A stretch of DNA of 64,000 bases from NCBI GenBank assembly GCA_009746045.1, contig RPFO01000123.1, forward strand, positions 2,239,005 to 2,303,004, written 5' to 3'. Shown here piece by piece: positions 1 to 64,000 of this stretch. Positions within the stretch are counted from its first letter, which is position 1. The number at the start of each line of letters is the position of its first letter. The stretch is from Mesostigma viride (taxonomy: Eukaryota; Streptophyta; Mesostigmatophyceae; Mesostigmatales; Mesostigmataceae). The translations under genes were made by a program, and so were the position numbers. The notes beneath the pieces were generated by a model, which was not told where the DNA came from, did not search any database, and saw nothing but the letters and a program-made list of their open reading frames with translations.

Positions 1-700
1 GGAATTGGAAAATGAAATTAGCGCAGATGGCTATGGCGGCGTAAAGGATACGGTAGGCGATAGCCTCGACCATTCGCGACCGGGAAGATACCTCCAGATT
101 CTTCGTAAAAAGGTGCGTCTAACGAGCTCCCTCTTGCCCGCAACCTTTTAGGCTAGCCGCCATGCGGTCCATGTCGGTCACAGGCTGTCTTACGTGGGTA
201 CGTAAGCACCTGCAAACCACATTGTTCTCATGACGGCTAGCCCGGATTGCGGTCGGATTACGGGTTAAGTGCTGTTTGTGGGACGGTACAAGCTATGGTC
301 AGTGCATACCCGGCAGGTGCTGGGTTTCCTGATTATGCAAATACCCCCCTACCGCAGGTGCGGACGACACACTTTAACCCCTGGTTACGGAATTACCATG
401 CACTGGCGGTTTAGTGGAGGAACCACTAGCGCCTTCCCTGGCGATTCGACTTCGCCTAGAAACCCCCCCCTGAGATCTGCCGTCATTGCTAGATACGGCA
501 AGGCAATGAGGCTTTCACCCATGGTCATCACCCATCAGCTCAAATCCGGCACCCCACCAACACCCGACACTGACACTCTTCCTCGCTTGTGGTTTCTCTG
601 CGCTTTTCCATGGTTGCCCCGCCGTGGCGGCGCCGGACGCAACGGACGTGGCTGCCGCGCCAACCGTGACTAGGTAAGACCTGCCTGATACGCCACTAAC
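1..700. other. No recognisable gene; possible 5' leader of LINE-A
   Basis: A 134-codon open frame (269-673) has no recognisable motif and is overlapped by a frame on the other strand. The stretch lies directly upstream of the endonuclease ORF of LINE-A, so it may be its 5' untranslated region or the end of a lost ORF1. I see no zinc knuckle, coiled coil or RNA-binding motif, and no flanking duplication that would define the 5' end of the element. Confidence 0.35.
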
Positions 701-1576
701 ATGAGCCAACTCACCATAGTATCATGGAATGTACGCGGTCTCAATAGCTATGGAGTACGTACTGCTATTGGCATTCCCAATACTACTCGTATCAAGCAAT
801 TATCCCTTCACCTCGCATCATTACTGCAGGGCTACGGCGGCCCAGCCCATGAGATCTGGCTGGGCCTGCAAGAGCATAAAATTCAAGGCCCGGGGGTCAC
901 GGCCAACAAAGCAGTGAGAGCACTAGCTCCTCATAGTGAGAGTCGCTGGGCCTGGGCGCGAGGAACCCAGGGGGGCACAGCTTTGATTCAATACCGTAAA
1001 ACGGCTTCCTCACACCTCACCTGCCACACTTGGTCCCAACCGGTAGATACGGCGGCGGCTCAATGGCAAGGCCGCTGGGTACGACAGCACATCACCTGGG
1101 GTAGCAAGCAGGGGTACCTTCTTTCAATTTACGCCCCAACCGACCCAGCTGAACAACATAATTTTTTCAAAGACATGTTTCAGATGATCCACGCCATTAT
1201 TTCCCACGGCCTGGAGATCATATTGATGGGTGATTTCAATCTAGACATGGCGGCGCACCCTCAATCACGTACAAACCCCTTTCACGAACAGCTACTAGAG
1301 CTTAACCTACACGACCTACTGCGCTCCAGGGACAACGACCACACTTGGCTTGCAACACGCGACGGTCACCGCATCACACGCCGTCTAGACAGAATCTATG
1401 CCACGCACGCTTGGGCGGACCTTGTATGTCATGCTAGGGTAGATCGCTCTATCACTCTTTCGGACCACTACCCTTGTATTATCACCTTAACGCACCACAC
1501 CCCACCGACGCGGGGACCCGGTATCCCCCGCTTCAACCGAGACTTATTGAGGGATCAAACATTCACGGCTCAGTAA
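701..1576 (+). pseudogene. LINE-A endonuclease domain (AP endonuclease-like)
   Basis: This 291-residue frame is the target-nicking endonuclease of a LINE. Visible family motifs are WNVRGL near residue 9, the catalytic glutamate in LQEHK (residue 58), GDFNLD near residue 190, RRLDRIYAT and the terminal SDHYPCI, which supplies the Asp-His pair. All expected catalytic residues are present. The frame then runs into a stop, and the linker to the reverse transcriptase continues in another frame (1474-1938), so this is part of a broken ORF2. The methionine at 701 directly precedes the domain and is a plausible start. Confidence 0.88.
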
Positions 1577-1919
1577 AAGCTTTTTGGCGAGAGTGGGTGG
1601 CCAGCATCCCTCACTATACCGATCATTGTCGATGGATGCAAGCCGGCCTACAACATGTATTGCAACTTTCCAAGAAATACACTGCTGAGCTCAGACAACA
1701 GAAAGGCCATGAATACCGATGTTATGAACGTATTGTCAACCGTCTACAACTTAAGCAAACACTCAATACTTATGACATGGCGAAATTGCAACAAGCCCAG
1801 CTAGCCTTGGACAAACTGCGATACGAAAGACACGCTAACGCCATAGATGCGGAAAACCTTTGGTGGCACACAACGGGGGAAAAAATGAATAAAGAATATT
1901 TTGCACTCCTCCCCCCAAG

Positions 1920-3479
1920 CAACGAACACACACGCTGATAACAGAAATTCACGACGACCAGGGCATCCACACAGACACCCATTCCATACTAAACAGCGGT
2001 CATCAATATTTTACGAAGCTATTCCGAAGTAAACCGCACCCTCAAGCACCTCAAGCTATCCACCAAGTCCTTCAGGCGATACCACGGCGCCTCACCACCA
2101 CGCAGCAGCAAGAACTAGATCAGACACCCACACAAGCTGAGACACAGGCTGCTATGCTCAAAATCAAACTCGGCAGTGCACCCGGCGTGGACGGCATCCC
2201 TGTAGAATTTTGGAGGAAGTTTTGGCCCGACCTTTCTGCCGGCTTTTACAAATGCGTCCTCGAAGTATGGCGCACAGGTATCGTCCCTGGCAACTGGGCA
2301 GAAACCGCACTAATCCTCATATTTAAAAAGGGGTCTAAAACTCAATGGCAAAACTACCGTCCCATACGACTACTCACGGTTGCGTACAAAATCATCAGTA
2401 AAATACTACAACTACGCATTTACACAGTACTCGACGACCTAATCGGTCCGGAACAAGTCGGCTTCCGCGCTAACCTACACATAAACGATAGCATTACCAT
2501 GCTTATGGACATAGTGGAAAAAGCGTGGCGCCACAACATACTCGGCATCATACTATTTTGGGATTTCAAAAAAGCTTTTGACCGCATGTGTTGGGACTAC
2601 CTCGAGAAGACATTGCGCGGTTTCGGATTTGGTGGCACTTTCACGTATGTCACCATCGGTATGATTAAATCGCTCTCATGGACCCTACTCCTAAACGGGC
2701 ACTTCTCACGCACAGGCACTAGCTCTAGGTCACTCCCACAAGGCGACTGCATGTCCCCGCTCCTGTTTCTTCTTGCGCATGCCGGGCTGTTCTTTTTGCA
2801 CGCTCGCGACAACAGGATCAGGGGCTTCCCCATCCAAGGTAAACCGCGAGGTTTGTTCCAAACTGCTTATGTTGATGACACCACTAATGTCTGTACCTCC
2901 ACTACCGATGTGCATGCTATCATGGAGAATATCACGACATACTCTATGGCCTCTCAACAGCGGTGTAACGTGCAAAAGTCCACGGGGCTGCACATCGGGA
3001 GAGGATCCTCCCCCCGCTTATCACTCCCTAATCTGCCTGTGACATGGGTCCAGCCAGACGGTCACCACCTATTACACAACTGCCCTATCGGCTGCACTAT
3101 GGATGGACGTCTTGCTGAACACCCCACCTTTTTGTATGACAACACAACACACAGTGGCAAACTCACAGGCATGCTCCAAGCGGCATCAAGATGGGCAGCG
3201 GTTCCCCGTCTCAGCCTACGGGGCAGGGTCCTCCTCACCAACCAAATGTTATTCTCCAAAGTGCTCTACTACTGCCAAGGTCACCCACCTAACGAGTACA
3301 CCACCAAGATCATCCAACGAATCGGCAGCAATTTTGTTTGGAAACAGCAGGGTATCATAACACACACGGTGCCGGGATGGATCGATCGGGACATGTCCTA
3401 TATGCCATGGGTTCAAGGAGGCTTGGGCTTACATAATATGGAGTGGCGTTTATGGTCAGTGTACACCAAACAGATCTAA
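1920..3479 (+). pseudogene. LINE-A reverse transcriptase domain
   Basis: The frame opens upstream of the first methionine (2154) with a LINE-typical linker. It then shows the reverse transcriptase blocks in order: GSAPGVDGIPVEFW, the NYRPI motif, QVGFR, motif A WDFKKAFDR near 2565-2590, LPQGDCMSPLLF, and motif C YVDD near 2868 with both catalytic aspartates. The enzyme copies element RNA into DNA at a nicked target. The frame stops at 3479, and homologous-looking sequence continues in other frames, so translation of the C-terminal part is lost. Confidence 0.9.
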
Positions 3480-4050
3480 CCGCTTTCATAGGCGTAAACG
3501 CACACCCTGGTTGTATGTTGGCACAAGAAGCTTTCGCCACAACCTATACCCACACAATGGTACATCATGGCACTTGGGGGCAGCAATACTTACATGTGCG
3601 CTCACTTCGTACAAAGGCTTATCATGGTACTGGGCACGTATGTGGAAAGGTTATAAGAACCTAAAACCGGACAGAATTGCTCACCCTACCACGGGAAGAG
3701 GTGGCACGCCAACCATTATATTTCAATGATTTGCTGCGCGATAGTGAGCATAATGTGTTTGGTGTTTTAAGCGGCCGCAACCCATATGAGGGCTTTTTGA
3801 CGGCCACCCGCCGGTTACGCGAATCATCGATTTATACGCGGCTGACGGTGACCGATATCGCCTTCTGACATACACGGAAATCAGCGCGTGGATCGCAAAC
3901 ATGCCCAGCCGACCAGCTTGGGACAACCTTCTACAAGCAATTCCCGCAGGATGGCATACCCTCATGACAACCCCGCGCAAACCCCTACAATCGGGGAATG
4001 GGTGAGCTATTACCCGGATCGCGACACGTCCATACATAAGGGCTGCATCG

Positions 4051-4974
4051 TTGCGGTCGCGTCGACGGCGTTACCATACAATTGCTCCAGGAGACACCAG
4101 ACGGTCAAGGACTTCTCGGCAAATTGATTACATCGTACGCCTACATTCCAGCATTCAATGTCACCGCATTCGAGTGGTCCCGTGGTCACTGTCACAGGCG
4201 TGCATGTTACCCCTGGACCCCACCACAGTGATACGCGACACCACATGGCTACATGTTGGCAAGGGGCGACTGGACACGCTTGCTCTAGACCCGCTAGAAT
4301 TTGGGTGGGTCCTCACATCTGGCGGCACCCCAACGACGAAGTGCCTTTTCGAGTACACGGCAGACTGGGGATACCGGCTACTTCTACATAAAAATCATAG
4401 GATGCACCCGGGTCGCCTGCGCTGGCACCCCGAGTGGCCGGGCTACACCTGGATCAAGAACATTACCTTGGCAGTTGATCACCCATTGGTTGACAAGCGG
4501 GCCACCGACGTCCAGCACCTGCTTATGCATCGGGCCATCGGGGTCAATTCCCAACTGCACCACCGGTACTCCCACGCGGCGGCGTGCTTATGCAACTTTC
4601 CAGATGAAACAATTGAGCACAGATTTCTGGACTGCCAACTCGCAGGGGTTTGGCAATGGCTGCTGGGTATATGGGCCAAGTGGATGGCTATTACAGCTCC
4701 CCCCACCACCGTCACACTATCTACGGTTATTTTCGGCATCACGGGATTACGGGACGCGAGCCCCACAGCCAACCAGATGGCATGGATATGGCTACGCACG
4801 ACGATGCTTCACACCATATGGCAAGTTCGCAACGAGACCGTATTCACGTTACGTGCCGCGTACACGAGAGGCCGGTGCCGTGGTCCGCCGGTTTATCTCC
4901 TCTTGGAACCTGGCTATGCGTCGTTACTGGCTCCTGGCGACGGAACAACACAAAGTATGGGACCCGGGCCCTAA
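4051..4974 (+). pseudogene. LINE-A C-terminal region with zf-RVT finger
   Basis: The 307-codon frame contains CLCNFPDETIEHRFLDC followed by a Trp-rich segment. This is the C-x2-C-x7-H-x4-C pattern of the zinc finger found at the end of many plant and algal L1-type reverse transcriptases. It is out of frame with the reverse transcriptase upstream. Overlapping long frames at 4301-5251 and 4158-4391 are shadows. The coding signal fades before the adenine run at 5065. Confidence 0.75.
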
Positions 4975-5270
4975 CAATGACACCCCCAGCCCACTGGAAG
5001 TCTTCCATGCACTCATGGGCATGAACCAGGTCTTTACACTTATGCCGGATGACGATATAGTCTCAAAAAAAAAAAATTGCCAAGTCCGTCAAAACAATGG
5101 CCAAGTCCGCAAGAGCAACGGGACTTCGATCGCATCTACAGTACACTGGCTACCTTGGTCGCAGGGTGCGGGCACCCCAATTGAGGCACAACTAGGCATT
5201 TCAGGCTATTTTTGGCATACCTGGGTCACCTTAACTGTTATATGGAAATAAACTAACACCCATTTCACCG

Positions 5271-6578
5271 GAAAAACATAACAAAAAACGTGGATCTGGG
5301 CATCTGGCAGCAGCGCTATTATACTGGACGCAAATATTTTTTGCTGGTGATTGAAATCAGAATATTTTGCTAGTGATTGTCCGGTCGACAGCGTGTAATC
5401 GGCTGGGTGGCTATGAAGCCTTGAAAACCGAGAAAGTTGAGCACGTTTCTCAAGATGCTGAAAGCAACCAAACTACAATTAGGCCAATGACTGCCCTTGT
5501 CATCGATCCAGCGCAACCTTCGTAGAGCTCTGTCGATCTGTGAGAACATTCGCCTGGTTGGATACTGGCGGAGCTCCGTGATGAACTGTTGTAGAGCTAT
5601 CATGGCGTTTGCATGTTCGAAGCGGGAAAATGACCACGCATGTAAATAGGAACGATTTCCCCATCAGGCTGTCGTGGCGCTCGGGTATGTTGAAACTTGG
5701 GATCGCAGTTCATAGTTGTCAGGCGTACTTCTGTGTTAGAGAAGCGAGTTGGTCAGGACAGTCAACAGGCATTTGATTGCAAATCCTTGCTCATCTTGGG
5801 CCCAAAATGTACACGAAGAAACAACAGTTCAGCTAGGCATTCCAGCAAGAATGACGCACGATATGTCAAGGATCGCATGAGCTACCTGCGCTTCCCCCAG
5901 GTATGGATTCTGGAAAAGGGGGGAAGACGCGACTTTCCATCGACTCGCAATTACCAAATGAGAACTCATTCGGCTTGCAGTCAGACAGCTCAGGCGTTAC
6001 CGTCACTGCAGTCCTCGCGGCTGGCCGCCTTTTGAGGCCGCTGCGCTCGTCGGTTGCTTCGAGGCGCCGTCGAGCATCCAACTTGACCGACTCCCTCTCC
6101 TTTCAAGCGGTCAATGAGCTTATTGCCAAGGATGATGTTACAGCAAGAAGGTAGGCATCGCCCGTGGTCCCCAACACCGACGAGGTATCCCGCCTTATCA
6201 CTGCCTGCATGGTGCCGCAAAAATCACCGTGTCCAACCCGTTGCCTACCATGTTACCCGTCGACGTTAATCACAGACGCGGCTGGGATTAAAGCCCGTCA
6301 CGTCACGTCACCTTCATGCTCACGGCCATTACCTATATGCTGCCACTCGTGGCACCTGCGCCTCTGTAGATCACATCTCTTTCGATTCTCATATAATATT
6401 TCTCTTACCATCTCCCTCACCCTCGCTCCCTCACCCTCGCTCCCTCATCCTCTCTCCCTCACATTGTCTCGCTCACCCTCTCTCCCTCCCATTGTCTCCC
6501 TCACCCTCTCTCCCTCACCCTCTCTCCCTCACCCTCTCTCCTTTACATTGCCTCTAACGCATCCACTCGCCTACGGAC
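5271..6578. other. Intergenic; pyrimidine-rich leader of the downstream gene
   Basis: No open frame here has recognisable content. From about 6395 to 6560 the plus strand is a run of CCCTCTCTCCCTCA-like repeats with no AG dinucleotide up to the ATG at 6579. It could be the 5' leader of the gene that starts there, or a polypyrimidine tract for an acceptor at 6615-6616. Confidence 0.5.
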
Positions 6579-9500
6579 ATGTTCACTATTTCGCGGCACC
6601 TGGGCGCATGCGCCAGGTACCTGGAGGAGCGGAAGGCAATCAGCTTCCAGACGAAGGAGTACCAGGAGCACCCTGACATGGGGTGGATGCCGTCATTGGA
6701 CTTCTACAAGTACCTGGTGGGTCCAACGCCGCCCGCCGGCTGTCTATTATGATGGGAAGTGCTTCATCCGTGGGCAGTGCTTCATCCGTGGGCAGTGCTT
6801 CATCCATCGTCCGTGGGCAGTGCTTCATCCATCGTCCGTGAGCAGTGCTTCATCCATCGTCCGTGGGCAGTGCTTCATCCATCGTCCGTGGGCAGTGCTT
6901 CATCCATCGTCCGTGGGCAGTCATCCAGGCCAGACCCCCCTATTCCGCCCTTTTCACTGTATTGCATTTGTGCTGCGTGTCACTGCTCATGCATTGTGTG
7001 GCCAGGGCTCTCAGTCGCAATCTGAGTGATTTGACCGCGTGTGAGTGGACTGTACTTTGTACATGACGCTATTGGCGAGAAACTGGACTATGCAAGGAAA
7101 CTGGGCCTCGTAGATCAACCCCAAAATTAAATTTGACTAGTGCAATCGACAGATCTCTCAAAGGGAATTCCAAATCTGCCCTCGGGTAGTCGAAGGTCGG
7201 TTTCGGCCCTGGTGATAGTCTTGTTATGAGACTGGCAAAAATGGCTCTTACGTCATTCTCTTACGCCAAGTAAGCCAAAGTCAAGAATGGCAAGTAGGAG
7301 GTGGGGGGGTCTGATCTCAAGTTTAAGTAGCGCAATCGATAGATCTCGGCGAGGGCAGTCAGGATCTGCCATTACAATGCCAAACCACGGTCCAAAAATG
7401 GAACATAGGGGTAAAAATTGTCGGAATCTTATACATTTTGGGCCAAAAATTAATTAATTCGCCAAAATGTACATTTCTGCTACGGTAGTTCAGTTTCTCG
7501 CCAATAGCGTCACGTGTTGTGTGTGATGTGTGAACGGTGGGGAGGGAGGGGAGGGAGGGGAGGGAGGGGAGGAATGGAGGGAGGGAGGGAGGGAGGAGGG
7601 AGGGAGGGAGGGAGGGAGGGAGGGAGGGAGGGAGGGAGGGAGGGAGGGAGGGAGGGAGGGAGGGAGGGAGGGAGGGAGGGAGGGAGGGAGGGAGGGAGGG
7701 AGGGAGGGAGGGAGGGAGGGAGGGAGGGAGGGAGGGAGGGAGGGAGGGAGGGAGGGAGGGAGGGAGGGAGGGAGGGAGGGGAGGGAGGGAGGGAGGGAGG
7801 GAGGGGAGGGAGGGGAGGGAGGGGAGGAATGGAGGGAGGGAGGGAGGGAGGGAGGGAGGGAGGGAGGGAGGGAGGGAGGGAGGGAGGGAGGGAGGGAGGG
7901 AGGAGGGAGGGAGGGAGGGAGGGAGGGAGGGAGGGAGGGAGGGAGGGAGGGAGGGAGGGAGGGAGGGAGGGAGGGAGGGAGGGAGGGAGGGAGGGAGGGA
8001 GGGAGGGAGGGAGGGAGGGAGGGAGGGAGGGAGGGAGGTTAAAGGGCTTAGGGGAATGGCCATATTTGTGCCGTAGCCTGGTGTTCCAGTAACGATGCAT
8101 ACATGGCCGCATTGTTTCCTGCACACAGCGCCACACTAAGTGCCCCTATGCCTGACCACCCACCCATCCCATACCCGCTAATCAACCTGTAATCATGCCA
8201 AGCATCCACCTGCCATATGTCCACATGCATCCACGCCCATGCATCCACCTGCGGTCCATGCACCGACCATGCATCCGCCCACCACCCGTCCACCCACCCG
8301 GACGCACAGGCCGTCAACCCGATGGAGGAGGCAGAGAACGAGGTGGGGGTCAGTGGCACGGCCAAGGACGGGACCCCAAGTTGCGTGCCACCGCCGTCAC
8401 CACACCTGCAGCTGCGCATGCCCACGACAGTCATCATCAACGGTTTCGATGTGAGTAGAGAGGATGCATGGGTGGCCAGGTTGTGTCATCATGAACGGTT
8501 TCGATGTTAGTAGAGAGGATGCATGGGTGGCAAGGATTTGTCACTGTTGGCGGCTCGGGTATGAGTAGAACGGATGCATGGGTTGGCAAGGATTTGTCAC
8601 TGTTGGCGGCTCGGGTATGAGTAGAACGGATGCATGGGTTGGCAAGGATTTGTCACTGTTGGCGGCTCGGGTATGAGTAGAACGGATGCATGGGTTGGCA
8701 AGGATTTGTCACTGTTGGCGGCTCGGGTATGAGTAGAACGGATGCATGGGTTGGCAAGGATTTGTCACTGTTGGCGGCTCGGGTATGAGTAGAACGGATG
8801 CATGGGTTGGCAAGGCGTGTTATCAATCACGATTCTCATGGGATTGGGAAGCATGCGTCTTCGATGGCTCCCGATCGGGGATGGATGTACCTTCATAGGG
8901 GCGGATGCGTGACGAATGACAGCGTAAACGCGCATGCGACGGATGTCTATTGTACAAGATGGCCTGATAGCTGGTTGTGACATGCCCCTGCGTGCCGCTG
9001 GAATACAACCTCCCAGCATGCGTGCCTCCAATACAGGCTTCGGTATAGCCCCCCTGTACATGCCCTCATACATAGTCATACATAGGCCTCCGTTATCATG
9101 ACCGTGGTAGGCCCTTATCATACTCATGTGGATACATAGGCCACTCATGTCTGCCAGCACATCAAAAACATTGTCAAGCACATCCACGAAGATCTCGCTG
9201 CCATCCTGTGTGAGCATGGGCTGGAGAGAAGGTTGCGTGCGAAAGCTCTTGTGGGCAGGTGTAGTAGTTGCATGCCAAGGCTCTAGTGAGCATGCAGCTG
9301 GCTGCAGCCGCTTGTGTGTCAGGACGCGTGCTGGCCTTGTTGTAGTAGTATATACAATCATACTGTCATCAAATGTGTGGATGTGTCCCTGCTTGTGCAA
9401 TGATCATTTACCATCAGGCCTTCTTTCGTGGCTGCAACTGCCCCTGCAACTGGCTTGCCTTGTGTCGCCCTTGAGGCGTCCTAGTGCTTCTGGGCCGCAG

Positions 9501-12500
9501 CAAGTTGCGTGGTTGTTGCGTGGTTGTTGCGTGGTTGTTGCGTGGTTGTTGCGTGGTTGTTGCGTGGTTGTTGCGTGGTTGTTGCGTGGTTGTTGCGTGG
9601 TTGTTGCGTGGTTGTTGCGTGGTTTCTTGGCCACAGGCAGTGCTGAGTCCTGTGTTTCCAAATGACATACACTGGCACAGTTGCTTTGCTGCACGGCTTT
9701 GCTGACTGGGTGCTGCGACTGCCTGTGGCTTGTGCCCTCCCCCACTCGGACGCCCCATTCTGTTGGCGTGCCGCCCTGCAGGTCCAGTGCTACTACACGA
9801 GCGAGGAGGGCTATCTGATGCGCAAGGACGACATGCCCACCGTCGCAATGTGCGAGCGGATCGTGCCTCGGTGGGTCAGTGATTCGATTAAGGTTTTCGT
9901 TACCAGTGGCGCTAGGCCACTTGTGGCGTTTCGAACTATGAAAACTTCAGTTTACTCGGCCAATGTGTGGCTTTAAGCCAATTAAAATTGGGCTTGGCAC
10001 GGCCACGTGTGGCGGGCTGGCTTTTTGGTGCGGCAAATGACCCTGCCGGCAGCGGGGTCAGCGCGGCGCGGCGCCGTACTGGCTGTACACAAGAGGATTT
10101 TCCTACTTGGTAAATTAACAACAACGATTACTAGTGCCGAAAGTCGAAACACATTAGGCTGGGTTTATACGAACTTTTATTAAAAAGGTACGGGCATAAA
10201 TTTACACGTGGACGGCTCCATCTAGCCAATTTTTCATCTTGCGGTGCTCCTCGAGGCAAGCCATCACGGCGGGGATCGATGCGGCCGTAGCAAGATCGGA
10301 TCGCGTAACGCCAACGTAACTCCCATAACCGCCCGAGAATCTGGCCGTGGAACCGCTGTGTACGAACTGGGTACGGCAGTACCTAGTTCACGTTAAAATG
10401 GGTCCGATTTTTAATAAAACGGCGTGACGGGGTGTGCACCTCCGGAGGGGTCTGTTAAAAATTACCGACCTAGTCGGTAATAGCCCTAGTAGATACCATA
10501 CCGACCTAGTAGATAAATAAACCTAGTCAATGCAGTATGGCTGGCGAGTGACTTATTAATAGCTGAGGCGCCAGGCCGGCGGCCGCCAGCCAGCTGAAGC
10601 CTGAAAAGTGAAAATGCACACAAGCTGCAGTCTGCACAGTGCACTCTGGTCTCTGGCAGCGGGCCACTTGCCACTTGGCACTTGGCCGGGCTCTTGGCCA
10701 TGCACTATGCAGTCAGTATGTCAGCCAGTCATAGTAGTACTCATAGTAGTAGTCTAGTACTAGGGAGGCTTGTGGCGGAACGCCGGCCGGAAGACCGGCT
10801 GACACCGCCAATTGTGGCGTAACCTGTACTAGAGTGAACTTCAGGCACGGCCACCCTGTGGCGAAACGAAACTACAAAGTAGAACAGCACGGCCAAATTG
10901 TGGCTTCTTGGGAGCCCTGTCAAAGTGGGTGGCACCGCCACATTTTGCCAACAAAAGTGCCACACCGCCACATTTGGCGGCATATCGCCACTAATCGAAA
11001 CACTGTGGTGGGTGCACACCTGTTTGTAGCATGCGGGGCGCGGGCACATGCATGGTATGCTAGCGAGAAGTGTCCTAGTGGAATGGATGCCCCGGCCATG
11101 TAGCGCTCTGGTGTGCGCCTACCGATGGCCAGGCCGTCACACTGGGATTCTCAGGCAGGAGTGCCCGGGTGGTTGCTGAGCAAGTGTCACGCATCAGTGC
11201 TTGCTACAAAGTGCACAGGCACTGGCAACAGCACAGGCGCGCTGTGCCTATTCCTCCCTTTACGTCATGATGCCCAATTAGGACTATCAGGGTGTCTCAT
11301 GGCTGGCTTGTTATTGTTATTTCTTTCCCGCATGGCTCCAGCATAGCTGGTTTGTTATTCTTGTCTCTGTCCCTCATGGCTCCGGCATAGCTGCCTTGTT
11401 ATTCTTATCTCTTGCCCGCATGGCTCCAGCCCCTGTTTTGCCCCCCTTGTGACGTGGGCAGCTGTGGGCCGCATGACGTTCGCGGCGTGGCAGCGCATGC
11501 TCTGCCTTGTTGGTTCTTACAGTGCATGCACTGGCTGGCTTCATTGTGGGTGCTGCAGGGGCATGGGACTGGGAGCCGACGGCACGCCCGTGGCCATCCT
11601 GAAGTACCAAAAGGTGAGTGCTAACCTCTGCCATGCACAACCAGCAGTACATGGCATGGCGACAAGCACAGCATGGGGGTTTGCCGGTTTCTGTTGCTTG
11701 TCTAACTTGTGCAGTAATGAATGCGCGCCAACCAGGTGGTACGTAGGGCGACATTTCTGGACACAAACCATTATTGCCTGGTCCTCTTGCACTAGCTTGT
11801 AATCGACTCAAACTTGCAACACACTTTGGAAGTCGATATGCTAAACAGTCGCGCCAGTTTGCTGTAGCTGTAGGGCTTTGACAGGCGCTCCCCGATCATC
11901 TATGCAGTGTGTTTTTGCCAACCACATCGCTCTAGTTTAACCCTTTGCTGGCGTGGTTGGTGCTATGCTGTTTAGGATGTACGTTGTAGGGTCAAGTTAA
12001 GGGTACAGGGTCCATGAATGCCAGCACACAATAACGCTTGCTGCGATGGCCTGTCTGCAGACACGTGCACGCCAGCCTCGATTCTCTGCCACTCCCATCT
12101 TCTGCCACTCCCATTTCCTGCCGCCCCTCTTGTCCGCTGCCCCCAGTGTGTACTGCCCCTACTGCCTGCCCTGTGCCCCATATCTAGGGAGCAACAACCG
12201 GGATTAGGTGTGGTGCGGGAGCCAATTATCCTCCCTTTCTCCGGCTATTTTCCTGCCCCTCCCCCGGCTTGTCCCCCTCCCAGGGCCGCGGCAAGCACCA
12301 CCTGAACCTGATCCAGCACCACGACCTGCAGCGCCAGCTGGAGACGGCGCGCCACACGCAGAGCCTGTGCGGTGTGCAGCAGTACATCGACTGCCAAGGG
12401 ACCAAGGTAGGCAGCAGCATCGATCATGTCTGCCTTCCCCCCCACTCAATACCCCTCTTCTTCCATGAGCCCACCGATCAGCATGCGCGCGCTGCCCACC

Positions 12501-15500
12501 CAGCTGCATGCGCTGTGCACCCACCTGCTCACGTGCGCGCTGCCCAGATGGACCACTCAGAAGCATACAGCGCCTTGGAGTTGTCCGGGATGCCCTATGT
12601 GGACCAGCCCCAACTTACGTGGGAGAAGCATTTGCACAGCTGTTGGCAGCACGGCGTTTTCTATGTTGTCGACAATCATGCCTCGTGCGCTCGTCACAAT
12701 TTCCCGGTCAACAGCGCAGCATGGGCCCACGGCACCGATCAAGGCAGGGGTGATGTATCATCCACATGAGTGCCCAGTCAAAAGCGCACGCAGGATTGAA
12801 AGACTCACACGTACAGGAGCTGGCAATCGCTGCGGTGTGCATTAATTGTCTTTGTGTCCAGCTTGAATGAGTAATAAATAATTACATATGAAGTAGCTGC
12901 GTATGATGACTTTAGAAGGGTCGATTTGGTTCCATGGAGCAACCTGGCAGGGCCCTTGTAACCGTTCCTGCCCCCGCCTGGGCATGCGCTTGTAATGTGG
13001 TGGGTGCCCTGTGGTGGGTGTCGGCGGTTCGCAGGTCTGCGTCGCTCGGCTGCACTGGAAGGCGGACAACAAGGGATGCATGGTGAGTGGGGCTCTGGTC
13101 CACGGGCTGTCGTAGTCATTGGCGAAATACAGTTGTTGGCCCATGGCCTGTGGCTTGCCCTACCTTGGGAGGTTATCGCAGGCAGTGGCACAACTCATGT
13201 GCGCGCAACACTTGGCGACCGCCTGCTGCCACCGCCACATATGTTCATGCAAGATGGGACGCTGCGTCCTTGCTGCCACGTCCTGGCAAAAGAACCCACA
13301 AAAACCCGAGCAAACTTTCTTTGAACTGCCTGCTCCGGCATCCGAGCTGCCTTGAAGCACCATGACGCTTCTGTTAGACCTATTATCCATTCCTTAATCC
13401 ACTCATAAACTGCTAATAAGGGCTTGCTTCCCCTCCAACCTGCCTACTCTCCTCTCCCCGTCCGCCCATGCCGCTCTTCCCCCTTCCCCCCTACCCTCTC
13501 CACCCCTCTCCCCAGGTGTACAAGATCACAAACGTAGCGGGCAAGGTGCTGGGTGGCGAAGAGCTGTCGCAGCGCAAGGCCAGGCTGGCCGCCGAGAGCA
13601 AGCCCACGTTCTACCAAACACAGGTCGGCCCGCCACCTGGCGACGCGTGGGCCACGCACGTGGCGCTGCCCAGCCAGGTGTCTGGCAGCACGCTCTCGGC
13701 CTCACTACCCCGCAGCATGGCGTCCCCTAAAGGGCCTGCCACCATGGGGGGCACGTTCTCGCGGGCCAACTCCCGGCTGTACAGCGGGGGAGCTAGGCAG
13801 CCTCGTTCGGTCCCAACCAGCCCGCATGGCCGAGGCGGTCGGTTCGAGTTGGAGCTGGGCAGCGAGTTTGGTTTCGGCGGGTCGCACGCGCGGGATGCCG
13901 AGGACGGGGATGCGGCGGCGGCGGCGTGGGAGGACAAGAAGATGTTGGCGGTGACCGCGGACAATTACGTAACAAACCACCTGGTGAGCACCCTTGTCTA
14001 CTGCTAACCGCCACGTCGCCAACCACTGGGTGAATAGGACAAGCTACATCCTAGCGCAGGTAGAAAGTCACATCACCAAACGTGTGGAGGGTGCCTGTGC
14101 CAACGATCACGTCAACAACTACGCGGTGCAGGTACGATCACGTCAACAACCCTGCGGCGAATGGCAGTGCACATATCTCATGCGCCCGTGGTGGGGTTGG
14201 CAGTGGGTATGGCGGTGACTTCGATTTGCCCACCACACAGGGTCACATCCGCCGTAGGGGCTGGGGCGCTCTCTGTTGACTCTGCGAGTGCGTATTGAGG
14301 TGTGTGGACATGTGGTAGCAAAGCTGGCAGTATAGGCTCAAGGTGCGAACCAGAACATCAGGAAATCAAGTTTCAGACATGAGTGGCTGTTGCCTTGAGC
14401 TTCCTCGCCCCATGCGTGGCTGCTTGGATTTTGCGGCACAGCTTTCAAGCCAGAAGAGCAAGCCATCACAAGATGAGTGTGCTTCACATATTTTTTTTAC
14501 ATATTCAGGTTCCCCTGCCTGGTCATTCCTGCCAGGGCATGATCCTGCTCACCTCCCCTCGCTCCCCCCTTTCCCTCTCCCCCCTCTCCCCCCCCTCCCC
14601 CCCTTCCCGAAAGTACCGGCGCATCTTAGCGTTCATTCACGACTGCTTGCCAGCAAACGCTTTTGTTCAGCCGTTCCCTCCTTCACTGTCGTGCACGTCG
14701 GATGTGACGCACCCTGGTGATGCTGCAGGCGAGAGGCGCGTGCTGGAGCTTGTATGCGACACACCGCTTGACGCGGTGGACCATCCTTGAAATGCACACC
14801 GGCTGATCCCCCCCTCGTTCATTTTGTTGCGTCATGCAACCCCTCTGTGTGGGTGGCCGTGCCGCGGTTTGCTGTATGTGGCAGCTTCTGCATGGGGTGT
14901 CCATCACCAAAGTCAGCGCGGGCGGCCGACTGTGGCAGGAGCCAATGGTGGGTGCCGCCATCCATGCGTGCAGCAGTGGTTGCCACCATCCCGCCCATGA
15001 GGGCGGGTTGACCACTTGATGTATGGGTCGCACAGTTTCCTGCATGGAGCCACGCCTTCACTATCCAGCCAACACATCCTGAGGGATCACGCAAGGAGCT
15101 CGCAAGGACAGCCCCTGTACCTTGTACCCAGGCTATACGTGGGCGGCACAGCAGCGATCGCTGCCTGCCGATACGACGCGTGCGATAATGTTCACCGCTA
15201 CCCGTGACGTACATGAGCATTTGTCCACCGAATCATCTGAATGTGCATGCGTACGGCTCACCCACTGCATTCCCTGGCCACACGCATCCCCGTGCATCAA
15301 CCGCAGCATCCCCATGGAAGCGCATCATATGGGCAGGGCCTCTCTTCCTTACTTGGGATGTGCAAGGCTCCCTGAAGGGAACATATTCTAAAATTTGCTT
15401 GCACTATGTCAATGTCCCCTCGGATGTGTGTTCGTGATCGTGGTGCTACCGGCTGCCATATGGGCATCCAAGCACTAACCTCTTGTCCACGGCAGTGTTT

Positions 15501-18500
15501 GCGTGTGTTCATGGGGGGCTCTCGACATGGTGCAGGAGATGACGCAGCGCATGGTCCGCTACGTGGACCGCCGCCACCTGGCACGACATGGGCGCCGTAT
15601 CCTGGAGCTTGTGGCGGACTTCATCAAGGACACACATGGCGTCTGGTGGTTTATCGAGGTAAGGCTCACAATGTGTCGGGTGGTTTATTGAGGTAAGGTG
15701 GTGATTTGTTCCGGTGAAGATGGCACAACGTCTGGTGTTTTCTTATCGAGGTGAAGGGAGGCGCCGGCCGTGCCGTGCTCACCCTGGGAAGGCACGCGAA
15801 GGAATAAGTGGATGAATGGATTGCCTAGCAACGCAGTTGAGCTACCCCTCACTTGGGCAGTCGACTGACAGTTCCTGTCCGCCCCTGGAACGTTTCATGG
15901 TGGCTGCACGGAGGCACCTGCGATTGGCCAGAAATGTGGCAGCAGCAGGCACCTCTGCTCCTATCCTTGGCGCAAGTGGAATGGCCACCACATCCTGTCC
16001 TACTTCGGCCTAGCATGCCTTTGTCTGCCACGGTGCATGTCCGTGACCTGTGTTATCCATCACTAATGGATGGTTTATGTTCCTCCTCGCTCCTCCCTCT
16101 GCCGCTTGTCACTTCCAACTGACGCCCATATGTGCAATCATGATGTAGGGCAGGGTTGCACGCTGGGGCTGTACCCTGCTGTGAGCTCCCGGTGGGCTGC
16201 CCTTCCAGGTTGGCGAGTGGCGGTGTCATTTATCCCGTGCGATCACCACTCGGATCATGGTGCAATGCTCGTCGCTCCGTCCCTGAGGTCTCCCTTCTTG
16301 AGAAGTTTCCTCACTCTACTTGGCAGCACAAGGCTTCTTTGCGTGCATGCTGGTTTGTTATCTCGTGCCGGCCCTGAAAGCACTATACTCCACCCCTTGC
16401 GAATTCATACGTACGAAGCTTATTCGGTTCTACGCGGGCGTGGCTGTTTGGTCGTGGCAGGTGAAAGCATTTATTCTCTCAGAGCCCGTACAACGAGTGC
16501 GGCCGCCCAAGCCGGGCCCCCCCCTGCGTCGCAAGGGCTGTTGCGGCGACTATTGCTTTGCGCTGGAGGCTCTGCAAGAGATCTTGGCGCAGCAGGTGGG
16601 TCAGGGGGAGGGTGGGGCCAAGCATTGGTGCTGACACAAGCAGAGTAGATGTTAGCACCTGTGGCTTGGGATGGGGAGGAACCGCCATGCAGGCGGCCAC
16701 CCCATGGGATGGATTGGCCTTGTCCAAGAAGAATGACTTGAGGAAGCGGCATGGAGGGGGAGGGGAGGGAGGGGAGGGGAGGGGAGGGAGGGGAGGGGAG
16801 GGAGGGGAGGGAGGGGAGGGGAGGGAGGGGAGGGGAGGGAGGGGAGGGGAGGGGAGGGGAGGGGAGGGAGGGGAGGGGAGGGAGGGAGGGAGGGGAGGGG
16901 AGGGAGGGGAGGGAGGGGAGGGAGGGGAGGGGAGGGGAGGGGGGGAGGGAGGGGAGGGGAGGGGAGGGGAGGGAGGGGAGGGGAGGGGAGGGGAGGGGTT
17001 GGGTGGATATGGCCCAAGGGGGGAGGATCTCTGAGCTGTGAGATACTTCTGGTGGGAGGTATATTTTGTGCTACAAGTAATACTGTAGCATGTGTGAAGG
17101 GGTTGCCTTGACAAGCTCCAGGGGAAGCACCACGTTGGTAGACCTGCAATGTGGTGGGGACACGCTCATACTCCACGCCATGGGATGGTGACCTTGTGTT
17201 GGATGCAGCGTATGTTTTCTTGAAAAAGCTCTACTCCCTCGTTGGTAGTAACACGTTGTGCCCCTGCTGACCCCTGTCGCATTGCTTCTGCTGAGATTAG
17301 CAAATAAACGTTCCTACCCGATGGATCGTGGCGCTGAGTCGCATCTGGGACGAAGCACCGTCGTGTGCATCGAGTGTTCAAGCAGTGTGCATGCCTGTAC
17401 CCCGTGACTTTCCCAATGGCGGCTATTCCATGGATTAATGAATGCTCGTACTATATAAAGAGCGCGGATGCCCTTTTGTGCATACTATTTTGTGCATACC
17501 CTTTTGTGCCTACCGTGGGGAGCCGGGCTACCGCAGGAGAATGTGCCTGCCCTTGTCATGCACTAGCGTGCGCGGCCATGTGGCTACCGCAGGAGAATGT
17601 GACTGCCCTTGCCATGCACGAGCGTGCGCGGCCATGTGGCCACCGCAGGAGAATGTGCCTGCCCTTGCCATGCACGAGCGTGCGCGGCCACGTGGCCACC
17701 GCAGGAGAATGTGCCTGCCCTTGTCATGCACTAGCGTGCGCGGCCATGTGGCCACCGCAGGAGAATGTGCCTGCCCTTGCCATGCACGAGCGTGCGCGGC
17801 CATGTGGCCACCGCAGGAGAATGTGCCTGCCCTTGCCATGCACGAGCGTGCGCGGCCATGTGGCCACCGCAGGAGAATGTGCCTGCCCTTGCCATGCAGG
17901 AGCGTGCGCGGCCATGTGGCCACCGCAGGAGAATGTGCCTGCCCTTGCCATGCACGAGCGTGCGCGGCCATGTGGCCACCGCAGGAGAATGTGCCTGCCC
18001 TTGCCATGCACGAGCGTGCGCGGCCATGTGGCCACCGCAGGAGAATGTGCCTGCCCTTGCCATGCACGAGCGTGCGCGGCCATGTGGCCACCGCAGGAGA
18101 ATGTGCCTGCCCTTGTCATGCACTAGCGTGCGCGGCCATGTGGCTACCGCAGGAGAATGTGCCTGCCCTTGTCATGCACGAGCGTGCGCGGCCATGTGGC
18201 TACCGCAGGAGAATGTGCCTGCCTTTGTCATGCACGAGCGTGCGCGGCCATGTGAACACCACCACATGCATCTGCGCACTCGGTGCGTCCATGGCCCTGC
18301 ATGCGCTGCCAAGGCATGCACGCGCATGCCATTGTCACATGATACCACCAAGTCTAGTTGTGTCATGTACACAGGCACGTACTCTTATACACACACACGT
18401 ATGCTGTCTCAATTTCCGCACGATGGTGCCCCTGCCTGCTCCTTCTCAAGGCGCCTTTGTGCTTTGTGCTTTCCGCGCGGGCTGCCGCGTCTGCCCGCCC

Positions 18501-21500
18501 ACTCGCATGGTCGTGCACCCCCCTGCAGGAGCAAACGGTGGGGGACCGACCCAGTCGCCCCCAGAGCGCGGGCCAGGGGGGCCACCACCCTGCGGGGGCC
18601 CAGGGGGGCCACTTGGGTGCGGACGCCAGTGGTGTCGAGACGCTGGACGCGCCAGGGGAGGAGCGGTACAGCGTCTCGTTCCGCGTTATTGTGGAGGACC
18701 GCTGCCACACAGATGAGATGAGCCGGCCACAGTGGTGGGTGACGGAGGCAGTGATGGGGGATGGGGCAGATTAGCCGGCCACAGTGGTGGGTGACGGGGG
18801 GCAGTTGCGGGGGATGGGGAGCAGTGGTGGGTGGTGAGGCCGATGTAGCAGGTAACAGTGCGCAGTAGTAGGTGTGATGGCGTGCCGTGGAGGGTGGCGG
18901 CTAGTACGATCCAGGACATGGCGCCCAGGCATCCATGGTGGGTGGGTGGGCACACGAGGGCCGAGTTTACAGAAGACAGGGACACGCAGGGGTGGGTGAC
19001 TGGTTGCAGGAGCGCTGGCACCGAAGGGAGAGGGGTAGGTGGTTCGTCCAGTACAAGGCAGGAAGAGCAGTCCCCTGTGATGGGGGACGTGCGGGACAGG
19101 AAACAGTTCACCATATTGTTCTGTGTAAGGGGAGTAGGAGGATATCACACCCAAGCAGCAGCGGTAGCCAGCGAGCGAGCTCATGGGGGTGCCCCGCCTT
19201 CGAACTGTACAGTCCGGAGGTTGCAATGAGGCAGGACTCTTATGGGTGCTCTGCCATGCAAGGGAGGCATTGAGGAGCCATTGGGGACCGGTCTCAGGAA
19301 CCGTAGGGCAGCCGGTTGGCCCCTTGCCTGCATGGCTGGCCCCTTATCCCACCATCGCAGCTCATGGCTTGCGGAGGCCTGTGCCCCCTTTTTCCCCCTT
19401 GTCATGTTACACACTCATGGTCTTGATTGTCTGCTGCCCCCTGTCTTGATTGTCTGCTGCCCCCCAACAGGTACTACTGGCAACCAGCTCCTGACCACCA
19501 CCCGAGCGAGGGCCACTGGGTTCCTTACGGAGAGGAGCCCAATCTGATCATCGAACGCGCGGTGGCCATGTCACAGACACACGCCAAGGTGGGTGGGTGG
19601 GGGGCTGATGTTGCAGGCACATGCGATGGTGGGGGGTCAACCTGCCTACTTCGGCGATACTAGAATATCGTGTAGGTCCGTGCGTAGTACTCCTGCGCAC
19701 TTAGGTCTAGTGGTGAGTCATCTTCTATAGATTCAGCAATATCGGACATATTGGCACCCCTCTCCAATAAAGAGGTTTTTCGCAGTTGGGCTGTTTTGAA
19801 ACGTTAAGTGAGATGCCTTCGGATCAGGAGACTCACACAGCCGCGAAATCATGCCAAAGGTCCTATGTTCGATTCCTTGCTGGTAGCTTCTAGGCTTTCG
19901 TACTTTCTGTGTTCCGCGGAATCTCAGATTTGGGCAGCTAGCGTTTTCACGTTTGTTGCTTTCTGACGACGATGCGATGGTGGGGGGTGGCGCTGATTGC
20001 TCACACACATGCCAAGGTGTGGGGGGAGGGAACCTTGCGCACAAATGCTAAGGTGGCTGGGAGGCTGATGTTGCAACCACACGCCAAGGTGTGTGTGGAG
20101 GGCCAAATTGTCACGCACACGCCAAGGTGCGTGGCGCAGGCAGTTACTCAAAGGTAGGGGAAGGTGGGGGGTGGGCGAATTCAGCAAAGACATTTAACAC
20201 TAAGGTGGGGGAAGGGATAGTCGCTGGTTGTCTCACCGACGGCTGCACGTGCCCAAGCAAGCAGGTCCTCCAGCATGTCGCTTGGTGGGGGAAAAGAGTA
20301 GTGAACTGCGAGCCGGGCCCCAGTGCTTGGCTCGCCCACTTGCCATCTACCCATAAGGCATCACAGGCTTCTACCCACTTCCCATTACGCGGTACCCATC
20401 AGCCTGCATCCGCCCTGGGTGCTGTGCGAAGGGGGACCTTGTGCTTGCTGCCCTAAACCTGTCAGAAAGCCAGCCGGGCAGAAGTGAGGTGTTGGGTTGC
20501 GAGCATGTCTTAGAATAAAGTGATTTGTATTCCTAGAGGCAACATGGTGGAAATGATTCATCACCCCACCTGCCCCTTAGCCGACGTGGGACAGTGTCTT
20601 GTTTAGGTTAGCACAGGGTAGGCAGGGTTGTTCACAAGTCGCACAGCCATGAGTGAATATTTTCATCAAGGCATCAGCCAGCATGGCCCTGTTCATGGTG
20701 CGCGTTTGACCTCGTGCCTGCCCCGTCCTCTGGTGATGTGACGCTGACAGTCGCGTGCACGGCGTTCGTATATGGTGTGTGCGGTTTCCCCGCGATTGCA
20801 TCTTTGCACTTGTGCTTGCAGCTGACACCAAAGGTCAGCATCTCCTTCAAGGCCATGCAGCAGGTGAGAGTCCTCTATCACGCCTGCATCTTCGCTTTCA
20901 TGTGGTCTATCCGGCAGGTCCTGCCAGGGCTAACGTGCAACATGTGCGGCCGTGAATGCGAGCGGCACTTCGCAAGGGGGAACAGGGAGGGTCTATCCTA
21001 GACCAGCTACCGCTGGCTTCCACCACTCGACTCCACCGCTGGGTTCCGCAACGCCCATCGAGTAGTGGGTGTTACATCATGGGCACGTATTCGGTGGGAC
21101 TCCTGTGCCGTCCCATCCCCCTCCATGCATTAGGACAACTCCAAGGAGTGCGAGGTGTTTCTGGGTAGAATGAGGCGCTTTTCGGGCGGTAGGAGCGCAC
21201 ACTAGTGGGCCCACTCACATGCACGCACCGGAGGGGGGTGCTTTTCGTTGCTTGTGTGTTGCAACCAAGAAGCTTCACCCAAACCATTTGTTGTGACCTG
21301 TCATCATTTCACGCACCTTTCCAACATTTTGATACTCCTAATAGAATGCAAGATGTGGACGCCCCCTGGGGGCTAGAATGGCGTGTATAGCCCTAGCTTG
21401 TATCCATTGGTAGTCACTGCCGCTATGGCAGCCATGCTTAGAATGTTTGCCCAGCTGTGCCACCATACCTAGTCACGTGCACCGCTAGCGCACGGTACAC

Positions 21501-24500
21501 AACCAGCCATAGCCTTAGCTTAGTCCTTGTACAGCCATGCTACGTCCTGGCTACGCTCAGATTACTTGCCCACGCTCCTTGTTGTTCGATATGCTCACAC
21601 GGCTCTTATTGCACCCACAGATCTTGCCGGATCGTTTACCGGGTCCGATAGCAGCTGTGGCATGCCTCTGGCATGAAGGAGAAAGGGGGTCTCTGCCCTT
21701 TCTTCCTGTTGTGCACACACAGGGATTAAAAGCACTTCGGTGCTCCGTGACTCCCCAACGGGAGCACGAATTTAATTAATTAATTAATTAATAGAATGCA
21801 TGTGTAGAATGTGGGAACCAAGAGTGCTGGCCACACCTAGGGCATATCAGTGGCTGCAGCAAACCTGGCAACCGGGGTCGCGCCGGTGGCTGTTGGAGGG
21901 TGTGCGGGGTGGAGTCGGAGGAAGGCACCCCGCCCAAACTCCCATGCAATGTTAGGGGTCCCAGTTGTTGTGCTGGCCCAGCATCTGGGCCAGGCCTGCC
22001 CTATGTTTGCCTGCAACATGGTGGTGGGCCCGAGATGCTTGCACCCGATGACGTCAGATCGCAGGCACGTGACCTCTGGAGGGGTAGGATTAGAAACGTG
22101 GATGGGCGAGGGTGGCCATGCTGCCAACCATGCCCAACACAGTTGGACATGCGTCCGCTGTACCCATGTTGCATGGGGGGGTGGCTTCCGTCGACGCGTG
22201 TGTAAAGGTGCACTTGGGGTTTGCATGCAAGGGGGCGCCACAGCGGATCCCTGGTGTGATGTGGGGTGGGGTGGGGTGGGGTGGGTGTTGGGTGAGGTGG
22301 GTGTTGGGTGAGGTGAGGCCTCTTGGCACCGCACTCCCCATTACAGTTGGCGCTTGCTTCGCCTCCTTTGCCTCCTTTGCCTCCTTTGCCTCCTTTGCCT
22401 CCTTTGCCTCCTTTGCCTCCTTTGCCTCCTTTGCCTCCTTTGCCTCCTTTGCCTCCTTTGCCTCCTTTGCCTCCTTTGCCTCCTTTGCCTCCTTTGCCTC
22501 CTTTGCCTCCTTTGCCTCCTTTGCCTCCTTCGCCTCCTTGGCCTGCTGGCTGCCTGGCAACTTAGGTGCCACGTGTCAGCGTCACGCACACCGTATGCAT
22601 GGGCATCAACCGTGGCTCCAGTGTCCCGTTTCCAGCATCAATAATGCCCACGTTTGGTGCCGTCATTCGTCACGTGCCAACTCATGCCATCATTCACCAC
22701 TTGCCACTACGTGCCACCATACGGGGCGGCCAACTTTTGCCATCGTCTGTCCCCTAACCTCAGTACGAGCTGGGCTCCCACCATTCGACCGACATCAAGC
22801 GCGAGCCGCCGCTGCCCGACACGAGCACCTCGATGGACCGCCCCGCTTCGGCGCACGCGGCGTTCAACGTGAAGCCGACACGGCAGGTGGGTGATCAACC
22901 GGCATTATCCCCTGTGATGCACGACCGGCCCTGATTGCTCCACTTGCGTACCTCATCCCGTGCTGATGGGAGACATCGGTGGGTTTTCCGTGTCAGCACT
23001 CCTTCCCCCAAGGGATCATTTGCCTGTCATCTGCAGTCCAACCGCTGGGGTCTCTACCTCCGTGCGTGTGTGCTGGGTTGCCCTCTGGTGTGCCCACGCT
23101 GACGCCTTCGCGCACATGCCAAGGGGAGAGTTGCCTTTTAAATGTTCTTATCGGGGAGGCACTTTTTCCTTACTCGTGTGTGGAATGACTCAACTGTGTT
23201 TGGTGGCACCTGAGCGCCCATCGCGTGCCCGCATTCAAGGTGCAACTGCTCACTAGGGCCCCACCCGGTTTGGTGGAGCAGAGGGGATGACCCCACGGGC
23301 GATAGCACTTTTGTTGTTGTGTGTATAATGGGGTACATCTTGCCGATGTTACAGGCTATTATAGGCCGCAGTCATGGCCCCGGCAAGGCATGCCCCCCGG
23401 AGATGTGCCGGGGGTTGGTTCCCACCCCACATCCTCAGCTCTCCGCTCAGGTTGGGTGTGTAAGCGGGCACACCTGAAATTGCTTCATCGATTTGCATCG
23501 CACATGCGTGTGCGTGCGTGCGTGCGGCTCCACTGTACAGGTGCCAGCATTGAAGCATCACAAGAACGTGACGTCACTTTACGACATGGTGTGTGCGAGG
23601 CTCTCGGTTGCCCGGGGGGGGGAGGGGTCAGGGAGCGGGGAGGGAAGCGGGGAGGGGAGGGGGGGAGGTGCTAATAGGAGGTGCAAAATGGGGGAGGGAG
23701 GAGCCGATTTTCTCATGCGCTGCCACGTATTCTGCAACCAAGAGTATCCGCGATGCGGCGAGTACATGCCAGGCAACCAAGCGTGCAGGTCCGTGCTGAT
23801 GGCGGCACTTCTGGCTGGTTGGCATGTGTGGGTGGGAGAGAAGGCCGGTGTGCCAGCAATCCTGCACTATCTGCGCGCCGCATCCGTGGTGGCCCCCCTC
23901 TGCACGTCGCGTCCGTGGTGGCCATGATTTCCTGGGGGATTGGCTCCCATGCAGGCGGCCTGGTTGCTACTCCACTGTCACTACATGTAGATGTCGTACA
24001 CAGTTGGCATGCCTTGGTGACACTCCAGTGCCCATCCCCAACGTTTACACCCATGCCTGTTCCCAATAGCTTAACAGGTGGTCGTTCCAATCGCTTATAC
24101 ACGTGGCCATCCCCAACAATTAAACGCTTGCCTCGATTCGGTCCCACCCCACGCCCCTCAGGTCCCCGTCTGCGGCGTCTGTTTCCGCATCTACCTGCAC
24201 AAGGGCAGCGCGGCGCGACACCGGGCGCAGCCACGGTGCGTGCCCTCAGCGGCCTAGAGTGACCTCGGTGTGCCCATGCACCGCATATCCTACCAACGGA
24301 AACATCCTACTAACGGTAGTATACTAGTATCTGTTTGCATGTGTGTACATTTACTCGTATGCACGGATGCCTCAGTGCTGCGCCTTGTGCCTCGGGTGCC
24401 TTTTGCGGCTACGTAGGAAAGGGCGTGATGAGCCCTCACGCAATGTCGCGGCATCACCACATCATAGCATGCAAAGCCCATGCGTGCTACATCCCTTTTT

Positions 24501-25585
24501 TCTCCTTGGCTCTCCTCGTTGGATCTCCTTCTCCCATAGGCTCCTTCCGTCCCTCGTGTGTGCCGTCCTGTGTCCGTGAGGCAAGCGGCTGGCTTGGGTG
24601 ATTTTGCTGCCTGCCTATCCATTGCTCATGTTAGGATGGTTCCACAGTCCTTAAGCCAAGTGTGGAAATTCTCCTTCTTTAGCCAATGTTCATGGCTCAT
24701 GGTAGCCACGGGTCATCCGCGATGCCGGTGGTTTGCGGGCGTATCGTGGGTGGCGACCACCTGCTCCCGGTGTACCTTGGTATGCGGCCGTGCTCCTGTG
24801 CTTGCTGTATACAACCACTCAGGCAGCCGCTCGTGTGGCATTTGTGCAGAGATGGGCACTTGTGCAGGGATGGGCACTTGTACAGAACGCGCTCGCCCAG
24901 GTCTGGGCTTGGCCGGAGCGATGATGGAAGCACCCACCCACGGTCTTTCCAATGGAATTCATGACAATACCAGCACAGGCTTGGCATCGCGAGGATCCGT
25001 GCCACAACACATCACTATAGTATAGTGACCATGTCATCAACCCGACAACCAGCACAGGCTTGGCATCGCGAGGATCCGTGCCACAACACATCACTACAGT
25101 ATAGTGACCATGTCATCAACCCGACAACCAGCACAGGCTTGGCATCGCGAGGATCCGTGCCACAACACATCACTATAGTATAGTGGCCATGTCATCAACC
25201 CGATAACCAGCACAGGCTTGGCATTGCGAGGATCCGTAACATAAGCAGTATGGACGGGTAGCTGTATGGACCAACTGGTTTCAGCTAGGCTTTAAAGCTT
25301 GTTATAATCATGAGCCATGATGCTGATGCTTCCACACTCACGGCTGTCAATCATCCTCTCATACGTGTGTGTGCTGCCATGTGATGCCCTATGTGCAGTC
25401 CTACTGTGTCGCCTAATGGTAGGCACGTGACACCCAGTACCAAGCCGAGCCGACCGAAAAGCCCTGTGAAGCGGGACCAGCTGGGCAAGACCAGCTTCTT
25501 CCTGGGGAACGCTGTGACAGCATTGGACGATACTGGCGCACGGCCCCCTTCTAGGACGAGGAGCTCTTCTTCCGTGGGCATGTGA
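6579..25585 (+). CDS. 17-exon gene for a 729-residue protein with a WWE-like domain
   Basis: Predicted exons: 6579-6716, 8310-8450, 9782-9870, 11559-11613, 12284-12406, 13035-13082, 13516-13983, 14060-14131, 15536-15658, 16461-16595, 18529-18734, 19471-19588, 20822-20863, 22764-22886, 23541-23588, 24162-24235, 25399-25585. All use GT-AG sites, phases match at every junction, and the sum is 2190 bases (730 codons with TGA). I see a segment ending VWWFIEVKAF (residues about 410-425), a CCGDYC cluster, a WWE-like domain (about 530-588), a CGVC segment (about 647) and a Ser/Arg/Pro-rich tail. From memory, the WWFIEVKAF and GDYC segments resemble uncharacterised proteins of flagellated protists; no function is assigned. 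The start is uncertain because an acceptor at 6616 could also open exon 1. The 72-base exon 8 is the least certain, since omitting it keeps the frame. Confidence 0.8.
6754..6925 (+). repeat. 25-bp minisatellite in intron 1
   Basis: About six tandem copies of a unit reading GTGGGCAGTGCTTCATCCAT plus CGTCC; the first two copies lack part of the unit. It starts about 40 bp after the exon 1 donor. The short ORFs beginning with ATG here are repeat translations, not genes. Confidence 0.85.
7064..7512. mobile_element. MITE-like element with 22-bp perfect inverted ends, intron 1
   Basis: Bases 7064-7085 (TGACGCTATTGGCGAGAAAC and two more) recur as the exact reverse complement at 7491-7512. The 449-bp interior has no coding frame, but two internal segments (near 7134 and 7325, sharing GCAATCGAYAGATCTC) are related direct repeats. 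No convincing target-site duplication is visible, so the superfamily is open. Confidence 0.55.
7531..8038 (+). repeat. GGGA/GGGGA polypurine array, about 500 bp, intron 1
   Basis: Nearly pure (GGGA)n with occasional extra G and two GGAATGG interruptions at about 7571 and 7826. The interruptions mark a large internal duplication of roughly 250 bp. All open frames here (GREGGREGG on plus, PPSLPPSL on minus) are artefacts of the repeat. The strand asymmetry could allow triplex or G-quadruplex structures. Confidence 0.95.
8431..8815 (+). repeat. 55-56-bp tandem array seeded by the exon 2/intron 2 junction
   Basis: Seven units. The first holds the last 20 bases of exon 2 plus its GTGAGT donor (8451). 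The second repeats this with GTTAGT. The later units have drifted to a form carrying GGGTATGAGTAG, which keeps a donor-like GTATGAGT. Unit starts are 8431, 8486, 8541 and then every 56 bp. The array therefore places several potential 5' splice sites directly after the true one. Confidence 0.85.
9503..9625 (+). repeat. 11-bp minisatellite (GCGTGGTTGTT)n, intron 2
   Basis: About eleven uninterrupted copies. Because 11 is not a multiple of three, all frames of the array are similar on each strand, and they create the apparent [10 protein letters not shown] and [11 protein letters not shown] ORFs. These are not genes. Confidence 0.95.
9877..11005. mobile_element. hAT-like non-autonomous element inserted at the exon 3 donor
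   Basis: The left end CAGTGATTCGATTA and the inverted right end CAGTGTTTCGATTA match at 13 of 14 bases. The flanks are CGGTGGGT (9869-9876) and TGGTGGGT (11006-11013), an 8-bp target duplication with one difference, as expected for hAT elements. The left duplication contains the exon 3 splice donor (GT at 9871-9872). Subterminal GGC...GTGGCG motifs recur at both ends. There is no transposase frame. Palindromes such as ACCGACCTAGTCGGT lie inside. Confidence 0.7.
13516..13983 (+). other. Exon 7, the longest exon, low-complexity middle region
   Basis: This 156-codon exon begins [14 protein letters not shown] and then becomes rich in Ser, Gly, Ala, Pro and Arg. It has an acidic stretch ([16 protein letters not shown]) before ending TNHL at a GTGAGC donor. 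The composition suggests a disordered linker between the N-terminal part and the VWWFIE segment. Antisense and shifted frames over this exon are shadows. Confidence 0.7.
14103..14150 (+). repeat. 17-bp duplication across the exon 8 donor
   Basis: ACGATCACGTCAACAAC occurs at 14103-14119, inside exon 8, and again at 14134-14150, just after the donor at 14132. The offset is 31 bp. This is one of several cases in this gene where exon-end sequence is repeated past the splice donor. Confidence 0.75.
15640..15757 (+). repeat. Repeated exon 9 end plus donor in intron 9
   Basis: The exon 9 end GGTGGTTTATCGAG with donor GTAAGG (15659) is followed by GGTGGTTTATTGAG-GTAAGG (donor-like GT at 15693). A third copy reads GTCTGGTGTTTTCTTATCGAG-GTGAAG (GT at 15751). 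Offsets from the true donor are 34 and 92 bp. Confidence 0.75.
16751..16998 (+). repeat. GGGGAGGGA polypurine array, intron 10
   Basis: About 250 bp of G-rich polypurine with mixed 4- and 5-base units, more irregular than the intron 1 array. Open frames across it on both strands are repeat artefacts. Confidence 0.95.
17521..18253 (+). repeat. 56-bp minisatellite, about 13 units, intron 10
   Basis: The unit begins CACCGCAGGAGAATGTGCCT and ends GCGCGGCCATGTGGC. Units differ by a few transitions. The 56-bp period shifts frame each copy, and the unit lacks stops in several frames, giving spurious ORFs of 424, 318 and 253 codons on plus and 187 on minus. Each unit carries a CCGCAG-G acceptor-like site. 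Confidence 0.92.
18721..18845 (+). repeat. 52-bp duplication of the exon 11 end and donor
   Basis: AGCCGGCCACAGTG-GTGGGT, where exon 11 ends at 18734, recurs at 18773 with the same GTGGGT. A shorter GCAGTGGTGGGTGG copy follows near 18821. The unit also includes the start of intron 11. Confidence 0.8.
19638..19971 (+). mobile_element. 334-bp SINE-like insertion with 17-bp target duplication, intron 12
   Basis: ATGCGATGGTGGGGGGT occurs at 19621-19637 and 19972-19988, exactly flanking the insert. Inside are GGTCTAGTGGTGAGTCA (near 19707), which resembles a Pol III A box, and GTTCGATTCC (near 19866), which resembles a B box. They are about 160 bp apart, too far for a simple tRNA, and the T arm does not pair well. 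A long target duplication of this kind fits target-primed insertion by a LINE enzyme. Confidence 0.6.
19990..20210 (+). repeat. 36-38-bp array of exon 12 end plus donor copies, intron 12
   Basis: Exon 12 ends CACACGCCAAG with donor GTGGGT (19589). Downstream, CACATGCCAAG-GT (20017), AAATGCTAAG-GT (20053), CACACGCCAAG-GT (20089), CACACGCCAAG-GT (20127) and ACACTAAG-GT (20205) repeat it. The intron start GGCTGATGTTGCA (19602) is also repeated at 20063, so the unit spans the junction. The SINE-like insert separates the array from the true donor. Confidence 0.78.
21348..21421 (+). mobile_element. Short LINE-B ORF1-end fragment in intron 13
   Basis: GTGGACGCCCCCTG, GGGCTAGAAT, and AGCTTGTATCCATTGGTA followed by GTCACTGC match the segment at 58951-59021, just after the ORF1 end of LINE-B, with few differences. 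No duplication flanks it. Confidence 0.6.
21729..21793 (-). mobile_element. Hairpin/TTAA mini-element, copy in intron 13
   Basis: Read on the minus strand: a TTAA run, then CGTGCTCCCGTTGGGGAGTC and ACGGAGCACC. The same core occurs at 28175-28196 and 61888-61913. In this copy the far side has AAGTGCTTTTAATCCC instead of an ATGG tract. Confidence 0.65.
22352..22540 (+). repeat. 9-bp minisatellite (CCTCCTTTG)n, intron 13
   Basis: About 20 copies. The period is a multiple of three, so every frame stays open (FAS, PPL, LLC on plus; KEA, RRQ on minus), which explains several overlapping ORFs. It lies wholly within intron 13 and is not coding in the spliced model. Confidence 0.95.
24970..25240 (+). 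repeat. 79-bp tandem repeat, 3.4 copies, intron 16
   Basis: Units start CCAGCACAGGCTTGGCATCG at 24970, 25049, 25128 and 25207, nearly identical. Each contains the small palindrome ACTATAGTATAGT or a one-base variant. Confidence 0.9.
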
Positions 25586-26400
25586 TTACATGCATTTTCT
25601 ATAACTTATTGTGTCCGGTTTTCCGCTACAAAAGAAGGTTCCACCACGCGGTCCGTAACCATCGTATTTATGGTATACGGGTCTGATGGTTGAGCTGCCA
25701 AGTGCCAACTGACTGCCAGCTTAATCGATCTTATTAAGGATGCGTGTGAGTGTGAGGGATGCCCTACGTATGAGCTAAAGACGCTCATGTATCTGGGCAG
25801 CCTGAGAAGAAACACAATGATCGAATGCCAGGGGTACTGGCATGTGCATGCATGTGTGTCATTGCATTGGTGTCTCTTTCATAGTCGTAGATGAGTTACA
25901 TTTTCAACTGGTGGACCTTGCAGCGCTATTCAAGCTTACTTGGAACCTCCTACACATTCAATCATCCATGCTCCCTGGCAATGTTCCAAGCCAGATGTCG
26001 CACCTATGTGGAATGACAGGTGCCCAGATGCATTGGAGGCCGGTGCATTGTTTGCGTGCCCGTGATATATGGGTGGTGTACCCTGCATGGTGCTTGTTCA
26101 AAGTGAGACCAGGTAGAGATGTTTAAGTAAGTATGTTTAAGTAAGTACTTGCGTGTCATGTGCATGGGCATTAAAAATTAAAATTAAATTGAAACATATC
26201 TCTGTTGGGAGTACATGTAGCACATATCCCTGAGAAGGGGCATATGGCTTACTCCGTCCCATTCTGTGGCATTCTGGGCTACTTCCTGCAAGGGTAGGGT
26301 GTAGACTACACCTGCTCTGGATGCACAAAGTGCACCTGCACCACCATGATGTATCATTAAAAAATTAAATTAAATTATAGTATGACTCCGGAGATCATGT
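25586..26400. other. Intergenic; fragment of a foldback family at 26201-26356
   Basis: There is no gene. Bases 26201-26356 (CTSTGTTGGGAGTACATGTA, then GAGAAGGGGCATATGGC) match the left arm of the foldback element at 55104-55260, so this is a solo arm of the same family. No clear polyadenylation motif for the upstream gene was seen. Confidence 0.55.
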
Positions 26401-28157
26401 AGCACGCATTCCTTTGCTGGATGGATGGAGGTGGGCGAAGCCGCGAAACCGAACGAAGCTAACTCTAAGCTAATCTAGAAAACCCTAACTACTCTACTCA
26501 GCAAAGCGCCCCTTCCTTTTAGGGGGAGGGGGCTTGCCCACAGGGGCCGGCGTGTGAGCCTGGACAATCGTCTTCTGGACACCTCTAGCTTCTTGTTCTG
26601 CGTAGGAGTCCAAGCAAGAGAGAGGGAGTGAATGCGGTGTTCAAACGTAGCTGGGAATACTAGTTAGGTCGGCCAGCAACTGCTGTGGATAGGTCATGGC
26701 ATGCTTACCCATCTTTCTAGGTATGTCCTTGGGGCCAGGCCAGGTCAGGATATGCCGCCCTGGTTGGCCAAGCCGCTGGGGGCCAGCCAGACCGAGGTCG
26801 GTGTCTACCTGACAGGTGCCGGCGAGCAAGATGTCCTACGAATGCTATCCTACGCTACCTAATCTCATCCGAAATGCGAGGCATACCCTGATACAAAGAC
26901 TCTAAAGACCTATGTGTGGAAAACCCTACGTTCAGGGCCTGTCGGAGCATCCTGGTAACCGTGCCCGGTTCAGACGTGTGGCCAGCGTGTCCGTGAGCAT
27001 CCATGCCTCTGCGCCATAGGTGCCACTGTGAGGGGCAGGACCTTGAAGAGCATTCGCTTGCAGTGCTCGCCCAGGTCCTTCGAGTGCCAGTACCTAGTTT
27101 TTGAGCGAACGATGCCTAGCCCAGGCCAGGCCGATGCGGATGTCCACATCGTCGGCGGTGTCGGGGAGCATGCTCCCCAGCAGTTTAAAGCGATACACTG
27201 AACGGGACCTCCGTCTCGTCGAGCAGCCGCGGCAGCGGCGGGCGACTGGTAGCCCCAATCACCATCGCCTCAGTTTTGACACTTATCTCCAACCCCACCG
27301 GCGCCAGCGCCTCCAAGCCCAGACAGTCCAGCCAGGTCTGAATGTGCTCGGGGTGCTCGATGAGGGTGGTATCATCCGCATAAATCAGGTCGGACAGGCG
27401 GTAGCCAGGGCTACATACCGCCGCTGTGTTCGCGATCGTTAACTAAGGATGTCCAAGCCGGGCTCGACCCCCTTAGGAGCAGTAAAGCGTGCACGTGCCT
27501 GGCGCATGACGTGATCCACGACAATAATGAACAGGTATGGGGACAGGACACAACCTTGCCACAGGCCCCGTGGTGAAGGGGGAATGGTGGGGTGGTGCCT
27601 TCCGCAGTCTGCACTACAGTGCCTGTGAGCCCTCATACAGCCGGCGAATGGCAGCAATAAAAGCTGGGGGCACACGATCCAGAGCTAGGATGGCCCAAAG
27701 AGCCTCCCAGAGGACCGTGTCGAAACTCTAGATATCATGAGTGCACTCATGATATAGTCGTGCAACAAAAATGAAGACCAGCGGGAAACCATCAGGGCAA
27801 ATGCGACGCACCTCCTCCATCAACCGGCGCGCGACAAATACAGCCATGACAGTGTTACGGCCACGACGGAAAACCATCTGAGACTCACCCAGGTGTGGGT
27901 CCAGCGCGGCGCGGAGCTAGCCTGTGCAGCATCATGCACATGAAGACCTTCAGCGCGGCGCTCACAGAGGCTGAGACACCCCGATAGTTACCGGGGTCAG
28001 CAGCAGATCTAGATGCCTTCTTGTATGAGCATGACTCGGATGGCCGTCTGCCATTCAGCAGGCGGAGGCTCGTCAGAGAGGAGAACACGGTTGCAGAACG
28101 CCAGAAGAAGCTCCGGCACCGCCAGGTCGGGGGTCTTCAGCAGCTAAGCCGAAATTA
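26400..28157 (-). mobile_element. LINE-B fragment, reverse orientation
   Basis: On the minus strand this matches the LINE-B reverse transcriptase at 61528-62345 (NYRGVS motif, EGTTPPFPLHHGA, the VVDHVMR region). It continues past it with motif C in LIYADDTTLIEHPEH (near 27375), a LEISVKTEAMVIG segment, and a basic C-terminus ending PPPKRKGRFAE with stop at 26494-26496. It is thus the best view of the 3' half of the family. Frameshifts and stops break it throughout. At motif A it carries a short palindromic insertion (27727-27756). Confidence 0.85.
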
Positions 28158-29040
28158 ATTTGACTCATGCCATGGCTCCCGTTGGGGAGTCACGGAGCAT
28201 TAACCCCGATCGATGGATGGATGGATGGATGGATGGATGGATGGATGGATGGATGGATGGATGGATGGATGGATGGATGGATGGATGGATGGATGGATGG
28301 ATGGATGGATGGATGGATGGATGGATGGATGGATGGATGGATGGATGGATGGATGGATGGATGGATGGATGGATGGATGGATGGATGGATGGATGGATGG
28401 ATGGATGGATGGATGGATGGATGGATGGATGGATGGATGGATGGATGGATGGATGGATGGATGGATGGATGGATGGATGGATGGATGGATGGATGGATGG
28501 ATGGATGGATGGATGGATGGATGGATGGATGGATGGATGGATGGATGGATGGATGGATGGATGGATGGATGGATGGATGGATGGATGGATGGATGGATGG
28601 ATGGATGGATGGATGGATGGATGGATGGATGGATGGATGGATGGATGGATGGATGGATGGATGGATGGATGGATGGATGGATGGATGGATGGATGGATGG
28701 ATGGATGGATGGATGGATGGATGGATGGATGGATGGATGGATGGATGGATGGATGGATGGATGGATGGATGGATGGATGGATGGATGGATGGATGGATGG
28801 ATGGATGGATGGATGGATGGATGGATGGATGGATGGATGGATGGATGGATGGATGGATGGATGGATGGATGGATGGATGGATGGATGGATGGATGGATGG
28901 ATGGATGGATGGATGGATGGATGGATGGATGGATGGATGGATGGATGGATGGATGGATGGATGGATGGATGGATGGATGGATGGATGGATGGATGGATGG
29001 ATGGATGGATGGATGGATGGATGGATGGATGGATGGATGG
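28150..29040 (+). mobile_element. Hairpin core joined to an 829-bp (ATGG)n array
   Basis: The sequence AATTAATTTGACTC, a CTCCCGTTGGGGAGTCACGG core and AGCATTAACCCCGAT precede about 207 uninterrupted ATGG units (28212-29040). The same core followed by GATGGATGG occurs in the 132-bp insertion at 61801-61932, so the array looks like a hugely expanded tail of that mini-element. The junction is abutted by the LINE-B fragment. The WMDG/HPSI ORFs here are repeat artefacts. Confidence 0.75.
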
Positions 29041-29250
29041 CACATCAATCCGAAAACCCATTTTCTTCCCCTGGAAATTATTTGGAGATGGAATAATGGT
29101 CAGTTTGACCTCAAATTTGGCACCAAGGTTCCTTATCAGATATCTTATGATGCCATGTGGTCAAAAAAAATTTTGGGAGTCGGCAGCATGGTAACATGGT
29201 GACATTTGCTAGCAAAAAATACCGTATTTTCAGCACTTTCTGGCATGTGT

Positions 29251-29975
29251 GCATATATAATGACATCAAATGAACTCAGTTGGGCCTGGAACTTTGCACA
29301 TGTTTTAAACACGTCCCATGCAGCATGCCCACAAAGTTTCAGGCTGGTTGAATGACAAATTGGTGACAAATGCTAGCATAAATACCCCAAAAATGCAGTT
29401 TTTCATGGTTTTTTAAGGGTTTTATCACACATAGGCATACATAATGACACCAAATGAACTCAGTTGGGCCTGGAACTTTGCACATGTTTTAAACACGTCC
29501 CATGCAGCATGCCCACAAAGTTTCAGGCTGGTTGGATGACAAATTGGTGACAAATGCTAGCATAAATACCCAAAAAATGCAGTTTTTCATGGTTTTCCAA
29601 GGGTTTTATCACACATAGGCATACATAATGACACCAAATGAACTCAGTTGGGCCTGGAACTTTGCACATGTTCTAAACACGTCCCATGCAGCATGCCCAC
29701 AAAGTTTCAGGCTGGTTGGATGACAAATTGGTGACAAATGCTAGCATAAATACCCAAAAATGCAGTTTTTCATGGTTTCCCAAGGGTTTTATCACACATA
29801 TGCATACCAAATGAGCTCAGTTGGAGCTGGAACTTTGCACATGTTCTAAACACATCCCATGCAGCATGCCCACAAAGTTTCAGGCTGGTTAGATGACAAA
29901 TCAGTGGTGACAAATGCCAGCATAAATACCCCAAAATGCAGTTTTTCATCGTTTTCCAAGGGTTTTATCACGCAT
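29251..29975 (+). repeat. 184-bp tandem satellite, four copies
   Basis: Units start GCATAYATAATGACAYCAAA at 29251, 29435, 29619 and about 29802 (183-184 bp apart). They are AT-rich and closely similar, and the last is more diverged. No ORF is shared. Confidence 0.9.
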
Positions 29976-30118
29976 GTCCATGGCAATCATCCACTTTGGT
30001 GTATATAAGGTTCCAAAACAACACATCATTACATTATGCATCATATTTACAATGCAGGAATGCATACTTGGGGGCACACGCCCATAATACAATGCATGAA
30101 TAACACACCTATAGCCAG

Positions 30119-32434
30119 CTAGCTAATGGCCAATGCCACACCGGGAGGCACATTCTCACGGCCCTGCTGCATCCTTTTCCTTTTCTTCTTCTCTGCCTGT
30201 GACAAGGGCCTGCCCCCAAGGCTCTCATCTACCAGCTTGTGGAGCACCCTGACGTTGGTGACCTGCTGCAGCACCCCTACCCCCATGGCACGCTTGGCCT
30301 CACCCTTGGGGCAGGTGGAGGGGTGGGTGCGACGGTTGGTCTGGGTTCTCATCACCCCCTTCTTCAGTGCATGCGTGTGCTCTAATGCCTGGCCAGAGAA
30401 GAACTGTAGGTTACCCCACTTGAGGATGGCAGTTGGCAGGTGGTCTACCGCAATGTGGTAGTAGAGGGTGAGGTTCTCAGCTGCCGTGGCTTTGACTAGG
30501 GCATCTGACGCCTTGATGGCAGCTGCCTTGACCCTGTCTGCCACACCCTGCCTGACTGGGCTGCCCTCTACCCCATCATCCTCAAATGGCCTGGCTACCT
30601 CCTTCCAGAACCCTCTCAGGGCGTCTAGGGAGCCCTGCATGACAGGGCGCATGTTGTGCCCTGGTGGGAACACGATGTCCAACAGCATGTCGCCACTGTT
30701 GAGCACGCTGTGGGCTTCCCTACCGATGATCGTCACCCTCTCACTCAAGTCCCCCTTCCCCTGCGTCTTCTTCCGTGCCTTCACCTGCTCTTTCTTGACT
30801 GCACAATGCACCTTATCCTTCAGCACGTGCAAGAGAGTGTCCTCATCCTTGGCCATCAGGTGGTCTAGCACTACCCTCTGCAGCCATGTTGTCACCATGT
30901 TGAGCTCCATGTGCAGCATGCATAGGATGACGTGGGTGAGGGGGACGTTGAAGATGGGTGGCCTGCCAAAGAACTGCCCATAATGGGCCCTAGCAAAGGC
31001 CGCACTCTGTGTGGGGTTCCTGGGCTCACTCTCATCCTGGTCATCCTCATCGTGGAAGTGAAGACCACACGCGGGGCAGTCATATGGGAACTCACCATAC
31101 GCGTGTGCCATCTTCCGCATATGTCCTCTAGCGTCCTCAGGTCGTGCACCACGCGTCCCAGCGTCCCCTCGTGGAGCTGGCCCTTGCTTATGTGGCACCA
31201 GGGGCAGGGGTAGGTACCTGAGCACCCCACCAACCCCAGCACGGCGTGCAGCCACGCCAGGTCCCCCCCCAATGCCACCTCCAACTCACGCCTCAGGCTG
31301 CCCTCCACCACCCCCCCTGCCTGCCTGATTTCCTCAAGCTCCCTCACCAATCGTTCCGTGACCTCACCAAGGATGTTGTAGTCATCATCACGCCCCTTGG
31401 ACATGACGAGCTCCTGCAGCTTGCTAGGGGATTGGTGCATCCATACCTCACTGCATGCCCGGCTGGCCCTGATGGCGCATGAGGCGGCCAGCGATGCTCA
31501 GTGCCTTGAAGCCCCGGGCCATCTTGGCCCCATCTCCCAAGATCTGGTAAAGAAGCTTTTGCCTACCCTTGAACCCGCTCGGGTCGGCACGCAGGTCTTG
31601 CATCAAGGCTGCCAGCAAGCTGCTTGTGACCAACGTGCCGTCCTCACTCTGCTCGATGCCCATCTCTTCTAGCATGTTTTTCATCTCCTCTGCTATCTTG
31701 TGCTTGGTGGGCAGCTTTGGGAAGTTGGCCCCTGCGCTCGTGGTCCACTGGTCCTAGGCAGGTACGACTGGGTGGCCTCATCAAACATGCAACTAGCAGC
31801 TGCCTTAATGTGTTGTACTTGTCATAGCTAATCCCCATCCTGAGCTTCAAGGCTATGGCAAGGACCAGGTCCCATGCCGCCTCAACCTCCCCTATACCAC
31901 ATCCTCATGCAGTTTCTCAAGCATGCCGCTATCCCTGATGTATGCTTCTAGCACTTCAGGGTTGTGGGCCAGGTATGATGGGATGACATCACCTGCCACC
32001 TCTACTGCAAAGGTCTCTTCTAGCCAGCTGGCCACCCTCTCACTGAAATCATACTCCCTCTTCTTGGGATCTGCCTTCCCACCCACAGCCCTTGGATTGC
32101 TGCGACCCAAGGGCCTGCCCACCGGTGCCCTGCCCACCTCCACACGTGCCTCAGCATGCAGCGTACCGCTTGGCCTGCTTGGCCTCCCTCCTCAACTCCT
32201 CTACCAATGCCTCTATAGCTCCTGCACTCTACGTACCAATACATCATTGTGCTCCTTCAGCCTCCCTATCTCTTTCTGCCTGATGGCGAGACCCTCATTC
32301 AGGCGCTTTATCGTCCTGCTGTAATCTGTAACCCCGAGAGGTATGCTTGCTGTAGGTGTCGTGCGTTGGAAGCCCCTCAACCCAGGTTTCGCATTCAAAC
32401 CTTGTGACATTTCCCTTTCCACTACTGCATTCAT
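30119..32434 (-). pseudogene. Broken transposase-like gene (SGDG / GGD / CPWC type)
   Basis: Minus-strand frames join, with shifts, to a long protein. In order: a coiled-coil start (TIKRLNEGLAIRQKEIG, 32330), an SERVASWLEETFAVEV segment, LRADPSGFKGRQKLLYQILG followed by DGAKM (31560), GGDLAWLHAVLGLVGCSGT followed by YPCPWC (31250), LHMELNMVTTWLQ (30905), QALEHTHALKKGVM (30380) and a Lys/Arg-rich end at 30119. The conserved Asp in GDGA, the Asp in GGDLAW and the CPWC pair resemble, from memory, a widespread uncharacterised transposon-borne family in algae and animals with a DDE-like core. I do not name a superfamily. No terminal inverted repeats were found. Confidence 0.55.
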
Positions 32435-32604
32435 ACCCAGCCCAACCCATATTATTATGCATTAATTATATCATTGATAATAGAGGTGACCAATGCATGC
32501 ACATTATACAATGCAAAGTTGAAACAAGACATGTCAACAGCTTTATCATAAAATTCAATAATCAGTCATAAAGGCATCATCATCACCACGTATATATATA
32601 TTAA

Positions 32605-33850
32605 AAATATATATATTAAGCGCCTGTATATATATTAAAAATATAATTACTTACAGCAGAGTGAAATCACTCAAACCAAAGCAAACGCCCAGCTATAAAC
32701 CTATATACAGAGCCATGTCAAAGCTCTATACTACGATAAGACCAATGGAAACGCCTAACGGGAGGAACCTAATAGCCCTGCTGCACCGCAAAATCAGCCC
32801 GCGTACGGCGGAGCATGATGTCAGCCATGGCCCGAGTCAGCGCCACCGACAAGCGCTGACGCCAATATGACGTCCAGGTCCGCGCCGACCATGGGGCCCG
32901 CTGGCCCTCCAGGTCCAGCCGGTCCTCCCGGAGCCGGCAACACTCCTTGAAGAAGGCGGAGGTCAGGGGCCCCATGGCACCAAACTCCTCCAGGACAAAG
33001 GGCACCACACGATGGTGCCCGACGTCGCCGTAGGCCAGGAGCTTGGCCCGCTCCGCCCGGTCCGCCGTGTAACCTGCCGTGAGGGAGGCCCCAGCCACGT
33101 GGCTAAGAGCCAAGGGCCGCGCCACCGAAACGTCAATAAGCAGATGCCGGCCACCCCCTCAAAGTCCAGCACCACGATGTCAGGCCGGTGGTTGGGGGAA
33201 TAGAAGGCAGCGCCATCCGCATCCTCGGACCGGATGTATATATATCCGAGGATGCGGATGGCGCTGCCTTCTATTCCCCCAACCACCGGCCTGACATCGT
33301 GGTGCTGGACTTTGAGGGGGTGGCCGGCATCTGCTTATTGACGTTTCGGTGGCGCGGCCCTTGGCTCTTAGCCACGTGGCTGGGGCCTCCCTCACGGCAG
33401 GTTACACGGCGGACCGGGCGGAGCGGGCCAAGCTCCTGGCCTACGGCGACGTCGGGCACCATCGTGTGGTGCCCTTTGTCCTGGAGGAGTTTGGGGCCAT
33501 GGGGCCCCTGACCTCCGCCTTCTTCAAGGAGTGTTGCCGGCTCCGGGAGGACCGGCTGGACCTGGAGGGCCAGCGGGCCCCATGGTCGGCGCGGACCTGG
33601 ACGTCATATTGGCGTCAGCGCTTGTCGGTGGCGCTGACTCGGGCCATGGCGGACATCATGCTCCGCCGTACGCGGGCTGATTTTGCGGTGCAGCAGGGCT
33701 ATTAGGTTCCTCCCGTTAGGCGTTTCCATTGGTCTTATCGTAGTATAGAGCTTTGACATAGCTCTGTATATAGGTTTATAGCTGGGCGTTTGCTTTGGTT
33801 TGAGTGATTTCACTCTGCTGTAAGTAATTATATTTTTAATATATATCCAC
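32605..33850. mobile_element. Head-to-head palindrome of two LINE-C 3' ends
   Basis: The left arm (to 33236, reading on minus) and right arm (from 33245, reading on plus) are near-identical copies of the last ~610 bp of LINE-C, joined by TATATATA at 33237-33244. The left arm begins a few bases further into the element (ATCCGGTCCGAGG) than the right (TCCGAGG). Both arms end outward in the family's TAAGTAATTATATTTTTAA tail, and CCACGTATATATAT flanks both sides. Each arm encodes the same 118-residue frame of the restriction-like endonuclease C-terminus. Confidence 0.85.
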
Positions 33851-34015
33851 GTATATATATTCATTGAGAATGATAGATTACGGAGGTGAGATAGGCATGC
33901 AACATAAGGAAAAACCCGAGAACTGGGAGAATAACCCTGAAGAAATTAATAGTAATCTGACACAGACATCCAAGGATCACGCCATGCAGCGGCACAAGGT
34001 ACAACTAACTATACA

Positions 34016-34675
34016 TCACAAAACTACACGCAGCAACAGCGCTGCCGGCCCACCATGCAGGCCTGGAAGGAATCTAGACCGCATGGGTCGCGACAAAGTC
34101 GGCCCGGGTGCGGCGGAATAACACATCAGCCACGGTGCGAGTGAGGGCGAGTGACAGACGCTGCCGCCAATACGAGGACCACGTGCGGGCCGACCACGGG
34201 GCGGTCTGACCCTCGAGGTCGAGGCGGTCTTCACGGCGCTGGCAGCACTCGTGGAAAAACTCCGCTGTCTTGGGGCCCATGGCCCCGAACTCCTCAAGGA
34301 CAAAGGGGATGACCCGGTGGGGCCCCACATTGCCGTAGGAGGCAAACTTGTCGCGCTCAGCCACAGCGGCAGCAGCGCCGGCATCGATCCACAGCCGCCC
34401 GGAGCTAGGATGTGGCGACCGGAAAGCGGCCGAGCCACGGAGACATCGATGAGCAGGTGGCAACCCTGCCCGTCGTAGTCAAGCACGGTAATGTCGGGGC
34501 GGTGGTTGGGTGAGTAGAGGGCGGCCCCATCCGCGTCCTCGCACTTAATGGTGGAGTGGGGAAAGACCGACCGAACCATGGCACACACCACCCGGAGGAG
34601 AGCGGTATGGAGATAGAGGAACCAGTTCCACGTATATATATCCATCATCATCACCATCACCATGATGTGAAACAA
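34016..34675 (-). mobile_element. Diverged LINE-C endonuclease fragment
   Basis: The 219-codon minus frame reads NHRPDITVLDYDGQGCHLLI and continues DVSVARPL. It gives the RPD...D-V core of the restriction-like endonuclease intact, unlike the other copies in this window. Beyond the core the frame shifts; the alternative frame 34074-34463 carries the KFASYGNVGPHRVIPFVLEE part. It is clearly older than the palindrome arms. Confidence 0.75.
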
Positions 34676-34812
34676 GAAATGTCAATAGCTTTATTATAAA
34701 ATTCAATAATCAGTTATAAAGACGTCATCATCATCATCACCACGTATATCCATCATCATCACCATCACCATGATGATGATCATTGTCAACTAGCATGCAC
34801 CTGCATGCCACA

Positions 34813-36073
34813 TTACTTCTTCACCCAGAAACCCCTTTCATCACGGTACTCAATCTTTGGTGGCCACACGTAAGGGCCATGCTTGGCCTCCCATGCTGCC
34901 AGCTTCTTGTAATCTACCTTGTAGTTAAATATCCCTGCTCTTATATTTCTCATATCCTCATCATCACAGCCCCGATATGGATCCTCGGGGTCCGTGCGAG
35001 TGGTATCCTGGTCAGCTAGCCTCCTAGCCTCAAAGTTGGTGTCCACATGCACCCTCCCCATCCACTTCTCATGGTCGGTAGGCTTGTGGAAGGAGGGAAA
35101 CACCTCCTCCTCCCCCCCCCCCTCTCCCCCCTCCTCTGTGTCACCCTGCACTAGCTGGGACACCTCCAGCCTGTCACCCTGTTCTGAGCTGCATGCCATG
35201 CTCGCTACATCCTCCTCATCCTCCTCATCACTCAGTCCATCCTTGACGACATCGCTGCCAGGTATGGAGGGATGAGGATGGGAGGAGAGGAAGCTAGCAG
35301 CAGCCTCCTTAGCACCGGGGGTAATGCACGCAGGCAGGAAGCATTGGCAGTGATGTGCAGCGTGCAACACCTTCCTAGCCGTGTATCTTTGCAAGATGAC
35401 ACGTGCTGCTGCCACCCCCTCGGGACCTCAAGGCCTGCTCCTTGTTGGGGTTCTCAGCATCCACTAGCTTCCACTTCTCTGCCAACACTTCAAAAGGGTG
35501 ATCAACTGCATACACCACGTTCCCCCTCACATTCAAGAGCATGTATGAATACCGCACCTGCAGGCTCTCCTCTTCAGAGAAATTGCTGTGCCACTCTAGA
35601 TACAGGGGGGGGACGACCACTGAAACGCTGCTCTTGATCAGCTTGGCGCCTGCCCACTCCTTCTTGTCCTCGCAGGCGTGCTCCAGCAGCGTTTGCAGCT
35701 CTGTCAGGCTCGTGACTTCACGCGTGATCTTCTTGTACGATATGCCGGGGTACGCAGCAGAGTTCCTGACGCTGTCGTGCGTTAACGTCCCCAGTTTGCC
35801 CAGTGCTGCCCGGAAGGTCTCCTCCGGAAAGGGATAGATGGTGAAGCGCTTGTTAGCCTGCGGATGGTGGGTTAATCCGCGATAGATACGCCGGTTTATG
35901 GCGACGAGGTAGGGCTTTCTGCGCTGGAAGTACACCTGGTTGTTATCTTTGTTGCACCCCGGGCACACCAGCGACGTCGGCAGCGAGCCCCGCCCGCAGT
36001 TTATGCAGCGCACAATGTTGCTCTGCCCAGTGGAAGTCATAAAGCTGCAAGAAATGGGGTGAAAGCGATTCAA
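34813..36073 (-). pseudogene. Unrecognised minus-strand gene with a zinc-ribbon N-terminus, frameshifted
   Basis: The 5' frame (36073-35375) starts near MTSTGQSNIVRCINCGRGSL and has CxxC...CPGC (C-x2-C-x11-C-x2-C), a zinc-ribbon-like pair. It then continues as an evenly coding 200 residues, including TIYPFPEETFRAALGKLG and VVYAVDHPFEVLAEKWKLVD. A G-run near 35412 shifts it into the 34813-35415 frame, which is acidic (GLSDEEDEEDVAS) and ends KIEYRDERGFWVKK. I do not recognise the family. It lies upstream of the transposase-like gene on the same strand and may have belonged to the same mobile element. The start is more likely the internal MTSTGQ, after a CTTGCAG acceptor. Confidence 0.5.
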
Positions 36074-36559
36074 TCCACGACATGCATTTTTGTCCCTGTC
36101 AGCGCTCCTATAATTCTGACTTTTACGGGGAAATTGCGTGCAACATGGAAACGCAAAATTAAGGGAATTCCAACATTAAATTTCTTCGAAATGATATAAG
36201 GAATCGTTCGAAAGTGTGCCCTCCCACCAGAAGCGTATACTCTAGAGGTTACCTTGAAAACACACGGGTAGCAGTGCGCGGCGTGCGAAACTGGCCACTG
36301 CTGCGTGTTTGCCCTCGCACCCTCCAAAAAAAGAACTGCTTTCGAACGTTTTTTTTTCAGAATAAATTTCCTTACGTGAATGCCGATCAAACAAGCGAAA
36401 TCCGGTACAAAATGGCTTCGTAATTCGTGCACAGTAAATTTTCACGCTACCATAGCCTTCGCAATGAAATTTGCACTCAACATCTCCCGCGCGCACCGAA
36501 TTTCGTCAATTTCACCCCGGAATTACCGCGGACACTTTGGCGCGGCGTCGGATTGATGT
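36074..36559. other. No recognisable gene
   Basis: Short frames on both strands (36070-36432 and 36242-36496 minus, 36214-36423 plus) have no family signature. The region runs from the zinc-ribbon gene to the second ATGG array. Confidence 0.5.
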
Positions 36560-36818
36560 GTGGATGGATGGATGGATGGATGGATGGATGGATGGATGGA
36601 TGGATGGATGGATGGATGGATGGATGGATGGATGGATGGATGGATGGATGGATGGATGGATGGATGGATGGATGGATGGATGGATGGATGGATGGATGGA
36701 TGGATGGATGGATGGATGGATGGATGGATGGATGGATGGATGGATGGATGGATGGATGGATGGATGGATGGATGGATGGATGGATGGATGGATGGATGGA
36801 TGGATGGATGGATGGATG
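36560..36818 (+). repeat. (ATGG)n array, about 65 units
   Basis: Pure tetranucleotide run in the same orientation as the 28.2-kb array, ending ATGTCCAGATGG. The hairpin core that precedes the other array is not present here; it follows GTCGGATTGATGTG instead. MDGWMDGW and HPSIHPSI frames are artefacts. Confidence 0.95.
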
Positions 36819-37029
36819 TCCAGATGGATGCAAACAGTCCTACCGGTCTAATCTATCTACAACATCTATCTACAACATCTATCTACAACAACTATAGTCT
36901 AAGCTCAGACTCTACCCTAGGGGACCTGCATCTGGCGTGCCTCCCATATGTTTGCACACGCGGGCGCTTCCCCACGGATCGAAGGGGGTTCGTTGTCACT
37001 CTATAACCTGGGCCCACTTGGCCTTGTCC

Positions 37030-37775
37030 ATCATCTTGTTCCAATCAAGGAGAGACCTAGCCCCCCCATGTCTGCGACTACATAGCTGTTATTTGAAGGT
37101 GCGGGCCTTGCGGCGGCGAGCATTGCTGGGCCTGGCGGCCCCACGTAAGGAGGTGCCGGTCAGGCTGAGCTGGGCGCAGCCCCGCGGCGGGGGTGCCACG
37201 TGAGGTGTCTACCTGGTTGGTGCGAGCTAAGTGCCCTACTAGCTGCAGGCGCCGCTGGTGATATAATATGGCATGCCGAGGTACAGGCAGTCCTCATTGC
37301 GAACATGAGCAGCATAGCCTACTCGGAAAATGGAGCGCAGCATGTTGGTGACCGCGCCGTCCAGCTTGCGGGCCAGGTCGGCGGTGCAAGGGTACGTCCA
37401 CGTCTCAGCCCCGTACGTAAGAACAGGGAGGACGAGGACCTTGAACAGGTCCTGTTTCTCTATCTTGCCCAGCCACTGAGGGGCTTGTTGCGCCCGGCCA
37501 CAGGGCCCGGTATATTGGCATAAAGCGTGCCAGGCGATCGGGGAGATGCGGTGGTCCACATCGGCCTCGCATGCAGCTGGCCGGGGAGGAGGCCGCCCAG
37601 CAACTTGACGCGGTCCCGATACAGGACTTGTGAGCCCTCAAGGAGAAAGAGTGCGGGCGGTGGCTCAGCCGAAAGGTGGTCGGCACGGCCGACCGCCGCG
37701 CGCGCGTCGTACCGCAGGCGAGCAAGGGCGCCACGGGTCCAATGTTCAGGTACAATGTTCAGGTCTCTTTTGTAA
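37030..37775 (-). mobile_element. LINE-B 3' fragment, reverse orientation
   Basis: The minus frames read ALARLRYDARAAVGRADHLS (matching 61480-61535 on plus), then jump to LLEGSQVLYRDRVKLLGG. They continue with LPVLTYGAETWTYPC, the connection-domain motif of this LINE class, and LRSIFRVGYAAHVRNEDCLY. A basic tail runs to about 37090. The jump between two GCTGAGC sites shows an internal deletion relative to the 61.5-kb copy. Confidence 0.8.
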
Positions 37776-38310
37776 CCGTTCGTAGCCCAATCATAGCTCA
37801 GCACCTCTTTTGTAACCGTTCGTAGCCCATGATCATGTATAGCTCAGCACCGTATTTTAACCAGGAAAAGGCTGAGGCCGCAGCCTGCTCGTAGCGCCCA
37901 AGCTACTTTCCCTTGTTAAATTAAAGAAGGTGCTGAGCTATGATTGGCTACGAACGGTTACAATGTTCATGCAGCAGGTATCTTTTGTAACCGTTCGTAG
38001 CCCAATCATAGCTCAGCACCTCTTTTGTAACCGTTCGTATAGCCCAATCATAGCTCAGCATCGCATTTTAACCAGGGGAAGGCCGAGGCTGCAGCCTGCT
38101 CGATCGTAGCCCAAGCTATTTTCCCTAGGTAGCCAGCGTTAGGCCGTGGCTACAGCCATGGGTCGTAGCCAGGTCGCAGCCCAGCCATTTTCTGTAGCCA
38201 CAGCTGGGAGCGGAATACCTGAACATTGTAACCGTTCGTAGCCCAATCATAGCTCAGCACCTCTTTTGTAACAGTTCGTAGCCCAATCATAGCTCAGAAT
38301 GTTTGGTAAG
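37745..38310. repeat. Interspersed 33-bp repeats, direct and inverted
   Basis: TAACCGTTCGTAGCCCAATC with ATAGCTCAGCAC recurs at least six times (near 37770, 37812, 37990, 38028, 38230, 38270), with an inverted copy at about 37930-37962. The spacing is irregular and there are no reading frames. It lies between a reverse LINE-B fragment and the LINE-B ORF1. Confidence 0.75.
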
Positions 38311-38531
38311 TAACTTATTAATCTCAAGCTTGTGAGCCTCAAGCTTGTGAGTCCACCAAAATGGCTGACGGCGGTATGGCTGACGGATCTTTTGCGCCGT
38401 CAGACTGAGCACCAAATTCGGTCAGACCACTTGCATTCGACGCACCCGCCATGCATGCAGTATAATAATCGGTTACGGCTAAAACACAGTATTGACAAAG
38501 TTCTCATTACGCATGTGACAAGCATGCAGCT

Positions 38532-39876
38532 ATGACGACTCCAAAAGCCACGCGCGAGGTTTGGAAAAGGAGCTTAATTCCGGCTCCCAGCCCAACCCAC
38601 TCGCCATCGTCCTGGCCTGCAGCCGTCTGGGCCCGCCAACCCACCGCCAGCAAACCCATCGCCCAGCGCCTCGCCCGCGCTCAAGAAGTTACCCTGCCAC
38701 GAACACAAATGGCGAAAGTACAGGTCTACCAGATTGATTACGACCGCTTTTCTTTCAGCAACTGGCTGCAACTGACCAAATAGGAATGCGCCGAAATAGT
38801 GCGTTTCTTAGCCGGCACAGGAACGCACGCTCCTTGGACCCTATGTATGCGCCCATCCCCGCCGACAAGGTGGAGGAGTTCCTCGCCCTGCCAGAATTCA
38901 ATTAACCACCGCCTCGCTATCATGTGTGCACAACTGCTTCCAGCTATATACCGGCTATACAGCGTATGGACAAAATCGCCGCCAAGATCCGCACCCCAGC
39001 CCATGGAGCCTGCGCGGCCGACACTGCCACATCGGCTCCCTCCCTCGGCAATGATGACATCCGAGCAGTGCTGGAGGACAGGAGGAGCACGCGACCTGCA
39101 TGCATGGCTGTTGCATGGCCGAGAAGCTGACCTCGCTGAACACGACGCTCAACACGGTGGAGGCCCGGGTCTCCAATATGGAAACCAAGGTCGTCCACAA
39201 GCTCCAACCCCAGTTCACGACGCTGCACACCGCGGCGCAGGCATCTGAGACGCACGCTGCACTTGTCTCTCGCCTAAACCAGGTGGAGGGCAAGTGTGGC
39301 GTGCTCGATCATATGAAGAAGCTTGAAGCCATCACCGCCCACACCATGCATTGAAGGCCCTGGCCTCACAGGTCCCAAAGATATTGGAGCAGACGGCCAC
39401 CATCGCATCCCAGCCACCCCGGCATAGGATGCTGGCGACCACCTGCCCCTCTCCTATGCGGACCTGCTGCGGACAGCGACCACCTCCACTACCGACGCCA
39501 TTGCTATACGAAATTCCAGGACTGCTTGAAGACCTTCGCCAGGCACAACAATTGGAGGCCACCGACCGCGCCCGCCGCGACTGCCGGGTGGTGCTGCGTC
39601 GCTTCCCCCAGAAGCCGGCCATGCAGGTGACCATGACGTCAACCAGGCCCTTGCCGACGAGCCTAAGGACCAGCTCCTTACCCTCATGGGCCTGGTAGGT
39701 GAGGTAGAACTGCGTGGGTGCCACCGCGCCTTCCCCACTCGCGATCACGGGACAAGGCGGCTCCCCCACCATGCAGTCCTGCTCACCTTCCCCTGACCCT
39801 TGAGGACAAGCAGCGGTTCCTTTCTCGTCGATCGCAAGAGGTTGCACGACCTCACCTGGACGCTGGACGACGACCT
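38532..39876 (+). pseudogene. LINE-B ORF1, 5' part (coiled coil plus RNA-binding-like region)
   Basis: The frames are broken but ordered. MTTPKATREVWKR (38532) comes first, then a heptad-rich segment LTSLNTTLNTVEARVSNMET (near 39130-39300). After that come LLEDLRQAQQLEATDRARRD with CRVVLRRFPQ (39520), and a DDKQRFLSRRSQ-like segment before 39876. A coiled coil followed by an RNA-binding fold is the layout of L1-type ORF1 proteins. The sequence is cut at GACCT (39872-39876) by the Copia-like element and resumes at 58823. Confidence 0.65.
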
Positions 39877-39879
39877 AGT

Positions 39880-40913
39880 TGTTAGGGATATTATATCCAC
39901 CTGGCCACAATATATCCCAGCCTGATTTACATCTTGTTGGATTTATCACTTATGGACTGGGAATTTGATAGCTCTGATAAGCTAGACTGACTGGGCTCAA
40001 TGAGCTGATCAATACTCATGTGCCATTGTCCTATATACTTGGACATGCATGACCAGTGTAACCTGAGTCAGCCTAGTAGCATCACGTATTTGATTAACAG
40101 TTGTACAAGCTAGCGCTTATACTTGTTATGCGCAAACCTTTTAGCTAAGGTTAACGCATATTCTTACATCCTGCGCAGGATGTAAGAATATGCGTTAACC
40201 TTGGCAAAAAGGTTTCCGCATAAAAAAGTATAAGCACTATAGCTTGTACAACTTTAACAAGTGGTGCTATTATGGCCTCTAAGTGCATGGACAAGTGTTT
40301 GGTCCATGAGCTGACGTACAAGTGTTGGCAGCTCATGATGACACATGTTATGACTTACATGATGACAAGTGGGTAGACTCATTGCATGACTGTCACTTGT
40401 CACTCCAAAGGAGAAGAGATGTGTCACTTTATTAATCATGTTATGTGGCACATTATTACATAGACGCTTGGCATCTACTAGCTATATTATACCAGCTCAT
40501 TGTCCAGATCATGTCTAGAATGTTCTAGGAATGTTCTAAGAATATGCCAGGAATATTCCTGGAATATACTGAGAATATGCTGGGACTGATATGCTAGGAA
40601 TATGCTAGGATGTTTCTACAAGCTTCTAGCTGTGATGATGTCATTGCTGATCAGTCATCCTTCCTAGCCTAAAAGGTATAAAAGGAAACTGCCCCCTAAG
40701 GGCAGGTATACCTCTATTGAACCTCCATTGAACCTCCATTCAACCTCTTTTCCTAACCTCTCAACCTATGAAATACAACTCTTTTTCTGGTCTCTCTTCC
40801 ATTGTCTTCAAGCTCAGTCTTTCATCACCTGCAAGGTGCAAGGGTAGCAAGGCCAACTAGCAGAAGGCATTGTGTAAAACCCATTTCATGTTTCCTCCTC
40901 TACTTTTCCAACA
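39880..40913 (+). repeat. 5' LTR of the Copia-like element
   Basis: This is 1034 bp, against 888 bp for the 3' LTR. Most of the difference is a 153-bp palindromic insertion at 40100-40252. The shared sequence is otherwise highly similar, including a TATA-like TATAAAAGG near 40677, which suggests the promoter, and the transcript-end region that follows. Confidence 0.92.
40100..40252. mobile_element. 153-bp MITE inside the 5' LTR
   Basis: The ends GTTGTACAAGCTAGCGCTTA and, inverted, GTTGTACAAGCTATAGTGCT pair. The centre TTACATCCTGCGCAGGATGTAA is also palindromic. TTAACA flanks both sides (40094-40099, 40254-40259). The 3' LTR reads ATTAACAAGTGG at the empty site, so this arrived after the LTR element integrated. 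Confidence 0.85.
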
Positions 40914-40926
40914 TGGTATCGGAGGA
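40914..40926 (+). promoter_or_regulatory. Primer-binding site, initiator Met-tRNA type
   Basis: TGGTATCGGAG directly follows the CA end of the 5' LTR. It matches the TGGTATCAGAGC site used by many Copia elements, complementary to the 3' end of initiator methionine tRNA, with one change. Confidence 0.85.
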
Positions 40927-40932
40927 TTGTTC

Positions 40933-41272
40933 ATGAGCTCCAAGAAGACCACCAAGAAACCCAGCGCAGTTACAAGCTCCATGGCGAGCGAGGTGGACTA
41001 CACTCCTACTATGCTGAATGTGTGCTCCAAGATGGTGCTGAAATTTGACGGCACAAGTTTGCGTGGCTGGGAGGAGACCAAGACATCCCTTGAGGGCTTG
41101 GTCTGTCGCTTCTACGGGGTTACAGTAAGGATGTCCTGCTTGGCACCAAGCAAGGAGGACCCCAACTACTAAGGCTGACATGGCTGTCGGCCTTGTCATC
41201 TCAGCTGCACTTGTTGGAGAAGTGAGGCGCATCCTATCGCTCGTGCCAGACCCGCAATCTGGCTGGCAGCAA
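40933..41272 (+). pseudogene. Copia-like gag, N-terminal part
   Basis: It starts MSSKKTTKKPSAV and includes LKFDGTSLRGWEETKTSLEG, the usual substrate-like opening of Copia gag. A frameshift near 41155 moves it to a frame reading TTKADMAVGLVISAALVGEV and VPDPQSGWQQ, where the CACTA element interrupts it. The coding resumes at 48672. Confidence 0.75.
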
Positions 41273-41289
41273 CACTAGGAGCCGGGTGT

Positions 41290-41690
41290 TGACAAAGTGT
41301 GACAATGCTTGACATGTCAGGTTGATAAAGTGTGACAAAGTGTGACAAAGTGTGACATGTGGTGTGACAAAGTGTGACAAAAGCTATACAAATGTTGACA
41401 AAACCATGACATATCAGGTCGATTTTACAAGACAATTCTTGACAAATTATCAAGGTGAAAGTGTCAAAAAATGTCACACATTGTCAACGTCACGCATTGT
41501 CAACATGAGAGTGAGATTTTATCACATTTTATCACACCACAATTAGTGACATTTGTGCACATTTATCACAACACAAACGTTGATATATCACAGACAATCC
41601 TGAAAATTTATCAGGACTATAAAACAGACAAAAAGTGACAAAAAGTGACAAAAAGTGACAAAAAGTGACAAAAACCAGTGAAATTTTTCT
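41290..41690 (+). repeat. Left subterminal TGACAAAGTG repeats of the CACTA element
   Basis: More than 15 short motifs of the TGTGACAAAGTG / TGACAAAAAG type in direct and inverted orientation, including a run of AAAAAGTGACA near 41630-41670. The mirrored set lies at the right end. Confidence 0.85.
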
Positions 41691-42424
41691 TTTTATTACA
41701 AAATAAGCATTACTTAATGCTGACAGCAACAACGATTGTCTCGTAGGCAAAGTTCGGACGGCAGCCCATTGCGTTGCGTGCAGCCCGTTGTGAGCATGAC
41801 TTCCACGGAAAGCTCTAAATGCTTGCAAAGAATTTGCAGGCAGCCGCCCGTTGGGTATATTGTGTGCAGCCGTCATTTGCGGATGTCATTTTGATTAAAA
41901 GCTCTCGACTCTCCTGTAAAACACAGAAAAAAGATGCAGAGGTGGAAATAACATCAATGTATACATGGTTGTTGTCAGTTGTGCAACATTAAAGAGGCAG
42001 ATTACGTTAAAAAACCTGTACAAAAACTTCCCTCTCTTGCTGCAAATGCAAAGAAGAAAGCACTGATCTATTTGGAACAAAAAAGGTAGCTGCAGGCAAA
42101 CATACACTGCGCAAAGAAAACACCTCATCACACAGATTCAAAGACAAACCTGAGCAACCCGTGCATGGACCCTAGACGAGTCCGCCGGCTACGTCGATGA
42201 CGACGATGGTGAGGATGCATATGGCACCAGAACAGCCGAGACTTCCTGCAGAAGAAAAACAAAAATTATGAATGTTTATTCGTAGTCAATAACAAATTTA
42301 TTACGGTATCCATTGTGTACGAAATTTGGAGCATATGTTATGTTAATCGATTAGCTGCGCAAGCACACTTCCTTAAGAGGGCATAACGATTGCAAGGTGC
42401 TTAAAACCCACCACAAGGAATTAT

Positions 42425-44330
42425 AAAGCTGCCCCACCTGCCCCCCATGACAAGGAAAAACTAACCCATTTGCCTACCCCCATGACGCGGAATAATCTCC
42501 CCCCCATACCTGTCCCCCATGACAAGGAACAAGCCCCCCTGCCTGCCCCCCATGACAAGGATTAAACCCCCCTGCCTGCCCCCCATGACAACGATTAACG
42601 CCCCCCGCCTGGCCCCCAATACAAGGAATAATTACGCCCCCTACCTGCCCCGGGCATGACAAGGAATCATTGACCCCCCCTGCCTGCCCCCCACGACAAG
42701 GAACAACTAACCCCCGCTACCTGCCCCCCACGACAAGGAATCATTGCCCCCCCCTGTCTGCCCCCCGTGACAAGGAATAATTAACACTCCCTGCCTGCCC
42801 CCCACGACAAGAATCATCCCCTCCCCTGCCTGCCCCCCACGACAAGAATCATCCCCCCCCTGCCTGCCCCACATAACAAGGAACACTTGACGCCCCCTAC
42901 ATGCCCCCCACGACAAGGAATCATTGCCCCCCCCTGCATGTCCCCCATGACAAGGATCAACTACCCCCCCTGCCTGCCCCTAATTACAAGGAAAAATTAC
43001 CCACGCAGCCTGCCCCCCATGTGACAAGGATTAGCCCCCTCTGCCTGAACCCCCATGACAAGGGATAATTACCCCCCCCCCGCCTGCCCCCCATGACAAG
43101 GAGTTACCCCCCCCCTGCCTGCCCCCCATGACAATGAATCATTACCCCCCCTGCCTGCACCACATTACAAGGAATAATTAAGCCCCGGCCCCTGCCTGCC
43201 CCCCATGAAAAGGCAATCAACCCCCCCTGCCTGCCCCCCATGACAAGGAGTAACCCCCACCCCTGCCTGCCCCCCATGAAAAGGCAATCAACCCTCCCTG
43301 TCCGCAACAAGACAAATGTAAAAGAAAAACAAAAATGATGAATGTTTGAAAGTAGTCGCCAACAGAAATATAACGCGGTCCATTGCTACAAGATTTAGAG
43401 CATATGCTCTGTTAATCATGTAGCTACAAAATCGCCATTTCGTAAGGGAGGACAACTGACTGTGAGGTGCTTTCAATCCCATGACAAGAAATTTTTAAGC
43501 TTTTCTGCATGCCCCCATGACAAGGAATAATTAACCTGTCCTGCCTGCCCCCATGGCAAGGAAAAATTATTACCCCCGCCTTCTCCCACCCCACGACAGG
43601 AAATCATTTACCTCCCCTGCCTTCCCCTCATGACAAGGAATAAGAAACCCGTCCTGCCTGCCCCCCATGGACACAAGGAATCGTTAACCCCCCCTGCCTT
43701 CCCCCACCCCATGACAGGGAATCATTAACCCCCCCTGCCTTCGCCCACCCCACTACAGGGTATCATGAGCCCCCCCTGCCGTCCCCTCATGACAAGAACA
43801 ATTAACCCGTCCTGCCTGCCCCCCATGACAAGGAATAAATGTATATGCAATGCGCCTGCCCCCCATGACAAGGAATAAGTAACCCGTCCTGCCTGCCTCC
43901 CATGACAAGGAGTGATTAACCCGTTCTGCCTGTCACCATAAAAAGGAATAATTCACCCGCCCTGCCTGCCCCCAAGACAAGGAATTACTAACCCGTCCCG
44001 CCTGCCCCCATGACAAGGAATAATTAACAGGTCCAGCCTGCCCCCATGACACGGAATAATTGACCCGTCCTGCCTGCCCCCATGACAAGGAATAAGTGAC
44101 CCGTCCTGCCTGCCCCCATGACAAGGAATTATTAACCCGTCCTGCCTGCCCCTAATGACAAGGAATAATTAACCCGCCCTGCCTGCCCCCATGAAAAGGA
44201 ACAATTAACCCGTCCTGCCTGCCCCCCATGACAAGGAATAATTAACTTGTCCTGCCTGCCCCCATGACAAGGAATAAGTAACCCGTCCTGTATGCCCCCA
44301 TGACAAGGAATAATCCTCACCCCTCGGCAA
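42425..44330 (+). repeat. ~35-bp degenerate minisatellite inside the CACTA element
   Basis: Dozens of copies of CCTGCCCCCCATGACAAGGA followed by ATAATTAACCC, with runs of C of varying length. A break at about 43300-43490 holds a different sequence related to 42250-42420 (GATGAATGTTTG..., TTAATCGATTAGCT). Short minus-strand WGQAGRVN frames are artefacts. Confidence 0.9.
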
Positions 44331-47300
44331 AAATGCCAGGTAAAGGGAGTTAAAAACAACAGGAGGCACTGCATGCGATTCCACCTACAGCACGGTGATA
44401 TCCTTAGTATAGACCCTATGTATGGGATCGTAACCACTACTCACCACAAGTCTCAAGCAGGAGCCAGTCTCAGCCATTCGCGGGTAGGCCGCATGCCCGT
44501 CCGACGGTGTCAGTCACCCGCAAGTACACGCGCAAAATGGAAGAGGAAACGGCAACACAAATGTATACATATGATGACGAGCACGGAAAGCACCATGGTA
44601 ATGAAAGCATTCAGAGAATACACATTAAAATCTCTGAAATACGTGGCAAGCTTTACCCGCAACGAAACGGCCCTACACATTCGAGCACGGGATGCTAACT
44701 ATATTCGTGTTGTTAGTTAAACCGTACGACAAAAATTCGCTGACCGTGGTGCCGTTGAAGGAGCTTGGCGCGCTCCAGACGTCCTGTTCGAGCTGCGTTA
44801 CAGCGTAAAGAGCTGCTTGGCTCAGGACTGCACACGTTTCTCCCTCAATGGCTACCACCATGTCCTAGCTCAGCATACATACATCGACAGTGCACCTACA
44901 TCGTTACTGATAGCGGTTGCTGAAGAAATCACATCACTTCGAGGGCCTGCAACATCTCTTATTGCACAATCTTGGATGGCGCTCACTGCTTACATAGAAC
45001 TTCGGTGAGTGGCCCCGTTGCTCGAGCCCTCTCTGCCCGGCGGCCGGCGCTAGCCCCAAGCACTAACCGTAGACATGGTTTTTCCTGCGCGCAACACCTA
45101 CTTCTGCCTTCGTTGAACGCTGGCCTTTGGCGCAAACTTTGAATTTTGGGAAAGGATGCTGACGGGCAACTGTTGCGCAATGCAGTTTTTCCGGGTACGG
45201 CCGCTCCCTGAATGGTACGGCGATCAAGGACGCGATTACGCCAGCAGCAAGCGATCCCAACCAAGCGATACTGTAGAGTGACGACTGTTTCTCTACCACT
45301 GGTAAATACTCGTCATAAGTACTTTTACTTAATTTACTGGACGTCATCTGATGGCTGTCGGATGACTGGCATGGCCAGGGCATGGCCACAAACTTACGGA
45401 CCGCCGATAAGAGTCAGCAGACTGACAGACGGCCGCAAATGCGTGGACAATACTAATAGACGACGCCAACTATCGTCTTGCGCAAAGTCTTGCAAGCTTG
45501 TGCAAGTGATTCCCGTGGTGGCGACTTGCGACTTGCGCGGGTGTTCCCGTTGAAGCTAAACGATGACAAACGAAAGACGTGCTTGTGCTCCAAGGAAAAG
45601 CTTGTGGCCGGGGAAGGTGGAAGACGGAAGCTACGCCAAGGCTCGCAGCCAAGGTGGGAATTACATGCTGTGACTTTTTCAGCAATGGCGGTATGGTAGG
45701 AACGAATAACTACATATAAGGAATAGGATCATAGACTCACTGATGACCGTCATGATTTTCTTAGCAATTAAATCGCCGTCCTTGATGAAATTTATCTAGC
45801 TAGCTCGGAGGGCCAGAAGAAGCCATCGGGGGAGAAACACAGCCAGGATCTAGAATTAAGTTGTCATCGATCTGTTCGCTGGTAGGCACAGCGCCATTCG
45901 GACATCCAGAAGCTAACCCACTCTTAACCGTTTGAGGTGAGTAAGTAATTCTTCGTCCGAAATACTGACAGTCTTGCATCGACTTGAACACGCCGTACGC
46001 ACGTGACATTCTCGTGCATTGCCCTAGGGCCCACCGCCCATGATGCTACATGGGCCGCCCAGAGTTTCCCGCCAAGTTAGCCATGCTCGCAGTACATTCA
46101 TTTTCTCCTAGATACACAAGGTCAATTGTACTATTCAAACCAAATCTGGTTCAATTCTTATGAAAGGCATCGATATCAAGGAGACAACCAGCGCATGGGA
46201 GAATCCGGACCATGGTAACTCGAGCCTGCCGATGTGTACAGGTTGCGTCACGTGCTTATGAATTAGGTATTTAAATAATGTACAGGTTGAGCGTATCATG
46301 TATGCCACGGTCTGCTATTGCGTCACTTTCCTTCTTTTCACAAACTTCCGTTGTTTAAGCTAACGGTTCTCCATACATTCGTATGTTGCATCTGTGCTGC
46401 CATTTCGATGTCAATTTCGCGCGTGTACTTGTGATGCCTGATACCGTTGGACTTGCACGTGGCCCCATCGCATGTGGCAGCGGCGTGGTCGGCTGTCCAG
46501 CGCGGCCAATTTTTTTATGGTGAGCAACTGTCATCATTCTTCATCTAGTGTCCATTCACGAAGCTGTAAACATGCTGTGCGTTGCAGCCACCATTGGATG
46601 TCCGCATTGTAATTCAGTCCAGGGGCACCCAAAGGCCTTCGGGACTTGATAATGATGTTTTATCGGTTGCAATTCCCTCATGGGAACGCCTTCTTTATTT
46701 GAATATTCAACTCCGGTTTGTTTGTTTGTTCGTTTGTTTAGTACTTTACAACGGTTCTACTGACTGTGCCGTTTAATAGTTCTTTGTGTTCTGGTATAGC
46801 CCAGCCGGCAGCACTGTTGTTACCGCCAATGAAGCACAATTGTGAGCCGAAGAATTGTATTTCTTTGTTTTTAACGCTAAAGAGGCACATTGGAGAGCCA
46901 AAGAATGTACACTTTCTTTGTTTGTTTGGTAGCTAGAAAGCAGGCAGGAGAGCACACACGGGAATAATTTGTTTTCTGCATTCTTGTTTTATTGAGCGTT
47001 TGTAGGTGGTGATCCCTCCAGCATTAATAATTGGAATTAAATGTAGCAGTTTGGAAAGTGTATTTTGTGCTTCCAGCTTCTATGCATATTTTTGGAGCCC
47101 TGCTTTTAGCTACAAATCATACGAACTCCTTTGCCGTTGGGAGACTCTTCTGTGAAATCCAGAAGCCTTGGTTGACATGCGTGGCATGGATAGATTTTTT
47201 CTTTCTTTCTTGCCTTAGTAGCGTCTTTTTGCTGATAATCACAGGATTTTTTCACCCACCCCCCCACACACCCCCACACCAAACGACTCCTTTCTCTGTC

Positions 47301-47628
47301 AACTTTAGTTATGATGCCTTCTACCTCGTTAGATTTTATTCGTACCCTGTACGGGGCATATATTCAGTTGATTGGCCTAACTTTTCCTTCGCATGGATCT
47401 GGCGTCAATCTTTCTTCTTTCTTTCTCAGAGTGCCGTATTCACCATAGTAGTGAGATTGCAAGAAAGTAGATCGTAAAGCATCCTGGCATCTTGGAGAAA
47501 CTTTACAGCTCCCACTTGTTTTTTCGGCAGTTTGCAACGCAACGCTCTTCTCTAGGGATTCCTGGGGTTTCGCTGTTCTCCACATCTTGTGAGGTACATG
47601 GGGACGAGTTAGGTGAGAATACCCGTCC
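44331..47628. other. CACTA interior without recognisable genes
   Basis: Frames of up to 148 codons occur (44373-44720, 45063-45389 minus, 47031-47477), but none has a family motif. A 56-base segment at 46176-46231 matches 62904-62969. Confidence 0.5.
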
Positions 47629-47741
<113 letters not shown>

Positions 47742-48309
47742 CGCTATCTCACTTTCTCGGTCCTAAAATCAAGCCATTACTCACAAACAGCCACGCGACT
47801 GCTGTGCTCTCACGACGTCTCATTACACACAGCTGATTTCGGGTATTCATCTCACTTAAGATCTTTGTGTGTTCCCTTTGCTGCTTTGCCGGATAACGCA
47901 TGTATCCCTTGCATGCAGGCGATCTACCTAACACAACCATGGCGGACACATTGGCCAGCATGGCGGGGAGGGCACCTGCGGACACAGATTTTGTAGGCTC
48001 TGAGCCCTCGTCACATCGCTGTAGCACTGGACATTGTCATGCGATAAATTTCTAGAGAGTCCATTTTTTTCAGCAATGATCGCTGGGACAGCCCTATGAC
48101 GGATGTTATACTGCATTTGTGAGATGCTTGCGGTTGTACATCTTGCACGCCACCCTCGGACTGTGATTGAGTGCACTCTTCATTCATGTGTTTTGTCAGT
48201 AAAGTTTGTCATGCTAATGTAATGCAGAAAACCGCAATTCAGGCAGCAAGGCAGCAGCCATATTGATTTTAATGAAGTAAGTTTACCTGTGCGTGGTGTT
48301 GATTTGTCA

Positions 48310-48655
48310 GTTTGCTATGCCTTTGTTTATCGTGTTGACATTTTGTCATGTTGACATTTGTTGACATTTTTCTTGCGTTTGGCCTGCGTTTGTAAACGTC
48401 TTGACATTTGTTGACAAATCACCTTGGCTTGTCAGTGTTTTGACATTTGTTGACATCAACATAAAGTTGACATGTCAACGATTGTCAACGTTTTGTCAAC
48501 ATTGTCAACATTCTGTCAAGTTTTGTCAAGCTGTTGACATTTTTTTGTCTAGTTTTGTCACACTTTGTCACACTTTGTCAACAATTTGTCAACAAGTTGT
48601 CACACTTTGTCAACAAGTTGACAATTGTTGACAAAAATTTGTCACACTTTGTCAA
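48310..48655 (+). repeat. Right subterminal TTGTCA/TTGACA repeats of the CACTA element
   Basis: Closely packed TTGACATTTG, TTGTCAAC and TTTGTCACAC motifs, the complement of the left subterminal set, ending at the inverted terminus. Confidence 0.85.
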
Positions 48656-48671
48656 CACCCGGCTCCTAGTG

Positions 48672-49480
48672 AAGCTCTACAAGACGCTGAGGGAGGTCTA
48701 CGAGCAGCAAAAGCTCACCAACTTAGAGCCATGCACCGGATGGACCTCAGGGTCCAGCTGCACAAGCTGCAAACGAAGCCAGGGGCCGGAGACCATGGGC
48801 CGCAGTATATCCTATAAGGTGACTGCTGCTGCTGGTGGAGCACCGTGCTGTGGGGGAAGTCATGAGTGATCAAGACTTCGCAGCCATTCTCAAGAGCGGC
48901 CGCCTGCCAGACAAATATCGCCCTGCGCTGATATCGCGGGTGCATTTTTACAATTTATTTATATAAGAAGTTAAGCAAAAAATAATTTGATTTCTTTCCT
49001 GGCTTTTCTACTTGTCTGTAGCGGTTGCTTATCATTTCAAGGAGGAGGACAACTTGGAGGAGGTCAATTATAGGCTGCATGCGCTGCTGGAGGCGGAGGA
49101 CATGCTGAAGGGAGGGCGTTCTGCTGAATTAAGCAAAGAAGGAGAGCTCATCGGACGGCCAGGCTTTTCACACTACTATACCAAGAAAAGTGGAGGAAAG
49201 CGGTGCTATCACTGCAAGAAGCTCGCGCACGTGGAGGCCCAGTGCTGGGAGAAGGCATCCGGAGCTGAAGCAAGAATGCAAGAACCAGGCGACGCGACGG
49301 AACCACGCGACATCAGAGGCGAGAAAGGAGCACTCACCATGCAGGTTCCAGCGAGGCACACATCACCCAGGAGGCTGCAGAGCTGCCGTCCGGCTTCGGC
49401 TTCGCCACCATCGCCGAGTCGCCATCGCCGTCGGACACTGCTGCACTCACGCAATATGAAAAGAAGGCACTGATCGACCA
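48672..49480 (+). pseudogene. Copia-like gag, C-terminal part with CCHC knuckle
   Basis: Resumes after the CACTA element with LYKTLREVYEQQKLTNL, the conserved gag helix, then shifts frame. The 49012-49473 frame carries ALLEAEDMLKGGRSAELSKE and CYHCKKLAHVEAQC (49204-49245), a C-x2-C-x4-H-x4-C zinc knuckle that binds element RNA. Confidence 0.78.
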
Positions 49481-50012
49481 GCTGGGTGCTGGATTCTGCA
49501 GCGAGCTGTCACATGACGCCATGCCCGTCGGATTTTGTGTGCCTGCACCCTCACAAATGCAGGGAAATCGCCGGCTCAGGCGGCAAGCTGAAGGCGACAG
49601 CCCGTGCATCGGGACTGTCAAGCTGAAGCTGCCGGGCCATGCAGGAGGCAGACGTACGTGCACCTCCGAAACGCGCTGCTCGCCCGTTCCAAAGCTGAGC
49701 ACCCGACTTTTCCTCTGTCGCGGCCAGCTCGTCAAGGATGGCCACAACGTCGAATCATCGACCTCGCCCAGCGGGTTGCTAGCTGTGCTGAACAGCAGGC
49801 CCTGCAGCATCGTGACGAGGAACAACGCCTACTTTTTGCCCGCGCGCCGTGCAAACGCAGCTCAATGGACGCCATCCCAGAGCTGAAATCTTCGGCGACG
49901 AGCTTCAAGGACGTCGACGCTGCCTGTCAAGGGCAGAAAATGGCGAGCAGCGAGCGCAGCATCTCACGTGCCTCGGGACACGCGGCGGAGACTGTGGCTG
50001 GCCGTGGGCCTA
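49480..50012 (+). pseudogene. Copia-like protease/pre-integrase remnant
   Basis: Split over frames, the segment reads GTVKLKLPGHAGG, RQTYVHLRNALL, VPKLSTRLFLCRGQLVKDGH and DLAQRVASC. This is the pattern that follows the Copia protease (VLYVPxLxxNLLSVxQLxxxG). The catalytic DSG triad is not clearly preserved. The remnant is interrupted at 50021 by a hAT element, and no integrase or reverse transcriptase follows. Confidence 0.55.
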
Positions 50013-50020
50013 ACGGTCAT

Positions 50021-51546
50021 CAGTGTACAGGCATACGCAATACGCAATCGTACGGGGCCCATGGGTATTGGGTATAATACGCTCGTACGGGGTATTATAC
50101 GCAAATCGTACGGTGACTCTTGAAATTATGCTGTTTTTTGAATGGTCCAGGGGGTTCCTCAACATTCTGACCAATCAGGCATGTTTTCTTTGTGTTCTTG
50201 CAATGCACCACATATGCCTATATGTGACACATCATGTACGTCATCATCTCATGACATGGGCATTACCGTTGCTGCTTACAATTAGTACAAGCATTGTCCT
50301 GTTTAATTATTAAGTCTCTTAAAAGCACACCATAACAAAGTTGCATGCACTGAATCAGTGCAGACCTGAAAAGGATAGTAACACAAGTAGATATGCATGC
50401 GCAATGACACTTGCAGAGGTATAGAGATTGCTGCCACCATTACTGTATGTTGAACTTATAACCACGTCATCTCTGGCAGCATGGAATTGCTACATACTAT
50501 AGGACTGAAATACAGCACACGGTCAGTTGGCCAACTTGCCAAAAGTAATAAGACATTGTGCCAGAAACAGACATCTCAAGTGCCTACTACTCGTGGTAGG
50601 CCACCATGCAATATTGATCTACATGAAGCAAGAATCCATACAGGCTGCCAACAATGTGGCTAGCGTGCAGGATACCATGCATGCCAGCAACCTGACCCAG
50701 CTTCCCTAAACCATTATAACACATATATGGTACGGTGGCTGGCTAGCAGCAGCCTGCATGGCTAAATAAGGCATTTATGTGCATCGCGAGTCACACCAAA
50801 TACCCCGCAGCCTGCGACGTAATAATGCCTCCGGCGGCCTCTTGCACTCGCTCACTCTTGCCTCCTTCCATACGTGTCGCCCATGATATGGCGGGTGCTA
50901 TAGCCTTGCTCGGGTGGTGGAACCCGAGAATTTTGCATCCAAAAGTGTGCACGTCACTGAGCTTGTAGTTACCTGGCTGGACATCGGCTGCCCTTTCTTG
51001 TTCAGAGTCTGTTCTTGCACGATGTGTGTCCAGACAGTCTCGAATACGACCTGCATCTCGTCGGCCCCATCATCATCACATGTGTTCCATAGACCCACAC
51101 CATCACCGTCGCTAGCCATGGTGCCTGGATGTCGATTGTGCTACGATTAAATGTTAGGTGCCAGATTCGCGCCCTTGTTGGCAGACAACGTAACTTCGTC
51201 ACCTAATATCCTCGTCCTTCGTCTCCTATAGACCCTAGTCCGACACACAGCAATCTGCAGCAATGCACGTACAGTCGTACATGCACGGCCAGCTTGGCAC
51301 CTGCATGTCGTTTATTTGTCGCAGAGTTACAGGTCGCCTAGATACGGTCTAGTTCCGGCTCCACGTGCCGTCCAAAATGATGCCAAAACCTACTTCGAAC
51401 GCGGTTAATACGCAAAAAAATACGCAAAAAATACGCAATACGCAAAAAATACGCAAAATGCCCATTTTAATACGCAAATCTTGCGTATGCATGGCGTATA
51501 ATACGCATCGTACGACGTATTATACGCCGTATGCCTGTATGCACTG
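50021..51546. mobile_element. hAT-type non-autonomous element, 1.5 kb
   Basis: The 8-bp duplication ACGGTCAT occurs at 50013-50020 and 51547-51554. The ends are CAGTGTACAGGCATACG on the left and, inverted, CAGTGCATACAGGCATACG on the right, a 2-base gap apart. Both subterminal regions carry many TACGCAA / TATACG motifs. The interior has only short frames without transposase motifs. Confidence 0.88.
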
Positions 51547-51554
51547 ACGGTCAT

Positions 51555-52180
51555 ACTGGCCATGCTTGCCAGTGTATGCGGGATCGGGGGCGGCCTAGTA
51601 CTGGGCATTACTCGCACACTGCGCGGCTTTATATACTCTGCGCCGGCCCAGTGGAAGCTCACGCCAATTCGAAAAGTTTCCAGCGCAATGGAGAAGTCCG
51701 TGTCAGACGCTGAAGTACTTCCAGAAACCGCGGTCCAGACCGGCCCAGTGCAGGCGGAGCGCGTTGTCGCCGCCAGCATACCAGGTGACACTGGGTGCTA
51801 GTTTAATCCAAGTCCGGCGACCAGACCAAAGGCGCAGCGCACGAACGCTGCCAGCCTATAACTGAGGGGGAACGAATTCGTGACGCGAGGGCGAAATCGA
51901 CCAAGCTGCAACATTTTTCCAAGTTCTGGACTGCCAAGTCCGGTGCTGGCGCGAGGCCTCGAGCAAGCCGACCACCACGTGGACAGCGACCTGCATGTCA
52001 GCCACGGTGCTGGCAATTGCACCAATGGTCAACTCCGGTGCAAAATGCTGCCAAGGCATCACGTCGGTCAGTTAACGGTGTTCGGCCAGGCCATGGCATT
52101 TGCAATTGCGCTAGCTGCAACGACCCTTGGAAATTGTCGCCCATGCAGGATGCACAGACCCCACTCCTCAAGGTTGCCCT
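51555..52180 (+). other. Copia-like interior remnant, unassigned
   Basis: Just after the hAT element the frame LAMLASVCGIGGGLVLGITR would join RRLWLAVGLTVI before the insertion, giving a hydrophobic stretch that may be chance. From about 51800 nothing recognisable remains before the LINE-C copy. Confidence 0.3.
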
Positions 52181-53990
52181 ATAGGTATATATATTCTGGG
52201 CCCTGTGCCGGACACCACCGCGGCTCTGCTGGCAATGCAGACCGCGGTGGCCGACATCAACCTCCAGTTGACCCTGGCCAAGTGCGCGGTGTACTCGCCC
52301 CAAGGTGATTGCTCCGGCTTTCCGCCCCAGCTCTTGGGCCGGGACGAGCGCCTCCATGGGTTGGATGTCCTCGGCGTTCCGGTTGGCGACCCCGCGTTTG
52401 TCATCGATGCTCTGCCGGGGCCGCCCTCGAGGCACGCACTGAGGTACTGCCCTTGATTGCGCGCCTTCATGATTCGCAGACCAAGGGTCTGCTTCTGTGG
52501 TTTTGCGCTCACCCTCGCGTCGTTCACTGGCTCCGGGGCGCTCTTCCGGCTCAGGTCCGGCTGGCCGCCGAGCCGGCCGAGGGCCACGACGAACGCATCC
52601 AGTCGGCCTTGGCGCAGCTGGTCCCGGGCCCCGACCTCCCGCCATGCACATGCTATTCGCATTGCCTCCCTGCCTGCACGGATGGGTGGCTGTGGTCTGA
52701 CTCGTGCCGCTCGGCTGGCCCCAGCAGCATTTTTGGGCTCCGTCGCTCAGTCGTGGGCGGAAAGCTGCCGGCTCCTGCCCCTTTTGGCAACGGCAGCGCC
52801 TGACCTCCTGGACCCCAGCAGCCCTTTGCCCTTCGTCACCGCCATCCAGGAGGCCTATGCTGAGATCCAGCAGGCCTGTTCTCCCGTCCGTGCCGCTCAG
52901 GCGGTACAGCGCCACCTCCCTCGCGGCACTCCCTCGGTCGCCGCCGTTCAATATCCCGCCGCATTCCCTGCTCGCGTCATCCATAAACACCAGAAAACCT
53001 ACGCGGGTATTCTGCACACGGCTGATTGGATTGCTCTTTTCACGGACCTCAACGCCCAGGGACGTGCGTGGCTGTTCTCGCTTTCCTTGCGGAGTGTGGG
53101 CTCGGCGTACCTTCGTGCTCTTCCCATGGCCCCCCCATTCGCCTTGGCTCCCAGCCACTACTCGGTGGTGCTCCGGCACCAGCTATTTGCCCCGCAGCCT
53201 CTTGTTCCGGCCGGGCGGCCTTGTGGTAGCTGTGGGCAGCCGCTGGATCCCACGGGGACTCACTACCTTGCCTGCATGGGGGCCCAACAGAATCAGAATT
53301 GGTATTTGTATTTGCACACTGTCCTCCTGACGGTGGTGCTCGCCATGATTCGGTCGGTTTTCCCCCACGCGAACATCCGGTCCGAGGATGCGGATGGCGC
53401 TGCCTTCTATTCCCCCAACCACCGGCCTGACATCGTGGTGCTGGACTTTGAGGGGGTGGCCGGCATCTGCTTATTGACGTTTCGGTGGCGCGGCCCTTGG
53501 CTCTTAGCCACGTGGCTGGGGCCTCCCTCACGGCAGGTTACACGGCGGACCGGGCGGAGCAGGCCAAGCTCCTGGCCTACGCGGCGACGTCGGGCACCAT
53601 CGTGTGGTGCCCTTTGCCCCTGGAGGAGTTTGGGGCCATGGGGCCCCTGACCTCCGCCTTCTTCGAAAGGAGTGTTGCCGGCTCCGGGAGGACCGGCTGG
53701 ACCTGGAGGGCCAGCGGGCCCCATGGTCGGCGCGGACCTGGACGTCATATTGGCGTCAGCGCTTGTCGGTGGCGCTGACTCGGGCCATGGCTGACATCAT
53801 GCTCCGCCGTACGCGGGCTGATTTTGCGGTGCAGCAGGGCTATTAGGTTCCTCCCGTTAGGCGTTTCCATTGGTCTTATCGTAGTAGTATAGAGCTTTGA
53901 CATGGCTCTGTATCTAGGTTTATAGCTGGGCGTTTGCTTTGGTTTGAGTGATTTCACTCTGCTGTAAGTAATTATATTTTTAAAGTATAT
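52180..53990 (+). mobile_element. LINE-C, 5'-truncated copy with CCHC and restriction-like endonuclease
   Basis: It begins within the reverse transcriptase, just after motif C, with GIYILGPVPDTTAALLA. The thumb follows (ARLHDSQTKGLLLWFCAHPR; IASLPARMGGCGLTRAARLA), then CGSCGQPLDPTGTHYLAC (C-x2-C-x9-H-x3-C, 53227-53274), RPDIVVLDFEG and, after a frame change, LLIDVSVARPL. A zinc finger before a PD-x-D nuclease core is the C-terminal layout of R2-type LINEs. The main frame is 52457-53650. The 3' tail is TAAGTAATTATATTTTTAA. Confidence 0.82.
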
Positions 53991-53999
53991 ATAATGTTT

Positions 54000-54673
54000 T
54001 GTCTGTGGGAAATGAACTTGTATTTCGACTTTTGTGTCGTGTTTGCTGGATTTTGTGAGGCGCCGTAAGCGTGCGATTTCTGGTTCTTTCTTTGTGTTCT
54101 TCCAGTAATTATGTGTTTATTTTGCCATGCGTTCAGTGGCAATGGCCCACGCATGATTGCATTGTTCCCACGAGACGTTTTCTACGTACCTGGAGTGCAT
54201 ATCCAGAGTTTCTGCACGCTATTTGTGGCACTAGTTTGTGGCGGAGTGCATGAAGCGCCGTTGTATCGTTGTCTACGACTTGTTTTCGTAAGTTAATTGT
54301 GCCTGTGACGCGCGATGTTTTGTGCTGAGAGCATTGCTTGTATGCAAATGTTTACGTACGTCGACCTTTCTGTCGAATTTAATTGGCTGTGCATGTCGGC
54401 ATAGCCTGTAATATCGGACGTTATGTTTACTCTCAGGCACTGATTTGTGAATCGTGACGAAGTAATCGTTACGTGTGTTCGCCTTTGCGACGGTGATGTT
54501 TTGCACGTCCTGTTTTCTTTGCTACTCGTCTGTCGCGACGTGTTTATCTGTTATGGCCACTGTGTCTTGTGTTGAAGGTTGTATTGTACCTTGTTTGTGT
54601 GGCATTTGTTGCCATGTTTGTTTGTTCACCCCGTTTATTTGGCGTAAAACTTGATGTTGGTGTCATTTATTTT
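54000..54673. other. T/G-rich Copia interior, no gene seen
   Basis: Between LINE-C and the next hAT element there is no open frame of note; composition is rich in TTTGTG. It is presumably interior sequence of the LTR element. Confidence 0.4.
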
Positions 54674-55103
54674 GTGAGATGCCGTGTTGGTCTGTACGGC
54701 AGTACGGGGTATTCGGTAAAACCCGCGCGTACTGCAAAAGTACGGGTATTTTCAGGAGGGGTAAAAAATACGGGAAAAAATACGCAGTACGGCAGTACGG
54801 GTATTTTTCAAGTTGTAGTTAAGAAGTACGGGGTATTTTTGAGGTGAATGCTGAAAAGTACGGGGTATTCCAAGGATGTGTGACCCTGCATCCAACAAAT
54901 GTTACTACTATATAATTAATGATTCTATGCTATTCATTAATGAACATATAGTGGCAGTGACTTGCCACCTGCCACACTTGGATTTACATAATTGCAATAC
55001 ATCCTTCAAGTACATGTGTTTATTGTGGTCATGCAAATTATTGACCATTTAACACCGGTCTCTTTTATTATAATTAATTAATTTAAAATTAATTATCAAC
55101 ATC

Positions 55104-55900
55104 ACTCCGTTGGGAGTAGATGTAGCACATAGCCCTGAGAAGGGGCATATGGCTTTTAATACATTCTAGGCTACTTCATGCAAGGGTGGGAATGTAAGCT
55201 ACCCCTGCTCTAGGTGCACCAAGGCACCTGCACCCTCATGGTCTATCACGCTATGCCCGGGTAAGGGGGGAGCATGCCTGTGAGGGAGGAAGATCATCAT
55301 GGCTATACGAGAGCTAGGACATGGCTTCTCGACAGAGAGCATCTCTCTGCATGGCATAGCATGGCTAAATTCTTAATGCAACATCCATGGGGGTCCCATT
55401 ATAGACAAAGCATGGCTAAATGTTGAAGGCATCATCCATGGGGGCCATTATGGGCGCACATGCGCGTGGGCCCACCCCAGACTAGGGAATTCATACCAGT
55501 AGTGTAGATTAGTCAGGCTTAGCCTAGCATGTGGCCCACGCGCATGTGCGCCCATAATGGCCCCCATGGATGTTGTCTACAGAATTTAGCCAAGCCCTGC
55601 CTATAACGGGACCCCCATGGATGTTGCATTAAGAATTGAGCCATGCTATGCCATGCAGAGAGATGCTCTCTGTCGAGAAGCCATGTCCTAGCTCTTGTAT
55701 AGCCATGATGATCTTCCTCCCTCACAGGCATGCTCCCCCCTTACCCGGGCATAGCGTGATAGACCATGAGGGTGCAGGTGCCCTGGTGCACCTAGAGCAG
55801 GGGTAGCTTACATTCCCACCCTTGCATGAAGTAGCCTAGAATGTATGATAGGCCATATGCCCCTTCTCTGGGCTATGTGCTACATATACTCCCAACGGAG
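55104..55900. mobile_element. Foldback element with ~390-bp arms
   Basis: The left arm, starting CTCCGTTGGGAGTAGATGTA, is repeated inverted at the right, ending CTCCCAACGGAG. The arms are highly similar and surround a short centre (about 55480-55540). The centre itself is repeated inverted at about 55932-55999 (GGGCCACATGCTAGGCTAAG). A solo left arm of the family lies at 26201-26356. It encodes nothing. Confidence 0.8.
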
Positions 55901-55983
55901 TTATGTTACAATTCAATTCAATTCAATTCAATGCGCGTGGGCCACATGCTAGGCTAAGCCTTACTAATCTACACTACTGGTAT

Positions 55984-56038
55984 ATATATTCCTAGTCTGC
56001 TGTAAGTAATTATATTTTTAATATATATTCCTAGTCTG
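55984..56038 (+). mobile_element. 23-bp LINE-C tail insertion with 16-bp target duplication
   Basis: ATATATTCCTAGTCTG occurs at 55984-55999 and 56023-56038. Between them is CTGTAAGTAATTATATTTTT plus AAT, the last bases of LINE-C as seen at 53962-53985 and in both palindrome arms. Confidence 0.75.
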
Positions 56039-56531
56039 AGGTGGCAGGAGGGGGCTGCCAGCCAGGGCTTGTGGTCAACGTGGATGACCGCCCCCCTCCA
56101 GTATACCGGCTTCCCCCTTGCGCTCTGCCGGAGCTGAAGGTAGGGTTTATTATAATACCCATTTATTATAATGCATCAGCCTTTACAAAATTTGCATGAA
56201 TGCCATCAACTCAATATAATGCATTATTGAATATGGTATAATGCACCCAGATCTCTGCCTAGTTGATGCAGTGGATGTGATAGCACTACAGTCGGCAGCT
56301 TTGCTGCACAATGACAACAAGTGCATGCCATGAATCCCTGAAATTCGAAAAATAAAATGGCAATCAACCCATGCAGAATGAACCATGCACACAATAAACT
56401 GCCAAGGAAATGCCCGAAAAAGTAAATACGAAGTGGCAAGTAGCCCAGAAAACACACCGTCAACTGCCAGGGCATTCCTGAGAAAAGTATATGGCAAACT
56501 GCAGTTATCTGGGCATGCCCAGATAACGCTG

Positions 56532-56918
56532 TCAACTGCCAAGGATATGCCTGGAAAAGCACTGTGGAATCGTCTTCTGCACTGCCTTGCCAGAGCCACA
56601 AGGGCCAGCACCCGGGGCAGCGGCAGGCAGAAGGGCCTTGGCAACGCGGGCACCGAGCGCTGCCCTCAGCTCTCTCCTTTCCAACGGGGCTGCCTCAGCC
56701 GCCTGAAGCCTCCCGATCAGGCCTTCTACATTCCCGGAGTCCTTGCAAAACGCGGCTCCCTTGTTGGGGATGTGGTCGAGATGGCCGACAGCGCGATCCT
56801 TGCTAAAGCTGCCACCAGGCCTGCCGAACTTGTAATCGCACAGCTTGCACGCCCACCTCTGGCCGACTACCACCTCTTCCCCATTAACGGTCTTTTCCAC
56901 CTCGTCAATCAGATGCAT
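56532..56918 (-). pseudogene. hAT transposase N-terminus, BED zinc finger
   Basis: The 128-codon minus frame reads MHLIDEVEKTVNG, then RWACKLCDYKF and DRAVGHLDHIPNKGAAFC. The W-x-C-x2-C and H-x-C spacing is that of BED fingers that bind the ends of hAT elements. After about residue 50 it becomes Ala/Arg-rich with no catalytic domain, so only the N-terminal part remains. It lies inside the second hAT element. Confidence 0.7.
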
Positions 56919-57442
56919 GGAGGTATTGATACTCCTCTACTTTTCTGTCGTTTGGGGCTCTATACGCAGCGCCATGGTCGCATCTTAGTAGGTGATTGCC
57001 TGGTGCACAATGCATGAACCGTCGCACCACCCTCCATTTTCATCGTCCATTTTCCTCGTCCATTTTCCGCGTCCTTCTACTTTAATTGCGTCCTTCTAGA
57101 ACTGCACGCTTATGATTCTGCCAGGCTGTCCCCTTACAGCTTTTCTCCCACGCAATAAAAAATCCTGTCAAAAAGGAAAAAGGTGCACTGTCACGCGCGT
57201 AGTAACTAGGGAGTAGCTATGCACTCGCTGCAATTTCTGCTATCTCAGCACCGCGGACAGGTTCCTGGGCCTCAATCTCGCGTGACACCTGCCCCCCCGC
57301 CCTCCGCGACCTCCGAAATCGGCTAAGTCCAAAGTGAAAAACAGCGAAAATCGTACGGCGTACGCGGTCGAAAGCGTCGGTACCGTACAATACGGCGTAC
57401 TTTCATACCCGAGTTGCCGTACGGACCAACACGGGTGAGATG

Positions 57443-57926
57443 GCGTATGTTATGTTGCTCCGTGTGTGTACAGCACGTGTTGTTGCCGTTACCCTACCTC
57501 TATACCGTTTGGGTTAGCTTGCATAGGGACCTTCTGTGTTGGCATGTGTTGCCGTATTATATGTGTGGGACTGTGAGCCCCTATTGTGTCCATGGGCAGC
57601 CGCTGTGAGCGAGGGGGGAATGTCGCATCTAGAGCACTTTTTTCCAACTGAGGGTTGGGTATCAGCCATCCAGGATGGGCAGCTAGTGCGTTGCTGCTAT
57701 GGTAGAACACTCATTCGCGTTGCCGGGGGGGGATCAGTGGCGGTTACTAGTGCGGCTTGAATGACCGCATCATGTTGGAGCTTCAAGCGTTTCACGAGGA
57801 CGGCATCTTCATTTTCAGTTGCACCATGGTAGCAACTGGACGGCATGCTACGAGCATATGTGGTTAATAAGGGGGGTGTTGAGATTCCACCTACCCAGAC
57901 ATCTTTTGCATTGCGCCCATGTGGCT
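57443..57926 (+). other. 3' interior of the Copia-like element, no gene seen
   Basis: Short frames only, with no reverse transcriptase or RNase H motif. It ends at the purine tract before the 3' LTR. Confidence 0.5.
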
Positions 57927-57934
57927 AAGGGGGG
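57927..57934 (+). promoter_or_regulatory. Polypurine tract
   Basis: AAGGGGGG immediately precedes the 3' LTR start TGTTAG and is the expected plus-strand primer site for an LTR retrotransposon. The same AAGGGGGGTGTT motif also occurs near 57871. Confidence 0.7.
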
Positions 57935-58822
57935 TGTTAGGGATATTATATCCACCTGGCCACAATATATCCCAGCCTGATTTATATCTTGTTGGATTTA
58001 TCATGCACTTATATGGACTGGGAATTTGATAGCTATGATAATAAGCTAGATGGACTGGGCTCAATGAGCTGATCAATATTCATGTGCCATAGTCCTGTAC
58101 TTGGACATGGATGACTTGTACTGTTGACCTGAGTCAGCCTAGTAACATCACGTATTCAAATGATTAACAAGTGGTGCTATATGGCCTAGTGGACAAGTGT
58201 TTGGTCCATGAGCTGACGTACAAGTGTTGGCAGCTCATGATGACACATGCTATGACTTATATGATGACAAGTGCATGGGTAGACTCATTGCATGACACTT
58301 GTCACTCCAAAGAAGAAGAGCTAGATGTGTCACTTTATTAATCATGTTATGTGGCACATTATTACGTAGACGCTTGGCATCTAGCTATATTATTATGCCA
58401 GCTCATTGTCCAGCCATGTCTAGAATATTCTAGGAATGTTCTAAGATTATGCCAGGAACATTCCTGGAATATACTGAGAATATGCTGGGAATATACTAGG
58501 AATATGCTGTAGGATGTTTCTACAAGCTTCTAGCTGTGATGATGTCATTGCTGATGTCATCCTTCCTAGCCTAAAAGGTATAAAAGGAAACTGCCCCCTA
58601 ATTAATTAAAAAGCAGGTATACCTCTATTCAGTGAACCTCCATTGAAACTCCATTCAACCTCTTTTCCTAACCTCTCAACCTATGAAAAAAAACTCTTTT
58701 TCTGGTCTCTCTTCCATTGTCTTCAAGCTCAGTCTTTCATCACCTGCAAGGTGCAAGGGTAGCAAGGCCAACTAGCAAAAGGCATTGTGTAAAACCCATT
58801 AGTTTCCTCTACTTTTCCAACA
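57935..58822 (+). repeat. 3' LTR of the Copia-like element
   Basis: This is 888 bp, collinear with the 5' LTR but without the MITE. It has scattered small indels, for example an ATTAATTAAAA stretch near 58599 in place of GGGC. It ends TTTTCCAACA, then GACCT. Confidence 0.92.
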
Positions 58823-58980
58823 GACCTGACCCCCGCCCATGCAGCAACAGCAGCGACGCGACCTGTGGCCGGAATACCTCCGCCACAAGCAGGACCCCCA
58901 GAAGCCCAAGGTGTACTGGAGGGGTGGGGACCTGATGATCAACCACAAGCTGTGGACGCCCCCTGCGGGCTAGAATAGCT
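58823..58980 (+). pseudogene. LINE-B ORF1, 3' end
   Basis: GACCTGACCCC resumes the frame cut at 39876. In another frame it reads QRRDLWPEYLRHKQDPQKPK and VYWRGGDLMINHKLW, a C-terminus typical of L1-type ORF1 proteins. A stop follows near 58972. Shared sequence with 21348-21421 begins here. Confidence 0.65.
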
Positions 58981-59304
58981 TGAATAGCCCTATAGCTTGT
59001 ATCCATTGGTATAGTCACTGCACAACGGTACGACGAGCCGCGCCAAAGTCCGACCTCGTAAGCGGTACCCGAAAAGTGGCGCCAAATGCAAATTTTGGTG
59101 TGCGCGTGCACGACGATGACCGAATTCCGGGCGACAGGCATGGCGGTCTGGCAGGCGATCGATGTTGAGCGCGTAAAAAGGCACTGTCAAGGCTGAAATT
59201 TTACGCTCATCCTCCTAAGGAGTTATAATTGGTCCACCAGTATTTTTTTTCGGCAGAAAATTTGCGGAATCGAACAGCATATTGCGTCATTCACAGCTAG
59301 GTGG

Positions 59305-59898
59305 GTGCCTGTTTGGTCGCAGATTTTCTCTCGACCCCACCTGACTGCAGCAAAAGAAATCCCCGATGAAGTGCGCCCTAAGATCGAGTTTATGATCATA
59401 AACGACGCATTTTTTAGTTCTAAAGACTTGGACCGAATGACTTTTTTCAATACTGCTGCATTTTTTTTCCCCGAGCTACCGCATATTTCTGACCAACAAT
59501 TTCAAGGCTGCGTCAGGCTTGGCAAACCGATAATCCATTTATATTCGCGCCTGCCCCAAACGTCATGTTTAATGCAGGCTTTCTTGGCACTAACGACGCC
59601 CACGGCGTCGGGGTTGTTATTAACCACCCGACATGCACAACTTCATCTGTCAACTGTCAGATTCGTAAAACCCAACGACTCAGTGCTAGATTACCTATAC
59701 GCCTCGGCGTTGTGCAATCACCCCCGAATATGGTACCCCGAGCAAGCGGCAGGCTCGCATCCTACGCTTGCAGGACAAAATCAATGCGATGAAAAGTGCT
59801 CATGTTCCACCCCCTCCGTTCCATCCCCACCCCCACCTAGCTCCCGCTGCATCCATCCCCATCCCCCATCGCCGTTCTCCCCTGTTGGGCCAGCCTAG
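59305..59898 (+). CDS. Unrecognised 197-codon ORF upstream of LINE-B endonuclease
   Basis: The frame MPVWSQIFSRPHLTAAKEIP to about residue 150 has mixed composition (MIINDAFFSSKDLDRMTFFN; NDSVLDYLYASALCNHPRIW) that looks coding. It then turns Pro/Ser-rich. It sits between LINE-B ORF1 and the AP endonuclease, so it may be the N-terminus of ORF2 or a separate insertion. I know no homologue. Confidence 0.35.
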   Translation: MPVWSQIFSRPHLTAAKEIPDEVRPKIEFMIINDAFFSSKDLDRMTFFNTAAFFFPELPHISDQQFQGCVRLGKPIIHLYSRLPQTSCLMQAFLALTTPTASGLLLTTRHAQLHLSTVRFVKPNDSVLDYLYASALCNHPRIWYPEQAAGSHPTLAGQNQCDEKCSCSTPSVPSPPPPSSRCIHPHPPSPFSPVGPA

Positions 59899-61800
59899 GC
59901 ATCCTTGCGGCCCTCGCGACTTTCAACGTACGCACATTGCTAGCAGATGGCGATCATAGCTACCGGGTAGAGGAGCTGGTTGCCTTTTGTATCGCACATC
60001 GTGTGTCTATTGTAGGCGTGCAGGAGCACCGTCGCACGGTGCCAATTGGCACGGTGAGCACTGATCGCCTGGCAGGCGTTTGGCGTTTTTATTTCGCTGG
60101 CAGTGGGAAGTCAGGCCAAGGTGGCGTTGGCCTTTTTTGCTCGCTGCTGGCATGCAGTTGCCAGCTTCAGCACGCTGGCAGTTTCCAACCCCACGCCTTA
60201 TGGTGGCACATTTCACCTCCGTTGAGGGGCGGTCTACGTAAGCACCACCTCACGGGTGGGGTAGGTTACGCACCCCATAGTGGTCTAACCCAGTCGGAAC
60301 GCCAGCAGTTCTTCGAGGACTTGCATAATCTTGAGGGGGCCACCCCGGCCCGCCACGGCTTCTTGATTATGCTGCTCGACGCCAATGCCACGCTCCCCGT
60401 GGGCACTGCTGGCAGTCGCTTTGCGCCTGAGTGACACGGTTGCTAAGGACAACACCTCCTTGTTTTCTGCCTTTTTGCGGGATATGTAGCGGGATATGGT
60501 TGCTGTCAACTGCCACTTCCAACGTCCCTCACAGGACTTGGTCACTTTTCGGGGCCCTAACGACCGTCAGCCGGCCTGTCTGGACGTACTACGTGGTGGT
60601 ACGGCAGCCCAGGTGCGCTTTGGTTCTGGATACTCGAGTGTTCGACCCACCTACGGTGTGCTCTGACCACCGCCTGGTGCGTGCGACCATTCGGCTCCGG
60701 TTCGACGCACCCAAGCGCCGCGCCCCAGTGGCCCGCCCTGACTGGTCTGCTCTACGCCCGGTCCGGGGAGATCCTGAGGACTGGATGGACGCCGAGCGCG
60801 AGCGGGACCGGTGCCGACTGGAGTACCTGTCGGCCCTGGACGCCCGGGCGGCCGGGACGTCGACAAGCTGGACAAGGGTGCAGTCCCAACGCCGCCATTT
60901 TTGCGGGCTTTGCGGCCCGCGCCCCGCTGGCAGCTGGCAGCCCGGCACCTGCCGGTCATGCCCCGCCGCCGCCCCGGCCCGCTCTACCGCCAGGACCCCA
61001 AGATCTTGGCCGCACGGCACCGCCTCAAGCGTAACCGGGACCCCGGTTGCTGAAACCGGTGCTCATGGCCGCCCTTGGGGAGCCGGCCTACGCACATGCT
61101 CAGGACGCAGAGGCGGCCCAGTGCATCGCAGATGCCAAGGCCTGCCAAGCTCGCAACCAGGGCAAGGACATGTGGTACCACCTCGACCGGCTCGGCGGCC
61201 GGCGGCAGCGCACCCCGGTGGAGCACACGGGGGACGGCACGGCGCCGGTCAGCCTTGACCGCTGGTTGGCCCACAATGTTTCCTTGACAGGTGGGGCCCG
61301 CACCCCTCCCCCGCCACTTCACCCCGAGACGGCCGCCCGTCTCGGTGCATACATTGCCGGACCCCCCCCGCCGCCGGCGCCCCCCTCCTCGGCCGCGGAC
61401 TACCAAGTCCCCGCCTTGCAGGAGGGCTGCCTTGCCACCGACGGCGTCGTCCACCCCTTCACTTTGAAGGAATTGGACGGCGCCCTTGCTCGCCTGTGGT
61501 ACGACGCGGCGGTCGGTGCCGACCACCTTTCGGCTGAGCTGCTGAAGACTCCTGACCCGGCGGTTAGGGATCTTCTGGTGGCGTTCTGCAACCGTGTTCT
61601 GCTATCTGCTGAGCCTCCGCCTGCTGAGTGGCAGACGGCAATCCGCGTCATGCTGTACAAGAAGGGCTCTGCTGAGCACTGACCCCGGTAACTATCGGGG
61701 TGTCTGCCTCCAGAGCGCCGCGCTGAAGACCTGTCTTCATGCGCATGATGCTGCACCGGCTCCGCGCTGCGCTGGACCCACACCTGGGTGAGTCTCAGAT

Positions 61801-61932
61801 TAATTAATTAATTAATTAATTAATTAATTAATTAATTAATTAATTAATTAATTAATTAATTAATTAATTAATTAATTAGACTCGTGCTCCCGTTGGGGAG
61901 TCACGGAGCATTAACCCCGATGGATGGATTGA
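61801..61932 (+). mobile_element. 132-bp hairpin mini-element between TTAA and GATG repeats
   Basis: TGAGTCTCAGAT occurs at 61789-61800 and 61933-61944, and the LINE-B frame is restored when one copy and the insert are removed. The insert has about 20 TTAA units, a core CGTGCTCCCGTTGGGGAGTC + ACGGAGCATTAACCCC, and a short GATGGATGGATT end. The reverse LINE-B copy at 27.9 kb lacks it. The core can form a CTCCC-GTTG-GGGAG hairpin. Confidence 0.82.
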
Positions 61933-62062
61933 TGAGTCTCAGATGCATGGGGTTCCGTCGTGGTCGTAAGTCATGGCTGCGTTTGTCGCGCGCCGGTTGA
62001 TGGAGGAGGTGCGTCGCCTTTGCCCTGACAGTTTGCCGCTAGTCTTCATTTTTGTTGACTAT

Positions 62063-62089
62063 CAAGGAGACAACCAGCGCAGGCCAGAA
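62063..62089 (+). mobile_element. 27-bp insertion with ACTAT duplication in RT motif A
   Basis: CAAGGAGACAACCAGCGCAG plus GCCAGAA lies between ACTAT at 62058-62062 and 62090-62094. Without it the frame reads FVDYINAFDTVLWEAL, a normal motif A. The same 27 bases begin the segment at 62905, and the first 20, with the 20th changed from G to T, begin the one at 46177. Confidence 0.7.
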
Positions 62090-62345
62090 ACTATATCAAT
62101 GCCTTTGACACGGTCCTCTGGGAGGCTCTTTGGGCCATCCTAGCTCTGGATCGGGTGCCACCAGCGTTTATTGCTGCCATTCGTCGTCTGCTGTATGAGG
62201 GCTCACAGGCAGTAGTGCGGACTGCGGAAGGCACCACCCCCCCATTCCCCCTTCACCACGTATGGGGTGTGGCAAGGTTGTGTCCTGTCCCCATATCTGT
62301 TCATTATTGTTGTGGATCATGTCATGCGCCGGGCACGTGTGCGCT

Positions 62346-63884
62346 TTACATAAATCAAAATCATGTCAGAATTATGACACCCAAACCGGCCTACAGTGTG
62401 ATCATGCCAGCACCTGACACAGGCCGGTCCCCATAATTCATGTGAAAAAATTCAGATCATTCGCAGCCCAAAATGGTGGCATTTGCCAGCATTTGTCACA
62501 ATTTTTGGCTCTTTTTTCACAATTTTCACAACACTAACCACCATTAAACACTCCCCAAGCTAGGGCACATTGCAGGCAACTCAATAATTTCTGTGTGCAC
62601 GTGGCACGCAAGTACTTACCTAGGTTACGTACGTGATGACACCGTAAGCCTAATTAAGAAATTTCAATCAATCAATTACGATGCGTATGTACAGGTCTAA
62701 GCTCGCCATAGCCTCATACTCTGCACATGAAAATGATTAATGGCTTTTCGAATGCAGCAAGCCACACGAGAAATATCCCACAATTTATGAATTTGAACCT
62801 CCTTTTTCCTAGAGCATCTGTACATAATCACACATGCAAAATAATCTGTTTCGTGTCAAACTTATTGAACACGAGCACTGCCACCACGCTCAGGTGCTCC
62901 ATGTCAAGGAGACAACCAGCGCAGGCCAGAAATCGGGAGAATCCGGACCATGGTAGCTCGAGCCTGCCGTTATCTTGTCTGCGTGTTCGAGTCGTTCAGG
63001 ATGATGAAGATGAATGGTGATGGAAATGTGTATCCTTGTGCATTGAAATTATGGCTGGCTTACGTGTAGAGCGACTAGATGACCTAGACGGTGGGGCCGG
63101 AAACAGCATGCTTGATCAGGGCGTGAGTTTCGAGCCTAACTGGCCGGGAGTGTCTAGTGGTGAGCACCATTGCTGCGATCGCTCTCCCACCATTTACGAG
63201 GAAATACCCGCAAATGGAAAACCACTGAAAAGGTCTAGCTAGTCAGTCATCACGTTAGCCATGCCATGATTCCAAACGTCCAAGAACTGCACACAGTGCA
63301 AAGGCAAAAAGCCGGAGGACAGCACTTTCAAATGTGCGGCGGGAACCAAAAGCCTGCGTATGCCAGAAAACATCGTGTTGCTGCAGCGACGCGACGATGT
63401 GGACAACGAATCCAGTGCCAAGCTCGGAACGGCCGCAAACGAGATCTGGCATCACAGGGTTCAGATGTGCGGAGATACTATGCGATCCAGCCGGTCCACG
63501 ACCTGTTTGTAGAGCTTGTGCCAAGGGGCAGCACCGAACAGATGTGGGTGACGTTGCAAAAAACACCGGACTTGACGGAGCATAAAGGTGCTCCATGTAC
63601 ATAAATGCCGGGGAAACTGTTCCTAGAGAAATCTACAAGCTGTTGTAGCTGTACGAATCCGGTTGCCATGGCCAAATGGATACAATAATCATGTGGGTAC
63701 CAGAGAACCCGCTCACGCCCTGGGATGAACATCCCAGCATCAATCTACATTCAAAAAAGCCCATCAAACGGTTTATAACGGTGCATGAGCACATCTGGTA
63801 GAAAAAGGCAGTGTCAGCATATCAGGGAGCCAAAACAAGTTGATGAGATCGCTCCACAATTGGCCATGATTTGCTGCACGCGGT
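62346..63884. other. Intergenic; contains a shared 66-bp motif at 62904-62969
   Basis: No recognisable gene. TCAAGGAGACAACCAGCGCA through AGAATCCGGACCATGG to CTCGAGCCTGCCG (62904-62969) matches 46176-46231 inside the CACTA element. Short frames near 63255-63604 on both strands overlap and lack motifs. Confidence 0.5.
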
Positions 63885-64000
63885 TCAAGGGAACTGGTTG
63901 AACTCATCCCGAAACCGCGCCAGCTTCTCCCTCATCTCGGCTTCAAATTCGGCCGCGTCCCAATGCTTCACCTCCTCATCCGCCGCGGCCGCCGCCAGCT
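63885..64000 (-). CDS. C-terminal 37 codons of an unrecognised gene, cut by the window edge
   Basis: On the minus strand the sequence reads LAAAAADEEVKHWDAAEFEA and EMREKLARFRDEFNQFP, then TGA (63885-63887). The Ala/Glu/Arg composition, regular charge pattern and codon use (GCG, GAG, CTG at third positions, as in the exons at 6.6-25.6 kb) suggest a genuine helical C-terminus. The rest lies beyond 64000. Confidence 0.5.
   Translation of the reverse strand, partial: LAAAAADEEVKHWDAAEFEAEMREKLARFRDEFNQFP

Follow-up and report, generated by a model that had tools for sequence, protein, structure and literature searches.

Local tandem duplication of splice-site-containing AGGT segments, with the protein left unchanged, has been described as a route of intron gain (PMC4974935, in the part of the text available), and the insertion of introner-like elements is named in the same text. 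The copies of exon ends and donors analysed here, in introns of the single-celled green alga Mesostigma viride, an early-branching streptophyte, share with the former the local duplication of a splice site and the unchanged protein; they differ from the system as described there in that the intron pre-exists and keeps its own acceptor, no new intron was seen, and the copied unit, exon end plus donor, is repeated at the intron start. In the Mesostigma sample, no second copy was encountered that had provided a new intron with its acceptor AG. Introners are characterised by one sequence common to many introns. The Mesostigma copies are likewise recurrent sequence in many introns, but what is copied in each case is the end of the intron's own preceding exon, and comparisons between introns within a locus gave 0/634 sense and 0/634 antisense matches at a score ≥17. 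In Chlamydomonas and Volvox, tandem repeats are enriched near intron ends (PMC3887541, again for the part of the text available). These too are green-algal tandem repeats near intron–exon junctions, but their enrichment runs towards both intron ends and exon-derived units go unmentioned in that part of the source, whereas the Mesostigma units contain exon and occur at donors, with an edge that is focal within the exon. Degenerate arrays of variable copy number are also known from minisatellites; in ordinary minisatellites the breakpoints are unrelated to a splice site, whereas the left edge of the Mesostigma repeats is focal relative to a functional one. Among the titles and abstract openings listed by searches of the open-access literature, no precedent for donor copying was found.

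The window is the whole 64,000 nt stretch of M. viride DNA that was analysed. Its host gene, Mv13996, was modelled by spliced alignment of protein P0001 (Mv13996-RA.2, 780 aa), in which every aligned residue was identical; a WWE domain was detected in the draft translation (Pfam, E = 3.7e-6), and PF02825 is precomputed for P0001. Intron numbers used here are those of the initial annotation plus one (its 2, 7, 9, 11 and 12 correspond to 3, 8, 10, 12 and 13). The features concerned are as follows.

5903..25582, + strand: Mv13996, the host gene, encoding a WWE-domain protein in 17 exons with 16 introns (spliced alignment of P0001)
8310..8450, + strand: exon 3, the final 21 nt of which open the intron 3 array
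8430..8815, + strand: intron 3 array (TRF), 55–56-bp units spanning the exon end and the donor at 8451
8506, + strand: first copy donor of the intron 3 array (copy at +55)
13984..14170, + strand: first part of intron 8, where the end of exon 8 recurs in weak, degenerate copies; covers 14103/14134
15626..15770, + strand: end of exon 10 with donor 15659; donors of the copies at about 15693 and about 15751 (+34, +92)
18716..18819, + strand: exon 12 end with donor 18735 and one copy, its donor at 18787 (TRF; period 52, +52)
19564..20215, + strand: exon 13 end and array, donor 19589, six copies over threshold
near 19629, 19980, 20017, 20053, 20089 and 20127, + strand: copy donors of intron 13
19638..19988, + strand: insertion of about 350 bp splitting the intron 13 array, by direct reading of the sequence

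Donors of Mv13996 were assessed by SW score against dinucleotide shuffles, with p = 0.003 as the floor of the test. On the P0001 model, four of the 16 introns gave strong scores for copies of the exon end with its donor, each at this floor: intron 3 (donor 8451; SW 29 vs a null of 8.5), intron 10 (15659; 20 vs 8.8), intron 12 (18735; 28 vs 10.6) and intron 13 (19589; 19.5 vs 9.0). One more, intron 8 (donor 13984), was weak (11 vs 8.6, p = 0.045–0.06), with a single over-threshold copy at +142. None of the 16 acceptors fell under p = 0.08. Of the six introns that the initial annotation had listed, four are strong and one weak, and the sixth is not an annotated intron: P0001 has no splice site at 14103/14134, which lie inside intron 8 (13984–14884) and by eye resemble additional, degenerate copies of the region around donor 13984. 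The seven 55–56-bp units it had reported for intron 3 do form an array, in which one copy passes the threshold and, by eye, the exon end is well preserved in the first two of about seven units only. The insertion in intron 13 is flanked by a 17-bp direct repeat (19621–19637 and 19972–19988). For Mv13996 alone the excess is not clear (a score ≥19 is reached at about 10% of random intron points vs 4/16 donors), so that significance rests on a wider intron sample.

This sample comprised 64 introns drawn from 14 gene loci: for 43 of them an exact annotated protein was at hand, and 21 belonged to kinesin loci spread over 11 further contigs, which were picked blind to repeats and whose boundaries were inferred. 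For M. viride NIES-296, 24,431 genes are annotated (PMC6947507). The main cut-off was a score ≥15, the lower one ≥13. As plain coverage counts every unit of a long array, a 'first unit' configuration was added, in which a like-for-like count requires a copy downstream and none upstream. Kinesin introns were left out where the boundary was not found (L032-1, L034-2, L037-3) or weak (L036-3), or where the exon hits were non-adjacent (L029-3, L037-2, L032-3, L035-2, L036-1); among the last group, L029-3 scored 19 at the donor and L037-2 24 at the donor and 28 at the acceptor, and L032-3, L035-2 and L036-1 gave no donor match.

At the main cut-off, copies were found at 18/64 donors vs 1/64 acceptors (Fisher P = 2.2e-5), at the lower one at 22/64 vs 5/64. 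Copying of exon end and donor is therefore real and extends beyond Mv13996. Counted like for like, 16/64 donors carried copies, where random points within introns would give 2.0–3.3 (P = 1e-10 to 1e-7), M3 intron 5 and intron 13 of the WWE gene being the donors that failed this count; by plain array coverage, 18 donors stood against 4.8–7.1 expected (P = 7e-7 to 2e-4). The pattern was replicated in the kinesin loci (8/21 introns). The rate varied by gene, from 6/17 introns in M3 to 0/10 in PP2A, and donor copies were absent from 7 of the 14 loci. Copies on the acceptor side exist (L030 intron 1, score 16; L037, where an ill-placed acceptor scored 28 and was not counted), and a shuffle p ≤ 0.03 was reached at the acceptors of M3 introns 6 and 17, L028-2, L030-1, L031-2 and L034-1; the initial claim that the duplication recurs at donors only was thus nearly right. 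A link to intron gain through AGGT duplication, which had also been drawn, finds no support, given the rarity of acceptor-side copies and the range of the donor copies, none of which lay beyond about 600 nt at a score ≥17 (0/33 introns; at ≥14 there was one, at offset 629).

In a position scan, matches peaked at the donor (18–19 of 62–63), and no window with its centre at −30 or beyond on the exon side gave any (0 of 59–63). Left edges of the repeats fell at −36..−8 in 19/63 introns, with a peak from −28 to −13, vs 0/63 at −100..−37 and 1/63 at −4..+29; this count used a 24-nt window and omitted one intron <250 nt, and with that window L031-4 and L033-2 (score 14 earlier) were gained and L030-1 was lost. 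The exonic part of the copies had a median of 23 nt, was unrelated to the offset (rho = −0.10) and was narrower than in all 20,000 draws with uniform breakpoints (16/18 introns, WWE 13 and L030-1 being left out of this null). Within the first 600 nt of the same intron, sense copies with a score ≥17 were present in 17/64 introns and antisense copies in 0/64. Some introns contained head-to-tail units (8430–8815 of the window by TRF; L030-2 and L031-2 by eye), others short copies separated by unmatched spacer. Exon ends derived from the arrays, rather than copied into them, were considered and rejected: the M3 exon ends encode residues aligned with thimet oligopeptidase, and the kinesin exons concerned fall inside the kinesin profile.

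The reading we favour, and hold to be probable, is that functional 5′ splice sites guide a duplication process acting locally, whose products then expand in minisatellite-like fashion and are tolerated as the first donor wins. A bias towards 5′ splice sites, already suggested in the initial annotation, fits best because the left edge of the repeats is focal. In M. viride the process would home on functional 5′ splice sites and copy a stretch from about 23 nt (range 8–36) upstream of the donor to between 5 and at least 47 nt into the intron, the copy landing in the same orientation and the same intron, tens to hundreds of bases downstream; repeated events and slippage would then turn some copies into degenerate minisatellite-like arrays. 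With the exon unharmed and the first donor presumably still in use, the copies would be tolerated, and most likely they are a by-product, not a device. Within this sample, the preference for donors, the placement in cis and in sense, the focal left edge and the lack of copies at donor-like motifs other than splice sites are shown, as is, for two annotated genes, a protein structure that follows the first donor. We infer that the process is mutational rather than a matter of selective retention, and its guide would be transcription or splicing, for example through switching of template in the course of repair where a polymerase pauses, an R-loop forms or a spliceosome is bound. Some units are ordinary whole-unit tandem repeats.

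Rather unlikely, in our estimate, are ordinary tandem duplications occurring genome-wide, with those at donors tolerated because the first donor wins, those at acceptors purged, and exon-bearing copies recognisable for longer because the exon is frozen. Tandem repeats are abundant in these introns, acceptor copies would create upstream AGs that are likely to be used, and 1/64 acceptors is not clearly under the 2.3–2.7 expected. Tolerance cannot, however, lift donors 5- to 8-fold over free intron sequence in the like-for-like count, or 2.5- to 3.8-fold in terms of coverage; few arrays open immediately within the intron, and the size of the exonic part is independent of the offset. Recent copies (score ≥25, like for like) were in equal excess (9/64 donors vs 0.62 expected, P = 1e-8), so that easier detection beside a conserved exon is no explanation.

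Selection for the copies, as extra downstream U1 sites that reinforce exon definition or serve as decoys, appears improbable, although the state of the copied donors speaks for it. GT was retained in 16/18 best copies of the wider sample and in 21/24 copies of the first set, in line with the initial remark that copied donors are often intact, and +5G in 23/24 of the latter; junction Gs were kept in 66/68 cases vs 58.4 expected (P = 0.0006), and junction bases in 97% vs 87% for nearby exonic bases (Wilcoxon P = 0.004), which hints at selection acting on copied donors. Positions −3..+6 were better preserved than the remainder (P = 0.0001 under uniform divergence), a test that presumes full-length units; short copies would depress the outer positions too, and copies of one array are not independent of each other. 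Against selection, a U1 site needs about 9 nt and not 23 nt of gene-specific exon, and these introns already hold 147 donor-like motifs (PWM ≥5) unlike their own donor region. Decoy donors, as initially proposed, are possible.

Doubtful is a more specific form of the guided process, in which the copied stretch would mark the region that the splicing machinery occupies on the nascent transcript, with repair of a break or stalled fork in the transcribed intron templated locally by spliceosome-bound nascent RNA or by the DNA that it holds open. Its short form would correspond to about 23 nt of exon plus about 5–12 nt of intron, and 5′ splice sites would be written back into the genome by splicing, in cis and in sense.

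That the copied donors yield alternative, mostly NMD-targeted transcripts which tune expression is very unlikely. Such transcripts would be in keeping with 15/18 best-copy offsets that would be frame-shifting and with copied donors that often equal the originals in strength, but the annotated proteins of both copy-bearing annotated genes (10 introns) stop at the first donor. Alternative exon ends, another of the initial suggestions, are disfavoured at the protein level by these proteins, by the frame-shifting offsets and by M3, which on alignment with thimet oligopeptidase showed no insertion at 5/6 copy junctions (introns 3, 5, 6, 14 and 15; the sixth, intron 1, lies outside the alignment). 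At the RNA level, too, the first donor probably wins. Slippage of DNA caused by the donor-like sequence itself (AGGTRRGT, G-rich) can practically be dismissed, since for all the tendency to a higher G content at +11..+60 after array donors (0.36 vs 0.30, P = 0.09) arrays were present at 0/43 equally strong intronic pseudo-donors (PWM ≥8) and at 4/147 with the cut-off at PWM ≥5.

If the favoured guided duplication acts genome-wide, it would be a mutational process positioned by RNA splicing instead of by DNA sequence, and it would supply many natural tests of how the spliceosome chooses among tandem 5′ splice sites that are nearly identical. With duplicated donors in mammalian laboratory work, the downstream one is often favoured, and the question is raised why the upstream donor would win in Mesostigma. 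Through such copies, introns of an early-branching streptophyte would also grow and acquire latent alternative donors.

Introns from the gene finder, which over-predicts, were kept out of all counts. Donor copies were seen in 0/5 introns of a predicted p23 and 0/2 of a predicted L24 gene (both named by eye). A protein search with joined peptides returned PP2C alone, and the PP2C gene is without introns. Among the dubious predictions A, G, H, J, L and B, which were likewise uncounted, donor scores of 22 (A, intron 1) and 38 (G, intron 3, G-rich) and an acceptor score of 22 (L, intron 3) were obtained.

The product of the host gene matched jgi/Mesvir1 Mv13996-RA.2, a protein with a WWE domain, and alignment of this annotated protein back to the window (C1602:2239005-2303004) gave 17 exons and 16 introns with all aligned residues identical; according to PMC6947507, the Mesostigma viride NIES-296 annotation was built from ab initio, homology and transcript evidence. 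For each intron, a query made of the final 30 bases of the exon and the opening 12 of the intron was aligned with the next 600 intron bases, with dinucleotide shuffles as controls, and acceptors were tested by the mirror procedure. Copies of the exon 3′ end and its GT donor (donor copies), reported at six introns in the initial annotation, were strongly recovered in introns 3, 10, 12 and 13 and weakly in intron 8 (numbers one higher than in that annotation, whose own eighth intron matches no annotated intron). No acceptor of this gene was significant against the shuffles. Since some 10% of points drawn at random within introns reach a score of 19 as well, Mv13996 by itself is not decisive. Further features of the window were:

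19638-19988: ~350-bp insertion within the intron 13 donor array, lying between two direct copies of a 17-bp sequence (19621-19637 and 19972-19988) that resemble a target-site duplication
23541-23588: open 48-nt segment (16 residues) with GT/AG flanks, absent from the annotated protein, a possible cassette exon
28208-29040 and 36550-36818: long (GATG)n runs with an open frame that reads as WMDG repeats
~32769-33705: ORFs of identical sequence on opposite strands, which suggest an inverted repeat of retroelement ends

The sample was extended to 64 introns from 14 gene loci of one genome. Flanking contig DNA (260 kb, two stretches of which are N) supplied two multi-exon neighbour genes with annotated proteins, P0003 (M3 peptidase domain, 17 introns) and P0006 (PP2A B subunit, 10 introns). 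At a score of at least 15, donor copies were found in 6/17 introns of the M3 gene and 0/10 of the PP2A gene, and acceptor copies in neither, two M3 acceptors having a shuffle p of 0.02. The splice sites of the 43 introns of these three genes are very strict (+5G in 43/43 donors, −3C, as CAG, in 43/43 acceptors), and a splice matrix trained on them was combined with profile adjacency to place kinesin intron boundaries in 11 compact stretches on 11 contigs, taken from a whole-genome kinesin profile search and selected for closely spaced exon hits. Among the 21 placeable introns, 8 had donor copies and one an acceptor copy; the donor copies in intron 2 of locus L030 and introns 2 and 3 of L031 were perfect across 20–35 nt. 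Two regions hit by the kinesin profile, C622:17600-21400 and C2:6330541-6334132, share five exon hits of equal score at near-constant spacing (2-base difference) and are likely a haplotig or recent duplication; intron 2 of this gene (L029) carries a donor copy.

In the pooled sample, donor copies were present at 18/64 introns and acceptor copies at 1/64 (Fisher P = 2.2 × 10−5), and at a lower cut of 13 the counts for the 64 introns were 22 and 5 (P = 4 × 10−4). Donor hits exceeded acceptor hits in 7/14 loci and fell below them in none. The earlier impression that duplication recurs at donors only is thus nearly correct, with one kinesin acceptor copy in the main count. At L037 (exon C1:12877450-12877614), a perfect 28-nt copy on the acceptor side, 71 nt upstream of the exon start, was left out of the count; such acceptor-side duplication is rare.

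A copy downstream with none upstream was seen at 3.1% of 9,800 random intron points (with the mean per intron bounded above at 5.1%). Under this like-for-like rule 16 donors qualified against 2.0–3.3 predicted (P = 10−10 to 10−7); when any array coverage was counted, 18 were found against 4.8–7.1 expected (P = 7 × 10−7 to 2 × 10−4), and for near-identical copies (score at least 25), 9 against 0.62. Equally strong donor-like sites inside the same introns had copies at 0/43, and 4/147 did when weaker sites were included.

When the test window was slid across the junction, hits numbered 0/59–63 at centres −30 or further upstream of the donor, 18–19/62–63 at 0 and +10, and 7–9/57–61 from +42 onward; around acceptors they were 0–3 at every position. 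The first repeated base lay at −36 to −8 in 19/63 introns (16 of them at −28 to −13), at −100 to −37 in none, at −4 to +29 in one and at +30 to +131 in 12, with none shown in 31. The exonic part of the copy (median 23 nt, IQR 19.5–27.3, range 8–36) was independent of offset (34–537) and far narrower in spread than under uniform breakpoints. The intronic match was just 5–12 nt in 10/18 copies, including L031 intron 2, where a full 88-nt repeat visible by eye was shortened by the method; other copies were whole-unit tandem repeats.

Random duplications passing a purely tolerant filter cannot account for these data, since tolerance can neither raise donors 5- to 8-fold over intron sequence in the like-for-like count, nor leave equally strong pseudo-donors untouched, nor set an exonic edge; either a process recognising the functional donor or strong selection on the copies is needed. 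Selection is hinted at by the copies themselves, whose junction bases are better conserved than the adjoining exonic bases. In an initial set of 12 introns every copy was scored; 11 of these introns held 24 copies over threshold, and GT was retained in 21 and +5G in 23, bearing out the description of copied donors as often intact. Selection nevertheless leaves 23 nt of gene-specific exon unexplained, and we therefore favour duplication guided by transcription or splicing. Such guidance would direct duplication to the functional donor and act in cis, with slippage coming afterwards. At scores of at least 17, copies were sense only and confined to their own intron, with none antisense, none beyond 600 nt and, whether sense or antisense, 0/634 when the remaining introns of each locus were compared. 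The exon junction complex lies at about −20 to −24, close to the exonic edge of the copies. This proximity is the basis of, and not evidence for, a bolder reading, in which the copied stretch would be a footprint of the splicing machinery written back into DNA in cis and sense. No precedent for the pattern appeared among the titles and abstract openings listed by searches of open-access papers.

The proposed alternative exon ends were not borne out at the protein level: the annotated proteins of both copy-bearing genes (10 introns with copies) end their exons at the first donor. Thimet oligopeptidase aligned with the M3 protein, over a region that begins beyond intron 1, with no residues inserted where introns 3, 5, 6, 14 and 15 interrupt the gene, and use of the best-copy donor would change the reading frame in 15/18 introns. 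The M3 protein itself (P0003/Mv13993, C1602 minus strand, ~2119591-2095905) has GKLGI in place of the thimet oligopeptidase zinc motif HEFGH and is therefore probably catalytically dead; it also carries an N-terminal extension of ~640 aa within one exon.
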